Origin: Chryseobacterium indologenes
GTDB taxonomy: Bacteria > Bacteroidota > Bacteroidia > Flavobacteriales > Weeksellaceae
DNA: 64,000 nucleotides
Assembly (NCBI RefSeq): GCF_018362995.1
Contig: NZ_CP074372.1
Span: 3,720,001-3,784,000 of the forward strand
Direction: 5' to 3'
Shown here in pieces: positions 1 to 64,000 of the stretch; position 1 is the first letter of the stretch, and every line of letters begins with the position of its first letter. Below the pieces are notes generated by a model that had not been told where the DNA came from, ran no database searches, and saw only the letters and a program-made list of their open reading frames with translations. The translations under genes were made by a program, and so were the position numbers.

Positions 1-596
1 GTGGGATTGGTAAGGTCTGTTTCTCCGTTTACTTCAACGTGTCTGTAAGTATCTCCTACAAACGGTTGAGTGGCAATAAGGTCCGGAGAATGGAATGTAC
101 TTCCCGGAGTAGTGTTGAATTCGATATTATTACCAGCTGTATTATTGGTGCCATAAAGAATGTGAACTTTACTCATCTGCCCCTCAGTAGTGTTATTGAA
201 GATATCAAAACCAACCATTAGTCCGGAAGCATTTGCGGGAATACCAAGCCCTCCTCCTGAAACGAATCCTGTAGGTGGATTGGCAAGATACCAGAAAGTA
301 AAGCCATCTCCTTTTCCGAACTGAGCAGTTCCGTTTCCGTCAATTCTGAAATCGAATTCCACTTTCCATTTATCACAATAGCTCAGGGTAATAGGAGTGG
401 ATAATTTTACAGCCCCGTATCTGCTGGTCTGATCGGTGGTAAGTCTTACAAAGTCTCCGCTTACTATAGCATCAGAGACAAGATCCCAACCTGTTGTATT
501 TATAGGGTTTCCGGTAAGTTGGTATGTTTGTGAAAATAACCTTCCCGGCAAGCATAATAAGATAGTCAGTAAAAAAATGAGTATATCTTTTTTCAT
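1..596 (-). CDS. Exported lectin-like surface protein, N-terminal part (cut by window edge)
   Basis: The first 198 or so codons of a longer gene that continues beyond base 1. It starts at an ATG (594-596) and opens with a signal peptide of about 22 residues ending F-S-Q, followed by T-Y-Q-L-T-G-N-P. The visible mature part closely matches the same region of the next gene (756-3014): both have a Y-C-D-K-W motif, F-D-F-R, F-W-Y-L-A-N-P-P and F-H-S-P-D-L, the pattern of a legume-lectin-like jelly roll. By analogy it probably ends in a T9SS type B sorting domain, but that part lies outside the window. The two genes are tandem paralogues separated by 159 bases. The lectin fold is inferred from motif pattern and composition; the ligand is unknown. 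Confidence 0.8.
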   Translation of the reverse strand, partial: MKKDILIFLLTILLCLPGRLFSQTYQLTGNPINTTGWDLVSDAIVSGDFVRLTTDQTSRYGAVKLSTPITLSYCDKWKVEFDFRIDGNGTAQFGKGDGFTFWYLANPPTGFVSGGGLGIPANASGLMVGFDIFNNTTEGQMSKVHILYGTNNTAGNNIEFNTTPGSTFHSPDLIATQPFVGDTYRHVEVNGETDLTNP

Positions 597-720
597 AGTG
601 GATGGATTATGATGTTATTTGTTTTTTGATATAAAATTGATTTGTTACATGTTTAATTTGATTATAAAGACAATATTTAATTTCAAATTCAGGAGGTGAG
701 AATCCTTGTTTTAATATCGA

Positions 721-742
721 AACTACCCCATATGAGGTAGTT
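721..742. terminator. Hairpin after the lectin-like gene
   Basis: Seven-base stem AACTACC / GGTAGTT around an 8-base loop, in the 159-base gap between the two lectin-like genes. It lies downstream of the minus-strand gene ending at 756, but the T tract on that strand is short, so termination is uncertain. Nearly the same stem and loop ends (CTACCCC...TGAGGTAG) recur at 24167-24192. Confidence 0.4.
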
Positions 743-755
743 CCGGATACTAAAT

Positions 756-3014
756 TTATTCTCTGTTTTTAACCAACACCCAGCCTGAATATTTGGTTTC
801 TGTATTGTCTTTATTGTTCTCATTCCATGAGATCGTGTACCAGTAAGTTCCTGTAAGAACTTTTTTACCGGAAGCCGTTCCGTCCCATGTGAAGTTTCTC
901 ATTTTTCCTGCCTCATATAATTTATTACCATATCTGTCGTATACGATGAATACCAGATTTTTCTTGTAAGCAAGTGCTGAATAGTCAATAAAGTCGTTTA
1001 CGTTATCGCCGTTTGGAGTGATGGCATTAATCAGATTAGGTACGGTAATCTGAACTTCAACAGGAGTACAGTTGTAGAAGTCTTTTACATACACTCTTAC
1101 TTCTCCTCTTGCAAGTCCGGTGAATATATTGCTGGTCTGCCAGTTGACTCCATCCAGAGAGAATTGATACTGAGGTTTTCCTCCTGCTACATTCACTGTG
1201 ATTGTGTTGTTGTCAATATCAATGCTGGAAATCACAGGATTTGCAGATGCGTTTATTTTTACAATCTGTGTTGTGAAACAGTTCCCAGTTTTAAGTCTCA
1301 CCCAATAAACACCTACTCCCAGATCTTTAACAGATGAGGTGGTTGCTCCGGTGCTCCATTCATAGCCATCAAATCCAGGACCTGCATCCAGATCTGTTTT
1401 TTCACCTATACAAATGGTTTTGTCTTTCAACACCGAAGATGTTACGGGTGGTAATACAATAAGGTTGATTTTAGCAATATTGAAACATCCGTTGGCATCT
1501 GTTACTTTTGCGTACACGACAGTACTTGTAGATAAGTACTGAAGGGGATTCATGATCTCATTGGTTCCGTCTAAAGCATTAGCAATGGAGGTGTAGTATT
1601 TTTTTGTCACACCGCTGTTTAATGTAGTAACATTCGCAGTGGTCAGATTAAAAATAGCACTGGTAATATTAGTTTCAATAAAGCATGATCTAAGTGTAGC
1701 TTCCTGCACAGGAGTGTCCGGGTAAAATGCCAGCGTTATTTTTGCTGTACCTGTACATCCCTGAGGGGTTGTTACTTTTACATATACTTCTCCGGGAGCA
1801 GAGAAGTAACTGCCTGGATTTTGAATTTCATTCGTGTCTGCATTAAGATCAGCTAACGTTTTATAATATTTTTTAACAGCGCCGGGAACACCTGTGACAT
1901 TTGCTGTATTCAGGTTGAAAGTGGCTGTTCCTGCTTTGTTATTGTTACATACCGTAATCGTTTTGTCCTCAGCTTTAAAAGGAGCAAGAACCAGTAATAT
2001 TTTACCATCCGGGTTGTCACAGAGCAGTCCTGCATTATCTTTAATAACAACAGTAACTGTTGTATTTGCATTGAATTGATAGTTGGCAGGGGTAGCAATA
2101 GGAGTAGAGCTTCCCAGTGGATAATAACTAAATGTATAATTTGAAGGATTGCTGACAAATTGCGAGTTGAAAGATGTCAGGTTTACAGATCCGTATCCGG
2201 TAGTAGGATTAGGACAGAAAGACTGAGTTGCTGAGTTTTGTAAAATAGGAACTTTATCAGTATAAATTTTTACATTTTTAATAGAATGTCTTGATCTTGC
2301 ACCTCCTGTAGAAGCTGAAAATCCAAAATATCCTACCGTCATTGCAGCAGCTGTTCCGGAAGGAGCAAAAGACTGATTACAAATTACATTACCGTCTATT
2401 GTGATTTTTAAGATCCAGCTTGTAGGAGCCGCGGGATTTACCTGTGCGGTTACTTCAACATGCTTAAAGGTGGTACCCTGAAAAGGTTGTGTGGTGTTCA
2501 AATCCGGTGAGTGAAAGGAGCTTCCTGCAACATTGAAAAATTCAACGTTATTGGTATCGGTCGTATTTTGAACCTGTCCGTAAGCAACGTGAACCTTGCT
2601 CATCGTAGCAGTGGTCGTGTTATTGTAAGTATCCAGTCCTACGATAAGTCCAACTGCGTTTTGTGATACACCCAATCCGGATCCTAATACGCTGGCGACA
2701 GGCGGATTGGCCAGATACCAGAACGCAATTCCATCTCCGTTGGAGGTTTGGTTGGAATCCATTCTGAAATCAAATTCCACTCTCCATTTATCACAATATT
2801 TTAAGTTGATAGGGTCATTCAGTCTGATAGAGCCGGATTGGTTATTGGTATCCGGGGTGAGCTGAATAAAATCTGTGTTTACCTGGGTAGGGGAAACCAT
2901 CGTCCATCCAGTAGTAGTCACTGGGTTTCCGGTAAGCTGATAAGTCTGGGCAAAGGACTTCCCGGCTATACAGAGTAAAAAAACAGATAAATACAATAAT
3001 AGATTTTTATTCAT
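756..3014 (-). CDS. Lectin-domain surface protein with T9SS type B sorting domain
   Basis: A 752-residue exported protein. Residues 1-22 form a signal peptide ending F-A-Q. Residues about 24-250 resemble a legume-lectin / concanavalin-like jelly roll (Y-C-D-K-W, F-D-F-R-M, F-W-Y-L-A-N-P-P, F-H-S-P-D-L). The middle carries repeated beta-rich modules of about 80-90 residues, each with T-N-E-I-x-N-P and V-Y-x-K-V-T motifs. The last 90 or so residues, starting N-L-I-N-A-I-T-P-N-G-D, are a gliding-motility-associated C-terminal domain, the T9SS type B sorting signal. The protein should cross the inner membrane by Sec and be exported by the T9SS to the cell surface or medium, probably as an adhesin. 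The C-terminal 90 residues are almost the same as in the gene at 5460-7607, which suggests recent duplication or gene conversion. The target glycan cannot be read from sequence. Confidence 0.88.
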   Translation of the reverse strand: MNKNLLLYLSVFLLCIAGKSFAQTYQLTGNPVTTTGWTMVSPTQVNTDFIQLTPDTNNQSGSIRLNDPINLKYCDKWRVEFDFRMDSNQTSNGDGIAFWYLANPPVASVLGSGLGVSQNAVGLIVGLDTYNNTTTATMSKVHVAYGQVQNTTDTNNVEFFNVAGSSFHSPDLNTTQPFQGTTFKHVEVTAQVNPAAPTSWILKITIDGNVICNQSFAPSGTAAAMTVGYFGFSASTGGARSRHSIKNVKIYTDKVPILQNSATQSFCPNPTTGYGSVNLTSFNSQFVSNPSNYTFSYYPLGSSTPIATPANYQFNANTTVTVVIKDNAGLLCDNPDGKILLVLAPFKAEDKTITVCNNNKAGTATFNLNTANVTGVPGAVKKYYKTLADLNADTNEIQNPGSYFSAPGEVYVKVTTPQGCTGTAKITLAFYPDTPVQEATLRSCFIETNITSAIFNLTTANVTTLNSGVTKKYYTSIANALDGTNEIMNPLQYLSTSTVVYAKVTDANGCFNIAKINLIVLPPVTSSVLKDKTICIGEKTDLDAGPGFDGYEWSTGATTSSVKDLGVGVYWVRLKTGNCFTTQIVKINASANPVISSIDIDNNTITVNVAGGKPQYQFSLDGVNWQTSNIFTGLARGEVRVYVKDFYNCTPVEVQITVPNLINAITPNGDNVNDFIDYSALAYKKNLVFIVYDRYGNKLYEAGKMRNFTWDGTASGKKVLTGTYWYTISWNENNKDNTETKYSGWVLVKNRE

Positions 3015-3178
3015 TTAAAGGGGACTTTGATTAATGTGTAAAGATATTAAATCCCGATTAAATAATATGTATTTAGTGTTAATTTTGCTAAAATTTTAAT
3101 AATATTTTAAAAAAACACTGCTTATTATGATGTAATGGTGAATATTGTAGTATGGATTACGTATTTATATGAATTAAA

Positions 3179-3655
3179 TTAAAATAAGGAATTGCTATCC
3201 AAACCCTCAAAATAAGTATCAATTTCGAGATCGGAAGAATTGGCTGCTGCAACTGCTAGTTTGTCGCAAAGCTCGTTCTCAAAGTGCCCTGCATGGCCTT
3301 TTACCCAATGCATTTTAGGGGTGTGTTTGTTGTATAACTCAACGAATTTTTTCCAGAGGTCGGGGTTCTTTACATTCTTCCAGCCTCGCTTGATCCACCC
3401 GGCAATCCAGTTTTGGTTGATCGCATCAGATACGTACTTGCTGTCAGTATATACATGGATCTCGTTTTCTGTAGATTTCAGTTTTTCCAGTGCAGTGATG
3501 ACTGCCAGAAGTTCCATTCTGTTGTTGGTGGTTTTTCTAAACCCTTTAGAAAATGTTTTCTGATAATTTTTTTCAGGAACGCGCATGAGAATTCCATATC
3601 CGCCTTTTCCCGGATTTCCGCTGCAAGCCCCGTCGGTATAAATTTCGATTCTCAA
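3179..3655 (-). CDS. rnhA: Ribonuclease HI
   Basis: Cleaves the RNA strand of RNA-DNA hybrids in the cytoplasm (R-loops, primers). At 158 residues it has the normal length for the family. The opening I-Y-T-D-G-A-C-S-G-N-P-G motif holds the first catalytic aspartate (D8); E48 lies in N-N-R-M-E-L, D71 in Y-T-D-S-K-Y, H121 in W-V-K-G-H-A-G-H and D131 in C-D-K-L-A. This matches the complete active-site set of E. coli RNase HI. It lies 64 bases downstream of dnaB on the same strand with no terminator between, so it is probably co-transcribed with that helicase gene. The start is the ATG directly before the conserved first strand. Confidence 0.97.
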   Translation of the reverse strand: MRIEIYTDGACSGNPGKGGYGILMRVPEKNYQKTFSKGFRKTTNNRMELLAVITALEKLKSTENEIHVYTDSKYVSDAINQNWIAGWIKRGWKNVKNPDLWKKFVELYNKHTPKMHWVKGHAGHFENELCDKLAVAAANSSDLEIDTYFEGLDSNSLF

Positions 3656-3719
3656 ATCTGCTTTTTAAAAATTGAATTATGGGTTGTGAATTTAAACTGA
3701 ATTGGGTTTAAGCTTCAAC

Positions 3720-5306
3720 TTAAAACGGAAAATCGTCATCATCATCAAAGTCATTCATTGATGAGCCGGAAAGTTTTGAGCTGTCCGGAAGGTCAAATGC
3801 TGCCCCTGGCTGAATGGTGGTTTTGATTTTATCAAAGCCGCTCGGTTCTCCAAAGTTGGAAGGGTATCCTCCTCCGGCTCCGTCCATTGCCGCTTCAATA
3901 TCACCAAATTTTGCAAAATGCTTTAAGAAAGATAGTCGGACATCTGCCGTAGCACCATTCCTGTGCTTTGCAATAATCAGCTCGGCCTGGTTTTCAGTAG
4001 AAGTTTCCTGTCCTTCTTCATCATTATCCCAAACGGTAATTTTATAATATTCTGGTCTGAAGATGAAAGATACAATATCCGCATCCTGCTCAATCGCCCC
4101 GGATTCCCTCAAATCTGAAAGCTGAGGTCTTTTTCCCGGACGGGCTTCCACACTTCTCGAAAGCTGGGAAAGAGCAATCACCGGAACGTTAAGTTCTTTT
4201 GCAATTGCCTTTAATGAACGTGAAATCATAGAGATCTCCTGTTCACGGTTTCCAACTCCTTTTCCATTGCTGCTTCCGGCTGTCATCAGCTGAAGGTAGT
4301 CGACCATGATAAGTCTTACTCCATGCTGCATAACAAGTCTTCGGCATTTTGCACGGAAATCGAATATCGAAAGGGAAGGAGTTTCATCAATATATAAAGG
4401 AGCGTTTTCCAGTTCAGATACATTGGAGAATAGTCTCTGCCATTCTTCATCATCCAGCGTTCCTTTTCTTAGTTTTTCAGAAGAGATTCTTGTTTCAGAA
4501 GCAATCATCCTGGTGATAAGCTGTACTGATGCCATCTCGAGAGAGAAAAGAGCCATAGGAATTTTGTGTCCCACTGCAATATTTCTTGCCATTGAAAGAA
4601 GAAATGCCGTTTTTCCCATCGCCGGACGGGCTGCAATAATGATAAGGTCAGAGTTCTGCCATCCACCGGTTTCCTTATCCACATCTCTGAATCCTGAAGG
4701 AACCCCTGAAAGTCCTTGTTTATCTTTTAAAGATTTAATCGTATCAATAGCCTGCTTTACTAATGAATTGGCAGTATCGAATCCCTTTTTAATGGTTCCG
4801 TTGGTAATTTCGAAGAAAGATTGTTCTGCTTTATCAAGAAGTTCGAAAACGTCTGTTGATTCCTTATAAGAAGAGTCGATAACATTAGCAGAAACATTGA
4901 TAAGGCTTCTTAAAATATATTTTTCAAGAATAACACGTACATGGTATTCAATATGGGCAGATGAACTTACTCCCATCGTCAGGTCAATGATATAGTGGTC
5001 ACCGCCGGCCTGGCTTAGCTTATCTTCTTTTTTTAATTCCTGAATAATGGTCATTAAATCTACCGGATGGTTGCTTTCATAAAGCTTTAAAATGGTAGAA
5101 AAGATGACCTGATGTCTCGGATCATAGAATACTTCTGAAGTAAGAAGGTCAATGGAATGGTCAAGACCTTTTTTGTCAATCAAAAAAGTTCCGATAACAA
5201 GTCTTTCAAAATCCACTGCATTGGGAGGCATTTTCCCATCCGCAATAGACAATTCTTTTGCAAAGTTTCCGTGTGTCAGGGATGATAATGTTTCTTTCTG
5301 CGCCAT
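3720..5306 (-). CDS. dnaB: Replicative DNA helicase DnaB
   Basis: Hexameric 5'-3' replicative helicase at the replication fork, 528 residues. Residues 25-130 form the N-terminal hairpin domain that binds primase. The RecA-like core has Walker A A-R-P-A-M-G-K-T at 226-233 and Walker B R-L-I-M-V-D-Y-L-Q-L ending near 340, followed by the L-S-Q-L-S-R-S-V-E motif and D-L-R-E-S-G-A-I-E-Q-D-A-D. No intein interrupts the usual insertion sites. The tail is acidic (D-F-D-D-D-D-D-F-P-F), unusual for classical DnaB but common in Bacteroidetes as far as I recall. A TAnnTTTG promoter element ends only four bases before the ATG, so the transcript may be leaderless. Confidence 0.97.
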   Translation of the reverse strand: MAQKETLSSLTHGNFAKELSIADGKMPPNAVDFERLVIGTFLIDKKGLDHSIDLLTSEVFYDPRHQVIFSTILKLYESNHPVDLMTIIQELKKEDKLSQAGGDHYIIDLTMGVSSSAHIEYHVRVILEKYILRSLINVSANVIDSSYKESTDVFELLDKAEQSFFEITNGTIKKGFDTANSLVKQAIDTIKSLKDKQGLSGVPSGFRDVDKETGGWQNSDLIIIAARPAMGKTAFLLSMARNIAVGHKIPMALFSLEMASVQLITRMIASETRISSEKLRKGTLDDEEWQRLFSNVSELENAPLYIDETPSLSIFDFRAKCRRLVMQHGVRLIMVDYLQLMTAGSSNGKGVGNREQEISMISRSLKAIAKELNVPVIALSQLSRSVEARPGKRPQLSDLRESGAIEQDADIVSFIFRPEYYKITVWDNDEEGQETSTENQAELIIAKHRNGATADVRLSFLKHFAKFGDIEAAMDGAGGGYPSNFGEPSGFDKIKTTIQPGAAFDLPDSSKLSGSSMNDFDDDDDFPF

Positions 5307-5310
5307 GGTG

Positions 5311-5318
5311 CAAAGATA
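5311..5318 (-). promoter_or_regulatory. Bacteroidetes -7 promoter element of dnaB
   Basis: TATCTTTG on the minus strand, a full match to TAnnTTTG. Only four bases separate it from the dnaB ATG. With the element centred near -7, transcription would begin at or within a base or two of the A of the start codon. Confidence 0.65.
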
Positions 5319-5410
5319 GTTTATTTAAAAAATAATAAAAAAATAGTATTCAACAATTTATTGGCAGTCTTTCGGAAAATGCTGTCAACAGGAGATTGAT
5401 CTTGTTGATA

Positions 5411-5443
5411 AAAAAAATCACCTCGGTCCGAGGTGATTTTTTT
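5411..5443 (-). terminator. Rho-independent terminator
   Basis: Near-perfect inverted repeat: AAAAAAATCACCTCGG at 5411-5426, one base, then its complement at 5428-5443. Read on the minus strand it is a GC-rich stem followed by T7, 17 bases downstream of the T9SS protein gene that ends at 5460. The symmetrical A/T flanks mean it could act in both directions. Confidence 0.85.
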
Positions 5444-5459
5444 AAAGATTGAGTATAAC

Positions 5460-7607
5460 TTATTCTTTATTTTTTACCAATACCCATCCTGAATATTTGG
5501 TTTCTGTATTGTCTTTATTATTTTCGTTCCATGAGATCGTGTACCAGTAAGTTCCTGTCAGGATTTTCTTACCGAAAGCAGTTCCGTCCCAAGTGAAATT
5601 TCTCATTTTGTTGGCTTCATGAAGTTTGTTTCCATATCTGTCATACACAACGAAGACAAGGTTTTTCTTGTATGCCAGTGCAGAGTAGTCAATAACATCA
5701 TTTACGTTGTCTCCGTTTGGAGTGATAGCGTTAATAAGGTTAGGAACAGTAACTGTCACCTGAACAGGAGTACAATTATAAGTATCTTTTACATACACCG
5801 TATTCTCGCCTCTTGGAAGTCCTGTGAATGTATTGGAATCCTGCCAGTTGATGCCGTCTACAGAAAACTTATATGGAGGAACTCCACCTGTAGCGGTAAC
5901 GGTAATGTTGTTGTTTGAGATCTCTATCCCGGAAATCACCGGCTGAAGGCTTGGATGTACACGTACTTCCTGAAGAGTGAAACATTTTCCGGTCTGAAGT
6001 TTTACAAAATAAACTCCTACTCCTACGTTATTGATAGATTGTGTAGTTTCCCCTGTGCTCCACTCATAGCTGTCGAATCCAGGTCCGGCATCCAATGTGG
6101 TTTTGCTTTCAGCACAAATCGTTTTATCTTTTAATACTGCTGATTTTACAGGAGGTAATACTTTCAGTTCAATCTTAGCAATTGAATAACACTGTTTGTC
6201 ATTGTCTACTCTTACAAATACCGTTTTGCTTTCTGAAAGATAGTTAAATGGCAATGTAATAGGGTTAATTTGGGCTTTGGCATCAGCTACCGATGTATAA
6301 TATTTGATGATCGTTCCTGTAGGTGTTGGTACAGGTACTCCGATATCTGCTTTAGAAAGATCAAAAGTTGAACGGGTAACATCGTTATCAATATAACAGT
6401 TTTGAAGTACAGCATCTTTTAATACTACCGTTGGGTAGAACAATAGCCTGATGGTAGTAGTTGCTTTACACCCGAAAGCAGAAATTACTTTTACATATAT
6501 AGTTGTTTCCGGAGAAATATAGTTGGTAGGGTCAGTGATTTCGTTGACTTCTGCATTCATATCATCAACGGTAGTATAATACTTGATGGTTGCTCCACCT
6601 CCGCCGAATACATTAGCTGTCGTTAAATTATATTTTGCAGTACCGGCTCCATTGTTATTACAAGAATATAAAGTAGCGGTATTGGCTGAGATGCCTACAT
6701 TCACAAACTTAAATTTCCCTGTTATGAAACATCCGTTGATAGGGTTGGTTGGGTTATTCGGGTCTTTATATACAATTCTGTAATAATAGGTTGTTGTTCC
6801 GTCTACAGTTGCTATTGTAAGAGGGTTTTCTCCTGTAAGAGCATCATTGGTTGTCTTATGATACGTAACCTTGAAGTTAGTACTGTTACCATTAATGATA
6901 GCTGCTGACAGGGTTGTAAAATCGAATTGTGAAGGTAAAGAACAAACCATTACCTGGGCTGGATCATTAGGAGTAGCTCCAGGAATTCCCGGTGGGATAA
7001 ATGGATTAGGAGAAAGAACAGGATCGTTAAATGCAGAGCTTAAACTTGCAGTACCTGACCATTCCATAGAAAAACCATTAATGGATCTACTGAAGTTATC
7101 AATAACCAAATAATAGGTTTGACCTACTAATACATCCATATATGGGCTCCATTTACCATTGTTCATGCTGGCTGTAGTGCCGGGAGGATTGGTAGGAAAT
7201 ACTGCAGGAGGAGCAAGAGCAAGATCCAGACCTGTGTCTCCCGGAGTCCCGCTATAGTTACATCTTATAGGCTGTATGAAGACGTGATCTGCATTCTGTA
7301 AAGAAGCACAGCCGTTTGCTGTAGGTCCATAGACTGCAAAATCGTAATCATCACCCTGATCGTTAGGTTTTATTTTAAATGCAAGAGTACCTGGTGTAGA
7401 TACAGTGAAAGTGTACCAAACGGTATATCTTTCGTTGGTGCTGAGACATCCTCCGTTTGCGTTAAGAATTTCTATAATATTCCCAGGTCCCGAAGGCGTG
7501 TAAGAAATGTCTGAGTTACCACAGATTGGAATTGCTGTGATACAATCTGACTGTGAGTAGACTATCTGTGTTATCAATAAAATAAAAAGAAGTAGTATTT
7601 TTTTCAT
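5460..7607 (-). CDS. Exported multidomain protein with T9SS type B sorting domain
   Basis: A 715-residue surface or secreted protein. The signal peptide (residues 1-18, ending Y-S-Q) precedes an N-terminal domain beginning S-D-C-I-T-A-I-P-I-C with Y-D-F-A-V-Y-G and Y-Y-L-V-I-D-N-F-S, also present in the neighbour at 7709-9814. Repeated beta modules with N-N-x-G-T-A and K-Y-Y-T motifs follow. The last 93 residues (N-L-I-N-A-I-T-P-N-G-D-N-V-N-D to the end) are the T9SS type B sorting domain. Together with its two neighbours it forms an array of paralogous surface proteins interrupted by rnhA-dnaB. It has its own terminator just downstream. No enzymatic motif is seen; a role in adhesion is a guess. 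Confidence 0.88.
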   Translation of the reverse strand: MKKILLLFILLITQIVYSQSDCITAIPICGNSDISYTPSGPGNIIEILNANGGCLSTNERYTVWYTFTVSTPGTLAFKIKPNDQGDDYDFAVYGPTANGCASLQNADHVFIQPIRCNYSGTPGDTGLDLALAPPAVFPTNPPGTTASMNNGKWSPYMDVLVGQTYYLVIDNFSRSINGFSMEWSGTASLSSAFNDPVLSPNPFIPPGIPGATPNDPAQVMVCSLPSQFDFTTLSAAIINGNSTNFKVTYHKTTNDALTGENPLTIATVDGTTTYYYRIVYKDPNNPTNPINGCFITGKFKFVNVGISANTATLYSCNNNGAGTAKYNLTTANVFGGGGATIKYYTTVDDMNAEVNEITDPTNYISPETTIYVKVISAFGCKATTTIRLLFYPTVVLKDAVLQNCYIDNDVTRSTFDLSKADIGVPVPTPTGTIIKYYTSVADAKAQINPITLPFNYLSESKTVFVRVDNDKQCYSIAKIELKVLPPVKSAVLKDKTICAESKTTLDAGPGFDSYEWSTGETTQSINNVGVGVYFVKLQTGKCFTLQEVRVHPSLQPVISGIEISNNNITVTATGGVPPYKFSVDGINWQDSNTFTGLPRGENTVYVKDTYNCTPVQVTVTVPNLINAITPNGDNVNDVIDYSALAYKKNLVFVVYDRYGNKLHEANKMRNFTWDGTAFGKKILTGTYWYTISWNENNKDNTETKYSGWVLVKNKE

Positions 7608-7671
7608 TGTTGAAACGATTTTTGTTAAACAAAATTGGGATCAATTAATTTTTCATGGTTTGTTAAAAGAA

Positions 7672-7691
7672 AAAGCCGCCAAAGCGGCTTT
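7672..7691 (-). terminator. Rho-independent terminator
   Basis: Stem AAGCCGC / GCGGCTT (7673-7679 and 7684-7690) with loop CAAA. On the minus strand it is followed by T5-C-T4. It lies 18 bases past the stop of the gene at 7709-9814. Confidence 0.85.
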
Positions 7692-7708
7692 CTCATATTA
7701 TATAATGA

Positions 7709-9814
7709 TTATTCTCTGTTTTTTACAACGATCCAACCTGAAAACTTGAACGGAGTGTTCTTCTTGTCATTCTCATTCCATGTTACAGAATACCAGTATG
7801 TACCAGTAGGAATCTTCTTCCCTGCAATGGTTCCGTCCCATTTGTATCCATTGGATTTGTCTCCCTGGTGGATTTTTGTTCCGTATCTGTCAAAGATACT
7901 CAATACCAGGTTTTGTTTGTCTGCAATTGCAGAATAATCTACAACGTCGTTCACACCATCTCCGTTTGGAGTAATCATATTGATCAGATTAGGAACCACT
8001 ACGGTAACTTCAATAGGTTCGCAGTCAAAAGCATCTTTTACATATACTTTATATGTTCCTCTTGCTACATTCGAGAATGTATTGGAAGGCTGCCATATGA
8101 TTTTATCCATAGAATACTGGTAATCCGGTGTTCCTCCTATAACATTGATTGTTAATGTAGTGTTGGAAACATCAATGCTTGATACAACCGGCTGATCAGA
8201 AGGGTATACAGTGACTTTTTGTGTTGCGATACAATCTCCTGTTTTCAGTTTTACCCAGTAAATTCCTACTCCTACATTTTTGATAGACTGAGTGGTTGCT
8301 CCTGTGCTCCATTCATAACCGTTGAAGCCTGGGCCGGCATCAAGAGTTGTGGTGTCTTCCATACAGATAATCTTATCTTTCAGAACACTTGATGTCACAG
8401 GAGCAATTACTGTTAGGGTGATTTTTGCAACGGTATAACATCCGCGGTTGTCTGATACTCTAACGTATACAAATCCACTTGGAGCATTATAATTATTAAA
8501 TCCTAAAATTTCGTTTGTCGCATCTATTGCATCTGTCAATGATGGGAAATATCTCTTGGTTGTGGTTCCTGTAGGACTTGTAACCGCAGCGTTTGCCAGA
8601 TTGAATAAGGCAGTAGATGGGTTTGATTCTATAAAGCAAGATCTTAATGAACCATCTGTCGCTGTAACCAAAGGATAGAATTTAAGTGTAATTTCAGCAG
8701 CAGCTGTACATCCAAATTCGTTGGTTGCTTTTACAAAAACTGAACCTTCTGCCGAAACGAACATGTAAGGATTGGTGATCTCATTGGTTCCATGGGTAAG
8801 ATCATACATGGTAGGATAATACTTTAATATATGATTGGGAGCAGCTCCTACAGTTGCTGTAGATAGATCATACATTGCAGTTCCTGAATTATTGTTGCTG
8901 CAAGAAGTAAGTGTTGCAGGGTTCAGTGTAAAAGATTTATCAATGAATTTTATCTGTCCGTATTCTCTACACTGATTCAAGAAGCTGGTCGAGCTATTTG
9001 GATCAACATAGCTGATTGCATAAGTGTAAGTGGTAGCTACATTAATATTCGTAGGCGTAGTAATTGCGTTTGAATCGTCTAATGCATCTGTTGCTGAAGC
9101 ATAATATTTTACTACAAAATTAGGGTTGGCATTTAAGATCTGTGCAGAAAATGTAGAAAAATCATAGTTTACAATTTTCCCACATACGGGGATCTCTCCG
9201 TTTTGGGTAGGGCCAGGCTGTAAAAACGGATTAGGTTGATAAACCTGTGACGAATTATGATCAAACGGAGTAAGAAGCTTAGCTGTTCCTCCAAAAGTTA
9301 AGGTAAATGGAGCAATGTCTATAGAATAATTATTTAAAAGAAGATGGTATACTTGTCCGGGAAGCACATCAATGTATTTTACATAACCGTCGCCGCCTCC
9401 TCCTTCAGTTGTGTCCGTAGAAGTCATGTTAAGCCCGGTAGGGTTGATGATGCTTCCATTAACGCCGGCATAAGAACATCTTAATGGGGTAGCTGTTGTA
9501 TTGGCGCAGTTGTGATTGGGACCATACAAGGCAAAGTCATAGTCAATACCCACAGCAGTGGGACCTGTAGGAGTTACTACAAAAGTAAGTGTTCCGGCAG
9601 TTTCTATGCTGAAAGTAAGCCATATGGAATTACTCTCTCCATTAGGGCCAAGGCAGCCCACCTGACCTTCTTTGACAGTTCCCCAGCCGTTAGGCGTAAG
9701 AGAAATAGCGGCATCGCTGCATATCGGTATGGCAGTAATACAGTCCTGCTGTGCAAAAGCCATTTGAGCTAAGAAAAATAGAAAAACGAGTAGATGTTTT
9801 TTCATGTGGATCAT
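7709..9814 (-). CDS. Exported multidomain protein with T9SS type B sorting domain
   Basis: A 701-residue paralogue of the gene at 5460-7607. The signal peptide ends F-A-Q, and the mature protein begins Q-D-C-I-T-A-I-P-I-C. The same N-terminal domain (Y-D-F-A-L-Y-G-P, Y-H-L-L-L-N-N-Y-S), beta repeats and C-terminal T9SS type B domain (N-L-I-N-M-I-T-P-N-G-D-G-V-N-D) follow, but the C-terminus is more diverged than in the other two copies. Two ATGs are possible (9814 and 9805); the second gives a more usual M-K-K-H-L-L signal peptide. The gene lies 20 bases after the small exported protein at 9835-10446 and is probably in one transcript with it. Confidence 0.87.
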   Translation of the reverse strand: MIHMKKHLLVFLFFLAQMAFAQQDCITAIPICSDAAISLTPNGWGTVKEGQVGCLGPNGESNSIWLTFSIETAGTLTFVVTPTGPTAVGIDYDFALYGPNHNCANTTATPLRCSYAGVNGSIINPTGLNMTSTDTTEGGGGDGYVKYIDVLPGQVYHLLLNNYSIDIAPFTLTFGGTAKLLTPFDHNSSQVYQPNPFLQPGPTQNGEIPVCGKIVNYDFSTFSAQILNANPNFVVKYYASATDALDDSNAITTPTNINVATTYTYAISYVDPNSSTSFLNQCREYGQIKFIDKSFTLNPATLTSCSNNNSGTAMYDLSTATVGAAPNHILKYYPTMYDLTHGTNEITNPYMFVSAEGSVFVKATNEFGCTAAAEITLKFYPLVTATDGSLRSCFIESNPSTALFNLANAAVTSPTGTTTKRYFPSLTDAIDATNEILGFNNYNAPSGFVYVRVSDNRGCYTVAKITLTVIAPVTSSVLKDKIICMEDTTTLDAGPGFNGYEWSTGATTQSIKNVGVGIYWVKLKTGDCIATQKVTVYPSDQPVVSSIDVSNTTLTINVIGGTPDYQYSMDKIIWQPSNTFSNVARGTYKVYVKDAFDCEPIEVTVVVPNLINMITPNGDGVNDVVDYSAIADKQNLVLSIFDRYGTKIHQGDKSNGYKWDGTIAGKKIPTGTYWYSVTWNENDKKNTPFKFSGWIVVKNRE

Positions 9815-9834
9815 TTTAATTTTTTATCTTCAAA

Positions 9835-10446
9835 TTATTGAACAGAAGGTACAAGTTGTTTTCCCCATGTTGGAGATTTACTGTCTGAAGAGTTTGGGTT
9901 GGAAAATTCGTTTAAAGCCTTACGGTATAAAATGTCAGCATTCTGTTGATCACCAGATTTTTCTTTGATTTTTGCCTGAAGAACAGTCAGTCTTGGATTG
10001 TTGACAGAGTGGGTTTCAGCTTTTACTATACTTTGAGAGATGACATCCTGATCCGGTTGACTGTTTTGAGAGCCATCAATCTGAATTTTCTGAACATACA
10101 GTAAACCTAATAATATATTGATCTCAGCGTTATCTCTTTGTGCTGTCCATATTCCTGTTGCTATTTTTCTGGCAAAAGCATTGTCATCCATAAGGCTTGC
10201 TCCGGATGATTTCTTTAACAGGGTTTCATTTTTAAGGTAGAGAGCAACAGCGGCATAATAATTAGACTGCCACGTTTCTGAAGTTTTTGCTCCTGAAAAT
10301 TTATTGAAAACATTGTCGTAATCATTAGCTGTTTTGGAAGCGTTGAGCTGCAAAACGGCTTGGGTTAACGCTTTGTCAGTGAAATTCTGGGCTTTTGCCG
10401 AATAATTTACAATGAAAAAACTAAAAATTAGTAAAAGTTTATACAT
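9835..10446 (-). CDS. Exported protein of unknown function, TPR-like helices
   Basis: A 203-residue protein with a signal peptide (M-Y-K-L-L-L-I-F-S-F-F, cleavage after S-A-K-A-Q). The mature part is helical, with repeats that resemble tetratricopeptide-like hairpins (A-A-V-A-L-Y-L-K-N; L-L-G-L-L-Y-V-Q-K; A-D-I-L-Y-R-K-A-L). The earlier TTG at 10464 is rejected because it lies just beside the TATATTTG promoter element and adds residues before the signal peptide; ATG at 10446 is chosen. It is the first gene of a likely two-gene unit with the T9SS type B protein at 7709-9814, so it may be periplasmic and assist that protein, but this rests on position only. Confidence 0.75.
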   Translation of the reverse strand: MYKLLLIFSFFIVNYSAKAQNFTDKALTQAVLQLNASKTANDYDNVFNKFSGAKTSETWQSNYYAAVALYLKNETLLKKSSGASLMDDNAFARKIATGIWTAQRDNAEINILLGLLYVQKIQIDGSQNSQPDQDVISQSIVKAETHSVNNPRLTVLQAKIKEKSGDQQNADILYRKALNEFSNPNSSDSKSPTWGKQLVPSVQ

Positions 10447-10465
10447 AGGGGGATATTTTATCAAG

Positions 10466-10473
10466 CAAATATA
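10466..10473 (-). promoter_or_regulatory. Bacteroidetes -7 promoter element
   Basis: TATATTTG on the minus strand, 19 bases before the chosen ATG at 10446. It explains why the longer reading frame beginning at TTG 10464 should not be used. Confidence 0.65.
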
Positions 10474-10655
10474 AAAAATTATTAACGTTAAATTAAAGAT
10501 TTTGAGATATATTTAATGAAACTAATATATTGATTTATAATATTGTATTTTGTTATTTAAGTTAAATTATACAGAGGTCATAAAGATATTAATGGTTTCA
10601 CTGAATATTTGGGATTTAATCCTTTGAATAATTTTGAAAAAACACCTATAAAAGT

Positions 10656-10689
10656 AAAATCAGAATAGAAAACGTTCTATTCTGATTTT
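10656..10689. terminator. Strong hairpin, probable terminator of the MFS gene
   Basis: A 15-base perfect stem AAAATCAGAATAGAA (10656-10670), loop AACG, and its complement (10675-10689). It lies about 60 bases downstream of the minus-strand MFS gene and in a 300-base gap that is otherwise AT-rich and without a gene. Confidence 0.7.
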
Positions 10690-10750
10690 AAGTATTTCGA
10701 ATTCTGATTTTTTTTGTAACAGATTTTTAAATAGACTGATAAACAATAAA

Positions 10751-11986
10751 TTAATATTGCATCTTCCTCAATTTAGGATTGGTGCTTCCTACAAGCAGGG
10801 CAACTAAAACAGTCATACAGCCGCCAAATACAACAGAGCGCACTACTCCTAGTAATTTTGCCATAACACCGCTTTCAAACTGTCCCATTTCATTGCTGGA
10901 CATAATGAAAATTGAATTTACACTGAGAACACGTCCTCTTATATGATCAGGTGTTTTTAACTGTACAATGGTACCCCGGATGACCACGGAAATTCCATCA
11001 AGCATCCCGCTCATCACAAGGAACATGAAAGACAGCCAATACAATTTGGATAAACCGAAACCAATGATACAAAGCCCGAATCCGGTAACAACTGCAAGAA
11101 GTATTTTCCCCTGATTCTTTCGGAGAGGAACAATGGACAGAATGGTAATGATACACATTGATCCAATATCAGATGCCGCGTTCAGCAATCCGAAACCTTC
11201 AGCTCCCGAATTTAGAATATCAGTAGCAAATACAGGAATCATAGCCACTGCACCTCCAAAAAGTACAGCAAACATATCAAGACATAATGCTCCTAAAATT
11301 TCTTTGGTTTTGAAAATATAAGAAATTCCTTCACGCATACTTTCCACAACATTTACCGTTTCCTTTTTGTACTCCGAATGCTGTTTGTGAAGCTGCCAGA
11401 AAAACAATGAAGCCACAAATATTAATGCTAAAATAGCGACCAATGTCCATTTTACACCGATAAACCCAATAAGAATACCACCTACCGCATGTCCGCACAC
11501 AGAAGATATCAGGAAAGTGGCCTGGTTCAGAGTAACCGCATTGGGAAGGTTTTCTTTCTTTACAATTTTAGGAATCATGGAAGGAACAATAGGACCAATG
11601 AATGCCCTTGCTATTCCGGTGAAAAAGATAACTCCATAGATATAATAGGTGATCTGATGTCCGGTGAAATGCATTTCTACATCAAAGAAGGCAGGAATCA
11701 GCAGCAGTCCGATCAGGAAAATATAAGCATAGTTACAGATTAGAAGCAGTCTCTTTTTCTCATTCATATCAATAACATGTCCGGCATACAGTGCACAGCT
11801 TACAGCAGGAATTACCTCCGATAACCCGATAAGGCCTATTGAAAAAGGATCTTTTGTTAATTGATACACCCACCATCCTAATAAAGTGGCCAGCATTCTG
11901 AAAGCTAAAACAATAAAAAATCTCCCGGTGAGAAGATTTCTGAACTCAACATTTTGTAATGTTTGTAACGGGGTAAAGGAAATCAT
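10751..11986 (-). CDS. MFS transporter, EntS-like exporter family
   Basis: About 411 residues with 12 predicted membrane helices, in the inner membrane. The N-terminus (F-R-N-L-L-T-G-R-F-F) and the loop between helices 2 and 3 (Y-A-G-H-V-I-D-M-N-E-K-K-R-L) follow the MFS_3 pattern of enterobactin-exporter-like proteins; D-H-I-R-G-R-V-L-S-V sits late in the protein as usual for this group. Substrate is unknown. The TTG two codons earlier (11992) is rejected in favour of ATG 11986, because TTG lies at the end of a T-rich element that is part of the preceding terminator. No siderophore genes are adjacent, so a siderophore role should not be assumed. Confidence 0.88.
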   Translation of the reverse strand: MISFTPLQTLQNVEFRNLLTGRFFIVLAFRMLATLLGWWVYQLTKDPFSIGLIGLSEVIPAVSCALYAGHVIDMNEKKRLLLICNYAYIFLIGLLLIPAFFDVEMHFTGHQITYYIYGVIFFTGIARAFIGPIVPSMIPKIVKKENLPNAVTLNQATFLISSVCGHAVGGILIGFIGVKWTLVAILALIFVASLFFWQLHKQHSEYKKETVNVVESMREGISYIFKTKEILGALCLDMFAVLFGGAVAMIPVFATDILNSGAEGFGLLNAASDIGSMCIITILSIVPLRKNQGKILLAVVTGFGLCIIGFGLSKLYWLSFMFLVMSGMLDGISVVIRGTIVQLKTPDHIRGRVLSVNSIFIMSSNEMGQFESGVMAKLLGVVRSVVFGGCMTVLVALLVGSTNPKLRKMQY

Positions 11987-11995
11987 GAACAAAAA

Positions 11996-12021
11996 TAGCC
12001 CTAAAAATTTATTTAGGGCTA
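11996..12021 (-). terminator. Terminator of the small lipoprotein gene, abutting the MFS start
   Basis: Stem TAGCCCTAAA / TTTAGGGCTA (11996-12005 and 12012-12021) with a 6-base loop, followed on the minus strand by a T5 tract. It is about 58 bases past the stop of the gene at 12079-12441. Its T tract reads TATTTTTG (11990-11997), which also matches the -7 promoter consensus three bases before the MFS ATG. Confidence 0.7.
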
Positions 12022-12078
12022 TCCATATGACAATTTTTGAAAGATATATTAAATATACCTCAAAAGATAAAATCTATT

Positions 12079-12441
12079 TTAGTCAGCTCTTGAAGAACTG
12101 ATTACGATGGCAGCAACACCCGCAGCTCCGATAAGAGTAGCTCCGGCAGCAATTCTTGCTTTTCTTCTGTCTTTTACAGCCGCTACATTTGATTTAGGGA
12201 TGATGACTTCCGTACTGTCTTTCTTGCCTGCTGTACCTACAAGATTATCACCCACCACGTTTCTGAATAAGATGGTTTGTTTCGGAGAACCATCTCTCAT
12301 TGTTACTTTGTAGATTTTTCCGGCTTCAAGATTAGAGTAGTTGTTTTTTGAAATATCTTCGCTGTATTTTGTCGTCGCACAAGACGTAATAACAAATAAA
12401 GAGGTTAGTAAAGATGATTTCAACAGTACAGATGCTTTCAT
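12079..12441 (-). CDS. Small lipoprotein with C-terminal hydrophobic segment
   Basis: A 120-residue protein with a type II signal peptide: a hydrophobic stretch ending F-V-I-T-S-C, with the lipidated cysteine at residue 21. The central part (G-K-I-Y-K-V-T-M-R-D-G, V-V-G-D-N-L-V-G-T) looks like a small beta domain. Residues about 95-116 (A-G-A-T-L-I-G-A-A-G-V-A-A-I-V-I-S) are hydrophobic and glycine/alanine-rich, like a glycine-zipper membrane segment. It should be anchored in the outer membrane. It has its own promoter and terminator. Function unknown. Confidence 0.8.
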   Translation of the reverse strand: MKASVLLKSSLLTSLFVITSCATTKYSEDISKNNYSNLEAGKIYKVTMRDGSPKQTILFRNVVGDNLVGTAGKKDSTEVIIPKSNVAAVKDRRKARIAAGATLIGAAGVAAIVISSSRAD

Positions 12442-12459
12442 TATTTTCTTTTAGTTTTT

Positions 12460-12467
12460 CAAATTTA
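12460..12467 (-). promoter_or_regulatory. Bacteroidetes -7 promoter element
   Basis: TAAATTTG on the minus strand, 18 bases upstream of the ATG of the small lipoprotein gene. Confidence 0.6.
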
Positions 12468-12510
12468 TAATTTTTTTCGAATATACGTTTTTGGAATTGA
12501 AAAAATATGA

Positions 12511-14010
12511 TTATTTTTTGTAAATTTCTAAGATATCTGCAATGTTTCTGTCATTAGCCAATCTCGGAGTCTTGTTTTGGCCTCCCAATTTCCCCTGGGA
12601 TTTGGCATATTCATGAAAGGCATTCTTTTTAAGTCTGGTAATATGCAGTTTCTGTAAAATATTTCCGGAAATAAGATCGTCATAATAGGTGTTTCTTGCT
12701 CTCAGCTGCAGATCCAGCTCATCTCTGAATACTTCCAAATCCTCCGGTTCCTTTTCAAATTCTATCAGCCACTCATGGTATGGAAGTCCTTCACCCGGGT
12801 TTACCTGCGGAGCAAGATGGAATTCTGTAATCTGTGCCGGATATTTTTCAAGAGTAGCTTTCATCGCTTCTTCCACTTCAAAAGCAATCACGTGTTCCCC
12901 GAATGCCGAAGTAAAATGTTTGGTCCTGCCGCTTACCAGAACCCTGTAAGGATCTTTGCTGATAAACCTTACAACATCACCGATAGAGTAGGCCCACAGT
13001 CCGGAATTAGTGGTAAGGATCAGTGCGTAATCTTTATGAAGCTCAATTTCTTTTAACGTTAATCTTCTCGCTCCAGGCTTGCCATATTCTTCCAAAGGAA
13101 TAAATTCATAGAAAATTCCATGATTGGTCAGCAGCAGAAGACCTTCTTTTGTATAATCGTCCTGAAAAGCAAAAAAGCCTTCAGAAGCGGGAAATGTCTG
13201 GATGATATCTACTTTTCCTCCCAGAAGATCCTCCATTTTATCACGGTAAGGTTCGTAATTGACACCTCCGGTAACGATAAGCTGCAGATTCGGGAAAAGC
13301 TGTTTGATCTTTTTGCTGTGTTTTTCTGTTAGCTTCTCAAAATACATGATCAGCCATGGTGGAATTCCTGAGATCAGCGTCATGTTTTCACGTTCCGTTT
13401 CTTCAATGATTTTATCTACTTTGGCTTCCCAGTCTTCCATAATATTGGTTTCCCAGCTTGGCAGACGGTTTTTCTGTAGATAATTAGGGATATGATGTGC
13501 TACAATGCCGGATAATCTTCCTGTTTTTATTCCAAAAACTTCTTCCAGCTCAGGGCTTCCCTGCAGAAAAATCATTTTCCCGTTTACAAAGTCCGCATTA
13601 TTCTTTTTACTGATATAATGAAATAAAGCACTTTGGGCACCGGCAACCTGAAGCGGCATTCCTTCTTTGGAAATCGGAATATATTTAGATCCGGAAGTTG
13701 TTCCCGAGGTTTTGGCAAAATATTCAGGTGTTTCTGTCCATAGAATATTGGCCTGCCCTTTTTTCACCCGCTCTATATAAGGTTTAAGATCTTCATAATC
13801 TGCTACCGGAACTCTGTCCTGAAAATCTTTCACAGAACGGATGTTTTCAAAATCATGTTCCCGGCCAAAAAGTGTTTTTTGAGCCGTATTAACCAGAGAA
13901 AGTAATAAATCCTCCTGGTTTTTCTCTGCATTTTTTTTGAAATCCTCCGCTTTTTGGACGTGTTTCTTTGCCCAAATCAAAGCCGCATTTTTCTTGAAGA
14001 AGTTTAACAT
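12511..14010 (-). CDS. GH3 family acyl-adenylating / acyl-amido synthetase-like protein
   Basis: At 499 residues this is a full-length bacterial member of the GH3 family, related to plant enzymes that join jasmonate or auxin to amino acids. Features are the ATP-binding loop T-S-G-T-T-S-G (in K-T-S-G-T-T-S-G-S-K-Y-I-P), the F-P-A-S-E-G-F-F motif, and the hinge region Y-S-I-G-D-V-V-R-F. Members activate a carboxylic acid with ATP and transfer it, often to an amine; the bacterial substrates are mostly unknown. It is a single-gene unit, cytosolic, with the TAAATTTG promoter element only four bases ahead of the ATG, so its mRNA is probably leaderless. Confidence 0.92.
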   Translation of the reverse strand: MLNFFKKNAALIWAKKHVQKAEDFKKNAEKNQEDLLLSLVNTAQKTLFGREHDFENIRSVKDFQDRVPVADYEDLKPYIERVKKGQANILWTETPEYFAKTSGTTSGSKYIPISKEGMPLQVAGAQSALFHYISKKNNADFVNGKMIFLQGSPELEEVFGIKTGRLSGIVAHHIPNYLQKNRLPSWETNIMEDWEAKVDKIIEETERENMTLISGIPPWLIMYFEKLTEKHSKKIKQLFPNLQLIVTGGVNYEPYRDKMEDLLGGKVDIIQTFPASEGFFAFQDDYTKEGLLLLTNHGIFYEFIPLEEYGKPGARRLTLKEIELHKDYALILTTNSGLWAYSIGDVVRFISKDPYRVLVSGRTKHFTSAFGEHVIAFEVEEAMKATLEKYPAQITEFHLAPQVNPGEGLPYHEWLIEFEKEPEDLEVFRDELDLQLRARNTYYDDLISGNILQKLHITRLKKNAFHEYAKSQGKLGGQNKTPRLANDRNIADILEIYKK

Positions 14011-14014
14011 GGGT

Positions 14015-14022
14015 CAAATTTA
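14015..14022 (-). promoter_or_regulatory. -7 promoter element of the GH3 gene
   Basis: TAAATTTG on the minus strand, with only four bases (ACCC) between it and the ATG at 14010. Same geometry as dnaB. Confidence 0.65.
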
Positions 14023-14067
14023 TAAATAAGTAGAGAATATGGAATCATTTTTTACAAAGCTTCACAT

Positions 14068-14097
14068 AAAAAAAACCGATGGAACAAGTTCCACCGG
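14068..14097 (-). terminator. Rho-independent terminator
   Basis: On the minus strand, stem CCGGTGGAAC / GTTCCATCGG (one G-T pair) followed by a T8 tract. It lies about 50 bases downstream of the repeat protein gene at 14147-14440. Confidence 0.85.
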
Positions 14098-14146
14098 CTT
14101 TTCGAAATTTGATTATGAAAATAACAACTATATGTTAATGTTATGC

Positions 14147-14440
14147 TTATTTGTTCACCTTGTACCTTTTATCAGGAGTACCATCTTTTTTCAGATGCTT
14201 GTTTTCTTTATATCTCTTGTCAGGTGTGCCGTCTTTTTTCATTTTGGCAGCCGGTTGTGCAGGCTTCGCTGCTTTTGCATCCATTGCTGGTTTTGCAGCT
14301 TTTACTTCTGCAGGTTTAGCGGCTTTCACTGTAGTTTTTACAGGTGCATGAGCCTGAGTGCTTGTAGCGGGAGCAGTCTGCTGAGCAGTTGCAAGTCCTA
14401 ATCCAAGGATCAATGACATTGCAGATAATAATTTTTTCAT
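14147..14440 (-). CDS. Exported Ala/Lys/Pro-rich protein with a duplicated DGTPDKRYK motif
   Basis: A 97-residue protein. A signal peptide (M-K-K-L-L-S-A-M-S-L, cleavage after T-A-Q) is followed by a low-complexity region of K-A-A-K-P-A type repeats (about residues 35-65). The C-terminus carries two copies of K-K-D-G-T-P-D-K-R-Y-K separated by a four-residue linker. The mature protein is very basic, which could suit binding to acidic polymers such as LPS or nucleic acid, but that is a guess. Similar short proteins occur in Chryseobacterium-type genomes by general recollection. A minus-strand TATCTTTA (14468-14475), one mismatch from the promoter consensus, lies upstream. Confidence 0.75.
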   Translation of the reverse strand: MKKLLSAMSLILGLGLATAQQTAPATSTQAHAPVKTTVKAAKPAEVKAAKPAMDAKAAKPAQPAAKMKKDGTPDKRYKENKHLKKDGTPDKRYKVNK

Positions 14441-14567
14441 AAGAATTACTGTTTGTTTTTTGTTGAATAAAGATATGCAAAAAGCAGGCTGAAAAAGTTG
14501 GATTTTTAAACTTAACTAAAGTTTATTACTGCTTAAAAAAAAATTAAAACGCTTATTTACAATAGAA

Positions 14568-14595
14568 AAGCCTGTTTTCATCTGAAAACAGGCTT
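14568..14595 (-). terminator. Rho-independent terminator
   Basis: A 13-base stem AAGCCTGTTTTCA / TGAAAACAGGCTT with a two-base centre, followed on the minus strand by TTTTC. It lies 27 bases past the lipoprotein gene at 14622-15017. Confidence 0.85.
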
Positions 14596-14621
14596 GCAAT
14601 AATATATAAATAGACAGGAGG

Positions 14622-15017
14622 TTAGCGCGTACAGTTGGCTGTCCACGTTTTACCATCCTTTGCGTAGAGTATTTTTAACGTATTGTTGTCAATTCTGATA
14701 TAAGAGGTTGCTGTAGAACCAATCATAACAAGAGTATGATCTCCTTCCTGATTAAACTCTATTCCGTTAAGATCCGGAATGCTGTTTGAGAAAGCGAAAT
14801 TATACTTGGTACCACTGGCGATTTTCGTTACAAAAACACTCCCGTTATCTGTGCTTATATTGGTAGACCCGCCATCGTTATAAGAAACACTGCCTTTGTA
14901 TGTTCCTGCAAAGAATTCATTGTTTACCGGGTCATCATCCTTACTGCACGACGAAAAAGATAATGCTGTAAATACTAACAGCATCATAACTCCTAAGATT
15001 TTAATTGCTTTTTTCAT
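14622..15017 (-). CDS. Small lipoprotein with surface-export-type acidic tail after the cysteine
   Basis: 131 residues from the ATG at 15017; an upstream alternative adds 13 residues before the signal peptide and is rejected. The type II signal peptide ends S-F-S-S-C, with the lipidated cysteine at residue 24. The following S-K-D-D-D matches the lipoprotein export signal known from Flavobacteriia, in which acidic residues right after the cysteine send lipoproteins to the outer leaflet of the outer membrane. The mature part (F-A-G-T-Y-K-G-S-V-S-Y, T-W-T-A-N-C) looks like a small beta-barrel of lipocalin size. Function unknown; single-gene unit with its own terminator. Confidence 0.8.
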   Translation of the reverse strand: MKKAIKILGVMMLLVFTALSFSSCSKDDDPVNNEFFAGTYKGSVSYNDGGSTNISTDNGSVFVTKIASGTKYNFAFSNSIPDLNGIEFNQEGDHTLVMIGSTATSYIRIDNNTLKILYAKDGKTWTANCTR

Positions 15018-15191
15018 AATACTTAAATGTTTGGTTAGGCTTAAATTCCCAAACACTATGCCATGAAGGAATAATTCGTTTTTTTTAACGGGTTCTTAAA
15101 TAAATTTGTAAAAATTTAAGATTTATTATGCTAAGTCATTCATTTTAAATCCGAAAGTATCTGGCTTTTTAATGAAAGAAAAAAATATCCG

Positions 15192-15199
15192 TACCTTTG
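15192..15199 (+). promoter_or_regulatory. -7 promoter element of mfd
   Basis: TACCTTTG, an exact TAnnTTTG match. A reading frame extension of mfd could start at the TTG within it (15197), which is why the downstream ATG at 15263 is preferred. Confidence 0.65.
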
Positions 15200-15262
15200 T
15201 ATATCATCAACGGTTTCGGAAAACTCCCGAAATCGCTTTTGTCGTTTATACCAATACTATTT

Positions 15263-18200
15263 ATGCAATTAAAATCCATCAACGAAAAGTTTCTTCCAGA
15301 TCTGATGCAGAAAGAGTTCGGGAAAGAAATTTTCACCCGGTTAGAAAACAACCAGCATATTGCCGTAAAGGGAAGTGCAGGATCTTCGGTTTCTATTTTT
15401 GTGGCTGAGCTTTTTTTAGTTCAAAAGAAAAATATTCTTTATCTGGTAGATGATAAAGAGGATGCACTGTATGCCAATACTGAGATGGAAGATCTTCTAG
15501 GTAAAGATAAGGTGCTGTATTTTCCGGCCACTCACCTTGAGCCTTATCAGGTAGAAAAAACACAAAATGCCAATCTGGTTTTAAGAACTGAAGTTTTAAA
15601 TAAAATTAATTCCGGAAGATCTCCGAAAGTTATTGTGGCCTATGCCGGAGCTTTATCTGAAAAAGTACTGAAAAAAGAAGATTTTAAAGCAATCTCTCAT
15701 CATATAAAAGTAGGGGATCAGCTGGACTTTGATTTTGTAGATGAGCTGCTCACGCATTATCATTTTCAGCAGGCAGATTTTGTTTCGGAACCGGGAGAGT
15801 TTTCTGTAAGAGGGGGGATTGTAGATGTTTTTTCTTATTCATACGAAAAGCCATACAGGATTACATTCTTCGGTAATGAAGTGGAAAGCATTAAAACTTT
15901 TGATATCGAAACCCAGCTTTCTGTAGATAAGGTAAAGGATTTTCAATTGGTTTCCAACATGAATTTCTCTGTTACAGGAAGCAGGGTGTCATTGCTGCAG
16001 CTATTGCCAGATGAAAGCTTTGTAGTTTCTAAAAATGGAATGATAGGAATACAGAAGATCAGAACATTCTATGAAAAGTCCCTGGAGAAGTATGATGCAT
16101 TAAGTAAAGATATTGCCCACAGAACTCCTCAGGAGCTTTTTATTTCTGATCAGGAGTTTTTATTCGATTATAAAAAATTCAAAACAATTGATTTTGGCGG
16201 GTCAGTGATCGAAGGATTGAAAGAAATTACTGAGATTAAGATGGAGCAGCTTCCTCAGCCTTCTTTTCATAAAAACTTTGAACTGCTGATTGAAGATATT
16301 GAAGAAAAACAGAACAGCGGATTTGATACCTGGATTTCCTTTTCAACAGAAAAGCAGAAAGAAAGACTGGAGTCTATTTTTGAAGAGCTGGAACATGAAC
16401 TTCCTTTTAAAAGCTTTAAATCTGAGCTGCATGAGGGATTTGTAGACAACGGCCACAAGCTTCTTGTTTATACGGACCACCAGATCTTTGACCGTTATCA
16501 GAGATATAAGGCGAAGAATACTTTTGCGAAATCAGAACAGCTTACATTGAAAGATCTGATGTCTCTGAAAATAGGGGATTATATTGCCCATATCGATCAC
16601 GGGATCGGAAAATTTATGGGACTGGTCAAAGTAAATAATGACGGTAAGATTCAGGAATGTTTCAAACTGACTTATAAAAACGGAGACTTATTATATGTAA
16701 GTATTCACTCCCTGCATAAGATTTCGAAATACAACGGACCGGAGGGAAAAGAGATTGTTTTGAGCAAACTTGGTTCTCCTACCTGGAAATCCCTGAAACA
16801 AAAAACAAAAGCGAAGGTAAAACAAATTGCTTTTGACCTTATTCAATTATACGCACAGCGAAAAACGGCAAAAGGTTTTGCTTATACCCCGGATTCTTAT
16901 CTGCAGAATGAACTGGAAGCCAGCTTTATTTACGAAGATACTCCGGATCAGGAAAAAGCAACAGTGGATGTAAAGAAAGATATGGAAGCTGATACCGTTA
17001 TGGACAGGCTAGTTTGTGGTGATGTAGGTTTCGGTAAAACGGAAGTTGCCATCCGTGCGGCATTTAAAGCGGCGACAGACGGTAAGCAGGTTGCTATATT
17101 GGTCCCAACAACCATTCTTGCTTTTCAGCATTACAGAAGTTTTAAAGAAAGGCTGAAAGATTTTCCTGTAAATGTAGACTATGTGAACAGATTCAGAACT
17201 GCCAAGCAGAAATCGGAAACCTTAGATGCTTTAAAGAATGGAAAAGTAGATATTATTATCGGAACACATCAGCTGGTAAGTAGTTCTGTGAAGTTTAAAG
17301 ATCTGGGTCTGTTGATTATTGATGAAGAGCATAAGTTTGGGGTTTCAGTAAAGGATAAGTTGAAAACACTTAAAAATAATGTGGATACACTTACGCTGAC
17401 AGCGACTCCTATTCCAAGGACCTTGCAGTTTTCATTAATGGCAGCAAGGGATTTATCTGTTATCAAAACACCACCACCTAACAGACAGCCTGTAGATACA
17501 CAATTGATAGGATTTAATGAAGAGATTCTCCGTGATGCCGTTTCTTATGAGCTTCAGAGGGATGGACAGGTTTATTTCATTAATAACAGGATTGAAAACC
17601 TGAAAGATATTGCAGGACTTATTCGGAGATTGGTTCCGGATGCAAGAGTGATTACAGGACATGGGCAGATGGAAGGCAAGCAGCTGGAGAAGAATGTTCT
17701 GGACTTTATGGAAGGAAAATATGATGTTCTTGTATCCACGACTATTGTAGAAAGTGGGGTGGATGTCCCGAATGCCAATACTATTTTCATCAATGATGCA
17801 CAGAGGTTTGGGATGGCAGATCTGCATCAGATGAGAGGAAGGGTAGGACGTAGTAACAGAAAAGCGTTCTGTTATCTGATTACGCCGCCATATGATATGA
17901 TGACTTCCGATGCCAGAAAACGTCTTGAAGCCATTGAACAGTTTTCGGACCTGGGAAGTGGTTTCCAGATTGCAATGAAAGACCTTGAAATCCGTGGTGC
18001 CGGTGACCTGTTGGGTGCTGAACAAAGTGGATTCATCAATGAAATGGGGTTTGAAACTTATCAGAAACTAATGCAGGAAGCGCTGGAAGAGCTGAAAGAT
18101 GATGCCGACTTTGAAAGTCTGTTTGAAAACGAGGAAGACAGACAAAAGCTTTTCAAATCTGTGAAAGATGTCAATATCGATACTGATCTGGAGCTGATGT

Positions 18201-18631
18201 TACCTGATTTCTATATTTCCAATACTGAGGAACGATTGATGCTGTACCAGAAAATTGCAGAAATTAATAATGAATCGGATCTTCATCAGTTTGAACTTGA
18301 ACTGATTGACCGTTTCGGAGCATTGCCGAAAGAAGCTGTCAATCTGTTGAAAAGTGTTTCTCTGAAATGGCTTGCTGCAGATATAGGTTTTGAGAAGATT
18401 GTTATGAAAAATGGAGTGTTCTTAGGATACTTCCCAGGAAATCCTCAGGATAAATTCTACCAGACGGATAGATTCAGGCATATTATTAATTACTTAACCC
18501 GAAATCCGGCTGAAGCACAGCTTAAAGAGAAGTCAGGAAAAGAAGGTAATCAACTGATGATGAGGAAGGAAAGAGTGAAAAACGTAGATGAGGTTAATAT
18601 GCTGCTAAAAGCTATTATTGAGCATAATTAA
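15263..18631 (+). CDS. mfd: Transcription-repair coupling factor Mfd
   Basis: Removes RNA polymerase stalled at DNA lesions and recruits the UvrABC excision machinery. 1122 residues from ATG 15263, typical length. Order: N-terminal UvrB-like domains (about 1-400), the RNA-polymerase interaction domain (D-Y-I-A-H-I-D-H-G-I-G-K-F near 450), then the superfamily 2 translocase with Walker A G-D-V-G-F-G-K-T-E-V-A, the D-E-E-H box (I-I-D-E-E-H-K-F-G-V), T-A-T-P-I-P-R-T-L, and the RecG-like motif with G-R-V-G-R-S, ending in the TRCF C-terminal domain. The translation from the earlier TTG is rejected because that codon lies inside the promoter element. It is a single gene with a strong terminator. 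Confidence 0.97.
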   Translation: MQLKSINEKFLPDLMQKEFGKEIFTRLENNQHIAVKGSAGSSVSIFVAELFLVQKKNILYLVDDKEDALYANTEMEDLLGKDKVLYFPATHLEPYQVEKTQNANLVLRTEVLNKINSGRSPKVIVAYAGALSEKVLKKEDFKAISHHIKVGDQLDFDFVDELLTHYHFQQADFVSEPGEFSVRGGIVDVFSYSYEKPYRITFFGNEVESIKTFDIETQLSVDKVKDFQLVSNMNFSVTGSRVSLLQLLPDESFVVSKNGMIGIQKIRTFYEKSLEKYDALSKDIAHRTPQELFISDQEFLFDYKKFKTIDFGGSVIEGLKEITEIKMEQLPQPSFHKNFELLIEDIEEKQNSGFDTWISFSTEKQKERLESIFEELEHELPFKSFKSELHEGFVDNGHKLLVYTDHQIFDRYQRYKAKNTFAKSEQLTLKDLMSLKIGDYIAHIDHGIGKFMGLVKVNNDGKIQECFKLTYKNGDLLYVSIHSLHKISKYNGPEGKEIVLSKLGSPTWKSLKQKTKAKVKQIAFDLIQLYAQRKTAKGFAYTPDSYLQNELEASFIYEDTPDQEKATVDVKKDMEADTVMDRLVCGDVGFGKTEVAIRAAFKAATDGKQVAILVPTTILAFQHYRSFKERLKDFPVNVDYVNRFRTAKQKSETLDALKNGKVDIIIGTHQLVSSSVKFKDLGLLIIDEEHKFGVSVKDKLKTLKNNVDTLTLTATPIPRTLQFSLMAARDLSVIKTPPPNRQPVDTQLIGFNEEILRDAVSYELQRDGQVYFINNRIENLKDIAGLIRRLVPDARVITGHGQMEGKQLEKNVLDFMEGKYDVLVSTTIVESGVDVPNANTIFINDAQRFGMADLHQMRGRVGRSNRKAFCYLITPPYDMMTSDARKRLEAIEQFSDLGSGFQIAMKDLEIRGAGDLLGAEQSGFINEMGFETYQKLMQEALEELKDDADFESLFENEEDRQKLFKSVKDVNIDTDLELMLPDFYISNTEERLMLYQKIAEINNESDLHQFELELIDRFGALPKEAVNLLKSVSLKWLAADIGFEKIVMKNGVFLGYFPGNPQDKFYQTDRFRHIINYLTRNPAEAQLKEKSGKEGNQLMMRKERVKNVDEVNMLLKAIIEHN

Positions 18632-18674
18632 ATTATAGGTTTTGTTTGTTGTAAACAAATTTGTAAAAGATGTG

Positions 18675-18713
18675 AAAAGCGTATAAAAATCTTAAATTTT
18701 TATACGCTTTTTT
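18675..18713 (+). terminator. Rho-independent terminator of mfd
   Basis: A perfect 16-base stem (18675-18690 with 18696-18711) and a 5-base loop CTTAA, followed by further T residues. The gap from here to 19004 holds nothing else apart from the promoter element at 18985. Confidence 0.88.
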
Positions 18714-18984
18714 GTGATTGTTATCATGTTTTTATTGGCTAATATTCCTTTAAAAGGGAATTAAGGCCGTTTTAAGCCCGTTAAAATCACTTTCCTATGA
18801 TTAAAAAAATCCTGTAGATCCCCGTACAGTAAGGGTTTGAGACATTAATTAATTTTTTTTAAACATAAAAAGTGGAGTTATGTAGAAATAATTCTACTTT
18901 TATGTGTGATTAATTCTATGTTGTAATCTGTTTATTTCTATAGGTTTATGGATATATAACTGGAATTTTTAGGGCTTCATTGCG

Positions 18985-18992
18985 TACCTTTG
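18985..18992 (+). promoter_or_regulatory. -7 promoter element of the three-gene exported-protein operon
   Basis: TACCTTTG, 11 bases before the ATG at 19004. An in-frame TTG at 18980 precedes it and would place the element inside the coding region, so the ATG is chosen. Confidence 0.65.
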
Positions 18993-19003
18993 CAGTCCTT
19001 ATT

Positions 19004-19825
19004 ATGAAAAAAATTATATATTGCTGCGCGGCTGGATTTCTTTCTCTCTGCGCTAACGCACAGGTGGGAATAGGTACTGCAAAACCTAAATCTGTTCTTG
19101 ACGTGAATGGAAAAACCACCTTAAGAAAAGAACTTAGAGTAGGCGGAACTTCAACTCAGGCTGGAAATGCCGGGTTAAACGGCCAGGTTTTGGTTTCTCA
19201 GGGTGAGGGTTTACCTCCCGTGTGGAAGTCTTTGAACATTTCCTTTATGGAAGAGGGACAGTATAAGTTGATCAACTCTTATCTGTCGTCAGATCAAGCA
19301 GGTATTATATCACTTACTGATGGTACTGCAGGTGATGGTGTCTACAAAAACAATGTTGGAGACAATATTACTGATGCTACCAAAGGAATATGGAAAAAAA
19401 TTGATGGGCTAAAGAATGACTTCACCATCAAAAATGGTAAGAACAGACTTACCTATCAGTTCCAGACAGGGATCGAAATCAAAGCACCTACCTCTACAAC
19501 AATAGAAAGTGTAAGATTTGCCTGCGGTGTTTTCAGAAACGGAACTCTGGTAGCGGTACGCCCGGATAGAATTGCCTCTAACAATAACAGCGGGAAAAAT
19601 GGTCTTCAGGACTATATCTTTACCCTTAATTATACTGAACAAAATGTTCCTGTTGGAGCTCATACGATTGAGATTGCATGCAGAAAGATTGATACTTCAA
19701 ATTCTACTTCACAATTTGCTATCGGACGTAATGTACAGGCTTCAAACGGAGCTTCCAGTGCATTCACTTTGGAATCTACTATGAAAATGGACGTTATTGA
19801 ATACGTGAGCTATAAAACCAACTAA
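19004..19825 (+). CDS. Exported protein with N-terminal VGIGTxxPxxxLDVNG motif (copy 1)
   Basis: 273 residues from ATG 19004. The signal peptide ends C-A-N-A-Q, followed at once by V-G-I-G-T-A-K-P-K-S-V-L-D-V-N-G, a motif that in Bacteroidetes surface proteins marks the start of fibre-like beta repeats. Then come L-V-S-Q-G-E-G and a globular C-terminal half with F-A-C-G-V-F and I-E-I-A-C, in which the two cysteines could form a disulfide. No T9SS sorting domain is present, so the protein may stay in the periplasm or use another route. It is the first of three paralogues in one operon; its stop overlaps the next ATG by one base. Function unknown. Confidence 0.8.
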   Translation: MKKIIYCCAAGFLSLCANAQVGIGTAKPKSVLDVNGKTTLRKELRVGGTSTQAGNAGLNGQVLVSQGEGLPPVWKSLNISFMEEGQYKLINSYLSSDQAGIISLTDGTAGDGVYKNNVGDNITDATKGIWKKIDGLKNDFTIKNGKNRLTYQFQTGIEIKAPTSTTIESVRFACGVFRNGTLVAVRPDRIASNNNSGKNGLQDYIFTLNYTEQNVPVGAHTIEIACRKIDTSNSTSQFAIGRNVQASNGASSAFTLESTMKMDVIEYVSYKTN

Positions 19826-20646
19826 TGATGAAAAAACTATTATCAACACTGTTTCTGACCATAGGACTTTTGGCTTCAGCTCAGGTAGGTATAAAAACAG
19901 ATACTCCTAAAGCCACTCTTGATGTAAACGGAGATGTAAACCTAAGAAATAAAATCGCGGTTCTTAACACAACCGATAACTCAATATCTCAGGGGAATAA
20001 CGATCAATTGCTTGTGTCCCAGGGAGAAGGTTTTGCCCCGATCTGGAAATCACTTCGTATTCCTGAATATGAACCTAATAAATTTTACCTGATTTATAAC
20101 AACTCTTTTTCAGATAAAGTAGGGGTTTCATTTTCTTCTTCTGAAGATTCATCGGTAGGATTGGCTTCCAGAGGGGGAACTTTTACCAAAGGAAAAGACA
20201 TCAGCACTCTTACTAATTTTAAAAAAATAAACAATCTTTCACAGGTGATCAGTGTATTCAGTACTCAAAGTAAAGCGTACTTCCAGTTTGAAACGGTTGT
20301 GCAGGCGGACTTCGGAGCGGCTGGATCTACAGATACCTCAATAGATTATGCCTGTGGAATTTTTGTAGACAATAAGCTTGTGAATCTGAGACAGAGAAAC
20401 TTAAAGGCAATCAGCAGTACATATCCTTTCCTTACCCATACTCAGATTGGTATTGTAGATAATCTTGCGAAAGGAAATCACACCGTAGATGTTGCCTGTA
20501 CAAGATTGGGTTCTTATGGAACGTCCGGCAATACCCTTACGATAGGAACGAATGTATATACCAATATTAATGGCTTTATTTCACAATCATCTCTTAAAGT
20601 AGATGTATATGAAGTTCCAGAAGTGTTTAACACCATTATAAACTAA
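19825..20646 (+). CDS. Exported protein with VGIKTDTPxATLDVNG motif (copy 2)
   Basis: 273 residues, paralogue of the upstream gene. Signal peptide ending A-S-A-Q, then V-G-I-K-T-D-T-P-K-A-T-L-D-V-N-G, L-L-V-S-Q-G-E-G-F-A-P-I-W-K-S-L (nearly the same as in copy 1), and a C-terminal half with Y-A-C-G-I-F-V-D-N-K-L and V-D-V-A-C. Translation is coupled: the ATG shares one base with the previous stop, and a second ATG follows immediately (19828). Same caveats on location and function. Confidence 0.8.
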   Translation: MMKKLLSTLFLTIGLLASAQVGIKTDTPKATLDVNGDVNLRNKIAVLNTTDNSISQGNNDQLLVSQGEGFAPIWKSLRIPEYEPNKFYLIYNNSFSDKVGVSFSSSEDSSVGLASRGGTFTKGKDISTLTNFKKINNLSQVISVFSTQSKAYFQFETVVQADFGAAGSTDTSIDYACGIFVDNKLVNLRQRNLKAISSTYPFLTHTQIGIVDNLAKGNHTVDVACTRLGSYGTSGNTLTIGTNVYTNINGFISQSSLKVDVYEVPEVFNTIIN

Positions 20647-20655
20647 AAGCGGATT

Positions 20656-21393
20656 ATGAAAAAAATATTATTTGTAACGTCACTTCTGTTCACTGTTGCA
20701 GCTACTGCCCAAGTGGGTATTAATACTCCTAGTCCGACTAACATGCTGGATGTAAACGGAGATCTGAATGTTGGAAAAGAATTAAGAACAGGAGGTACAG
20801 ATGTACTGAGAGGATCTGCCGGAACAGCAGGTGATATATTTCACAATAATGCAGACCTGGCTACCAATGACTGGAAAGCGATAAAAATTGCAGATGGACA
20901 GGGAAGTATGTCTGTTTTTTCAATCAATACGGTTGCTGATAAAACAGGAGTTACTTTTGTAGCGCCAAATGGGGCTACTACTCCTTATAACGACGGAGAT
21001 GCTTTAGCGGGGAACTGGACTGTGCTTCCGGGAACAGTGGATACATTTTCTGTAACCAATATGGTAAATAAAGCTACATTTTCCTTTCAGACTACGGTTC
21101 AAAAAACAGGAACAGGCTCAGCAAGTTTTGCCTGCGGCATTTTTATTAATGATAAACTTAGAGCAGTAAGAACAGATGTTTTATTAGGTGATAGTGGTGC
21201 ATATAAGATTTTTAATCTTAACGCTACGCTTACCAACCTTACTCCTCAAAACCAATATAGTGTGAAAGTGGCCTGTATCAAAAGAGCCCTCTCAGGAACA
21301 ACTCTGGGAATAGGAAGAGCTGTGGATGCTAACTTTCTTAATAGTGATATGTCACAATCTGTTTTGACAACATCTATATTGCAGCCTTATTAA
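20656..21393 (+). CDS. Exported protein with VGINTPSPTNMLDVNG motif (copy 3)
   Basis: 245 residues, third paralogue, nine bases after copy 2. Signal peptide ending A-T-A-Q, then V-G-I-N-T-P-S-P and L-D-V-N-G. It is shorter than the others because the L-V-S-Q-G-E-G segment is reduced, but it keeps F-A-C-G-I-F-I-N-D-K-L and V-K-V-A-C in the C-terminal half. A strong terminator follows at 21421. The shared C-terminal domain across three adjacent genes suggests subunits of one assembly. Confidence 0.8.
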   Translation: MKKILFVTSLLFTVAATAQVGINTPSPTNMLDVNGDLNVGKELRTGGTDVLRGSAGTAGDIFHNNADLATNDWKAIKIADGQGSMSVFSINTVADKTGVTFVAPNGATTPYNDGDALAGNWTVLPGTVDTFSVTNMVNKATFSFQTTVQKTGTGSASFACGIFINDKLRAVRTDVLLGDSGAYKIFNLNATLTNLTPQNQYSVKVACIKRALSGTTLGIGRAVDANFLNSDMSQSVLTTSILQPY

Positions 21394-21420
21394 TTTTTAT
21401 AATAATACAATAATTAGGAA

Positions 21421-21451
21421 TCTAAAAACGTTATGTTTTTAGATTTTTTTT
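21421..21451 (+). terminator. Rho-independent terminator of the three-gene operon
   Basis: Stem TCTAAAAAC / GTTTTTAGA (21421-21429, 21435-21443), 5-base loop, then T8. Confidence 0.9.
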
Positions 21452-21516
21452 GTTTATTAACTCTATTTCTTGTGAATTTGTCCATATAAATTGAAGTGTA
21501 TTATCGAAAATTGAAT

Positions 21517-21524
21517 TATATTTG
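21517..21524 (+). promoter_or_regulatory. -7 promoter element
   Basis: TATATTTG, 21 bases before the ATG at 21546. A TTG inside it (21522) is in frame with the lipoprotein gene and would give a false longer start. Confidence 0.65.
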
Positions 21525-21545
21525 GACAAGCTAAAAAAATTCTAT

Positions 21546-22418
21546 ATGGTAAAAAACTATTTTTTAAAAATGTTTGCCGGTATCGCTTTTCTTGGACTGC
21601 TGGCAGCATGTAATACTACCTCAGATCCCACAGAATCTATCCCGAATCCGGATGATGGGCCGCCGCCTAAAAAGGTTTTAGCAAAAGTGAGTGCTAATAA
21701 TATTTCTCAGGAAGAATATACTACAGCAGCAGTAACCGGAGATTTGCAGACTGCGGTCTCTAAAGATGAATCTGCTTCAGGTGCTTTTTATACAGGAACG
21801 GTAACGTATACCAACAAGGATATTACAAAAATTAAATATGTAAGTTCAGCATCATCCAGCCTGGTTTATGAATTTAATATTGTTCCTGATGCTACAGGTA
21901 AAAAGATTTACAATGCTACTTCTACTGCAACAGGCGCCACTCCATCAGCTTCTGTGATAAGTGACTATGCTTTTACTTATAATGCAACGACCAATAAACT
22001 TACTAAGATTCTTGAGAAGAGAAAAGAAGGCGGAATCAGTGCTTATAACAAATTTATAGATTATACTTTCGTGTATAACGGCGAAAATGTTATTCAGGTA
22101 GTTTGTTCCAAAGGACTATTGGATATCAATGGGAACCCGAATATGGGGACTGCAATAGTAAGCAAGTATAGCTTTCAGAACTATGATGCTCAGAAGAGCC
22201 CTTACTCTACACTTTCACCGGTTTATTTCATCACACGAAGTCTGATAAATCCGGCTCAGTTCTATAAGATTTCTCCGAATAATCCTACTTCAATGTATAT
22301 AGAACTGCCGCCACCTGCTTCTTCAGTGAATACAGCCCAGAGTTATTCTTATGATAACCAGGGGTACGTGGTTGTAGAGAAAAATCAGAATGTTGTTTTC
22401 ACCTATAAAAATTTATAG
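21546..22418 (+). CDS. Lipoprotein of unknown function (paralogue 1 of 2)
   Basis: 290 residues from ATG 21546. Type II signal peptide with lipobox L-L-A-A-C, cysteine at residue 22, and a proline-rich linker (P-N-P-D-D-G-P-P-P). The mature part has repeated beta-hairpin strands of the form Y-A-F-T-Y-N-A-T-T-N-K-L-T-K-I, V-Y-N-G-E-N-V, Y-S-Y-D-N-Q-G-Y, resembling the YD-type strand-turn repeats of bacterial cell-envelope proteins. It has its own promoter and shares its architecture with the next gene, including K-I-S-P-N-N-P, matching S-P-N-N-P in the neighbour. Role unknown. Confidence 0.78.
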   Translation: MVKNYFLKMFAGIAFLGLLAACNTTSDPTESIPNPDDGPPPKKVLAKVSANNISQEEYTTAAVTGDLQTAVSKDESASGAFYTGTVTYTNKDITKIKYVSSASSSLVYEFNIVPDATGKKIYNATSTATGATPSASVISDYAFTYNATTNKLTKILEKRKEGGISAYNKFIDYTFVYNGENVIQVVCSKGLLDINGNPNMGTAIVSKYSFQNYDAQKSPYSTLSPVYFITRSLINPAQFYKISPNNPTSMYIELPPPASSVNTAQSYSYDNQGYVVVEKNQNVVFTYKNL

Positions 22419-22483
22419 GAGAGAGATAATCATTAATCTTACCGGAATATAAAATAATCATATAATTTTTAGGTAAAAAAAAT

Positions 22484-22491
22484 TATATTTG
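22484..22491 (+). promoter_or_regulatory. -7 promoter element
   Basis: TATATTTG, 26 bases before the ATG of the second lipoprotein gene. Confidence 0.6.
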
Positions 22492-22517
22492 TCAAAAAAA
22501 TAATCAATTACAAGGAA

Positions 22518-23456
22518 ATGAAACAAATTTTCTATTTTATTTTACTCATCGCAGGATTTTCCTCAATACATTCCTGCAAGGACATGCTGGATGAGGATGG
22601 GAATCCATTATTGGATCTTAATAATACAGGGGGATTAAGCGGTCCCAGAGCATTATACAGAGAAATTACAGATAAAGATACTATCGCAGAATATCAGTAC
22701 AGCGGACTTTTAGTAACTAAAGTGCTTACAGACAGTGCTTCAGTTACTAATATCATGTACAGTGGAGATAAGATCAGCCAGATTAATTTCAATGGCTTTT
22801 TGGACCTTGACGGAAACGGAAAGCTGGATAAAGATAGTGTATCATACACTCAGTTATTCACTTACGCAAATAATAAGCTGCAGAAGATTTCTGAAAATCG
22901 TTCTATCTTTAGAAGACCTCCGCCTGTAATACCGGGAGATCCTCCGGGGCCACAGACATTATTGAGAAAAGAGAAAACATCTTATGAGACATTTTATAGT
23001 GTTTCTACAGGAAAGCTGGATTCTATCATTATGAAAAATGGTGCTGATGCTCCTGGAACACAATTTGTTTTTACCGATTATTCCAAGACAGCTTATACCT
23101 ATGTTGGAGATAATGTATCTAAAGTATTGAGATATTATGGTAAAATGGTTGGTACTACTGGTGATGTCTTTGGTGCTGTTACAGGAAAGTATAGCTATGA
23201 ATATTATGCATATGATGATCAGGTAAGCCCGTTCACATTATTGCCACACGTATACAAGATTTCAAGACTATTATCTACAGTAATCAATGATAAAGAAAGT
23301 CTTATTTTATCTCCAAACAATCCTAAGAGATGGTCGGTAACAGATCTTTCGCCGCCTATTCCAACTCCGATTGTGAAGAGTACCAATTACGTTTATGATC
23401 CTCAGACTTACATGACAAAAGGATATGGCGTTAATTATATCTACAAACCACAATAG
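22518..23456 (+). CDS. Lipoprotein of unknown function (paralogue 2 of 2)
   Basis: 312 residues. Type II signal peptide ending S-S-I-H-S-C with the cysteine at residue 20, followed by acidic residues (K-D-M-L-D-E-D). Strand-turn repeats (Y-S-G-D-K-I-S-Q-I, F-T-Y-A-N-N-K-L-Q-K-I, Y-V-G-D-N-V-S-K-V-L) parallel those of the previous gene, and both end in a Y-x-Y-D-x-Q-x-Y...Y-K segment. The two are diverged tandem duplicates. This copy has its own promoter element and a terminator at 23477. Confidence 0.78.
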   Translation: MKQIFYFILLIAGFSSIHSCKDMLDEDGNPLLDLNNTGGLSGPRALYREITDKDTIAEYQYSGLLVTKVLTDSASVTNIMYSGDKISQINFNGFLDLDGNGKLDKDSVSYTQLFTYANNKLQKISENRSIFRRPPPVIPGDPPGPQTLLRKEKTSYETFYSVSTGKLDSIIMKNGADAPGTQFVFTDYSKTAYTYVGDNVSKVLRYYGKMVGTTGDVFGAVTGKYSYEYYAYDDQVSPFTLLPHVYKISRLLSTVINDKESLILSPNNPKRWSVTDLSPPIPTPIVKSTNYVYDPQTYMTKGYGVNYIYKPQ

Positions 23457-23476
23457 AAGACTTTTTAACAATATTC

Positions 23477-23506
23477 AAACTCAATCTTTCATAAGGTTGA
23501 GTTTTT
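23477..23506 (+). terminator. Probable terminator
   Basis: Stem AAACTCAA / TTGAGTTT (23477-23484, 23497-23504) with a 12-base loop and a following T-rich tract. It is 20 bases after the second lipoprotein gene. Confidence 0.7.
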
Positions 23507-23519
23507 ATTTTTTATCCCT

Positions 23520-23527
23520 TAATTTTG
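23520..23527 (+). promoter_or_regulatory. -7 promoter element of pth
   Basis: TAATTTTG, 13 bases before the pth ATG. Confidence 0.6.
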
Positions 23528-23540
23528 CAAAAAATTTCTG

Positions 23541-24104
23541 ATGAAATATTTAATCGTTGGGCTTGGCAACAAAGGCTCAGAATATGAAAATACACGACAC
23601 AATATAGGCTTTAAAGTAGCTGAAAAAATAGCGGAAACTCTTGAAGTATCATTTAATACCTCCAATTTTGGCTGGCTGGCAGAGGGAAAACATAAAGGCA
23701 GAAAGGTTTTTGTTCTTAAACCGGATACTTACATGAATCTTTCCGGAAATGCAGTGAAATACTGGATACAGAAAGAAAATATTCCTTTGGAGAATGTCCT
23801 GATTGTTACGGATGATCTTGCTCTTCCTTTCGGAACCTTAAGATTAAAAGGGAAAGGGTCTGACGCAGGGCATAACGGACTTAAAAATATCAATGAAGTT
23901 TTGCAGACTCAAAACTATGCAAGACTGCGTTTCGGGATCTCTGCTGATTTTTCTGCCGGAAAACAGGTAGATTATGTTTTAGGAACCTGGAATGAGGAAG
24001 AAGCAGAAAAGCTTACGGAAAGAATTGAAACCTTTTCCAAAGCCAGTCTTTCTTTCGTTTTTGCAGGTTTGAATAATACAATGTCTACCTTTAACGGGAA
24101 ATAA
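23541..24104 (+). CDS. pth: Peptidyl-tRNA hydrolase
   Basis: Frees tRNA from peptidyl-tRNA that drops off the ribosome; cytosolic and essential in many bacteria. 187 residues, normal length. The opening [20 protein letters not shown] holds the catalytic histidine H20 and the substrate asparagine N10. [20 protein letters not shown] and [10 protein letters not shown] are the other family signatures, so all expected catalytic residues are present. Own promoter; converges with the gene at 24238-24759 across a hairpin. Confidence 0.97.
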
Positions 24105-24166
24105 TTTCATTATGGATATTGTTAATGAGATGAAAAATAGTTTTAAAAAGAAATTTATATAAAAAA

Positions 24167-24192
24167 ATGACTACCCCGTTTGAGGTAGTCAT
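24167..24192. terminator. Hairpin between convergent genes
   Basis: Nine-base stem ATGACTACC / GGTAGTCAT, loop CCGTTTGA, with A7 before it and a T-rich stretch after. It can serve pth on the plus strand and the convergent gene at 24238-24759 on the minus strand. Confidence 0.75.
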
Positions 24193-24237
24193 ATTATTGT
24201 TTTCGAGAATAATCTCCATTCTTAAGATCAGTTTAAT

Positions 24238-24759
24238 TTATCCAAAATCCTTAGGTATAAATTCTTCTAATTTAGAAATATCAATTTTCTCACTTTGCCA
24301 AAAATGTTCAATTTTCATCAGTTTATCTAAATCATTCCATAATATCATCCGGCCTAAGACATTTGAATAGTATTCAGCAATATCTACTCTTATTCTTTCA
24401 ATTCCTAAATGGTATTTTTTAATATCTGAATGGAGTGCTTCATCAAATTGAAATAAGAGTTTGCAACAATAAAAAACTTCTTTCTGTTTTAATGGGACAG
24501 TATTAAATACAATTGGTCTCAACCTATTAAGCAAAGATTTATTTTGAGGGATAAAATTGAAATTCTTAAAATCTGTTTGAGGTAAATTAAAACTATTAAT
24601 AAGATATTGAGCGATTTGAGAAGGTGTTATAATACCTTTAAAGTAATCCTGAAGCTCATCCCAAGTAGTCCACTTGCTTCTGTCAAGCGAAAGATCAACT
24701 AATCTTAAATAAGCATATAAAAACAATAATTGTGAATAGTCTAATTGAACATTTTTCAT
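24238..24759 (-). CDS. Unknown protein near the Rhs toxin, possible immunity protein
   Basis: 173 residues, no signal peptide, predicted soluble and helical, rich in aromatic residues (L-L-F-L-Y-A-Y-L-R-L; V-F-Y-C-C-K-L-L-F-Q-F). I recognise no family. It lies 121 bases beyond the Rhs-linked gene at 24881-25225, separated from it by a strong terminator, so it is a separate transcription unit. In Rhs loci, such AT-rich soluble orphan genes downstream of the toxin are often spare immunity genes left from earlier toxin tips, which is the best guess here. No -7 promoter element was found directly upstream. Confidence 0.6.
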   Translation of the reverse strand: MKNVQLDYSQLLFLYAYLRLVDLSLDRSKWTTWDELQDYFKGIITPSQIAQYLINSFNLPQTDFKNFNFIPQNKSLLNRLRPIVFNTVPLKQKEVFYCCKLLFQFDEALHSDIKKYHLGIERIRVDIAEYYSNVLGRMILWNDLDKLMKIEHFWQSEKIDISKLEEFIPKDFG

Positions 24760-24815
24760 AATATAATTTAGTCAGCTTATTAAATTTGCATATATTCTAT
24801 GGCTATTTTAAAAAA

Positions 24816-24846
24816 ACCTATTGCGTGTTTTTAGAACGCAATAGGT
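24816..24846 (-). terminator. Rho-independent terminator of the Rhs operon
   Basis: An 11-base stem ACCTATTGCGT / ACGCAATAGGT with a 9-base loop. On the minus strand it is followed by T7. It lies 35 bases past the small gene at 24881-25225. Confidence 0.9.
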
Positions 24847-24880
24847 AATGAGTTATTAAACTAATATTTATAAGTTTTTA

Positions 24881-25225
24881 TCATATATAATTGAGATCGG
24901 GTTTCCCAAAGGATTCTCCCATTATTTGAAGAGTATTTTTAGCCATTTCTCTTACTTTATTCCATTCTGAATTTGAAAAATCATCCAAATCTATATTTCT
25001 TAAACACCATTGTACTTTATTATTCAAACGTAAAATTGATGCTATTGAAGCATTGGAAAATTTATTACTTTCTATAAGAGCAGGTAATAATAAAAAAGCA
25101 TTTTCAAAAGTTGAGGTAACGTCATCTGGGACATCTGCAAAATCGGGCAAATATTTTTCTTGTTCCTCTAACGAAGAGGCTAGTAATTTTAAACTTTCTG
25201 TTATCTTTTTATATTGATGTATCAT
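24881..25225 (-). CDS. Probable immunity protein of the Rhs toxin
   Basis: 114 residues, no signal peptide, mostly helical, acidic (many D and E: L-E-E-Q-E-K-Y-L-P-D-F-A-D-V-P-D-D-V). It starts two bases after the stop of the 2115-residue Rhs protein, so the two are translationally linked, and a strong terminator follows. Position, size and negative charge fit a cognate immunity protein that binds the toxin tip and protects the producing cell. The family was not recognised, and the assignment rests on context. Confidence 0.7.
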   Translation of the reverse strand: MIHQYKKITESLKLLASSLEEQEKYLPDFADVPDDVTSTFENAFLLLPALIESNKFSNASIASILRLNNKVQWCLRNIDLDDFSNSEWNKVREMAKNTLQIMGESFGKPDLNYI

Positions 25226-25227
25226 AA

Positions 25228-28200
25228 TTATGGATTTACGGGTATTCTAATAGGGGGGCGATTATTTCCAGCTGATACTTTCCAATATGGCTGACCATTA
25301 AAGTGCCTCGGAGTACCTGGATGATATTGTATCATTTTATCTGTAAAATCAGTGCCTTTAGAATTCATTTCACGGAGCACCCAACCATTTGCTCGGGTAC
25401 TTTTTCTCATAACATCATTAACCCAATTCTTTGAGTTACCTAAAATACTTCGTACATATCCATAAGATTTCCCTTCTAAAAGATTAGGATTAGCCATAAC
25501 ATCGTCAACGCTTTCTAAAACTGTACCAACTTTGCGTAATGCAGTGGTTGTCTTTGATGTATACTCTCCTTTATAGCTGAATTTTGGTGTTTCCTTATAT
25601 ATAGGTATTTTGGTTGCTCCCTCGTCAGCAAGTTGATAACCAATGACTTCGTCAGCAAAACCACCATTTACATCTCCAATTATTACAGGAGTTGTTTTCA
25701 CAGGAGTTGTGCCAACGGTGGTAGTTTTTGGTGTATTGTTTAAAGTCCATGCACTTCTTCCTTGGGCAATAGGAGCACCTTTAAGTATAGTTCCTTGTGG
25801 AGCACCTATTTTAGCTGCCTGTGCATTTTGGGCCATCTGCCCAATGGCTCCGGATACAGCTCCTAAAGCCCCTCCTATAGCCGCGCCGGACAAACCTCCC
25901 ATTACTGTTCCCTCAATTACATTTTCCCCAAACATTACTGAGGTTGCAAATCCGTTAATAGCTCCGGCTACCGCACCTCCTGATGCCCCGGCAATAGCTC
26001 CTCCTAAGAGACCGCCATTTATCCCATAGGCCGTCGCCGCAGCCAGGGATGCAGAACCAACTGCTGCTCCAACACCTCCGGTAAAGGCACCTACTGCAGC
26101 TCCCATTGCGATTTTCCCCCAAGTGGCTCCCCAGTTCCATTGTACAGGATTCCATGAGCCGTTAGCTTTTACTCCTGTCAAATAGCCGCCTATAACTGCG
26201 CCTACAGCAATCCATACGAACTCTCCGTTCGGATCATTGTAGATCAACGGATTATTCATTACATACCCGTACCTGTTATAGATTTGGGTGTTAAATGGGG
26301 CTTGGATATTTTCATCCGCATTCAGGAATCTTCTGAGCAGTGGGTCGTAGAGCCTTCCGTTCATGTGGATAATGCCTACTTCCATAAAATGCTCGTGACC
26401 GGTATAGCCTCTTTCTATTAACATCCCTTCGGAATTGTTTAAAAGCATGGCTATGTCGGCTTTGCCGGCAGCCAAATTACTGTTTCCAATTTGTAGATGG
26501 GTTAAATTGCCCCACGCATCAAAATGCCTTTGTTCAAGCATTTTTCCAGCTTCATCACTAATGGCTAAAATACTGCCCAGATAATCTTTATGCAAGAATT
26601 TAAAAGAACCCTTATCCTCGTCAAAGTTCTTCAAAAATACAATATTGCTTTCATATGGATTACCCTCAATATAAATGATGTGTTTTTCTTTTCCATTTAT
26701 ATTGTTTTTTACTACTTCAAAACTCCCTTCTTCACTATATAGTTTGGTAAACTCTCCATCAGATTCGGGGTCAAAAATTCCTTTATAAGTCACTCTTTGT
26801 CTCATACCAGCTAACCCATACTGGAAGGCCGCAGAACCCTTTTCGCCTGAGATATATACAGGATCATTATTCTCATTATAAAGTACAGTCTGCACTAAAT
26901 CCTGATCATAATTCTGTATCCCTTCATTATTCAGAGTCATACCAGTAGCTTGGTAGATCTTGTCAGCATTTTCATATTTAATAGTCCCCACCTGATCATT
27001 TACCAGGATTCTGCCTTTTACATCATAGATATTTCTGTTTGTTGAAGGCATATTTCCTGTTACCGGATCTATCCAGTTTACTAGGCGATTGTTGTCATCA
27101 TAATAAAAGTATTCTGTAGTAAGAGTACCTGATTTTCTATTCTTAAGCTCATTTTTAATTGCATCAAAAGAATAAGAGATTTTAAGGATATCTGGCTTAA
27201 CTGTGGAAGAATGATTCACATTAGTCAAAAATCCGTTAGAATCATACGTATTCACTATCTCTGCAGTACCCAGCTTAGCTTTTACCAGCAGTCCTTTAGC
27301 GTTGGCTTCTTTTAGTTCCCATAAAACTTTTCCGGAAGTTTTTTCCTTAACCTGATACAACTCACCATTCCATACATTGTACAGGTTTTCAACGGAAACA
27401 CCAGTTGTTCCTACAGAAGTCTGTATTGTCTTTTCATAAGAACTTATCCTTCCTTTACTATCATAGACAACATTCTTGTGTGAAAAGTAGGCTTCAGGAG
27501 TATCCTGAAAAGAAGAAATAGTCCGTCCCTGCGGATCATAGTTTATCGTGTACGTATATTTCTTTCCATTGGATGTTCCTGTTTTTTCAGTAAGTCTTCC
27601 CTTATTATCATAAGAAAAATTTATGACTTTATCTGTTTCATTTCCTGTAGTTGATTTTTCATTTTGAATGATAAGCTGTCCAAGGTTATCGTATTGATAC
27701 CTTTTCTCACCTTTTGGGCTTATTACTCTTGATAGAGTGCCCATATAACCGAGATATTGATATTCATATACTCCGGTAGAAGGATCTTCTACCTTTATTT
27801 TATTTCCCCAGTCATCATACATTGTGGTCACAATATGTTCCGCATATTTGGCCTTTGTCTGTTGACCTGCTGCATTATAAGAAAACTGTACTGTTCCGCC
27901 CTTATCGGTAGATGATAGTATATTCCCTAAGGCATCAATTGTCTGGGAAGTTGTTCTGCCATAATCCAGAGGACTGGTTTCTTTTACTGTTGTAGTGAGT
28001 CCTGATATAATGGTCTCTGTTTGCTTCCCGGTAAATGCTGTAGCTTTTACCTTCGCCGGGAATGCTGTATCATCATATGAAAAGATATTCCACTGAGTGG
28101 CTCCCTGCCCTTCAAAGTAAGGCTCAGATTCCTTGAGTTTCCTTCCCAGTATATCATACTGAATGTCTTTAGAAACATACTGCCCTTGTGCGAAAGCTTT

Positions 28201-31200
28201 GGAAGATGTTTTATATTCCTGTCCTAGCTTATTGGTAAAAACTTTTGAGACATCTCCATCAGGATCATTACGGGTAACAGTCTCATTGTACTGGCTGTCT
28301 TTGTTGTACAGGTAAGTCGTAGTGCCTGCGAGGCTGGAAGCAGAACTCTGGAGCTTACCCCATACATCATAGATATTGGTAAGGGTGTTTCCATTGGGAT
28401 CTGTTTGGGTAAGGACCTGTCCCAGGCTGTTATAAGTGAACCCAGTTTCTAGGCCGAGATTGTCCGTTTTTTTAATAAGAAATCTACCTTCAGGATTATA
28501 TTCATCTTTCTGGCTCATTGAATTTCCGTCTAAGCCTGAAGTTGTCTTTTTACCCGTGATATTTCCGAATCCGTCATAAGAATATTCTTCTGTTACAGCT
28601 TGGGTTGCATTATTTCCAGGAAAAAACTGAGTGCTTTTTAAAAGGTTGTTCTCATAGGTATAGGTCGTAAAAGTATTTTTTACATCCCCATAAGCCTCTA
28701 TTATTTCAGCCTTATTTGTTGGTCTTCCAACATAATAATTAGTTCCTGTTCCTCCAATATTATGAGTGTAATCGAACTCAGTGGTAGATACTCCATAGCC
28801 ATTGTTAGTATTGATCTCAATTTTGGATGGCAGATAATAGTTCCCATAGGTTGTTACTTTCTGAGTGAATGTTCCGGTTAAGAAATCTTTAGTTTTGACA
28901 AACTTAGGAACAATGGCAGTGACAATTTTTGATTGATATCCGGAAGGTACAGAAGTAATTACCTGACCATTCAACAGTTTATCTGCTTTATAATCTGCAG
29001 ATTCAAAGCTTAGCAGCTGGCTATTATTTTCTGAAATATCTGCTGGAAAAATATTGCTTTCATTGTTGGTTCTGATACTCCATTCTTTTACCGGCGCTCC
29101 ATCCAAATTTGGATCTATTTGTGATCCCGACCATATTTTTGTATTTTCAAACCCATCAGCATACCAGGAAGAACGGGCGATCTGCTGAAATCCAAATAAT
29201 TTTTTTCCCTGTAGGTTTCCCACTAGTCCTCTGTAGCGGAAATCCTGCTTTCTGCCTTCTTCTATAAGCTGGGACACGGCATATGCCTGATCTACCCTGG
29301 TCATAGCATAGTTAGGATAAATCTCTTTCTTTTCTTTCTTGTAGAAATCAGGTGTCGTTGTATTACCTGGAACTATTTCAAGATATTTTACTGTAGTAGT
29401 CACTCCACCCTGAGTAATAGAAGAAATTCTAGCCAATTCAGATACAGGCGTTGGCCCTTTTATTTTCTTCAGGAACTGCTTCCAGTATAAAAAGACGTTA
29501 TAATAGTTATTTCCTGATTTTATAGAATTGGTAATCGGAGTAAAGAGGGTAAGATCAAGCAGATCCTGTGTGCTGTAAGTTGGACTTTGAAATAACCAGT
29601 TGGGAGTAAAGTTCGGTGTTCCGTTAACATCTGATCCATTAGCCATCTTAGCACTTAAAACATAACCGAAATCTCTTGAGCCACCTGCATTGAACATATT
29701 GATCTGGTTATAGGAAAATACCTGAACGATATCAGATTTCCCATCTTTGTTCATGTCCGTAACCGAAAAGAAATATTGTTTGGCAAATTTGGCGTAATTC
29801 CCGGTCATTTCTTTCTGGAATTTTCTATAGGTAAAAAATTCCTGTTTTAAGAAAGGATTAAACCCTTTATCGGTTCCCATGTAGAATCTCCAGTCATCAG
29901 GTTTTCCTATAGCATAATCAGTAATAGGAATTGCGAAGTCAAGTTTCCCGTCTCCATTGTAATCGCCAAACAATACTGGAAATTCAGGATCTTTTGTCTC
30001 CAAAAGGTTTCCATTAAATTTTATTTTCTGCAGATATTGTGTAGCATTGTATTTTACAAATTCAAAAACAGTATATTGTGTACTAGATACATTAATAATT
30101 TCCACTTTTCCATCTCCATCGATATCCAGATACTTGCGCTCCTTATAATCATTTTCATTAATTCCAGCATCAAGTAGCAGACTAATTAAAGGAGTAGTTG
30201 GATTTTTAAGGTCTACAATTCCTTTTGAGTTAAATCCAACCGGGGCTCCATCATCAAGAAAAGCATCAGGTATACCATCCCCATTGAAATCCCCAACTTC
30301 AAGAATTAAATTATCGCCTAATCCATAAAAAACAGTGTTGCCCAGACTTTTATCGAATACCTTTACAAAATCATTGTTTCTAAAAATATATCCATAAATT
30401 CTACTGTCTTTATATTCAACAATTCCATTTCCATTATATACTTGCCCTTCTTCGTCTAATAGTGTACTGACTATTTTAGCGTTACCAGCAAAAGTTTTAC
30501 CTGTAGTAATAGTGGAAAAAGTCTCGTTAAAAGCTCCCAGTTTTACAGTACCGTTATTCATCAGGAAATCCAGATAAGAATCTCCATTAAAATCTGCCAC
30601 CAATTTGACATCATTAAAAGGTTCAGGTTCAGCTGTATATTCTGCATATGAAGAATTGACCATAGCTGGATAACTGAAAGTAACAGGATTAGCAGGCTCG
30701 TTATTAGCATTATATTCAGTAATTTTTCCAGCAAACTGATAATTGGTCCCATTGCCTGTATATTCTATGCTGTACCGCTTAAACTGATTATTATTGGTAA
30801 GTACTTTTACCTCTGAAAGAATCTTGTTTTGGTAAGATTTAAGTCCCTGTACATAGGATTCCTCTTTTAAGTCTCTGTCATTATAGGAAAACTGTATGGT
30901 GTTCATATGAGGCTTGTTCAAATCCTTGTTGCCACCCCAGCTTATATTGCTTATCATGGCAGTACGAGTTCCCTGAACATAGCTGTATGAGATGTAATTT
31001 CCCTGTGGATCTTTCCATTCACTTATATTATACTCAGTTGGAATTCTGGAATCTGCACCACGGCCATACCAGGCCTGAGAACCATCCTCGAAAGTAACTT
31101 CCCAATATTCCGGGCCATACCATCCAGCTGCAGTTCCTATAGATTTAAATTTGGTATTGGAATATTTTTCTGTAACATATTCAGCACCGTCTTTGCCATA

Positions 31201-31575
31201 TACACCTGATTTCAGTACAAGTCTTTTGCCATTAAAACTGTAATAATCAGAGAAGTCCATCTGAACTCCCTTTACTTCTCCTTCATTTTCAATGTTCTTA
31301 CCTGTTCTGCTGATAGTGGTTATTCCTGAAATACTCCATCCATATCCGGCAATACCGTTTTCTGTTTCACTGTTGTATACTAAACCTACCTGAGGTGAAA
31401 CTGTTTTAATCCCAGGAGGCAGGTCAAGTGGTAAAGAAAACTGAAGCTGCCCAACTCTGTTGACTTCAATATTTCCCTTAGTATCATGAAAATTCTGTGA
31501 AAAGCAGAATATTGAAATGAAAGATAATAACAACGATGAAAATATTTGTATTTTCTTATAATTATACTTTTTCAT
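25228..31575 (-). CDS. SpvB / FG-GAP / RHS-repeat polymorphic toxin
   Basis: A 2115-residue exported protein. Signal peptide 1-27 (F-C-F-S-Q). Residues about 30-300 match the SpvB / TcB-type N-terminal domain (V-S-P-Q-V-G-L-V-Y-N-S, G-Y-G-W-S-I-S-G-I-T-T-I-S-R). About 320-640 carry FG-GAP-like calcium-type repeats (D-F-N-G-D-S-Y-L-D, D-F-N-G-D-G-I-P-D, D-Y-N-G-D-G-K-L-D, D-M-N-K-D-G-K-S-D). About 990-1700 are YD/RHS repeats. The RHS core ends with G-Y-T-G-H-E-H-F near 1720 and N-D-P-N-G-E-F near 1780. Residues 1785-1930 are a Gly/Ala-rich, possibly membrane-inserting linker. The tip (about 2030-2115) contains H2085-P-G, H2091 and Y-W-K-V-S, the likely toxic domain. The repeats should form a shell enclosing the toxin. 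Secretion route unproven: no T9SS tail of its own. Confidence 0.9.
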   Translation of the reverse strand: MKKYNYKKIQIFSSLLLSFISIFCFSQNFHDTKGNIEVNRVGQLQFSLPLDLPPGIKTVSPQVGLVYNSETENGIAGYGWSISGITTISRTGKNIENEGEVKGVQMDFSDYYSFNGKRLVLKSGVYGKDGAEYVTEKYSNTKFKSIGTAAGWYGPEYWEVTFEDGSQAWYGRGADSRIPTEYNISEWKDPQGNYISYSYVQGTRTAMISNISWGGNKDLNKPHMNTIQFSYNDRDLKEESYVQGLKSYQNKILSEVKVLTNNNQFKRYSIEYTGNGTNYQFAGKITEYNANNEPANPVTFSYPAMVNSSYAEYTAEPEPFNDVKLVADFNGDSYLDFLMNNGTVKLGAFNETFSTITTGKTFAGNAKIVSTLLDEEGQVYNGNGIVEYKDSRIYGYIFRNNDFVKVFDKSLGNTVFYGLGDNLILEVGDFNGDGIPDAFLDDGAPVGFNSKGIVDLKNPTTPLISLLLDAGINENDYKERKYLDIDGDGKVEIINVSSTQYTVFEFVKYNATQYLQKIKFNGNLLETKDPEFPVLFGDYNGDGKLDFAIPITDYAIGKPDDWRFYMGTDKGFNPFLKQEFFTYRKFQKEMTGNYAKFAKQYFFSVTDMNKDGKSDIVQVFSYNQINMFNAGGSRDFGYVLSAKMANGSDVNGTPNFTPNWLFQSPTYSTQDLLDLTLFTPITNSIKSGNNYYNVFLYWKQFLKKIKGPTPVSELARISSITQGGVTTTVKYLEIVPGNTTTPDFYKKEKKEIYPNYAMTRVDQAYAVSQLIEEGRKQDFRYRGLVGNLQGKKLFGFQQIARSSWYADGFENTKIWSGSQIDPNLDGAPVKEWSIRTNNESNIFPADISENNSQLLSFESADYKADKLLNGQVITSVPSGYQSKIVTAIVPKFVKTKDFLTGTFTQKVTTYGNYYLPSKIEINTNNGYGVSTTEFDYTHNIGGTGTNYYVGRPTNKAEIIEAYGDVKNTFTTYTYENNLLKSTQFFPGNNATQAVTEEYSYDGFGNITGKKTTSGLDGNSMSQKDEYNPEGRFLIKKTDNLGLETGFTYNSLGQVLTQTDPNGNTLTNIYDVWGKLQSSASSLAGTTTYLYNKDSQYNETVTRNDPDGDVSKVFTNKLGQEYKTSSKAFAQGQYVSKDIQYDILGRKLKESEPYFEGQGATQWNIFSYDDTAFPAKVKATAFTGKQTETIISGLTTTVKETSPLDYGRTTSQTIDALGNILSSTDKGGTVQFSYNAAGQQTKAKYAEHIVTTMYDDWGNKIKVEDPSTGVYEYQYLGYMGTLSRVISPKGEKRYQYDNLGQLIIQNEKSTTGNETDKVINFSYDNKGRLTEKTGTSNGKKYTYTINYDPQGRTISSFQDTPEAYFSHKNVVYDSKGRISSYEKTIQTSVGTTGVSVENLYNVWNGELYQVKEKTSGKVLWELKEANAKGLLVKAKLGTAEIVNTYDSNGFLTNVNHSSTVKPDILKISYSFDAIKNELKNRKSGTLTTEYFYYDDNNRLVNWIDPVTGNMPSTNRNIYDVKGRILVNDQVGTIKYENADKIYQATGMTLNNEGIQNYDQDLVQTVLYNENNDPVYISGEKGSAAFQYGLAGMRQRVTYKGIFDPESDGEFTKLYSEEGSFEVVKNNINGKEKHIIYIEGNPYESNIVFLKNFDEDKGSFKFLHKDYLGSILAISDEAGKMLEQRHFDAWGNLTHLQIGNSNLAAGKADIAMLLNNSEGMLIERGYTGHEHFMEVGIIHMNGRLYDPLLRRFLNADENIQAPFNTQIYNRYGYVMNNPLIYNDPNGEFVWIAVGAVIGGYLTGVKANGSWNPVQWNWGATWGKIAMGAAVGAFTGGVGAAVGSASLAAATAYGINGGLLGGAIAGASGGAVAGAINGFATSVMFGENVIEGTVMGGLSGAAIGGALGAVSGAIGQMAQNAQAAKIGAPQGTILKGAPIAQGRSAWTLNNTPKTTTVGTTPVKTTPVIIGDVNGGFADEVIGYQLADEGATKIPIYKETPKFSYKGEYTSKTTTALRKVGTVLESVDDVMANPNLLEGKSYGYVRSILGNSKNWVNDVMRKSTRANGWVLREMNSKGTDFTDKMIQYHPGTPRHFNGQPYWKVSAGNNRPPIRIPVNP

Positions 31576-31583
31576 GATGCATT

Positions 31584-32105
31584 TTATCTTTTAGTGATAT
31601 TTTTACTGAAAATTCTTCCGTCTTTCAAGGTAAATCGCAATACATATACACCCCAATCATAGCTTGTCATATTGATTTTTAATTGCCTGTTAAGACTTGG
31701 AATATTTTGCTGCTGAAATTTCCAGTGAACTGTGCTATGCTGATAAAGAGAAACAGACTCTATAAGTTTGTCCGTTTCCTCCGTCCAGTCAATGGTTAAA
31801 ACATCATTGACCGGAACTGGGTACAACCGTACCTGTTTCCAAAAGTCTTTTTCATTTATTACCTGAGTTCTAGCCAGAGAGTTGGTTTTAAGCTGTTTTG
31901 AAACTTTTCCGGCAAGGTCTTCAGGACCACGGTATTTCTGGCTTCCTGCTTCATCGTATTTGAAATAGACTTCGGTTTGGGAATATCCCCAAAACCCGAT
32001 CAGGAGGAGAATTAAAGGAAAGATTTTCCTTTGTAGTATTATTCTTCGGGCCGACTTGCCCGGAGCGGTACATTCAGAAGATATACCCCAATAAATTTTT
32101 TTCAT
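31584..32105 (-). CDS. Exported protein with T9SS type A-like C-terminal domain, Rhs partner
   Basis: 173 residues. A long basic N-terminal stretch precedes a hydrophobic signal segment (F-P-L-I-L-L-L-I-G-F-W-G-Y-S-Q). The C-terminal 75 or so residues (L-Y-P-V-P-V-N-D-V-L-T-I-D-W ... W-G-V-Y-V-L-R-F ... S-K-N-I-T-K-R) fit the T9SS type A (Por secretion tail) pattern, though with Y-P-V-P-V-N instead of the usual Y-P-N-P. It is eight bases upstream of the Rhs gene and surely co-transcribed. Because the Rhs protein lacks a sorting tail, this protein may supply the T9SS signal in trans or act as its surface anchor. This is inference from gene order. Confidence 0.75.
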   Translation of the reverse strand: MKKIYWGISSECTAPGKSARRIILQRKIFPLILLLIGFWGYSQTEVYFKYDEAGSQKYRGPEDLAGKVSKQLKTNSLARTQVINEKDFWKQVRLYPVPVNDVLTIDWTEETDKLIESVSLYQHSTVHWKFQQQNIPSLNRQLKINMTSYDWGVYVLRFTLKDGRIFSKNITKR

Positions 32106-32253
32106 TGTGTCTTGCTTTAAAATTAAAAGTTGATTTGGTTATCCCAATGAAGAGAAATTTCCGTTATATTTAACGGTGTTTTTGCGACAAGAAATTGTTA
32201 TCCTGATAGATAGTATGTTTTCATACATTTTGTTTTTAGGTTGTAAGGATATA

Positions 32254-32271
32254 ACCTGACTGAAGTCAGGT
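32254..32271. repeat. Inverted repeat
   Basis: ACCTGAC and GTCAGGT around a TGAA loop, 29 bases from a second perfect palindrome GGCTTTAAAGCC (32300-32311). Close pairs of such palindromes are typical of dispersed REP-like elements. Confidence 0.5.
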
Positions 32272-32823
32272 ATCAAAACAGGTAGTTTAGGAGATCTTAG
32301 GCTTTAAAGCCCTACACAAAAGAAGTAAGGAGAATACCTTATATTGTGCATGCAAGAAATTAAGTTAGAAAACATAATTTCTTTATTCATTTGTTATAGT
32401 TTTTCGGTTGGGCCTACAGTTATGTAATAATCTTATAACCCAAAAATCAGGTTTTTGCGATAAGAATTTCAGAATGTATTCATATTATTTTTATTTTGAG
32501 ATGTTGGTTTTTAGTTTCTTTCTTGTAACAAAGCTATTGCTTCATAGCGACAAATAATGTCGTATCTTTTTTTCTTATTACACAAAAAAATGTCAAGACA
32601 AACTTTGATATCAGAACATTTATAATCTATCTATATTTATTGTTTTCTAATACTATCTAATATTGAAATTTTTTATTATTAAAAACAATAATGCCAATAT
32701 ATAATTAATCTTTGATAATAAAAAATAAATCTTATTTAAATGAAATATCTGATTGTTTTTGTTATTTTAGTTCATGAATAAGTTTATTATTTACTTGATT
32801 TAGAACAAAAAACAATAAAACAT

Positions 32824-32850
32824 AAATGCCACCGGATTTCGGTGGCATTT
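32824..32850 (-). terminator. Rho-independent terminator
   Basis: An 11-base stem AAATGCCACCG / CGGTGGCATTT with loop GATTT, 39 bases beyond the carbonic anhydrase gene at 32889-33524. Confidence 0.85.
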
Positions 32851-32888
32851 TCTGTAAATTATAATTGAAATTTAATGAGTTTCATCTT

Positions 32889-33524
32889 TTATAACCAGCT
32901 TACTGCACCTGTTTCAACATCATAATTGGCACCAACAATTTTAATTTTACCTTCTGCTTCAAGGTTTTTAAGGGTTGAGCTTTGCTTACGGATGTCTTCA
33001 ATAGCACTTTTTACGTTTTGATGGTTAAGTCTTTCAAGAAGAGAACTGTTTTTTGATGAACGTTCTTCATTTTCTTCAATGATCTCATTGATGATAGGGT
33101 TGAAATGATTGATCAGGTGGTTAAGGTTATCCATTCCCAATCCTTCAATCTGCGCCGCATCAAGGCCTCCTTTCAATGCACCGCATTTCGTGTGACCTAA
33201 AACTACGATAAGCTTGGAACCGGCAACATTACAGCCAAATTCCATAGATCCAAGGATATCCTGATTAACAAAATTACCGGCAATTCTGATACTGAAAACG
33301 TCTCCCAATCCCTGGTCAAAGATAAGTTCCGCAGAAGTACGGCTGTCTATACAGCTCAAAACTACAGCAAACGGCCACTGTCCTTCACGGGTAGCATTCA
33401 CTTGTTCAAGAAGGTCTCTGTTTGCTTTAAGATTGTTTACAAATCTCTGATTTCCTTCTTTTAAGAATTCTAATGCTTTCTCCGGAGTGATAGTAGACTG
33501 TGTTTCGTATGTATGTGCTTTCAT
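32889..33524 (-). CDS. Beta-class carbonic anhydrase
   Basis: Interconverts CO2 and bicarbonate; zinc enzyme. 211 residues. Zinc ligands C58 (in L-S-C-I-D-S-R), H111 and C114 (in L-G-H-T-K-C-G), with the D60-R62 dyad that controls access to the zinc. No signal peptide is seen, so it is likely cytosolic. It lies 52 bases downstream of a SulP-type transporter, with another beta-carbonic anhydrase of different sequence three genes upstream. This arrangement indicates bicarbonate or CO2 handling coupled to transport. A one-mismatch -7 element (TAACTTTA) is just upstream, so it may also have its own promoter. Confidence 0.94.
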   Translation of the reverse strand: MKAHTYETQSTITPEKALEFLKEGNQRFVNNLKANRDLLEQVNATREGQWPFAVVLSCIDSRTSAELIFDQGLGDVFSIRIAGNFVNQDILGSMEFGCNVAGSKLIVVLGHTKCGALKGGLDAAQIEGLGMDNLNHLINHFNPIINEIIEENEERSSKNSSLLERLNHQNVKSAIEDIRKQSSTLKNLEAEGKIKIVGANYDVETGAVSWL

Positions 33525-33576
33525 ATTATGTATTGTTTTCGAATTTAAAGTTAAAAAAATTAATTAATTATTGAGA

Positions 33577-35169
33577 TTACATGGCTCTTTTGTGAGTAAC
33601 CAGAATATGGGAATCCTCACTTCTTTCGTAATCTCTGTATGAAGTTTTAAAGCCTATAAGCTCTACATTGATATCCTGTTCCTTTGCACGAATATTGGCA
33701 AAGTCCTGAATCATTTCCAGTACATCCGTTGCAATGTAGGAAGTGCTTCTGGCGTCAATGATCACTGTAGAGTTTGGTTTTATATTTTTAAGTGTTTTTT
33801 TGATCGCTGCTTTATTTAAAAATGAAACTTCTTCAGCCAGTTTTATGTTGATCCCATCTGCATCATCCAGCCTTTCTCTGCTTAAATAATAAGCTCTTTT
33901 CATATTTCCCTGAAGAATATAGAAAACAGAGATGGTAAGACCAATTCCGACTCCTTTTAATAAATCTGTTGCCACTACCGCTACCACCGTTGCTACAAAC
34001 GGAATAAATTGGAACTTTCCTAACTTCCAGAAATGTTTGAATGTAGCTGGCTTTGCCAATTTATATCCTACTAAAATTAATACCGCAGCCAAAGTAGCCA
34101 ATGGAATTAAATTTAAAATAACAGGAATAGAAAGTACACAGATCAATAAAAATATTCCGTGAATAATAGCCGACATTTTAGAAGTTGCTCCGGCATTTGC
34201 GTTGGCAGAACTTCTTACGACAACAGACGTCATTGGAAGACCACCAATAAATGAACTGATAAGGTTCCCGATTCCCTGAGCCTTAAGCTCAAGATTGGTA
34301 TCTGTAATTCTTCTCTGTCGGTCTAGACGGTCTGATGCTTCGATACAAAGTAATGTCTCAATAGAGGCTACAATAGCAATTGTTGCTCCTACAATCCATA
34401 CTTTGGGATTTGTGAAACCATTAAAATCCGGAGTGGTAATCAGGTTTTTGAAATCATCAAAAGACTGTGGAACAGGTAAAGAAACCAAATGCTGGGTTTG
34501 GATAGCCAGAGAGCTTCCGGACATCTTAAAGAGTTGATTCAGGAGAATGCTTACAATTACGGCAACTAGCGCTCCCGGAAGCATTTTCATCCTTTTCAGT
34601 ACGTGGATTTTATCCCATGCGATAAGAATTGCTACAGAAACTAAAGTAATAACAATGGCACCCGGATGGATAGCCCCCAATAATTCTGTAAAATATCCGA
34701 AGTTTAAGCCATTATCAAAAATAGATTCATGACCTTCATAATCTTTGTCAAATCCTAAAGCATGCGGAATCTGTTTTAGAATAATAATGATTCCTATGGC
34801 AGCAAGCATTCCTTCAATCACGTTATTGGGAAAGTAGTTGGAAATACTTCCGGCTCTTACAAATCCTAAAACCAACTGAATAAGTCCTGCAATAATCCCT
34901 GCACAAAGGAAAAGCTCAAATGCGCCAAGATCTGTTATAGCTGTTAAAACAATTGCCGTTAAACCTGCTGCAGGCCCGGAAACTGAGATATTAGAATTAC
35001 TGATTGTTCCTACTACCAGACCGCCTACAATACCGGCAATAATACCGGATAATGGGGGAGCACCTGATGCTAAAGCAATTCCTAAACACAACGGAAGTGC
35101 TACTAAAAATACCACGAGTCCTGAAGGAAAATTTTCCTTGATTCCTCCTATTAATGATGTCTTTTTCAT
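33577..35169 (-). CDS. SulP family anion transporter with STAS domain (probable bicarbonate transporter)
   Basis: 530 residues, inner membrane. Helices 1-4 include F-P-S-G-L-V-V-F-L-V-A-L-P-L-C-L-G-I-A-L-A-S-G and the conserved S-N-I-S-V-S-G-P-A-A-G motif, and the A-I-E/S-I-E-T-L-L-C-I-E-A-S-D motif sits late in the membrane domain (about 10-14 helices to residue 420). A cytosolic STAS domain of about 100 residues (T-V-I-I-D-A-R-S-T-S-Y-I-A-T-D-V-L-E-M-I) closes the protein. SulP members move sulfate, chloride, dicarboxylates or bicarbonate. The flanking carbonic anhydrases on both sides favour bicarbonate, as in the BicA-like branch, but substrate is inferred from context. Confidence 0.9.
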   Translation of the reverse strand: MKKTSLIGGIKENFPSGLVVFLVALPLCLGIALASGAPPLSGIIAGIVGGLVVGTISNSNISVSGPAAGLTAIVLTAITDLGAFELFLCAGIIAGLIQLVLGFVRAGSISNYFPNNVIEGMLAAIGIIIILKQIPHALGFDKDYEGHESIFDNGLNFGYFTELLGAIHPGAIVITLVSVAILIAWDKIHVLKRMKMLPGALVAVIVSILLNQLFKMSGSSLAIQTQHLVSLPVPQSFDDFKNLITTPDFNGFTNPKVWIVGATIAIVASIETLLCIEASDRLDRQRRITDTNLELKAQGIGNLISSFIGGLPMTSVVVRSSANANAGATSKMSAIIHGIFLLICVLSIPVILNLIPLATLAAVLILVGYKLAKPATFKHFWKLGKFQFIPFVATVVAVVATDLLKGVGIGLTISVFYILQGNMKRAYYLSRERLDDADGINIKLAEEVSFLNKAAIKKTLKNIKPNSTVIIDARSTSYIATDVLEMIQDFANIRAKEQDINVELIGFKTSYRDYERSEDSHILVTHKRAM

Positions 35170-35316
35170 AATGTGAAGCTGTAAAGTATAACCGGCTTAT
35201 TTGTTCTTAAATAAGTCAATTATAAAAAGTTGAGAAAAAATAATTTTTAAAGTACGTGCGTATCCGATATCAAAAAATGATATGGAAATAGTATCAAAAA
35301 AATCTAACTATAGGAA

Positions 35317-35616
35317 TTACGCTTCCGGAGGGGGAGAAAATATAGTAAGTAAAGGTGATAAATGAAAAGAATCATCTATCAGTACAAAAGAAACGCCCTG
35401 AAAATCAGGTTCGGAAAACTTCAGATAGTCAAAAACGTCCAAAGGTTTCGGAATAGTCTTTTCGTAAACAATAAATGAGGACGGATGAGAATGTGGTTCT
35501 TCTTCGTTGATGATTATATTCGTTCTTGCAATATCCCAGCCCGCTACCGCAGCAATGCCTGGCAGCGCTGTAAAATTCAGAAAAAACGTTAATACAATAA
35601 TACTCCAGAATTTCAT
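35317..35616 (-). CDS. Small exported protein in the bicarbonate module
   Basis: 99 residues, with a signal peptide or N-terminal anchor (M-K-F-W-S-I-I-V-L-T-F-F-L-N-F). The rest is polar, with a histidine-containing stretch (E-E-E-P-H-S-H-P-S-S-F) and a short proline-rich tail. It lies 21 bases after the second carbonic anhydrase and 147 bases before the SulP gene, so it belongs to the same unit. No family recognised. The E-E-E-P-H-S-H cluster might bind metal such as zinc, which would suit a neighbour of zinc enzymes, but this is only a suggestion. Confidence 0.7.
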   Translation of the reverse strand: MKFWSIIVLTFFLNFTALPGIAAVAGWDIARTNIIINEEEPHSHPSSFIVYEKTIPKPLDVFDYLKFSEPDFQGVSFVLIDDSFHLSPLLTIFSPPPEA

Positions 35617-35637
35617 TTTACATTCTTTTTAGAAAAA

Positions 35638-36306
35638 CTACTTGGTCTTTCTGCTCATTACCCAATCTGAACTCGTAAGATTGTAGATCTTCTGGATGTC
35701 TTTTAAGGTTTTCTCAAAATCAATCTTCAGATCAATAATTTTACCTGTTCTAAGGTCAAATACCCAGCCATGTACAATAGGTTGTTCTTCTAAAATATAC
35801 CTTTCCTGTACACAGGCCATTTTGATTACGTTGATGCACTGCTCCTGAACATTAAGCTCTACAAGTCTGTCATAACGCTTGCTTTCGTCTTCAATAGAAT
35901 CCAGCTCTACCTGATGTAATCTGTAAACGTCACGGATGTTTCTCAGCCAGGGATTCAATAGTCCCAGATCCTGAGGCGTCATCGCTGCTTTTACACCACC
36001 GCAGTTGTAATGTCCGCACACAATAATGTGCTTTACTTTCAGATGTTCTACAGCATATTGAATAACGGCTGTGGAACTCATATCTAAAGTATTGACAACA
36101 TTGGCAATGTTTCTGTGAACAAATACTTCGCCTGGCTTTGCTCCCATCAGTTCTTCTGCTGTAGCTCTGCTGTCTGAACATCCGATATAAAGGAATTCAG
36201 GGTGCTGAGTTTTTGCAAGTTCCTTGAAGAAATTCGGGTCTTCAGCTACTTTGGATTCTACCCATTTTTTATTGTTTTCGAAAATAACCTCGTACGATTG
36301 TGACAT
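35638..36306 (-). CDS. can: Beta-class carbonic anhydrase (Can-like)
   Basis: 222 residues, first gene of the module. Zinc ligands C43 (I-G-C-S-D-S-R), H99 and C102 (C-G-H-Y-N-C-G-G), and the D45-R47 dyad. F-V-H-R-N-I-A-N-V-V and the Y-A-V-E-H-L-K-V motif place it in the E. coli Can type, different from the copy at 32889-33524. No signal peptide, so cytosolic. The presence of two separate beta-carbonic anhydrases in one operon-like cluster suggests different compartments, affinities or conditions. Promoter element TATTTTTG is found 81 bases upstream of the ATG. Confidence 0.95.
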   Translation of the reverse strand: MSQSYEVIFENNKKWVESKVAEDPNFFKELAKTQHPEFLYIGCSDSRATAEELMGAKPGEVFVHRNIANVVNTLDMSSTAVIQYAVEHLKVKHIIVCGHYNCGGVKAAMTPQDLGLLNPWLRNIRDVYRLHQVELDSIEDESKRYDRLVELNVQEQCINVIKMACVQERYILEEQPIVHGWVFDLRTGKIIDLKIDFEKTLKDIQKIYNLTSSDWVMSRKTK

Positions 36307-36686
36307 AATTTTAAATTTTTAAAAGTTTATAATTATTTATTTCGTTTAAATTATTTCCAAAATCAATAGACTAAATCAATAATTGTACAAAAATATACTT
36401 TTTGTTAAAAAGTCAATCACTTTTAACAAAGTTTAATATTAAAATATGCTTAAAATCATATCTGATATTCCGGTATACTTTGTTTACAGCCATTAGGCTT
36501 ATAGGGTAATCCAAACGTTTAAACCATGATAAAATTACGAAGTATAAATTAAAATTCGGGATTTGTGAATTAAAATATTCTTAATTATTTGTATGATTAC
36601 GGATGTGCTGCAGGAAAACCTACTAAAAAAGCTGTCATATATGTCAAAAAATGAATAATTTAACACCTTGATAATCTATCTATTTG
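36307..36686. other. Divergent intergenic region
   Basis: 380 AT-rich bases between the carbonic anhydrase gene (minus) and the AraC-type regulator (plus). The minus-strand promoter element is at 36388-36395. No further gene, hairpin or clear plus-strand TAnnTTTG was found. Confidence 0.6.
36388..36395 (-). promoter_or_regulatory. -7 promoter element of the bicarbonate module
   Basis: TATTTTTG on the minus strand. An ATTG lies about 18-20 bases further upstream (plus-strand CAAT at about 36414), close to the TTTG expected at -33. Confidence 0.6.
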
Positions 36687-37826
36687 ATGTCTGAGCTTGG
36701 TTTGCAATCTTTATCACCACTATATTACTGGGCAGGAATTTTTATTGCCTTTTTTTCATCCTTTCTGATATTGGGGAAATCCAAAAAGGTGACTGCAGAT
36801 TATGTGCTGGCAATATGGTTTATGATCATAGGAATGCACCTTATCTTCTTCATTTTATTTCGTGGGGATGGTTATTTGAATTTCCCTTCCCTCATTGGTT
36901 TTGAAATTCCCTTTCCTTTTATGCATGGTCCGATGCTGTATTTGTATATCTTGTGTGTCACCAACCCAAACTCCGTTAAAAAGATCTGGCTGTTGCATTG
37001 GCTTCCGGTTGTGATGATCTATATTGCCTTATCTCAGTTTTTATTTCTCCCTCCTCAAGATAGAGCAACAGTATATCAGAATAAAGGAAAAGGATATGAA
37101 ACCTTGAGCCAGGTGATCAAAATACTTATGATTCTCTCTGGGATTCTGTATGTAGGATTAAGTCTTGTTGCAGTCAGAAAATATAAGAAAGAAATTTCCA
37201 ATCAATATTCAAATACTGAGAAAATCAATCTGAATTGGGTATATTATCTTATTATCGGAATAGCGCTGATATGGATTGCCGTTATAATAAGAAACAATAT
37301 TCTTATTTTTTCTATGGTTGTTTTGTTTATCCTGGTTGCAGCCTATTTCGGAATCAGCTGGGTGGGTATTCTGGATTATTCAGTTGTAAAAACTGAGGGT
37401 TTTATTGAAAAAACTACAGTTGAAAATAGTCCCGAAGTTCCAAAATATGAGAAAACTTTTGCCGGAGAAGAAGCAATACAGGATATATATAATAAACTTG
37501 TGATTCAAATGGAAAAGGAAAAATTGTATAAAGACCCTGAACTAAACCTTAATTATGTTGCAAAACTTTTGAGTGTTCACCCGAATATACTTTCCCAAAC
37601 CATCAATTTTGTTGAAAATAGAAACTTTTACGATTACATCAACCGTCAGCGGATTGAAGAATTCAAGAGAATAGCAATATTACCTGAAAATGGAAAATTT
37701 ACAATTCTTTCATTGGCATTTGAGAGTGGATTTAATTCAAAAACTTCATTTAACCGGAATTTTAAAAAATACATGAACTGCTCACCGAGAGAATTTCTAA
37801 AAAGTCAGAGTATTACTATGGAATAA
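36687..37826 (+). CDS. Membrane-anchored AraC family transcriptional regulator
   Basis: 379 residues from the ATG at 36687 (a TTG one codon earlier is disregarded). The N-terminal 225 or so residues form seven or so membrane helices (for example G-I-F-I-A-F-F-S-S-F-L-I-L, W-L-L-H-W-L-P-V-V-M-I-Y-I-A). A cytosolic linker follows, then an AraC-type double helix-turn-helix domain (about 270-378), with L-N-L-N-Y-V-A-K-L-L-S-V-H-P-N-I-L-S-Q and F-E-S-G-F-N-S-K-T-S-F-N-R-N-F-K-K-Y-M. It probably senses an envelope signal directly and regulates nearby genes, perhaps the DUF2306-like gene two bases downstream. This 7-TM plus HTH type is common in Bacteroidetes. Confidence 0.9.
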   Translation: MSELGLQSLSPLYYWAGIFIAFFSSFLILGKSKKVTADYVLAIWFMIIGMHLIFFILFRGDGYLNFPSLIGFEIPFPFMHGPMLYLYILCVTNPNSVKKIWLLHWLPVVMIYIALSQFLFLPPQDRATVYQNKGKGYETLSQVIKILMILSGILYVGLSLVAVRKYKKEISNQYSNTEKINLNWVYYLIIGIALIWIAVIIRNNILIFSMVVLFILVAAYFGISWVGILDYSVVKTEGFIEKTTVENSPEVPKYEKTFAGEEAIQDIYNKLVIQMEKEKLYKDPELNLNYVAKLLSVHPNILSQTINFVENRNFYDYINRQRIEEFKRIAILPENGKFTILSLAFESGFNSKTSFNRNFKKYMNCSPREFLKSQSITME

Positions 37827-37956
37827 CATGCTTATGGTTTTTTTTGAGGGTAAGTTGTTTTATTCTAGTAATTTAAATATTTGTTCCACCTTTCATTTTG
37901 GAACAGATGGAGCGTTTATAATCCTCATTTTTACAGGAAAATTGAATCAGACCTTT

Positions 37957-38562
37957 ATGAGAAAATTATTATTTGTAATCATGTGTGTGTTGGCATTGCT
38001 TATTGGTGCTTATCCTCTTCTTTATGCTTTTGTGGAGCATAAACATACCTTTTTAGGTTCCAAATCTCCAGAAATACTTCATAATATCATCTGGAAAACT
38101 GCATTTTTTACCCATATTATTTTCGGAGGACTGGCGCTTTTTATTGGCTGGCGTCAGTTTGGCAGTTCATTCAGGAATAAATATATCAAGATCCATAGGA
38201 AGCTTGGAAGTATCTACGTAATTGCAGTGGTCATAAGTTCTGTTTCAGCTGTTTATATGGGCTTCTATGCTAACGGCGGAGTGATTTCTGCAATAGGTTT
38301 TATCAGCTTAGGAAGTACTTGGCTGATAACAACTCTTGTAGCAGTTGGGCAGGTAAGAAAAGGAAATGTTTTAATGCATCAACAGTTCATGATTTATAGC
38401 TATGCCTGTACTTTTGCTGCGGTAACCCTGAGATTGTGGTATCCTTTGCTAACCAATATTACCGGTGATCCTGAGAATTCTTATATTGCCGTTGCCTGGT
38501 TGTGCTGGGTTCCTAATCTATTGATTGCTTATTTGATCAATAAAAGAACAGCTGTGGTATAG
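37957..38562 (+). CDS. DUF2306-like membrane protein
   Basis: 201 residues from ATG 37957, with about six membrane helices. A longer frame to 37828 is open but adds 43 residues without homology-like features, so the ATG in front of the first helix (M-R-K-L-L-F-V-I-M) is chosen. I-H-R-K-L-G-S-I-Y-V and H-Q-Q-F-M-I-Y-S-Y-A-C-T-F-A-A-V-T-L-R-L-W are the family's conserved histidine-containing segments, like those of small haem-binding or electron-transfer membrane proteins. Function unknown. It follows the AraC-type regulator with no terminator between them, so the regulator may control it. Confidence 0.82.
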   Translation: MRKLLFVIMCVLALLIGAYPLLYAFVEHKHTFLGSKSPEILHNIIWKTAFFTHIIFGGLALFIGWRQFGSSFRNKYIKIHRKLGSIYVIAVVISSVSAVYMGFYANGGVISAIGFISLGSTWLITTLVAVGQVRKGNVLMHQQFMIYSYACTFAAVTLRLWYPLLTNITGDPENSYIAVAWLCWVPNLLIAYLINKRTAVV

Positions 38563-38587
38563 ATTTCTTTCACAGGAAGATAATATT

Positions 38588-40081
38588 CTACTCCGGCAGC
38601 TTTTCATATTCCATACTTTTCATCTCTAAGTTTAAGTATTTATTTCCTTCATTTTTATAATGCTGCGGAGCCTCAAGACCCATATATTTCATAATCAGAG
38701 GATAGATGTAAGTTGTTTGGGTCTGCTTGGTTTCATGTCCGGTAATTCTATACGTTGCAGGAACCTTATCTCCATACCATACAAAAAACGGAACCTGGGT
38801 AGATTCTTTAGAGTCTATGTGCAATAATTTATCACCCTGTATTTTAAGTCCATGATCTGAAGCATAGATGACTACAGAATTGGTGTTTTTCAACGTTCGG
38901 AAAATATTATTAAAGACATAATCTGTGTATTTTATAGAGCTGTCATAACAGTTTAAGTTCTCGGAATTCCAATTGGGGGGAAGCCTGTTACATGGATTTG
39001 GATGGCTTCCCATGATGTGGAGAACCACAAATTTATCCTCTTTTTTCTGAATGACCTTCTCCAGTTCCGGAACAATCACTTCATCATAACCATTTACCCA
39101 TTTCTTATTTTTAGACATCGAAGCGATAGCTGTTATTCCTCTTGCGCTCGCCTGTGTGCTGAGCCAGAATGAGTTGTATCCGATTTGGTTGGCCAGATTG
39201 ATGATATTGTAGGATAGCTTGTCATAATTATATCTGAATTCATCCGGATGAATACTGGACAGCATTAAAGGGACGCTCAGGTTGGTAATTCCCGCAGGAG
39301 AAACAGCATTGTCAAAAATCATCATATTTTGAGCCTGCTGATCCGTATAAGGAGTTGTTTTTTGATGATAACCGTACAGCGACATATTTTGCTTTCTTTC
39401 AGACTCTCCGATGATCAGAATTACATTTTCTATTCCCGGTTGTATTTTTTTGATGTTGAAAACCGGAATATTCTTTTTTATTTCGTTAATGTCCCTTTGT
39501 ATATTCAAAGCGGTATTGAAATCGGATAAATGATAATAAACATTCTTGATCATCCTGCCTCCTCCTTTATTGCTTACATAGGTATGTTTAAGATGGTATC
39601 CGAATGGCAAAATAAGCCACAGTAAAGCAATAATGATAAATTTAGCATCAATCTTGACTACATTTTTTTTAAGGTAATTCACAGAGTACAGTACCATTCC
39701 CAGAAAAATGAAAAACAAAATGCCCGGAAGAATAAACATATAAGACATGCTCATTGCCTCATCAGGATTAGACTCAAGAATACTGATCGCCATTCCTACA
39801 TTAAATCCGGAATGGTAGATAAGAAAACAGGATACTGATATCAGAAAGTTAATGCTTAATAATAAACAGAGAATAACAGCAATTACAGACGTATATCTAT
39901 TCTTAAAAAGAAGAGCATTGAATACAAGAAACGAACAAAACATAATTCCATACTCAAAAATATTCCGGATACTGTCCAATTTTTCGGGGCCAAATAAATT
40001 ATCAAAGATATAAGGGAATGAAACCAAAAAACCTGTTAGGTATATTATAATGAGAAGAATGGGAACTATTTTTTTGAGCAT
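38588..40081 (-). CDS. Phosphoethanolamine transferase-like sulfatase-fold protein
   Basis: 497 residues, inner membrane. Five or so N-terminal helices (to about 165), then a periplasmic alkaline-phosphatase/sulfatase-fold domain. Motifs: I-L-I-I-G-E-S-E-R-K (E226, S227 at the nucleophile position), M-S-L-Y-G-Y-H-Q-K-T-T-P, and the metal ligands in Y-A-S-D-H-G-L and H-I-D-S-K-E-S-T-Q-V-P. Such enzymes transfer phosphoethanolamine from phosphatidylethanolamine to lipid A or core sugars and reduce sensitivity to cationic peptides. The nucleophile, usually threonine in EptA, is serine here, as in the CptA branch, pointing to core or other glycan as the acceptor. Faces the plus-strand gene at 37957-38562 tail to tail. 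Confidence 0.85.
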   Translation of the reverse strand: MLKKIVPILLIIIYLTGFLVSFPYIFDNLFGPEKLDSIRNIFEYGIMFCSFLVFNALLFKNRYTSVIAVILCLLLSINFLISVSCFLIYHSGFNVGMAISILESNPDEAMSMSYMFILPGILFFIFLGMVLYSVNYLKKNVVKIDAKFIIIALLWLILPFGYHLKHTYVSNKGGGRMIKNVYYHLSDFNTALNIQRDINEIKKNIPVFNIKKIQPGIENVILIIGESERKQNMSLYGYHQKTTPYTDQQAQNMMIFDNAVSPAGITNLSVPLMLSSIHPDEFRYNYDKLSYNIINLANQIGYNSFWLSTQASARGITAIASMSKNKKWVNGYDEVIVPELEKVIQKKEDKFVVLHIMGSHPNPCNRLPPNWNSENLNCYDSSIKYTDYVFNNIFRTLKNTNSVVIYASDHGLKIQGDKLLHIDSKESTQVPFFVWYGDKVPATYRITGHETKQTQTTYIYPLIMKYMGLEAPQHYKNEGNKYLNLEMKSMEYEKLPE

Positions 40082-40614
40082 GGTTGTAAATATGTTTTCG
40101 GGGCTGTTAAGATCTTTTTTATAATCTTTTTTAAGAATCTTCCACGTGAGAGCTGAATATCAGAATTATATGTTGCATAAGAAGAATTAATATCAGATAA
40201 TAATTCTTAGAGATTGCGGATATTATATCAACTCAAAAAAGAAACTTTTGAAAGATAAATTGCTACAGTTGCATGATAGAAAGTTATTTCTGTCCGTTTA
40301 GTTTTTCAATGATGGTAGAAAACGTAACTATAGAGCTGATATTGCAGATAAAGAATGGGAATAATGAGGGTGTGTTTCTTTCATCAAAAAATTATTTTTT
40401 TTAATTAATAATAAGTCTGGGTTGTGTTTTTAATATTAAGCGATTTTTTTCAGGACAAGTGATATTGAGGCCATCCGGATTATAGAACAAGATATTGTTT
40501 ATAAAACCAGATAATTGTATCGTTATTTCATAACCAAACAATGCCTTTTTTACAAATGTACACGAAATTACCAATAAATGCAAGTAGAATTTTTACTATA
40601 AGTGGCTGGGATTA
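40082..40614. other. Gene-free region at the edge of the polysaccharide locus
   Basis: 533 AT-rich bases. No convincing reading frame; a 60-codon minus-strand frame (40401-40583) begins upstream of the promoter element at 40553-40560 and has no family features. This promoter element points into the region. Confidence 0.55.
40553..40560 (-). promoter_or_regulatory. Orphan promoter element
   Basis: TACATTTG on the minus strand, with CTTG about 20 bases upstream, near the expected -33 position. No gene starts in the 470 bases downstream of it except possibly the phosphoethanolamine transferase-like gene at 40081. Confidence 0.4.
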
Positions 40615-41169
40615 CTATACTTTACGGTTGATATAATCCATTGTAGCATTAGGGGTAGGGATGATTTTTGCCGGGTTTCCTATGACAACAGAATTGGATG
40701 GAACATCAAAATTGACATAAGAATTAGGAACTATCAATACATTATTTCCGATAGTGACAGCGCCTACAATAACGGCATTGGTGCCTATCCAGACTTCATC
40801 ACCAATAATTGGAAAACCTTCATTCTTTCCACGGTTTTGCTGGCCGATAGTGACTCCTTGTGCGATATTGCAGTTCTTGCCAATGACTGTTTTCGGATTG
40901 ATGACAAGACTTCCCCAATGGCCCAGATAAAAACCTTCTCCAATCTGAGTTTCAGGATAAATCTGAAATCCGTATTTGATCTGATAATGCCTTAATACAA
41001 TTCTCCAGAACGTATTCAAAAGAGGGCTTTTCTGATACTTCTGAGCCTTTCTCAGAATGTAAACAAAATGAAGATTAGGATTAATACACTTTTTCCAGAT
41101 CTGAAATGTTGAAAGCCACTTTCCGCTTTCCCGGTAAAAGTCTTTTTGAATGATAGAATAATCAGCCAT
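40615..41169 (-). CDS. Left-handed beta-helix acyltransferase (CysE/LacA type)
   Basis: 184 residues from ATG 41169 (TTG two codons earlier is rejected). An N-terminal helical part is followed by hexapeptide repeats (I-G-E-G-F-Y-L-G-H, V-I-G-K-N-C-N-I-A-Q-G-V-T-I-G, V-T-I-G-N-N-V-L-I). G-H-W-G and G-Q-Q-N are placed as in serine acetyltransferase relatives with the catalytic histidine. Gene context makes it an O- or N-acyltransferase for a sugar of the surface glycan, not cysteine synthesis. Last gene of the locus; it lies 11 bases after a glycosyltransferase. The trimeric fold and donor are inferred from the family. Confidence 0.85.
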   Translation of the reverse strand: MADYSIIQKDFYRESGKWLSTFQIWKKCINPNLHFVYILRKAQKYQKSPLLNTFWRIVLRHYQIKYGFQIYPETQIGEGFYLGHWGSLVINPKTVIGKNCNIAQGVTIGQQNRGKNEGFPIIGDEVWIGTNAVIVGAVTIGNNVLIVPNSYVNFDVPSNSVVIGNPAKIIPTPNATMDYINRKV

Positions 41170-41180
41170 TGTCAATGTTT

Positions 41181-42329
41181 TTATACTTCATCAATTATTT
41201 TCTGAAGATGTTCTACAGATTTTTCCAGTACAAACGGCAGTTCTGTTGCTGAGATCTGTTTTTTGTATTCTTCAGTGATATTTTTATCGGTAAGAAACTT
41301 TTTCATTCCTTCGTATATTCCTTCTTCGGAATTTGCAGTAATATTGCCCAGTTTTCCGTCCTGCAGAAGGTCTCTGATACCGGAAATATCCGTTGCAGAA
41401 ATAGGTTTGTTGAGAATAAGAGCTTCGGCAATGATTGTAGGGAAGCCCTCATGTCTGGATGACATAATATAGAAATCCGCCTTTTTCATATACGGGTACG
41501 GATTACTGCTGAAACCCAGCATTTTTGCCGTATCCTGAAGCCCCAGTGCATTGAGCTGATCCTGGGTTTTATCAAAATCATAACCGTCACCAATGATCAG
41601 AAGCTGATGTTTCAACCCTTCATCGATCAGTTTTTTATGAACATTCAACAATCGGTCATACCCTTTCTGAGGATACACGGTTCCTACCGTTACAAAAGTA
41701 GGAAGATCACTGTTGAAAGGATAATCATTGATTTCAACATCTGCCTTTCTTAAGGTATCATTCCTATCAATTGGATTAAAAATCTTAATTACAGAAGCCT
41801 TTTCCGCCTCGTTTTTAGCCAGATTATGCATTCCTTCCTGCAGCTTGTTGGAAATCACAAGAATTCTGTCAAATCTGAAAAATTGTCTGATGACTTCCGG
41901 AGTGTATTCTTTCAGATTGAAGATATCATTCTGTACCCAGATAATCTTTTTGGAATCCTTTTGAGGGCTGGACAGTATTTCCTGATGCATGGCATGAATG
42001 GCTGCAATCTCTACATCATATTTTTTATTTTTTAAAACAAATTTATAAAGAAGAGAAGGGAACCAAAGAAACATTTTCTGATAAAGAACCCTGTAAGCTT
42101 TCACAGGAATATCCTGCGGTCTGTTGGTCGTTATCATTTCTCCTTTTGTCAGATAGTATAAAGTAACCCATGACGGAACTTCTTTAATATATAATCCCGA
42201 ATAGAGGTTGACCAGCAGGTCTACTTCATATTTATCGGGAGGAAGATTTTTCAGAAAGTTGATTAATACTTTTTCTGCACCGCCATGACGTAATGAACCT
42301 ATACGAATGAGGAGTTTTTTCTTTTTCAA
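41181..42329 (-). CDS. Glycosyltransferase family 4 (GT-B), TTG start
   Basis: 382 residues. G-S-L-R-H-G-G-A-E-K-V-L at the N-terminus is the glycine loop of the GT4 acceptor domain, and H-E-G-F-P-T-I-I-A-E-A-L at about 290-305 is the E-x7-E sugar-nucleotide site. Cytosolic face of the inner membrane, adding one sugar to the growing glycan. The only start that preserves the N-terminal glycine loop is TTG at 42329, because an in-frame TAA lies seven codons upstream and no ATG occurs between. It is a paralogue of the gene at 44977-46131. Confidence 0.9.
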   Translation of the reverse strand: MKKKKLLIRIGSLRHGGAEKVLINFLKNLPPDKYEVDLLVNLYSGLYIKEVPSWVTLYYLTKGEMITTNRPQDIPVKAYRVLYQKMFLWFPSLLYKFVLKNKKYDVEIAAIHAMHQEILSSPQKDSKKIIWVQNDIFNLKEYTPEVIRQFFRFDRILVISNKLQEGMHNLAKNEAEKASVIKIFNPIDRNDTLRKADVEINDYPFNSDLPTFVTVGTVYPQKGYDRLLNVHKKLIDEGLKHQLLIIGDGYDFDKTQDQLNALGLQDTAKMLGFSSNPYPYMKKADFYIMSSRHEGFPTIIAEALILNKPISATDISGIRDLLQDGKLGNITANSEEGIYEGMKKFLTDKNITEEYKKQISATELPFVLEKSVEHLQKIIDEV

Positions 42330-42361
42330 TTTGTTTATTTTATGATTTTACAAGATTAAAT

Positions 42362-42931
42362 TTATTTAATTTTTCTTGCTTTTTTATACTTATGAGGAAG
42401 ATTTTCTTTGATATAGGCATCCAGTTTTTTCCTGTCTTTTTCCAACTCACGGGGATATTCCGGGTTGTTTTTAAGAACAATATCACCATAGTCTTCAATG
42501 GTACACAAGAATTGGGCCGGATTTCCAATAAACACCGTATTATCTGGCATAGACTGTGAAAGCACAGAATTAGCTCCCAGAATACAGTTGTTACCAATCT
42601 GTACATCCTGCATGATTACAGCATTGAGACCAATTGTACAGTTATTTCCTATTTTTATTCTTCCAAGAATTCTGGCATCTTCGTATCCGGGAAGTCTTCT
42701 CAACAGAGTAGTGGTTCCGCCGTGATTTACAAATCTTACGTCTCCGGCAATATTCACATTGTCACCAATCTCAATAAGATAAGGTTCAGTTCCAAAATAC
42801 ACTTTATCGGGCATATTGAAGTTTTTTCCTACCTTCATACCTCTATATTTAGCCACTTCAAGACTGCCTCTATTCAAAAAAGATTGATAGAGAGCGTCTA
42901 TTTTTAATAGGATTCTGAATATAAAAATCAT
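42362..42931 (-). CDS. Left-handed beta-helix acyltransferase
   Basis: 189 residues from ATG 42931. Hexapeptide repeats (I-E-I-G-D-N-V-N-I, I-K-I-G-N-N-C-T-I-G-L-N-A-V-I, V-Q-I-G-N-N-C-I-L-G-A-N-S-V-L) form the beta-helix, and F-V-N-H-G-G holds the likely catalytic histidine. The C-terminus is a long basic helix. Probably acetylates or otherwise acylates a sugar. It is the first gene of a three-gene minus-strand unit (with 41181 and 40615) that starts back-to-back with the plus-strand KAS III cassette, 53 bases away. Confidence 0.85.
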   Translation of the reverse strand: MIFIFRILLKIDALYQSFLNRGSLEVAKYRGMKVGKNFNMPDKVYFGTEPYLIEIGDNVNIAGDVRFVNHGGTTTLLRRLPGYEDARILGRIKIGNNCTIGLNAVIMQDVQIGNNCILGANSVLSQSMPDNTVFIGNPAQFLCTIEDYGDIVLKNNPEYPRELEKDRKKLDAYIKENLPHKYKKARKIK

Positions 42932-42954
42932 CACAAGTGTAAAGTTGTTTTCGT

Positions 42955-42962
42955 TACTTTTG
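42955..42962 (+). promoter_or_regulatory. -7 promoter element of the KAS III - ACP - SDR cassette
   Basis: TACTTTTG, 22 bases upstream of the first ATG at 42985, on the strand opposite to most of the polysaccharide locus. Confidence 0.6.
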
Positions 42963-42984
42963 CAAAGAAAGAGAATTTATTAAT

Positions 42985-43956
42985 ATGATGAAAATTTCAA
43001 AAATAGAATATTATCTGCCTCAGCAGGTGTTAACTAACGAGGGGCTTGAAAAATTGTTCCCCGAATGGAGTTCAGAACGCATCAAGGAGAAAGTAGGTAT
43101 TTCTCAACGTCATATTTCTTCAGACAACGAAACGGTGCTGGATATGGCTGTACAATCTTCCGAAAAAATTTTCGAAAACTATGACAGGAACAAAATAGAT
43201 TTTATTTTGTTCTGTACCCAGAGTCCGGAGTATTTTCTGCCTACAACGGCCTGTATTTTGCAGGACAGATTGAGGCTTAGGAAAAATATCGGAGCTATAG
43301 ATTTTAATCTTGGCTGCTCAGGGTTTGTGTATGGATTAGCGTTTGCGAAAGGTTTGATTGCTGCTGGAGTTGCAAAGAGTATTCTTTTGGTGACTTCAGA
43401 AACGTACACCAAACATATTCATCCTGATGATAAAGGAAACCGAAGCATATTCGGGGATGCTTCAGCCTCAGCAATTATTGAAAAAGCAGAGGGGAATGAC
43501 TATCAATTCTGTCTGGGTACAGACGGGAGCGGTGCTGAAAACCTTATCGTGAAGAAAGGAGCTTTTAAAAAAGACTTTGAACTGAATCCTGAGCATGAAT
43601 TCAGCCCGGAAAATATTTATATGAATGGTCCTGAAATTTTTAATTTTACAATTGAAAATATCCCGGGATTGGTAAAAGAAACCCTTGAAGTGAACGGAAT
43701 GACCATGGATGATATTGATCATTTTGTTTTTCACCAGGCTAATTCTTTTATGCTGAATTATTTAAGAAAGAAAACAAAAATACCGGCTGAAAAGTTCTAT
43801 ATTGATATGGAAAATACCGGAAACACTGTTTCTGCAACTATTCCTATTGCCCTTAAAAATATGATGGATAAAGGAATGCTGAAGGAAGGAGATAAAGTTT
43901 TAATGGCAGGCTTTGGAGTAGGTTATTCATGGGGAGCCACCATTATGGAAATTTAA
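42985..43956 (+). CDS. 3-oxoacyl-ACP synthase III family enzyme (FabH-like)
   Basis: 323 residues, cytosolic. Condenses an acyl-CoA or acyl-ACP with malonyl-ACP. The catalytic triad is complete: C111 (N-L-G-C-S-G-F-V-Y-G), H250 (V-F-H-Q-A-N) and N280 (N-T-G-N-T-V-S-A-T-I-P). It is the first of three genes in the order KAS III, acyl carrier protein, reductase, inside a polysaccharide locus and on the strand opposite to its neighbours. Unlike housekeeping fabH it is not next to fatty-acid synthesis genes. Its own carrier and reductase suggest a short hydroxyacyl group is built here for glycan acylation. The substrate chain length cannot be read. Confidence 0.92.
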   Translation: MMKISKIEYYLPQQVLTNEGLEKLFPEWSSERIKEKVGISQRHISSDNETVLDMAVQSSEKIFENYDRNKIDFILFCTQSPEYFLPTTACILQDRLRLRKNIGAIDFNLGCSGFVYGLAFAKGLIAAGVAKSILLVTSETYTKHIHPDDKGNRSIFGDASASAIIEKAEGNDYQFCLGTDGSGAENLIVKKGAFKKDFELNPEHEFSPENIYMNGPEIFNFTIENIPGLVKETLEVNGMTMDDIDHFVFHQANSFMLNYLRKKTKIPAEKFYIDMENTGNTVSATIPIALKNMMDKGMLKEGDKVLMAGFGVGYSWGATIMEI

Positions 43957-43983
43957 GATAACAAACATTTAAAATTATAAAAT

Positions 43984-44217
43984 ATGAAGACATCCGTTTT
44001 TTTAGAAAAACTACAAGAAGAATTGGAGGAAGATGAAACATTGACCACTGAAACGAATTTAAAATCTTTGGAAAGCTATGACTCTATCAGTTTACTTTCT
44101 GTTATTGCATTTGTAGACGAAAATTTCAGCAAAAAAATTGATACCAAGCATTTTAAAGATATCGAAACCGTTTCTGATCTGATGAATGTTATAGGAAAAG
44201 AAAATTTTGAAGATTAA
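43984..44217 (+). CDS. Dedicated acyl carrier protein
   Basis: 77 residues, acidic, four-helix ACP fold. The phosphopantetheine attachment serine is S34 in Y-D-S-I-S-L-L-S-V, where the usual D-S-L is D-S-I. It sits 27 bases after the KAS III gene, and its stop overlaps the ATG of the reductase by one base, so the three are one operon. A dedicated carrier keeps the acyl intermediate apart from the general fatty-acid pool. Housekeeping acpP is expected elsewhere in the genome. Confidence 0.9.
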   Translation: MKTSVFLEKLQEELEEDETLTTETNLKSLESYDSISLLSVIAFVDENFSKKIDTKHFKDIETVSDLMNVIGKENFED

Positions 44218-44975
44218 TGGATGCTTTCTCATTAAAAAATAAAATTGTTCTCATTACAGGCGCTTCTTCCGGAATAGGGAGAAGCTGTTCTGTAGAATGC
44301 AGCAAAAGCGGCGCAGATTTGATTCTTGTGGGAAGAAACCAGGAAGAACTGATGAAAACCGTTGCTCTGCTGAATCCTGAAACCAAATTTGAGATCATTG
44401 CCGAAGATATTACCCAATCTGAAAACCTTGAAGCTGTCATTGCAGATAAAGTTTCAGTTTTAGGCAAGATTTCAGGATTCATACACTGTGCCGGTATCGA
44501 GAAAACATTACCGTTAAAAAAGCACAATCCTCAGTTGTACCAGGATATATTTGCAGTGAATGTCATTGCCGGACTTGAAATTGCCAAAATCCTTTCTCTA
44601 AAAAAGTATAAAGAAGAGACGTCCAGTTTTGTATTTATTTCTTCTGTTGCAGGAATGGTAGGGGAGGCTGGAAAAGCGGCTTATTCTGCCAGTAAAGGGG
44701 CTGTCATTTCAGGTGCCCGTTCATTGGCAATGGAACTTTCCAGAAGTAATATCCGTGTCAACAGCATAAGCCCTGCCATGGTGAATACCCCGATTCTGGA
44801 AAAAATGTTTGAAGATATTGGTGAAGAAGCTTCATCAGAAATCATAAAAAAGCATCCGCTGGGAATAGGTGACCCTAAAGATGTAGCGAATGCTTGTATT
44901 TTTCTATTGTCCGACGCCTCAAGATGGGTTACAGGAACCAATCTTGTCATTGATGGAGGATATTCTGCACAGTAA
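44217..44975 (+). CDS. Short-chain dehydrogenase/reductase (FabG-like)
   Basis: 252 residues, Rossmann fold. Cofactor motif G-A-S-S-G-I-G at 15-21, with R40 (V-G-R-N) suggesting NADPH; active-site S142/S143 and Y156-S-A-S-K160. The usual N-N-A-G motif reads H-C-A-G. The likely job is reduction of the 3-oxoacyl-ACP made by the KAS III gene to 3-hydroxyacyl-ACP. An alternative is action on a nucleotide sugar, but the ACP partner makes the acyl route more likely. One base separates its stop from that of the convergent glycosyltransferase at 44977, with no terminator between. Confidence 0.9.
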   Translation: MDAFSLKNKIVLITGASSGIGRSCSVECSKSGADLILVGRNQEELMKTVALLNPETKFEIIAEDITQSENLEAVIADKVSVLGKISGFIHCAGIEKTLPLKKHNPQLYQDIFAVNVIAGLEIAKILSLKKYKEETSSFVFISSVAGMVGEAGKAAYSASKGAVISGARSLAMELSRSNIRVNSISPAMVNTPILEKMFEDIGEEASSEIIKKHPLGIGDPKDVANACIFLLSDASRWVTGTNLVIDGGYSAQ

Positions 44976-44976
44976 C

Positions 44977-46131
44977 TTATTTTTTGTACAGCGTTTCTAT
45001 AATATTTTCTACGCTGTCAAATATTTTCTTATTGTCGAACTGACTTTCAATATTTTTAAGATTTTCTCTGATATGGAGAACAAGGCTGGGATCGGTAAAG
45101 AATGTCTTCATTGCCGAATACATTTCATCAACCTCATAACTGATAAGGTATCCCGTTTCCCGGTCTTTGATCATCAACCCTACATCACCTACATTCGTTG
45201 CAATAATAGGCTTCTGAAGGATTAATGCTTCAGCAATTACCAGAGGCCATGCTTCAGATTCGGAAGGAAGAATGAAGTAATCTGCTTTCTTGATGTACGG
45301 ATAAGGGTTCATCTGATTTCCGGCCAGAATAAATGTATTTTCAACATTGTTTTTTGCGACCTGAGCTTTAAGGTTCTTCATTTCATCACCATCTCCAATG
45401 ACAATGATGCTGTGATGAAATCCTTCGTTGATAAGCCTTGTATGGGCTTCAATAAGTTTATGATATCCTTTTCTTGAATGAAGTCTCCCGATAGACGCAA
45501 AAACAGGTCCTTCAGGGAAGTTGTCAATCTTTTCTTCAGCCTTTCGCTTTATTTCTTCGATAGGAATAGGATTGATAATAACACTTTCAGCGGGATAATT
45601 GAGATCTGGATAATACTGATGCATCATATCCTTTATTTTGTGAGAGCAGTACACCATATGATCAAACTGCGGGAAGCTCTTTAAAATATCAGGCACCAAA
45701 GGCTGAAATTTTGGAACATTGATTTCAGAATGAAACCATCCGATTTTTTTTGAATTTTTATGGGTAGAACTCAGGATAGCATCATAATCCCTGTAATCCA
45801 TCCCTATTTCTATATCAAAGGTATCATTGATAAGCCTGTCAGCAATAGCTGGGTTGTTTTTCAGTTTACGAAGCTTTAACCTTCTCTTGGCAAGCTGAAG
45901 TTTTTGAAGCAGAGAATTGTCTGAAAAATCCTCTTTTCCATCAGTAAGGTATATTTTTCTGATATGTTTCGGAAGCTCATCACGCAGCTTACCCTGGTTA
46001 AGAGTAAGGCATACCGTCATTTCAAATTTGTCAGGATTCAGATTGTTGAGAAGTCCCAACAGTACTTTTTCTACGCCTCCCATTTCCATGGAGCGGTGTC
46101 TGAACAAAATTTTTATTTTTTTTTCTATCAT
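44977..46131 (-). CDS. Glycosyltransferase family 4 (GT-B)
   Basis: 384 residues. M-E-M-G-G-V-E-K-V-L at the N-terminus and S-E-A-W-P-L-V-I-A-E-A-L as the E-x7-E site. It is a paralogue of 41181-42329, sharing K-I-x-L, N-P-D-K-F-E/K-Y-E and the P-Y-P-Y-I/M-K-K-A-D motif. It is coupled to the GT2 gene upstream by a one-base stop/start overlap. Attaches a sugar on the cytosolic side of the membrane; donor unknown. Confidence 0.9.
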   Translation of the reverse strand: MIEKKIKILFRHRSMEMGGVEKVLLGLLNNLNPDKFEMTVCLTLNQGKLRDELPKHIRKIYLTDGKEDFSDNSLLQKLQLAKRRLKLRKLKNNPAIADRLINDTFDIEIGMDYRDYDAILSSTHKNSKKIGWFHSEINVPKFQPLVPDILKSFPQFDHMVYCSHKIKDMMHQYYPDLNYPAESVIINPIPIEEIKRKAEEKIDNFPEGPVFASIGRLHSRKGYHKLIEAHTRLINEGFHHSIIVIGDGDEMKNLKAQVAKNNVENTFILAGNQMNPYPYIKKADYFILPSESEAWPLVIAEALILQKPIIATNVGDVGLMIKDRETGYLISYEVDEMYSAMKTFFTDPSLVLHIRENLKNIESQFDNKKIFDSVENIIETLYKK

Positions 46132-46970
46132 TATCCGAAGATTGATTGTAAAGTAATTTTTATTTTTTTCTTGATACGGAAAGGAAACTTGTGCTGATAT
46201 TGTAACAGACCGAATATTTCATCCGCACCTGTATAATGATCCGGGATTTTCTGTCCATTGATGGTGGTAAGTCCTCTGCGCTTCATTGTGTTGAAAATCA
46301 CCTGCGCGAAATACTCATGGGATTTCTTTTTATTCTCATTCTGGGAAATTCCGCCCTGGTGAGTTCTGTAGAGATAGTTAGTGTCATTAATGAACTGAAC
46401 TTTTCCCTTTTCATACATTTTAAGATACAGATCCTGGTCTTCACCGATTTTCAAATCCGGATTCATTTTTTCAGTCTGTTCATACACTGCTTTTCTGAAA
46501 GTTACAAAATGAGCAATCTGAATCGGGAAATTAAAAAAATAAGGATCACCATTCGGGACCTGCATTGCAGATCTGAACGGAGAAATAGGTTTCAGATTCT
46601 GGTCACACGTCATAAACCTTGAATAGGTAAGGACTGTATTTTTTTTAGTCTGAAAAATCTCCATACATTTTTGAATAGCTGTAGGGTTGATAGCATCATC
46701 AGGATCTAAAAATCCACAGATTTCCCCTTCAGCGAGCTCAATCAGTTTACTTTTCGTAACGCCTACACCGGAATTTTTTTCATTTTCAAAAAATTTAAAC
46801 CTTTTATCACCTGAAATCATTTCCCGGATCATTTTCTTTTCGCTTTCAGAAGAGGCGTCATCCAGAATGATGGCTTCCCAGTCTGTATACGTCTGCTGAA
46901 GTATGCTTTCAAAACAGTCTTTGAAAAAATGAGCATTATTATAATGGGCTATAAGAATAGAAAACTTCAT
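46131..46970 (-). CDS. Glycosyltransferase family 2 (GT-A)
   Basis: 279 residues. N-terminal F-S-I-L-I-A-H-Y-N-N, D-W-E-A-I-I-L-D-D-A-S-S and the metal-binding F-L-D-P-D-D near residue 95. It is closely related to the gene at 53444-54289 in this locus (same I-L-I-A-x-Y-N-N and G-F-L-D-P-D-D-A), indicating duplication of a glycosylation step. Both ends overlap neighbours by one base, so three genes are translationally coupled (46970 - 46131 - 44977). Confidence 0.9.
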   Translation of the reverse strand: MKFSILIAHYNNAHFFKDCFESILQQTYTDWEAIILDDASSESEKKMIREMISGDKRFKFFENEKNSGVGVTKSKLIELAEGEICGFLDPDDAINPTAIQKCMEIFQTKKNTVLTYSRFMTCDQNLKPISPFRSAMQVPNGDPYFFNFPIQIAHFVTFRKAVYEQTEKMNPDLKIGEDQDLYLKMYEKGKVQFINDTNYLYRTHQGGISQNENKKKSHEYFAQVIFNTMKRRGLTTINGQKIPDHYTGADEIFGLLQYQHKFPFRIKKKIKITLQSIFG

Positions 46971-47512
46971 TAATGTTCCTTAAATATTAATTCCTGATGA
47001 TTGATTACGGTTGTATTGGAAGGCACATCTTTGTAAATGGTACATCCTGCCCCAATAATACAGTCGTCCCCGATAGTAACTCCTTTTAGAACGGTAACAT
47101 TACTTCCGAGCCAGCAATTGCTTCCGATTCTGATGGGAGCTGTGGTAAACTCAGCGTGAGACAGTTTAAAATCCGGATGAATCTGATACGCATGGTTGTG
47201 ATCATACAGTTTTACATTTTCTCCGAATAATGTATTGTCACCTATTGAAATACTGTCCAGACAATTGATGGAACAGAAGTTATTCATGAAAAAATTGTTT
47301 CCGATTTCTAAAGTGGCATTCTGTTGTACAAGAACATGTACATAATTTCTGAAACTGACCCCGTGGCCAATCGTCACTTTCTTTATATTTTCATGCAGAA
47401 TAAAATGATCACTGATCCCAAGTTTTATCCCCTTGAAAGAAACATAAGGGTGTTTTTTGAGAAGAGAAATCTGGCTTTTTCGTTGAATTTTTGCTATAAT
47501 TTCATAAAGCAT
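46970..47512 (-). CDS. Left-handed beta-helix acyltransferase (WbbJ/LacA type)
   Basis: About 180 residues from ATG 47512; a GTG at 47530 gives six more and cannot be excluded. Repeats V-T-I-G-H-G-V-S-F, L-E-I-G-N-N-F-F, I-S-I-G-D-N-T-L-F-G, and catalytic-type histidines in Y-D-H-N-H-A-Y, a signature of maltose/galactoside-type O-acetyltransferases. W-L-G-S-N-V-T-V-L-K-G-V-T-I-G closes the helix. First gene of the three-gene unit with the GT2 and GT4 genes. Promoter element TATATTTG lies 30 bases upstream, overlapped by a palindrome. Confidence 0.86.
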   Translation of the reverse strand: MLYEIIAKIQRKSQISLLKKHPYVSFKGIKLGISDHFILHENIKKVTIGHGVSFRNYVHVLVQQNATLEIGNNFFMNNFCSINCLDSISIGDNTLFGENVKLYDHNHAYQIHPDFKLSHAEFTTAPIRIGSNCWLGSNVTVLKGVTIGDDCIIGAGCTIYKDVPSNTTVINHQELIFKEH

Positions 47513-47530
47513 ACCTAAATTTATTTTCAC

Positions 47531-47547
47531 ATTTGTAGCCTACAAAT
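47531..47547. promoter_or_regulatory. 17-base palindrome overlapping a promoter
   Basis: ATTTGTAG, a central C, then CTACAAAT: perfect 8-base arms. It overlaps the minus-strand -7 element (47543-47550) by five bases and covers the expected start of transcription of the 46970 unit. It could be an operator or just form a 5' hairpin. Confidence 0.45.
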
Positions 47548-47550
47548 ATA
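47543..47550 (-). promoter_or_regulatory. -7 promoter element
   Basis: TATATTTG on the minus strand, heading the acyltransferase - GT2 - GT4 unit. Confidence 0.6.
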
Positions 47551-47679
47551 ATTTGTTTTACATAATTATAATAATAAATCTTATTTTTGTGCCTTAAAAT
47601 TAATACTTTATATCAAATAAAAACAGCTTTCAGAGTTGGGTCTGCTGTGTTTTGATAAAGTAAAGCATTTTGCGATTCT

Positions 47680-48714
47680 GTGAAGATAAGTCAGATTACA
47701 TTTACCAGGTTTGTTGCCGCTATGGCAATTGTCATTTCCCATTTCAATAAAGATCTGTTTTTATATAAGATAGATTATATTTCCAATCTTTTTTTGAGAG
47801 CGAATGTAGGGGTAAGCTATTTCTTTATTCTTTCAGGGTTTATCATGATTATTGCCTACCATAAGAAGGATAAGATTGATTATCTGGAGTTTTACAAAAA
47901 CAGGTTTGCCAGAATCTATCCGCTCTATATGCTTGGACTTCTGCTGTATTTCATGACGAGATATGAACTGTTTGACTGGTATAAGCTGGTTTTATATGGA
48001 TTGGGTATTCAGAGCTGGATACCGGGAGAAGCCATGATTCTGAATTTTCCGGGATGGTCTATCTCTGTAGAGTTTTTCTTTTACCTGCTTTTTCCGTTTT
48101 TATATAATTATTTTTACGCAAAGAAAAATAAAATGATTTGGGTATTTGCCATTGGACTCTGGCTGATTACTCAGGTGTTTTCTAATCTGTATCCGGTATA
48201 TGGAGCGTATGAAGGGCCACACACGAAAAGTCATGAGTTTCTTTATTATTTTCCTTTCTGGCATCTTAATGAATTTCTGATCGGGAATCTGGCAGGAATA
48301 TTTTTTGTAAGAAATTACAAGCAAAAAAATTACGACCGTCAGGTGATCGCAGTCTTTTTACTGATCCTTGTGTCTCTGATGTTTGTTCCGCTTTTTTATC
48401 ACAACGGGTTGATGGCTTTACTTTTTGTACCTGCAATTCTTCTGATTTCGGCTAATAACGGAAGAGTAAGTAAGCTCTTTTCATTGAAACCGCTGGAATA
48501 TCTTGGAGAAATAAGTTATGGTATATACATCACTCATATTCCCGTTCTTTATCTTGTAAGGGAGTTTTTAAAATGGAAGGAATATACGTTCAGTATTGAT
48601 ATTGTATTTGTGATTTACATTATTGTTATGCTGCTCAGTTCTGCAATTTTTTATCAGTTTATTGAAAAACCAATGCGTGATCTTTTAAGAAAGATACATT
48701 TTACCAAACAATAA
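47680..48714 (+). CDS. Membrane acyltransferase family 3 (OafA-like, no SGNH domain), GTG start
   Basis: 344 residues with about ten helices, inner membrane. Typical motifs: F-T-R-F-V-A-A-M-A-I-V-I-S-H-F with the conserved histidine, F-F-I-L-S-G-F-I-M, F-Y-K-N-R-F-A-R-I-Y-P-L-Y, and W-S-I-S-V-E-F-F-F-Y-L-L-F-P. Transfers an acyl group, commonly acetyl, to a sugar on the glycan. The start is GTG 47680; an in-frame TAA lies eight codons upstream and there is no ATG. It is a lone plus-strand gene inside the minus-strand locus, with a hairpin between it and the convergent gene. Confidence 0.88.
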   Translation: MKISQITFTRFVAAMAIVISHFNKDLFLYKIDYISNLFLRANVGVSYFFILSGFIMIIAYHKKDKIDYLEFYKNRFARIYPLYMLGLLLYFMTRYELFDWYKLVLYGLGIQSWIPGEAMILNFPGWSISVEFFFYLLFPFLYNYFYAKKNKMIWVFAIGLWLITQVFSNLYPVYGAYEGPHTKSHEFLYYFPFWHLNEFLIGNLAGIFFVRNYKQKNYDRQVIAVFLLILVSLMFVPLFYHNGLMALLFVPAILLISANNGRVSKLFSLKPLEYLGEISYGIYITHIPVLYLVREFLKWKEYTFSIDIVFVIYIIVMLLSSAIFYQFIEKPMRDLLRKIHFTKQ

Positions 48715-48730
48715 AACTAAAGTATTATTT

Positions 48731-48750
48731 TAAACTAAACATTTAGTTTA
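48731..48750. terminator. Bidirectional hairpin between convergent genes
   Basis: Eight-base stem TAAACTAA / TTAGTTTA with loop ACAT, AT-only apart from one G-C pair per arm, in the 45-base gap between the plus-strand acyltransferase and the minus-strand GT2 gene. Confidence 0.5.
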
Positions 48751-48759
48751 ATTATATTG

Positions 48760-49698
48760 TTAGAACAAATCGTTTCTAAAATTAATATTATACAGCCCTG
48801 AACGGATACTTTTATAGTCTGTAAACAAATACTTTGTAATCATTCCCCATTTTTTGAGTAGAGGAGCATTGGCGATTTGGAAACTCCTGTATACTCTTTT
48901 GATATGAATTTTAACATCATTGGGGATGGTATTTTCATTCTCTGCCCAATGGTTAACTTCTTTCCACAGAACAACTCTTGTTGAGGCCGGCTTAACTTCT
49001 CTGGAGTCTATTTTGGTAATTCTGTTGTTCTCGTGAACTCCTCTTACGGCTACTGCCTTATCAAGAATTCCCGGATATAAATTCAGATAGTAGGAGAGTC
49101 TGAATAGAAATTCAGTGTCCTGATGAAGCTTTAAATGTGTTTTAAAGAAATACTCCATGTTTTTCAAAGAACTTTTACGGATAGTCAATGCATCAATGCT
49201 GAAAAGTCCGAAAGTTCCTATCATGTTAAGCTGTCCCGGAAATACATCTCTCGGAGGATGTTTCTTGTAAACTGTAGTCAGGCGGTCTCCAAAGACCTTA
49301 TAATATTGTTCTTTTGCTTTCTCAGAATAATAATGAACCCCGATGGCACCATAAACTCCATCTACATCTATATTGGGAAACAGTTCTTTTTCTGCATCAA
49401 AACGGTTGGGAAGGTAGTAATCATCTGCATCCAGGAAAGCAATAAAATCTCCTTCCGCTTTTTCCAACCCTAAATTTCTGCTGGCACCTGCTCCATGATT
49501 GCCTTTATCAGGATGCTGAAAAAGCTTTACCCTATCATATTTTTCAGCAAGTTCCCTACAAACCTGCAATGCATTGTCCGGAGACTTGTCTTCTACCAAT
49601 ACCACTTCATACACCTCTTCGAACTGAAGAGCGGAATCTACAGCCTGCGAAACATATTTTTCGGCATTGTAAACGGGAATAATTACTGAAATTTTCAT
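48760..49698 (-). CDS. Glycosyltransferase family 2 (GT-A)
   Basis: 312 residues. I-S-V-I-I-P-V-Y-N-A-E-K-Y-V at the N-terminus, V-E-D-K-S-P-D-N, and F-L-D-A-D-D-Y as the metal site near residue 93. The C-terminal part has F-R-L-S-Y-Y-L-N-L-Y-P-G, more helical than in the other GT2 genes. Cytosolic, adds one sugar. Downstream of the membrane acyltransferase at 49709 (10 bases). Confidence 0.9.
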   Translation of the reverse strand: MKISVIIPVYNAEKYVSQAVDSALQFEEVYEVVLVEDKSPDNALQVCRELAEKYDRVKLFQHPDKGNHGAGASRNLGLEKAEGDFIAFLDADDYYLPNRFDAEKELFPNIDVDGVYGAIGVHYYSEKAKEQYYKVFGDRLTTVYKKHPPRDVFPGQLNMIGTFGLFSIDALTIRKSSLKNMEYFFKTHLKLHQDTEFLFRLSYYLNLYPGILDKAVAVRGVHENNRITKIDSREVKPASTRVVLWKEVNHWAENENTIPNDVKIHIKRVYRSFQIANAPLLKKWGMITKYLFTDYKSIRSGLYNINFRNDLF

Positions 49699-49708
49699 TT
49701 GTATCGGA

Positions 49709-50707
49709 TTATGCTTTTAATTTAATTTTTAAATAATTGGTTACTTTTTTCTCAACAAAATAATACAGAAGTGATGCCACTATAATGACCATGACAATCT
49801 TAAATAGAAAAAAGGGAAAACTGAGGTAGCCTTCAACTTTAAATCTTTTTAAAGCAATTTCTACAAAAGGATGTGACAGGTATAGTGAATAGGAAATGTC
49901 TCCCAGAAAAATTAAGGCTTTGTTTCCTTTAAAATGAAATATATAATCAAAAGTTAAGAAAGAAAATACAAACAGGGAGATGATGGCCAGCTTTATCATA
50001 TCATTATCTGTAGGGATAATACTAAGCAGTACCAATATAAATAATATAATTCCTGTTACAGAAAGTAATGTTGCCCAGATCTTTGGAATTGTAAATCTAT
50101 TCAGTAAAAGTGAAAAAAGAATTCCCACAACAAAATAAAGATTCAGCGAGTGGGTTACCATTCGCAGATAAGGACTTTCAAATTGAATAAAAGAACCTAA
50201 AATTGATGTCAGGATGAAAAAACCTGCAATGAAGTAATACCTTTTTTCTTTAAAAAATAATGAGAGTCCGAATATGAGATAAAAGAACATCTCAAAATTT
50301 AAGGACCAGCCTAAGAAAAGGACCGGAAATTCTTTTTTCGTGGGAAGGAATAATAATGAGTGGATAAGCTCATAAAGCCCTGCACCATGAAAATAGAGGA
50401 GAAAACTTCCTCCGGGAATCATTGCAGCAAAAGTCAAAAGATAGTACAGCGGAACAATTCTGATCACCCTTCTTTTGTAAAATAAAGTGATCTGCTGAAA
50501 AGAATCTTTACTGAAATTTATTTTTTGAGTGGTGAAAGCCATGATAAATCCACTGATAATAAAAAATACGGGAACACCGATACTTCCTTTTTTAAAGAGA
50601 ATATCGCCAAGATTCAGCCCAGGTAGATTTATTGTTTCACGGAAATGAAAGCAACATACCAATAAGGCTGAAATCCCTCTTAATATCTGGAGGTTGTTAA
50701 GCTTCAT
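49709..50707 (-). CDS. Membrane acyltransferase family 3
   Basis: 332 residues, about ten helices. L-R-G-I-S-A-L-L-V-C-C-F-H-F-R holds the conserved histidine; K-K-G-S-I-G-V-P-V-F-F-I-I-S-G-F-I-M and Y-K-R-R-V-I-R-I-V-P-L-Y-Y and W-S-L-N-F-E-M-F-F-Y complete the family pattern. Acylates glycan sugars. It follows the rhamnosyltransferase-like gene by 13 bases in a likely unit 51548 to 48760. Confidence 0.88.
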   Translation of the reverse strand: MKLNNLQILRGISALLVCCFHFRETINLPGLNLGDILFKKGSIGVPVFFIISGFIMAFTTQKINFSKDSFQQITLFYKRRVIRIVPLYYLLTFAAMIPGGSFLLYFHGAGLYELIHSLLFLPTKKEFPVLFLGWSLNFEMFFYLIFGLSLFFKEKRYYFIAGFFILTSILGSFIQFESPYLRMVTHSLNLYFVVGILFSLLLNRFTIPKIWATLLSVTGIILFILVLLSIIPTDNDMIKLAIISLFVFSFLTFDYIFHFKGNKALIFLGDISYSLYLSHPFVEIALKRFKVEGYLSFPFFLFKIVMVIIVASLLYYFVEKKVTNYLKIKLKA

Positions 50708-50720
50708 GACTGGAGGAGTC

Positions 50721-51548
50721 TTATTTTTTAAATATCTTTTTCAAAATAAGTCCCATTACAAACGGTACTCTGGCAATATTGTGCTGAAGTGTCTTGAACC
50801 CGTCTATTGTAAATTTGGTGTCCTCTGTCATTCCGTATTCTGAAAAATCTACTTCAGGAACCGCTTTATGTTTAAAGGTAACGTTCATTAAGTTGTACTG
50901 ATGGATAACCTGAATGTACATCTCTTTACTGTCTTCTACAGAAAAATTCGGGTAATGACGATAGCTGTTGTGAGCTCTTTCCTTCAGCATTGTTTTGAAG
51001 TTGTCTACACTTTCCGCTAAGCTTACAAACGGGTTTACTACGGCGTTATAAACATTTACTACCGCTTTACGGTCCGGAAGCATGGTAAGCTGGTATCCTC
51101 TTCTTAAATCTATGACCAGGTCATGAACCGGTTTGAAATGCTCCTGAACGGTTTTTATATAATCCTGATGAAGCATGTCATCATTATCCAGCTCGCTGGT
51201 AATCACAAATTTTGTATCAGGAGTGAAAAACTGTGGGATTATTTCTACAGCTTTCGTTTTCATAACATCAAAATCTTCTACAAATACCGCTTTGAAAGTT
51301 GGGTATTCTGTTTCAATTTCTTTAATGATTTTTCTAAACTTATCAGATGTATTGGTGTCGAAAAAGGTAAGCCAGACGTAGTTTTGGTTGGTCTGATTTT
51401 TATAAGAAGGGAGCACGTAAGTTCTGAATAACTTGAACCGGTCATCCAGCCATTCTTCAGTAAGCGGTTTATATCCTGAACGTGTTTCGTTCCAGCCTTT
51501 TGTAGGAACATTGAATCTTGTCATGATTACGTGTACAAATTGACTCAT
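50721..51548 (-). CDS. Putative rhamnosyltransferase-like glycosyltransferase
   Basis: 275 residues. The opening H-V-I-M-T-R-F-N-V, W-L-D-D-R-F-K-L-F, W-L-T-F-F-D and T-S-E-L-D-N-D-D fit the putative rhamnosyl transferase family (Rhamno_transf), a GT-A-like group whose D-N-D-D takes the place of D-x-D. Attachment of a deoxyhexose would suit the RmlAB branch here, but no rmlCD genes are visible, so the donor may be a dTDP-3-amino sugar instead. Substrate not proven. Confidence 0.82.
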   Translation of the reverse strand: MSQFVHVIMTRFNVPTKGWNETRSGYKPLTEEWLDDRFKLFRTYVLPSYKNQTNQNYVWLTFFDTNTSDKFRKIIKEIETEYPTFKAVFVEDFDVMKTKAVEIIPQFFTPDTKFVITSELDNDDMLHQDYIKTVQEHFKPVHDLVIDLRRGYQLTMLPDRKAVVNVYNAVVNPFVSLAESVDNFKTMLKERAHNSYRHYPNFSVEDSKEMYIQVIHQYNLMNVTFKHKAVPEVDFSEYGMTEDTKFTIDGFKTLQHNIARVPFVMGLILKKIFKK

Positions 51549-51674
51549 CTAAATAAATTTATTTTAAGTTATATAATTTATAAGGGTTTCTGCTGTATTT
51601 CTGTTTGGCAGTATCCACTCATTTGTGTAGTTTTTATGGAAATATAGTTGTCCGAAGTACATTAAACTTAAAGT

Positions 51675-52547
51675 TTAGCCATCTACTTTTTTTCTAAAAA
51701 GCTTGTAATAAAACCTTTTGAAAGAAAGATATTTTGCGACTACAGCCAGGGGAATCATTTTTTGAAATTCGCGTCTTTGCTGTATAAGCTGGGTGGTACG
51801 AACGTCTATGATATGATAAGCCAGCTTGTCATGTACCTCTTCACCGTAAAGTTTTTTTAAGGTAGGTAAAATTTTAAGGCGCTGCTTCATAATTTTGATC
51901 GGATCAGCAGACATATTATCGTTGACATCTTTTCGGTAATGCGCAAGAGCTTCATTGATCAGGAGAGCGTCAGGATGATCTTTGGTGATATAAATCCACA
52001 TTACCCAGTCTTCACAACTGGTAAGGGTAGTGTCAAAAAGAAAACCTTCCAGAAGCTTTTTGCTTATCAAAGCACAGTGTATCGGGATGGAAAATTTAAG
52101 ATCCCAATCGTATACAATTCCATCAAAGGTCAGGAAACTCTGCTCAACATTTTTATAGCCAGGAAGATGGGTTTGGTTTCTGTAGATAGTGTACTGACTT
52201 ACAATCAACGGATATTCTTTGTCTCCGGAAAGGCTTTTTGAAAACTTTTCACGGTGTATCAGATCATCAGAATCCAAAAACTGTATATAATCTCCGGTAA
52301 CGATTTCCAGTGCTGCATTTCTTGCAGAAGACAGACCTCCGTTTTCTTTATAAAGATATTTAAAACGGTTGTCTTTTTTTACCCATTTATCAGCTACTTC
52401 ATCAGTATTATCAGGTGATCCGTCATTGACAATGATACATTCCCAATTTTCATAAGTCTGATCCAGGATAGACTGCAGACATTCATCTAAAAACTGAGCC
52501 TGTTTGTAGCAGGGGACAATAACGGATATTTTGGGATTCATTTTCAT
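51675..52547 (-). CDS. Glycosyltransferase family 2 (GT-A)
   Basis: 290 residues. I-S-V-I-V-P-C-Y-K-Q-A-Q-F-L, W-E-C-I-I-V-N-D-G-S-P-D-N-T and the metal site Q-F-L-D-S-D-D-L near residue 95. C-terminal basic helix. A 126-base gap separates it from the next gene, so it may be alone; promoter element TAATTTTG lies 112 bases upstream (52660-52667). Confidence 0.9.
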   Translation of the reverse strand: MKMNPKISVIVPCYKQAQFLDECLQSILDQTYENWECIIVNDGSPDNTDEVADKWVKKDNRFKYLYKENGGLSSARNAALEIVTGDYIQFLDSDDLIHREKFSKSLSGDKEYPLIVSQYTIYRNQTHLPGYKNVEQSFLTFDGIVYDWDLKFSIPIHCALISKKLLEGFLFDTTLTSCEDWVMWIYITKDHPDALLINEALAHYRKDVNDNMSADPIKIMKQRLKILPTLKKLYGEEVHDKLAYHIIDVRTTQLIQQRREFQKMIPLAVVAKYLSFKRFYYKLFRKKVDG

Positions 52548-52659
52548 TTTTTATTCAATAGGTTTAATGTGTTTTTATTCTTCAGTTGGCCGTAAAACCA
52601 CTACTTTTTATTACTTTTTCTTGGCTTTAATACTATCTGAAGTTTTCTGGCCGAAGGTA

Positions 52660-52667
52660 CAAAATTA
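52660..52667 (-). promoter_or_regulatory. -7 promoter element
   Basis: TAATTTTG on the minus strand in the 170-base gap before the GT2 gene at 51675-52547. The gap has no other feature. Confidence 0.45.
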
Positions 52668-52717
52668 TTTTTTCCGGTACAGAAGGGTATCTTTCAGGAG
52701 CAGCCATGTATTATCTT

Positions 52718-53386
52718 TTATAGATAAGATGAATAGAGTTTCTTCAGGTATTCATCAGGAGACAGACCCGCAAAAAAATCTTCTGTCAGGCTGTTGAACT
52801 CTATATTATAAAAGGAACCCTCGTTCACTGTTTCATAATCTGCATTTTTTGCAAGATGATTCTCCAGCTGAGATAAAATCTCCGGTAATGAATACTGATA
52901 AGGATAGGCCAGATTGACAATCTCATTGTTGAGGTTTTGCATATACTTCCCGACAAATGATGCAATGTCATCTGTACCAATCAGGATTCTTCTTGCATTG
53001 CTGTGAATTGTGAGCTTATTTTCAGACAGGATTGAGTTTTTAAGAAAGTTGATCAATGTGTTGGGATTTCCTCCGCGGCCTACAGCATTTCCTACTCTGA
53101 AAATAATAAAGCTTGAACAATGCTCAGCAATTATTTTTTCGATCGTAATTTTATGAAGGACATACGGGCTGTCGGTTTTGGTGGGATCATAAATACTGCA
53201 TGTGGAAAAATAAATCAGCTTTTTATCCGGATGCTGGCTGATAACTGATTTTAGCAGGGATATTTCTCTTTCAAATTCCGCAGGATTCTTTTCCAGCGAA
53301 TTGGAAACTCCTGATGCAAAAAAAATAACATCCTCCTTATCATAAAGTCTTACGGCGTTTGCCAGAATTCCACTACCAATTATCAT
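52718..53386 (-). CDS. NAD-dependent epimerase/dehydratase-like protein, short
   Basis: 222 residues, shorter than usual (about 300) for the extended SDR family. M-I-I-G-S-G-I-L-A-N-A-V is a Rossmann G-x-G-x-x-A start; Y-F-S-T-C-S-I-Y-D resembles the active-site serine region, and P-Y-V-L-H-K is the Y-x-x-x-K site. R-V-G-N-A-V-G and R-R-I-L-I-G-T-D-D follow the epimerase pattern. Probably modifies a nucleotide sugar used by this locus; the missing part of the substrate domain may restrict or alter activity. Possible start further upstream is not seen. Confidence 0.75.
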   Translation of the reverse strand: MIIGSGILANAVRLYDKEDVIFFASGVSNSLEKNPAEFEREISLLKSVISQHPDKKLIYFSTCSIYDPTKTDSPYVLHKITIEKIIAEHCSSFIIFRVGNAVGRGGNPNTLINFLKNSILSENKLTIHSNARRILIGTDDIASFVGKYMQNLNNEIVNLAYPYQYSLPEILSQLENHLAKNADYETVNEGSFYNIEFNSLTEDFFAGLSPDEYLKKLYSSYL

Positions 53387-53443
53387 ATGCTTCTTTTCTC
53401 ATTAAGATGTTAGTTTTTAAATCTTTTACGTGCTTCAACAGAT

Positions 53444-54289
53444 TTAAAGTTTTTTAAAGATTTTAAAAAGTCCAAGTGTATTTCCCAGTTTTGCCCATCT
53501 TGAATTTTTTACATGATTCAATTGGTTGAGTGCCTGCTCATATTTCTTTTTCGGGACATAGCTCTGAAGAAAAAGGTCCTCCACACTGATGTTTCTTCTT
53601 TCTGCCATTTTGATCAGGGCAACCCAGTGCCAGAACAATGCTTTTTCTGAATTTTTCGTAGTAGAGATCCCACTGTCATGGATTCTGTATAAATATAAAT
53701 CTTCATCAATATATTTTACAGGAGCAACCTCGCACATTTTCATGTACCAGTCTTTATCTTCAGCAATTTTTAAGAAAGGATCAATACCGGCGGTTTTCTC
53801 ATAAATTTTCTTTTTAAAAGTGACAAAATGTGAAATCTCAGCATTGAAATTATAATAAGCCTGATCCAGCGCTGTGATTTGTTTTGCTTTATGTACAGAC
53901 AGAGGAGTAAGATTCTCATCACAACGTACAAAATTGGAGTAAACCAACCCTGCTTCAGGATATTCAGTATGTGTTTTTAAAACAATTTCCAAAGCATGAG
54001 GAGCCAAAGCATCATCAGGATCTAAAAAACCGCATATTTCTGACTGTGCAAGTTCTATTAATCTCCTTTTTGTATATCCGATTCCTTTGTTTTGATCATT
54101 CTGATGTATTTTAAACCGGGAATCATCACCAATAATTTTTTTTATAACTTCAAGGGAATCATCAGTAGAGCCGTCATCCAGAATTACTGCTTCCCAATCC
54201 GTTTCAGTCTGCGCGACTAAGCTTTGGCAGCATTTTTCAAAAAAATGGCCATTGTTATAATTGGCAATAAGTATACTGAATTTACTCAT
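53444..54289 (-). CDS. Glycosyltransferase family 2 (GT-A)
   Basis: 281 residues. F-S-I-L-I-A-N-Y-N-N-G-H-F-F, D-W-E-A-V-I-L-D-D-G-S-T-D-D and G-F-L-D-P-D-D-A near residue 92. Paralogue of 46131-46970. Its start overlaps the end of the WbsX-type gene by eight bases, so the two are translationally coupled. Confidence 0.9.
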   Translation of the reverse strand: MSKFSILIANYNNGHFFEKCCQSLVAQTETDWEAVILDDGSTDDSLEVIKKIIGDDSRFKIHQNDQNKGIGYTKRRLIELAQSEICGFLDPDDALAPHALEIVLKTHTEYPEAGLVYSNFVRCDENLTPLSVHKAKQITALDQAYYNFNAEISHFVTFKKKIYEKTAGIDPFLKIAEDKDWYMKMCEVAPVKYIDEDLYLYRIHDSGISTTKNSEKALFWHWVALIKMAERRNISVEDLFLQSYVPKKKYEQALNQLNHVKNSRWAKLGNTLGLFKIFKKL

Positions 54290-55406
54290 TTCGACTGTGT
54301 TTATTCAAGATTTTCTTTAATGCATTCAGATATCCGAAACCATATTTTCTATCCGGTTCCAGAATATTTCCTTCTGCCCATTCATTCCAGGATTTAACAA
54401 TTAAAAACTGTTCCGGGTAGTCTTTTTTCTCTTCAAGATATTTTGCAGCTTTTTCAACCTGTTGTTCGAATATTTCCGGGGAATTATTAGCCAATATGAT
54501 GCCTCTGTATCCGCTTCTTGGAGTATTGTCCCAATTAGGCAGGATACATGGATAGGTAGGAACGTTGCTTTCTTCAAACTTTAAATCATTCACTACCGCC
54601 TGGGCATCCTGAATTCTGACTTTAGGCTGTTCTTTTTTCTTAATTCCGATTAATCCTTTTATTCTGTTTTTATAATATTGAGAATGGGAGATATATTCTT
54701 TTTTGTCAATATGAGGTATCCATGCTTTCTGAAAAGCATTAGAAATCTTACTGTCATATCCCATAGAACTAAAATCAAGATCATCACGGAGTTTATTGGA
54801 TGCCATAACATATAAGCCATCAAATCCGTTTTCTTTTGCAAGTTCTCTGAATTTGGAAATATAATGAGGATCTCCGTCATTCAAATGGTTGGGATCATAG
54901 ATAATGAGAAGAGGTTTGTTGTCTACTTTTATATACCTTTCGTCCTTGAAGAAAGGAAGAAGATATTCGAAATGAGCAATTAAGTCCTGTTCATTAGGAT
55001 AAACCTGCTGAGCCAGAATTTTTTCTGATAATCCGTGCCATATGCCCGACCATGTTTCATTGGCCCAGCAGAAGCAAAATGGGAAATCTGGTTTTCCTGA
55101 TTTTAGAACATCATTGGCAACACGTTCCAACAACTGTTTGCCATTACCAAACCAGTAATGATAATAGATAAATCCGTGTACTCCATAATCTTTCGCCATC
55201 TGAGCCTGCTGTTCTCTTACTTCAGGAACGCGCAGGTCATAATATCCCAGCTCTCCTGGGTGTATAGGCTGTTCGTGTCCTTCAAACAAAGGTTGGGCTT
55301 TTCCTACATTCGTCCATTCTGTAAAACCTTTTCCCCACCATTCGTCATTTTCGGGGACAGGGTGGTATTGAGGGAGGTAGAACGCAAGGGGTTTTATTTT
55401 TTTCAT
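54282..55406 (-). CDS. WbsX family glycosyltransferase-like protein (GH99-like fold)
   Basis: 374 residues. P-L-A-F-Y-L-P-Q-Y-H-P, W-W-G-K-G-F-T-E-W-T-N-V, H-P-G-E-L-G-Y-Y-D-L, F-C-W-A-N-E-T-W and W-N-E-W-A-E-G are hallmark motifs of the WbsX family of O-antigen loci, related to glycoside hydrolase family 99. It lacks a signal peptide, so it is cytosolic and thought to take part in O-antigen assembly. Whether it transfers or hydrolyses is not established for the family. Coupled to the GT2 gene downstream. Confidence 0.88.
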   Translation of the reverse strand: MKKIKPLAFYLPQYHPVPENDEWWGKGFTEWTNVGKAQPLFEGHEQPIHPGELGYYDLRVPEVREQQAQMAKDYGVHGFIYYHYWFGNGKQLLERVANDVLKSGKPDFPFCFCWANETWSGIWHGLSEKILAQQVYPNEQDLIAHFEYLLPFFKDERYIKVDNKPLLIIYDPNHLNDGDPHYISKFRELAKENGFDGLYVMASNKLRDDLDFSSMGYDSKISNAFQKAWIPHIDKKEYISHSQYYKNRIKGLIGIKKKEQPKVRIQDAQAVVNDLKFEESNVPTYPCILPNWDNTPRSGYRGIILANNSPEIFEQQVEKAAKYLEEKKDYPEQFLIVKSWNEWAEGNILEPDRKYGFGYLNALKKILNKHSRNE

Positions 55407-55424
55407 AATTGATTAAGAATAATG

Positions 55425-56345
55425 TTACCAACTTTTATAATAAACTTTTTGAAGATAATGTAGTGTGTTAAAAGTGAACTTTCCTACATTTCTTAAAATT
55501 AATTTCTCGGTAAGTGTTTTATTATCAAGTTCTCTAAGGTATTTTTTATGACCTTCAGTCAATCTGTTTTCTTTATATGCCTCATGAATAAGTTTTAGTA
55601 TTTTCTTTTTCATTTCAGGCTGTTCTTTGTGTTTCAGATAAATATCAAAAAAAGATACATCTAAAAAGTTTTTCTTTTTATGAGAGTTTGTAGCATGCAT
55701 TCTATAGCTGCAGGATTTGTAGTCATCATAGATGAAATCATATTTTTGGCTTAATCTCAGCCACATATCGTAATCTTCAAAAGTTAAAGCTTCATCCCAG
55801 CCTCCAATCTCCTTTAATATAGAAGATTTGGTTACACATGACATTGCAGGAAGAAAATTATCTTCGAGTAATGTTTTGTAAAAGTTCCCGGATTCAATAG
55901 TCAGATATCTGTGAAAATAAGGAATGAAAGTATTTTGAAAACGTATCGAATTATCATCTATTATGTGAGCATTTGAAAATACCAAAGCTTCGTTAGGAGA
56001 TGAATTTTCAAGAATCGTTACATGTCTTTCTATTTTATCAGGCTCCATAAGATCATCAAGGGCTATGGTAATAATATACTTACCCTTTGATATATTCAAT
56101 AGTTCGTTTAATGATTTACAGATTCCTTTATTTTGAGAATGAGGAATAAACCGGATATCCAATTGAGGATTGTTTTTAATCCAGTTATTGATGACTTCAA
56201 CAGAATTGTCTTTAGAGCAGTCATCACAAATCAGAATCTCAATATTACTGTATTTCTGAGATTTGAAACTTTCTAAAGATTCTGTTACAAACCGTTCCTG
56301 GTTGTAACTAAGGCATAAAATTGAAACCAGAGGCAATTCTGTCAT
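55425..56345 (-). CDS. Glycosyltransferase family 2 (GT-A)
   Basis: 306 residues from ATG 56345; a TTG at 56381 adds 12 residues before the core and is not preferred. V-S-I-L-C-L-S-Y-N-Q-E-R-F-V, I-L-I-C-D-D-C-S-K-D-N-S and A-L-D-D-L-M-E-P-D near residue 95, in which the D-x-D has shifted to D-D. Followed downstream by the WbsX-type gene (18 bases). Upstream is the aminotransferase. Confidence 0.88.
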   Translation of the reverse strand: MTELPLVSILCLSYNQERFVTESLESFKSQKYSNIEILICDDCSKDNSVEVINNWIKNNPQLDIRFIPHSQNKGICKSLNELLNISKGKYIITIALDDLMEPDKIERHVTILENSSPNEALVFSNAHIIDDNSIRFQNTFIPYFHRYLTIESGNFYKTLLEDNFLPAMSCVTKSSILKEIGGWDEALTFEDYDMWLRLSQKYDFIYDDYKSCSYRMHATNSHKKKNFLDVSFFDIYLKHKEQPEMKKKILKLIHEAYKENRLTEGHKKYLRELDNKTLTEKLILRNVGKFTFNTLHYLQKVYYKSW

Positions 56346-56388
56346 GATATTTACTTTATTGAATTCAAGTTTTTTGATCAAAAAAACT

Positions 56389-57489
56389 TTAAAATCTATT
56401 TACAATTTCTATTACTTTTTCAACTTCTTCCTCTGTCATTACAGGGGAGATTGGTAAACTTAATACTTCTTCATGGATTTTTTCACTGATGGGGAAAGAC
56501 TGATTATTCCATTCTTTATAGGCATCCTGCTTATGAGGCGGGATCGGATAATGTATCAATGTTTGAATGCCACTTTCAGTTAAATACTTTTGAAGCTCAT
56601 CACGGTTTTCTGTTCTGATGACAAATAAATGCCAAACATGCTCATTTACATCTGCTGGGTTTTCCGGAAGAGTTATTTTGGGATTTGATATTTCTGCAAT
56701 ATACCTTTTCGCAATATTTTTTCTTACCGTATTTTCCTCATCAATATATTTTAACTTAACGTCCAGAACTGCAGCCTGAATTTCATCCAATCTTGAATTT
56801 AATCCCTGATAAATATTGACATATTTCTGATTAGATCCATAGTTGGCCAATGCTCTGATAACTTTTGCTAAATCATCATCATTGGTTGTAATAGCTCCTG
56901 CATCCCCTATAGCTCCCAGATTCTTTCCAGGATAAAAGCTAAAACCTGCTGCATCTCCTAAATTACCTGTTTTCTGTCCATTCCATATTGCACCGATAGC
57001 CTGAGCATTATCTTCTATTAATTTTAACTGATGCTTTTCTACTAGATCTTTAAGTTGATTTGAGAAAACAGTTCGTCCGTATAGATGAACAATCAGGATT
57101 CCTTTTGTTTTTGAAGTGATTTTTTCTTCAATTTTTGTGATGTCAATATTATAATTATTAATATCAGGCTCTACAAGAACAGGAACCAGGCCATTGTCTG
57201 AAATAGCAAGAATGGAGGCAATGTAAGTATTGGACGGTACAAGGATTTCATCCCCACGATCCATAATTCCCATTTCAATATATCCACGCAGTATAAGGCG
57301 TAAAGCATCTAACCCATTGGCTACACCAATAGCATGTTTAGCTCCTATGTATTGAGAAAGATTACTTTCAAAAGATGAAAGCTCCTGCCCCATAAGAAAC
57401 CATCCGGAACGGAATACCTGAGAAAGTTTTGTTTCTATTTCTTCCTGATGCTTTAAATTGATTTTTTGTAAGTCTAAAAATTTAATCAT
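56389..57489 (-). CDS. DegT/DnrJ/EryC1 sugar aminotransferase (FdtB/QdtB-like)
   Basis: 366 residues, PLP enzyme. The Schiff-base lysine is K189 in [19 protein letters not shown] and H-L-Y-G-R and E-D-N-A-Q-A-I-G are the cofactor-binding motifs. [12 protein letters not shown] lies in the usual place. Converts dTDP-3-keto-6-deoxyhexose to dTDP-3-amino-3,6-dideoxyhexose, as expected from the linked FdtA/QdtA isomerase and the acyltransferase. Fuc3N versus Qui3N depends on the isomerase and cannot be read with certainty here. Confidence 0.9.
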
Positions 57490-57493
57490 CTTT

Positions 57494-59368
57494 TTAATTA
57501 TCTTTATTTGTGTTGATATTCAGTGTTTTGTATATTCTTTGTGATAACACATTTTTATATTGTTCTGTACCAAACAGTGTTAAATGATTGGTATCATATA
57601 TATACGGATAGTTTTCTGGAGATACTTTGTCAATTCTTACATTGAGCAAGTCGATATATTGATCACCCAGATAGTTTTTTAAAAAAGCATTGAATTTTTC
57701 AGTCTCTTTGATTTTCTTCTCCTCTGCATACATATTTGCATTATACTTTTTCTTGATGTAATAGTATGTCGGGAAATCTATCACGTAGAAATCAGTCATG
57801 CCTATGTAAAGAGTAGGCACTTTATATTTTGAAAAATATTGTCCGGTTATTTTGAGATTATTTTTTATCTCTTTTTCAGGATATCCCGAATAATTAGCAT
57901 TAATAATGATAAGGTCTATATTTTTATAGTATTTGGGAAAATATTCCGTGAATATATAATTGAAATATTGCACAGGATTAGGATAAATACCTTTGGAATT
58001 TTCCATAGGGTAGGTAGCGTCTGCAGTGATCTGGATAAGATTAATATCTTTTTTATCTGCAAAGATATTATTAACTGTTTCTGAAAACATTCCTGCATGA
58101 CTATCTCCTAAAAGAACGACATTTTTTTTATCAGAAACAGGAATATCTAAATTCTGTATAAGTGTTTTATAGTCCTTTTTATGGGTAAGGTGTTTTGTGT
58201 CAATTTTATATTGATCTTCAGCTTTTTTACTATACTTATAGTTTGAGGTAGTATTGATCAGATCTTTATTTTCATCCGTATAATTCTCAGCATCTACTTT
58301 TGTAATGGAGAATGTAAAAATGAATATAATCAGACTCACTGTGAGAACTGATTTAGCCTTATTAGAATAATTTCTTTTTTCAATCCCCTCGTAGGAAAGT
58401 ATAGCAAGAATAAATGAAACACATATTGCCAGAACACGATATTTCAAACTGATATCCACTTCAAAAAACAGAATCAATACATACAATGGCCAGTGATACA
58501 GATATAGGGAATAAGATATATTTCCAAGGTAGGTAACTGTTTTATTTTTGTACGCTATGAATTCATAATTCAGGCTGATAAGCAATGCTGTGAAGAATAC
58601 GGGAATGATGGTATACAACGATGGCCATGAAGATGCATGAAAGAGAAAAATAAAAGATATTATTGCTGAAAGAGAAGTCAAAGCCAAGACTAGCTTTACT
58701 TTTTTCTGAATATGCTGCATTTTATCTTCCAACAGAAATGCAAGTCCACCCAACATCATCTCCCAGGCTCTGGGATAAAAAATGTAAAAAGAGAAATCAG
58801 AGTCATAATTGCTATGAATGAGCATAGCACCAAATGAAATAAAGGCTAATGCTAAAAAGACTGCAGTAAAGCTATTCTTTTTTGTGGTATATAATTTCTT
58901 TAAGAGAAGTAATATGAGCGGATAAATTAAATAAAACTGCCATTCTACGGAAAGTGACCATGAATGTAATAGAAAGTTGTACTGAGAAGAGGCGTCGAAG
59001 TATCCGTTATTTAAGTAATAATAAATATTAGAAAAAAACAGAACGCTGGAAAAAGCACTTCTGAAAAAGTTGACAATCTGCGGCTGAAGAAAAAAGAATA
59101 TGACCAATGAAAAAGTAACAACTAATCCTAAAAGTGCAGGAATAATCCTGATTATTCTTCTTCTGTAAAAATCCCAGAGATTAAAGTTTCCCTTATGAAA
59201 AGAAGACAAAATGATTTTGGTCATTAAAAACCCTGAAATAACAAAGAATATATCGACACCGATAAATCCGGACTTAAACCATTGAAATTTATAATGATAG
59301 AAAAGAACTGCGAGTACAGAAAATGCCCGCAGAAAAGAAATATCGTATCTGAAACTATTGTTTTTCAA
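57494..59368 (-). CDS. OafA-like acyltransferase with C-terminal SGNH domain, TTG start
   Basis: 624 residues: ten or so helices of acyltransferase family 3 (about 1-350; [15 protein letters not shown] with catalytic-type histidine, [11 protein letters not shown]), then a periplasmic SGNH hydrolase-like domain (about 400-620; [10 protein letters not shown], and D-T-N-H-L-T-L-F-G near the end, supplying the D-x-x-H pair). Moves an acyl group across the membrane and onto a glycan sugar. TTG at 59368 is the only possible start that keeps the first helix: an in-frame TAA directly precedes it. Inserted between the FdtC-like and FdtB-like genes. Confidence 0.9.
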
Positions 59369-59377
59369 TTATTTCGC

Positions 59378-60157
59378 TTAATCGTTTTCGTATCCGTTAT
59401 CTTTTTTCCATTCATCAAACCCTTGTTTTTCCCAAGGTAGGCCTCTTGAAAAATTATAAGGCCACGGGTAATGGGATTTGCCTGTCTCTCTCGATTTCAT
59501 TTCTCTGACATCCTTGATTTTTTTTCCAGGATTTCCAAGAATTAAAGAATAATCTTCATAATTACCTCCCACCAGTGATTGGGCTCCTACAAGACAATGT
59601 TTTCCGATTGTTGTTCCCGGAAGTAAAACAGTGCCTACAGCTATCTGAGAAAAATCTCCGATGGTAGCACCTATACACACATCAGAAGGAGGAGTAGGAT
59701 CATTAGTAAGTACTACATAAGGATAAATAAAAACAAAGTTTTCTATGGTAGACTTTTGACCAATATGAACATTGCTGTGAAGCCAGCAGTTATTACCAAA
59801 CGTGACATGTCCCTGTATATCTGTTACCGTACCCAATCTACAGTTATTCCCGAAAACAGAGTTTTCTCTTATTGTAACTCTGTGTCCGGTAGAAAAATTA
59901 TTACCAAAACGGGAACCTGCATATAAAATCGTATGACTTCTTATTAATGCATTTTCACCAATTATAGTTTCAGGATTTACATAATCATCTTTAAAATAAT
60001 AATCATTAAGCGGCTCTCCAATGACACAGTCATTCGCAATAATAGAATTATCACCAATAATAACGTTGTCATAAATTACGGTATTGTCACCTATTTTTAC
60101 GTTTTTGCCTATTCTGGCTTTATCGCTTATGGATACATTCTTATTATTAAATTTCAT
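59378..60157 (-). CDS. Nucleotide-sugar N-acyltransferase (FdtC/QdtC-like), beta-helix
   Basis: 259 residues from ATG 60157, overlapping the end of the isomerase gene by 11 bases. Long left-handed beta-helix: R-I-G-K-N-V-K-I-G, V-I-I-G-D-N-S-I, R-F-G-N-N-F-S-T-G-H-R, V-H-I-G-Q-K-S-T, T-I-G-K-H-C-L-V-G-A. Coupled to the isomerase and near the aminotransferase, so it should acylate the 3-amino group of dTDP-Fuc3N or dTDP-Qui3N. Acyl donor is usually acetyl-CoA, but with the KAS III cassette present a hydroxyacyl donor is possible. Confidence 0.86.
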   Translation of the reverse strand: MKFNNKNVSISDKARIGKNVKIGDNTVIYDNVIIGDNSIIANDCVIGEPLNDYYFKDDYVNPETIIGENALIRSHTILYAGSRFGNNFSTGHRVTIRENSVFGNNCRLGTVTDIQGHVTFGNNCWLHSNVHIGQKSTIENFVFIYPYVVLTNDPTPPSDVCIGATIGDFSQIAVGTVLLPGTTIGKHCLVGAQSLVGGNYEDYSLILGNPGKKIKDVREMKSRETGKSHYPWPYNFSRGLPWEKQGFDEWKKDNGYEND

Positions 60158-60554
60158 TTGGGTAATTTTTAAAATCCTGATAATTTCTGAAATAGTCATC
60201 CTCGTCGTATAGTTCGGATGCCAGACATAATAATACGGCGCTGTGGCTGAACTTTATATCTCTCCATACTAATTTAGGAATATATAAACCTGTATTGGGA
60301 CTGTCTAATACGAAAACTTCTTTTTTCCCATCTTTATCTTCTGTATTGAACGTAATTGTTCCTGCTACGGCAACAATTAGTTGTTGAAGGTTTTTATGGG
60401 CGTGTCCTCCACGGCTTACATCCTGTGGGGTATAATAAGTCCAATATACTCTTTTAATATCAAAAGGTACATCTTTCTGTGCTTCAGAAATAGTGATATA
60501 TCCAAGTTCGGGAGAACCTATTTTGTTTAAATTTATTATGTGAGGGCCTGTCAT
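60147..60554 (-). CDS. dTDP-4-keto-6-deoxyglucose 3,4-ketoisomerase (FdtA/QdtA-like)
   Basis: 135 residues, single cupin (WxcM-like/FdtA family). The catalytic histidines are H51 and H53 in S-R-G-G-H-A-H-K, followed by Q-Q-L-I-V-A-V-A-G; Y-I-P-K-L-V-W closes the cupin. It turns dTDP-4-keto-6-deoxyglucose (product of RmlB, partly present at 63901) into the 3-keto isomer, which the aminotransferase uses. Fuc- or quinovose-type product is set by a few active-site residues that I cannot assign with confidence. Confidence 0.92.
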   Translation of the reverse strand: MTGPHIINLNKIGSPELGYITISEAQKDVPFDIKRVYWTYYTPQDVSRGGHAHKNLQQLIVAVAGTITFNTEDKDGKKEVFVLDSPNTGLYIPKLVWRDIKFSHSAVLLCLASELYDEDDYFRNYQDFKNYPNEI

Positions 60555-60597
60555 AAAGTTGTTTTTGATAAGACGATAAAACGAATGTTATAGGCAG

Positions 60598-61857
60598 TTA
60601 TGGTGTTTGTACTTTATATTCAAATTGAGGTCTGGTTACTCCAGGGTAAACATACATGATGTTTCCTACTTTTACATTTTCTACTTCAAATCCAATAAAA
60701 TTATCAATTCCATATAGAAGCGTTTTCTGATCTTTTCCAAAATAAAGTCTAAAATAATAATTTCCTGCATTTAGAAGCCCTGTCGGAATATCAAATTCTA
60801 CAGTATATTCACCTACTTTTGCATCTCCTTTTGCTGAAACAAATTTTCCAACATGGAAAATGACTAACTCATCATAGTTTTTCAATTCAAAGGTTGTATC
60901 AAGTGTAATGTCAGGACAGTAATTATGAAAGACAAGTTTTACATGCACTCCGGAATCAATATCTAACAAGTCCCCATTTATAGGAGATACTGAAAATTCT
61001 TTTACCCTGATATTTTCATTGCCTATAGCTTCATCAAGATTTCCGTTATAAATATAAGAGCTTTCTCTTGCGCTGCTTTTTTGATATTCTATAATTGTGC
61101 TAAGAATATCACCTTGATAATCAATTTGCCCTTGGTTTAAAAGAATTCCTTTTGTACATAATTCTTTAACGGCCGTCATATTATGACTCACAAAAAGAAT
61201 TGTTCTGCCTTCTCCTCTTGTTACATCATTCATTTTTCCAAGGCATTTTTTCTGGAATTCAGCATCTCCAACTGCCAGAACTTCATCTACAATAAGAATT
61301 TCAGATTCTAAGTGCGCTGCTACAGCAAACGCAAGACGAACGTACATTCCCGAAGAATATCTTTTAACAGGAGTATCAATATATCTTTCAACCCCTGAGA
61401 AATCTACAATTTCATCAAATTTTCTCTTGATCTCCTTTCTTGTCATTCCCAGGATGGCTCCATTAAGAAAGACATTTTCCCTTCCCGTCATTTCAGGGTG
61501 GAATCCTGTTCCTACTTCCAATAGAGAGGCAATTCTTCCGTTGGTATAAATCCGCCCTGTTGTAGGTTTTGTGACTTTACTTAAAACTTTTAATAATGTA
61601 GATTTTCCTGCACCGTTTCTACCAATAATTCCTACAGCATCTCCTTTTTCGATTTCAAAATCAATATTGCGAAGAGACCATACATATTCTGAATCTCCTT
61701 TTGTAGTTCTATCATTTGCTTCTCCAATTTTAAGATAAGGATCTTCTTTTCCTCTTACTTTATGCCAGAATCTGTTAAGGTCATGAGAAAGAGTTCCTGT
61801 CCCGACTTGTCCCAGGCGGTATTGTTTAGATATATTTTCTGCTTTTAAAGCCAGCAT
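60598..61857 (-). CDS. wzt: O-antigen ABC transporter ATP-binding protein with C-terminal glycan-binding domain (Wzt-like)
   Basis: 419 residues. Nucleotide-binding domain: Walker A G-R-N-G-A-G-K-S-T at 79-87, signature R-Y-S-S-G-M at 166-171, Walker B I-L-I-V-D-E at 187-192, H-switch in V-S-H-N-M. Residues about 270-419 form an extra beta-sandwich, the Wzt C-terminal domain that in known systems reads a terminal cap on the finished polysaccharide. Pairs with the permease upstream to export the lipid-linked glycan. The presence of this domain predicts a capped chain whose end group is recognised. Confidence 0.95.
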   Translation of the reverse strand: MLALKAENISKQYRLGQVGTGTLSHDLNRFWHKVRGKEDPYLKIGEANDRTTKGDSEYVWSLRNIDFEIEKGDAVGIIGRNGAGKSTLLKVLSKVTKPTTGRIYTNGRIASLLEVGTGFHPEMTGRENVFLNGAILGMTRKEIKRKFDEIVDFSGVERYIDTPVKRYSSGMYVRLAFAVAAHLESEILIVDEVLAVGDAEFQKKCLGKMNDVTRGEGRTILFVSHNMTAVKELCTKGILLNQGQIDYQGDILSTIIEYQKSSARESSYIYNGNLDEAIGNENIRVKEFSVSPINGDLLDIDSGVHVKLVFHNYCPDITLDTTFELKNYDELVIFHVGKFVSAKGDAKVGEYTVEFDIPTGLLNAGNYYFRLYFGKDQKTLLYGIDNFIGFEVENVKVGNIMYVYPGVTRPQFEYKVQTP

Positions 61858-61890
61858 GTTTTTTTAATTTAAATTTTTAAAAGAAAATAA

Positions 61891-62739
61891 TTACACGGTA
61901 TCCATAAAAGTTTTTTCAACCTTATTGAATACAACAATTCCTATCATTAAAAGGATAAGAATAGTACCAGTACTGATCCCAAGCATAGCAGGGGAGAAAT
62001 CTCCCACACCGATCCATGCATATTTAAAACATTCAAAAATACCTGTCAAAGGATTGTAGTAAGCTAATTTTTTAAAAAATCCCGGTAATGAAGAGACAGG
62101 ATATATTACTGGAGTTGCATACATATATAAGCTTACCCCAAAACCGAGTAGCATTGCCAAATCTTTATATTTCGTAGTAAGGGCAGAAAATATCATTCCA
62201 ACTCCTAATGCAAAAAGTGCCATCAGGAATATAAGAAATGGAGTTGCCAAAATCCAGATGTTAGGATGGGCTTCTCCTTTATTGTAATAATAAGCCCATG
62301 CAAGGATGAATAGAACAAACTGTACTCCAAATCGCATAAGGTTAGAAATGACAATAGAAAGCGGGGTAACCAGTCTTGGAAAATACACTTTTCCGAAAAT
62401 TCCGGCATTTCCTGTAAAAGTAGAGGATGTAGCCAGTAAAGAGGAAGAAAAATAATTCCAAAGAGTAACGCCAGCCAGATAAAAAAGAAGAGGTGGAGCC
62501 CCATCTGTTGGGAGCTTGGCAATTCTTCCAAAAATAACCAGATATACTATAGTTGTTAGAATGGGATTAATAAAAAACCATATAGGTCCTAAAATAGTCT
62601 GCTTAAAACTGGATATAAAATCTCTTTTTACAAACATGTAAACAAGATCTTTGTATTTCCAGACTTCTTTTAGCTTCAAGTCAAATAACGAATGATCTGC
62701 ATCAATCGTCTCAGTCCACTTCTGTTGTGGTTCATTCAT
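61891..62739 (-). CDS. wzm: O-antigen ABC transporter permease (Wzm-like)
   Basis: 282 residues from ATG 62739; a TTG at 62757 is rejected because it is part of the promoter TAAATTTG. Six membrane helices of the ABC-2 type, with an N-terminal amphipathic helix (V-W-K-Y-K-D-L-V-Y-M-F-V-K-R-D-F), F-G-R-I-A-K-L-P-T-D-G and T-P-V-I-Y-P in the typical places. With the ATPase at 60598 it forms the export channel for an undecaprenyl-linked polysaccharide, so the locus follows the ABC-transporter route. No Wzx flippase or Wzy polymerase is seen. Confidence 0.95.
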   Translation of the reverse strand: MNEPQQKWTETIDADHSLFDLKLKEVWKYKDLVYMFVKRDFISSFKQTILGPIWFFINPILTTIVYLVIFGRIAKLPTDGAPPLLFYLAGVTLWNYFSSSLLATSSTFTGNAGIFGKVYFPRLVTPLSIVISNLMRFGVQFVLFILAWAYYYNKGEAHPNIWILATPFLIFLMALFALGVGMIFSALTTKYKDLAMLLGFGVSLYMYATPVIYPVSSLPGFFKKLAYYNPLTGIFECFKYAWIGVGDFSPAMLGISTGTILILLMIGIVVFNKVEKTFMDTV

Positions 62740-62754
62740 CTGTGTAAGTTTTTG

Positions 62755-62762
62755 CAAATTTA
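62755..62762 (-). promoter_or_regulatory. -7 promoter element of the wzm-wzt transcription unit
   Basis: TAAATTTG on the minus strand, 15 bases before ATG 62739. The downstream genes to about 55425 are closely spaced and likely driven from here. Confidence 0.65.
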
Positions 62763-62864
62763 TAATAATTAATTCTTACCGTATCTTTTCGTTTATAAAT
62801 TTTCATAATAAATAAAACTAAAAATCAACAACTAATATATTGATAATTGGCGGTATGAACAAAA

Positions 62865-62888
62865 ACTATTGGCCATAAAGCCAATAGT
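62865..62888 (-). terminator. Rho-independent terminator of rmlA
   Basis: Nine-base stem ACTATTGGC / GCCAATAGT with loop CATAAA. On the minus strand it is followed by T5. It separates rmlBA from the transporter unit. Confidence 0.88.
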
Positions 62889-62913
62889 CTATGATTTTTA
62901 TAAATTGTTTTTG

Positions 62914-63777
62914 TTATTTGCTGATAAGTTGTTTCAGGTATTCGCCATAGCCGCTTTTTCCGTATTTTACCGCAGTTTCAAGCAGTTTTTCTTCATTAAT
63001 GAATTTGTTCCTGAACGCGATTTCTTCAATACAGCCGATTTTAAATCCTTGTCTTTTTTCTATAACACTTACAAATTCTGAAGCGTCATGAAGAGAGTCA
63101 AAAGTTCCGGTGTCCAGCCATGCAGTACCTCTGTCGAGAACAGCAACCTCAAGTTTCTCGTTTTTTAAATAGACGTTGTTGATATCGGTGATCTCCAGTT
63201 CGCCTCTTGCAGAAGGCTTGATGTTTTTAGCAATTTCTACCACATCGTTATCATAAAAGTAAAGGCCTGGTACCGCATAATTTGACTTAGGGTTTAGAGG
63301 TTTTTCTTCAATAGAAACTGCTTTTAAATCTTTATCAAATTCTACAACACCATATCTTTCCGGGTCAGCAACGTGATAGGCAAAAACAACGCCTCCATTC
63401 GGATTGGTTTTATTTTTTAGTAAAGTTCCCATTTCGGAGCCGTAGAAAATATTATCGCCCAGTACAAGGGCAGCAGAATCATTGCCGATAAACTGGTCTC
63501 CTAAAATAAATGCCTGTGCTAAACCATCAGGGCTTGGCTGTACAACGTATTCTATATTACAGCCAATTTGTGAGCCATCGCCCAGAAGCTTGATAAAACC
63601 TTCCTGGTCATGTGGCGTAGTGATGATAAGAATATCCTTTATTCCTGCTAAAAGTAGTGTGGAAAGCGGATAATAGATCATGGGTTTGTCGTAAACAGGC
63701 ATCAGCTGCTTGCTCACTGCTATCGTTAGAGGGTAAAGTCTTGTTCCGGATCCCCCGGCTAATATTATTCCTTTCAT
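62914..63777 (-). CDS. rmlA: Glucose-1-phosphate thymidylyltransferase
   Basis: 287 residues, usual length. [16 protein letters not shown] is the nucleotide-binding loop, [17 protein letters not shown] holds the catalytic lysine, and [10 protein letters not shown] and [11 protein letters not shown] are family signatures. Makes dTDP-glucose for RmlB, whose product feeds the FdtA/QdtA isomerase. Downstream of rmlB (partial) by 123 bases and followed by a strong terminator. Confidence 0.97.
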
Positions 63778-63900
63778 TTGGTGGTGCGTATTACGCTTAT
63801 TTCTTTTGTGTTATGAATTGTTTTTTTTGCTATTCAGAGGCATGATAAAGAATGGAAATTTGCTATACTTCATTCTTTATTTTTCTCAATAGCCGGATTT

Positions 63901-64000
63901 TTAGCTGTATTGTTTGCTATAGTAATCCTGATAATTTCCTGAAGTTACATTTTCAAGCCATTCTTTATTTTCAAGATACCAGTCAATGGTTTTACCCAAT
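63901..64000 (-). CDS. rmlB: dTDP-glucose 4,6-dehydratase, C-terminal part (cut by window edge)
   Basis: Only the last 32 codons and the stop TAA are in the window. The translation has T-I-D-W-Y-L-E-N-K-E-W-L and S-G-N-Y-Q-D-Y-Y, which matches the conserved C-terminus of RmlB. It supplies the dTDP-4-keto-6-deoxyglucose used by the FdtA/QdtA-type isomerase. Gene order rmlB-rmlA supports the call. Confidence 0.85.
   Translation of the reverse strand, partial: LGKTIDWYLENKEWLENVTSGNYQDYYSKQYS

What the first reader, a model, noticed from the sequence alone, without database searches (positions are those of the whole stretch)
42955..44975. Self-contained KAS III - ACP - reductase cassette inside an O-antigen locus
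Three plus-strand genes with complete active sites (C111/H250/N280; pantetheine serine S34; Y156/K160) form a minimal acyl-building line with its own promoter, surrounded by glycosyltransferases and seven acyltransferases. Seen: gene order, tight spacing, catalytic residues. Known: FabH-type enzymes condense an acyl starter with malonyl-ACP, and FabG-type reductases give 3-hydroxyacyl-ACP. Inference: the cassette makes a short 3-hydroxyacyl group for N- or O-acylation of the glycan, possibly by the FdtC-like enzyme, or for a chain end recognised by Wzt.
Basis: partly seen in the sequence, partly recalled or inferred. Interest (0 to 1): 0.7.

Follow-up and report, generated by a model that had tools for sequence, protein, structure and literature searches.

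The report
Swappable acyl-supply cassette for LPS sugar
In Chryseobacterium, three enzymes that build a short fatty-acid-like group sit beside a sugar-decorating enzyme in the surface-glycan genes, and some related species carry unrelated acyl-building kits in the same slot together with their own version of the decorating enzyme.

Summary
The genes are real and intact: KAS III 42985-43956, ACP 43984-44217, SDR 44217-44975, with the stated catalytic residues; the window is Chryseobacterium. The acyl-building chemistry is well supported; the proposed user (FdtC-like enzyme) is not. It is QdtC-like, 14 kb away; of 47 trio-bearing genomes, 8 lack FdtA and 10 have a second KAS within 1.2 kb of FdtA. 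The likely user is the adjacent, divergent hexapeptide acyltransferase 42362-42934 (LbH42). In 98 Chryseobacterium genomes, the slot between two glycosyltransferase genes holds no acyl kit (43), KAS-ACP with or without SDR, or remnants (48), ACP/GNAT/DltA-like enzyme (4), or ACP-SDR-AMP ligase-LbH42 (3). LbH42 clades follow: one found only with the trio (27 genomes), one only with the second kit, one only with the third. In another genus LbH42 plus trio sits inverted as one block between the same flanks. Precedents: P. syringae viosamine island, F. psychrophilum O-antigen R-group genes. Verdict: new variant of a known kind, making a short 3-hydroxyacyl group (probably 3-hydroxybutyryl) on a private ACP for an LPS sugar. 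Acyl group and acceptor are untested; 12 of 20 KAS genomes with the other LbH42 clade keep a constrained KAS without SDR, which the model explains only partly.

The parts
42362..42934 (-). LbH42: left-handed beta-helix (hexapeptide) acyltransferase, WbbJ-like, 190 aa; proposed user of the trio's acyl-ACP
42935..42984 (.). 50-nt divergent intergenic region
   Evidence: sequence
42955..42962 (+). TACTTTTG, candidate -7 promoter box of the trio
   Evidence: kept in 25 of 26 clade-A genomes, absent at this place in 20 of 20 clade-B genomes
42985..43956 (+). KAS III (FabH-like condensing enzyme), C111/H250/N280
43984..44217 (+). acyl carrier protein, phosphopantetheine site S34
44217..44975 (+). 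SDR reductase, FabG-like, S143/Y156/K160
41181..42329 (-). GT41: glycosyltransferase group 1, flank of the slot
   Evidence: Pfam Glycos_transf_1; synteny
44977..46131 (-). GT45: glycosyltransferase group 1, flank of the slot; a relative (40-100% identity, E <= 1e-60) in 98 of 98 genus genomes
40615..41175 (-). CysE-like hexapeptide acetyltransferase of the same block
59378..60199 (-). QdtC/FdtC-like N-acyltransferase: separate acylation step, not part of the cassette
   Evidence: PDB 3fs8 QdtC E 4.7e-68
60147..60554 (-). FdtA-like protein (3,4-ketoisomerase family): separate pathway
   Evidence: Pfam FdtA E 3.2e-42
56389..57489 (-). DegT/DnrJ/EryC1 aminotransferase (FdtB/QdtB-like by context): separate pathway

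Best explanation
The unit is a four-gene divergon, LbH42 <- | -> KAS III-ACP-SDR. KAS III condenses a short acyl-CoA (most likely acetyl-CoA) with malonyl carried on the private ACP (malonyl and phosphopantetheine come from housekeeping enzymes). The SDR reduces the 3-oxoacyl-ACP to 3-hydroxyacyl-ACP, probably 3-hydroxybutyryl. LbH42 transfers that group to a sugar of an LPS glycan built by the GT45/GT41 block. Shown: gene content, catalytic residues, synteny, restriction of LbH42 clades to module types, and LbH42 plus trio as one inverted block in another genus. Inferred: operon structure, substrates, chain length, acceptor sugar, O- or N-linkage. The same slot holds other ACP-based acyl kits in a few relatives, each with its own LbH42 clade, so it looks like a plug-in place for different acyl groups on one acceptor.
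For: Slot survey, 98 Chryseobacterium genomes: 33 full trio, 15 trio without SDR or with remnants, 4 ACP|GNAT-DltA-like adenylating enzyme, 3 ACP-SDR-AMP ligase-LbH42, 43 with no such kit. All 55 kit-bearing genomes have an LbH42; 33 of the 43 others do. In the third kit LbH42 follows the kit genes in line on the same strand in 3 of 3, which ties LbH42 to an ACP kit directly. LbH42 tree, 88 proteins: clade A 27 rows, all trio-bearing (26 full); T2 clade 4 of 4; T3 clade 3 of 3; clade B 53 rows (32 no kit, 14 reduced trio, 7 full trio). In G423 (another genus) an LbH42 that groups with clade A (76% median identity to A, 50% to B) and KAS-ACP-SDR-KAS stand inverted as one block between the same GT45 and GT41. 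The trio is full in 25 of 26 KAS genomes with clade A and 7 of 20 with clade B. Precedents with the same chemistry in glycan loci.
Against: Kinship: the allele/SDR link rests on about 3 allele switches and 5 SDR changes on the KAS tree; the independent-pairs test (2-3 pairs) has no power. In 12 of the 20 KAS genomes with clade B, KAS and ACP stay without SDR and remain constrained (KAS dN/dS 0.076; 0.042 in clade A with SDR), so clade B or another enzyme may use the product, and the private SDR is dispensable there. The LbH fold is shared by O- and N-acyltransferases and acetyl-CoA enzymes and gives no donor or acceptor. FdtA is commoner in trio genomes. No LPS structure of a Chryseobacterium with this cassette turned up in the searches made.
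Confidence: 0.65

Rival explanations
1. The trio feeds the QdtC/FdtC-like enzyme, giving a 3-hydroxyacylated 3-amino-3,6-dideoxyhexose.
For: FdtA is commoner in trio genomes, 39 of 47 versus 28 of 51. Other Chryseobacterium do have ACP-KAS genes between FdtA and the aminotransferase (L057, L061).
Against: 8 trio genomes have no FdtA match and 10 have a second KAS within 1.2 kb of FdtA; the window enzyme is closest to QdtC, an N-acetyltransferase by its PDB title, and is 14 kb away in the variable part.
Confidence: 0.13
2. The product goes to another acyltransferase of the block (hexapeptide enzyme at 46970, membrane acyltransferase at 47680, or the CysE-like enzyme), and LbH42 clades merely hitch-hike with the slot by recombination.
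For: KAS stays constrained in clade-B genomes; LbH42 clade labels change 7 times on the GT45 tree and 13 on the GT41 tree, so the region recombines or the trees are unsure.
Against: Relatives of 46970, 47680 and the CysE-like gene also occur in genomes with no kit; the third kit is in line with LbH42, and the G423 block holds LbH42 but not the others.
Confidence: 0.16
3. The trio serves lipid or pigment synthesis and its position in the glycan locus is incidental.
For: KAS III, ACP and SDR are also enzymes of fatty-acid and pigment pathways (general knowledge).
Against: The genome has four further KAS III-like matches, one FabH-like by eye; outside the genus related KAS genes lie beside sugar-acyltransferase-like genes (14 of 14 stretches); in the genus the trio stands in the same glycosyltransferase slot in all 47 genomes that have its KAS.
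Confidence: 0.04

Closest known systems
Pseudomonas syringae viosamine island vioS-acp-vioR-vioB (PMC3927599; abstract and passages seen)
   Same: KAS III, ACP, 3-oxoacyl-ACP reductase and an acyltransferase in a glycan locus; product N-(3-hydroxybutyryl)-2-O-methylviosamine; flagellins of vioR and vioM deletions were examined by mass spectrometry.
   Different: There the acyltransferase is VioB (hexapeptide type: recalled), the acceptor a dTDP-linked 4-amino sugar with its aminotransferase in the island, and the target flagellin. Here the acyltransferase is WbbJ-like, no aminotransferase is adjacent, and the surroundings are an LPS block shared by the genus.
Flavobacterium psychrophilum O-antigen R-group genes wfpC-wfpG (PMC6519341; passages seen)
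   Same: Same phylum; O-antigen-specific ACP, two KAS, a reductase and an acyltransferase predicted to make 3,5-dihydroxyhexanoyl; strains differ in R-group genes and acyltransferase homologues, with antigenic effect.
   Different: wfpG is a PglD homologue predicted to act on UDP-Qui2NAc4N; two KAS. L063 and most stretches resemble wfp more than the window does. Here one KAS, LbH42, and non-homologous supply kits in one slot across species.
QdtC (Thermoanaerobacterium thermosaccharolyticum, PDB 3fs8)
   Same: Closest solved relative of the window's own protein 59378-60199.
   Different: Belongs to the separate RmlA-FdtA pathway of the locus, not to the cassette.
DltA/DltC D-alanylation system
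   Same: The second kit in the slot has a DltA-like adenylating enzyme and a small carrier protein.
   Different: Below the DltA equivalog cut-off (252.7 of 559.85 bits); a GNAT and LbH42 stand beside it, and no DltB-like gene was noticed in the stretch read (by eye).

Membership tests
beta-ketoacyl-ACP synthase III | Cys-His-Asn triad | tested here: met
   C111/H250/N280
beta-ketoacyl-ACP synthase III | NCBIfam KAS III subfamily model NF006829 above cut-off | tested here: met
   276.5 bits, cut-off 249
housekeeping FabH | TIGR00747 fabH above cut-off | tested here: not met
   249.6 bits, cut-off 292.1; another FabH-like gene (by eye) is in the genome
acyl carrier protein | PP-binding domain with attachment serine | tested here: met
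   PF00550 21.2 bits, cut-off 20.8; S34 in 48 of 48. The four NCBIfam ACP models listed stay below their cut-offs.
FabG 3-oxoacyl-ACP reductase | TIGR01830 above cut-off | tested here: not met
   151.6 bits, cut-off 297.75: a classical SDR, works like FabG by inference only
FabG 3-oxoacyl-ACP reductase | classical SDR catalytic Ser-Tyr-Lys | tested here: met
   S143/Y156/K160
viosamine-island / wfp type N-acyl module | KAS III + ACP + reductase adjacent in a glycan locus | tested here: met
viosamine-island / wfp type N-acyl module | PglD/VioB-type (TIGR03570) acyltransferase as partner | tested here: not met
   LbH42 56.1 bits, cut-off 160.8
viosamine-island / wfp type N-acyl module | amino-sugar aminotransferase adjacent to the module | tested here: not met
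   the locus's DegT gene is 11 kb away (56389-57489)
viosamine-island / wfp type N-acyl module | 3-hydroxyacyl group on the glycan | not testable with these tools
   needs mass spectrometry or NMR
WbbJ-type sugar O-acetyltransferase | NF007240 above cut-off | tested here: not met
   LbH42 65.1 bits, cut-off 243; the fold is shared with several acetyltransferase families

The most novel reading that the evidence does not exclude
The place between GT45 and GT41 is an evolutionary plug-in slot: non-homologous acyl-activation kits (condensation-reduction on ACP; amino-acid adenylation with N-acylation on ACP; acid ligation with reduction on ACP) are exchanged across species together with a matching allele of one acyltransferase, so that one conserved LPS sugar carries a hydroxyacyl, an N-acylated aminoacyl, another acid or simple acetyl, species by species.
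Probability: 0.45. Interest if true: 0.68.

Novelty: new variant of a known kind. Interest (0 to 1): 0.52.

Why it matters
Bacterial glycans carry many odd N- and O-acyl groups whose biosynthesis is rarely assigned. A fixed slot with interchangeable acyl kits and matched acyltransferase alleles would let acyl decorations be predicted from genomes, would give a natural series for studying how hexapeptide acyltransferases choose acyl-ACP donors, and would show a way of diversifying LPS other than exchanging sugars or polymerases.

Tried and rejected
Literature: eight searches showed no paper whose title or abstract start describes this Chryseobacterium cassette or a Chryseobacterium LPS with 3-hydroxyacyl groups. 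Limits: the lists were capped (for example 15 of 156 papers, 12 of 57, 20 of 47), the library holds open-licence papers only, and only PMC3927599, PMC6519341 and PMC3210612 were opened (passages).

Acyl-chain prediction from the KAS pocket: the residue matching E. coli FabH Phe87 (gate role recalled) is Leu85, the same in 46 of 46 genus KAS; too weak to name the starter. The alignment of the genome's other KAS III genes used wrong (longest) ORFs for two of three and was discarded; one search lists the right ORFs.

Promoter scan: 11 sigma-70-like hits versus 8.9 expected, uninformative. tRNA and Rfam scans of the window were empty.

LbH42 structure: the fold matches serine, sugar and drug acetyltransferases alike, and also AntD, an N-acyltransferase by its PDB title; it does not settle donor or acceptor. 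Columns separating clades A and B were listed (among them G72, next to invariant H71, and N122) but not interpreted.

Rows dropped or labelled by hand: the LbH42 tree holds 88 of 98 genomes (10 have no LbH42). G062 (held assembly 75% complete, KAS frame with stops) was labelled full trio by hand because ACP and SDR are open. The KAS tree omits G062 and G064 (no KAS) and includes a truncated KAS of G037. dN/dS omits G037 and G064 and pairs with dS outside 0.1-1.5. Flank trees hold 81 of 88. 'No kit' means no match to the KAS, ACP, adenylating or ligase queries; an unknown kit elsewhere in the locus would be missed. G025 has two rows (the kit row and a second GT45 locus) and is counted once.

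Full report
WHAT IS THERE. The three genes exist as described, with complete active sites. KAS III passes the NCBIfam KAS III subfamily cut-off but not that of FabH; the reductase is a classical SDR that does not pass the FabG cut-off; the ACP passes PP-binding narrowly. The window lies in a 5.0-Mb genome whose KAS is 79-99% identical to that of 31 named Chryseobacterium loci. The genome has four further KAS III-like matches (best 36% identity), so this is not its only KAS III.

WHERE IT SITS. In the 31 named loci the trio lies in one block, CysE-like - GT41 - LbH42 | KAS-ACP-SDR | GT45 - GT46, while the far part of the locus varies. Exceptions: no SDR in L012, L030 and L034; in L032 a sulfatase-family gene like window 38588-40081 stands between SDR and GT45 (family); in L036 KAS and GT45 are broken up; LbH42 is only 49-54% identical in L030, L033 and L034. 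So the trio is in the shared part of the locus, not in the variable O-antigen part.

SURVEY OF THE SLOT. I searched 98 Chryseobacterium genomes with FdtA, KAS, GT45 and LbH42 and fetched the slot of the others beside the window's. A GT45 relative occurs in 98 of 98 (40-100% identity). KAS close to the window's (79% identity or more) occurs in 47: 45 full length plus G037 (truncated) and G062 (frame with stops). The slot between GT45 and LbH42/GT41 holds: full trio 33; KAS-ACP without SDR, or remnants, 15 (one of them, G064, ACP alone); a small ACP facing a GNAT and a DltA/amino-acid-adenylation-like enzyme, 4 (G039, G056, G072, G087); ACP-SDR-AMP-binding ligase-LbH42 in line, 3 (G012, G025, G032; its ACP has no Pfam match and is named by its DSIG motif and place); no such kit 43, of which 33 have LbH42 and 10 do not. 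Of those ten, two have GT41 next to GT45, and three of the other eight were read gene by gene: a GT2-like gene (by eye) stands there. All 55 kit-bearing genomes have LbH42.

THE PARTNER. The tree of 88 LbH42 proteins has four deep groups: A, 27 rows, all with the trio (26 full, 1 without SDR; support 100/99); T2, 4 rows, all and only the second kit (100/97); T3, 3 rows, all and only the third kit (100/98); and B, 53 rows with 32 no-kit, 14 reduced and 7 full trios (92/97, not starred). One further no-kit row, G052, is a long branch with no sure place. Median identity within A is 90%, between groups 46-53%. In the third kit LbH42 is in line with the ACP kit. I read these facts as showing that LbH42, not the remote QdtC-like enzyme, is the trio's partner.

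TESTS THAT WEAKEN THE STORY. Full trios are 25 of 26 with clade A and 7 of 20 with clade B (Fisher p 8.6e-6), but the KAS tree needs only 3 allele switches and 5 SDR changes, and the independent-pairs test has 2-3 pairs and no power. KAS in 12 SDR-less clade-B genomes is still under purifying selection (median dN/dS 0.076; 0.042 in clade A with SDR, 0.058 in clade B with SDR), so it is not simply decaying: either general FabG does the reduction, or a 3-oxoacyl group is used, or clade B or another enzyme also takes the product. The -7-like box is intact in 25 of 26 clade-A genomes and in 0 of 20 clade-B genomes at that place, although in some clade-B genomes a TAnnTTTG remains further upstream (by eye); close kinship inflates this contrast.

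THE FDT SUGAR. The window's own FdtA, QdtC-like and aminotransferase genes form a separate acylation route. In 12 of the 98 genomes a divergent KAS (50-52% identity) lies within 1.2 kb of FdtA; in the two read gene by gene the order is RmlA-FdtA-GNAT-ACP-KAS-aminotransferase, one with two ACPs (L057 = G017, L061 = G012; the GNAT by a weak PseH match). Ten of these 12 also have the trio, and 8 further trio genomes have no FdtA match. FdtA is nevertheless commoner among trio genomes (39 of 47 versus 28 of 51, p 0.004 uncorrected), a result against my reading.

OUTSIDE THE GENUS. In 395 genomes drawn from the phylum, 19 have a KAS match at E 1e-85 or better, in 10 of 170 genera; 14 of the 19 are outside Chryseobacterium. 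I fetched wider stretches of these 14 and of one Chryseobacterium. Beside G423, 13 remain (by BLAST and by eye): in 9 KAS lies with an ACP (two of them by eye), an SDR, a PglD-like, other hexapeptide or GNAT-like acyltransferase and a DegT-type aminotransferase; G376 has all but an aminotransferase in the stretch; G434 is a 4-kb contig with acyltransferase, KAS and aminotransferase; G389 has KAS with FdtA-like genes, acyltransferase and aminotransferase but no ACP or SDR found; G472 has no ACP found. These resemble the F. psychrophilum wfp set more than the window's unit.

MECHANISM. Best-supported sequence: KAS III + malonyl-ACP + short acyl-CoA to 3-oxoacyl-ACP; SDR to 3-hydroxyacyl-ACP; LbH42 to the sugar. 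The first two steps follow from the established chemistry of the families; the third is inferred from genomic linkage. Chain length (3-hydroxybutyryl) rests on analogy with modified viosamine and on the absence of a dehydratase or elongating enzyme among the trio genes. Whether the bond is ester or amide is open.

KNOWN OR NEW. KAS-ACP-reductase-acyltransferase sets for glycans are known from P. syringae (deletions and mass spectrometry, passages) and predicted in F. psychrophilum, where strains also differ in R-group genes with antigenic effect (passages). Hydroxybutyryl and N-acetyl-alanyl groups on glycans of marine bacteria are listed in a review (passages). What I did not find described (searches and their limits under Tried and rejected) is a fixed slot with three unrelated ACP-based kits and matched acyltransferase alleles. 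Hence: new variant of a known kind.

Noticed in passing
L113-L116 (G039, G056, G072, G087): Second kit in the same slot: ACP facing a GNAT and a DltA/amino-acid-adenylation-like enzyme, with its own LbH42 clade; suggests an (N-acylated) aminoacyl decoration.
   Followed up: partly
L050, L117, L131 (G032, G012, G025): Third kit: ACP-like, FabG-like SDR, AMP-binding ligase and LbH42 in line on one strand.
   Followed up: partly
L057 6127-10526, L061 7711-12419: RmlA-FdtA-GNAT-ACP-KAS-aminotransferase order: looks like a dedicated acyl supply for the 3-amino-3,6-dideoxyhexose; L061 has two ACP genes in a row.
   Followed up: partly
L063 (G081 C1:4055000-4073000), also L168-L170: Two KAS, ACP, a Rieske-like protein (by eye) and SDR with a PglD-like acyltransferase and an aminotransferase: resembles the F. 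psychrophilum wfp genes plus an oxygenase-like step.
   Followed up: no
L164 (G423) 7696-11409: LbH42 plus KAS-ACP-SDR-second KAS inverted as a block between the same flanking glycosyltransferase genes as in Chryseobacterium.
   Followed up: yes
upstream of KAS in clade-B genomes: The TAnnTTTG box 22 nt before KAS is changed in all 20 genomes with LbH42 clade B that were listed.
   Followed up: partly
L174 6834-7229 (G389): A MaoC-like small protein (by eye) between FdtA-like genes and KAS, where no ACP or SDR was found; not searched.
   Followed up: no
window 57494-59368: Acyl_transf_3 membrane acyltransferase fused to an SGNH domain.
   Followed up: no
window 18980-21393: Three adjacent proteins with similar 'VGI.T..P...LDVNG' starts, like surface fibre heads (by eye); not searched.
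   Followed up: no
window 25228-31575: A 2115-aa protein with a signal-like start (by eye); not searched.
   Followed up: no
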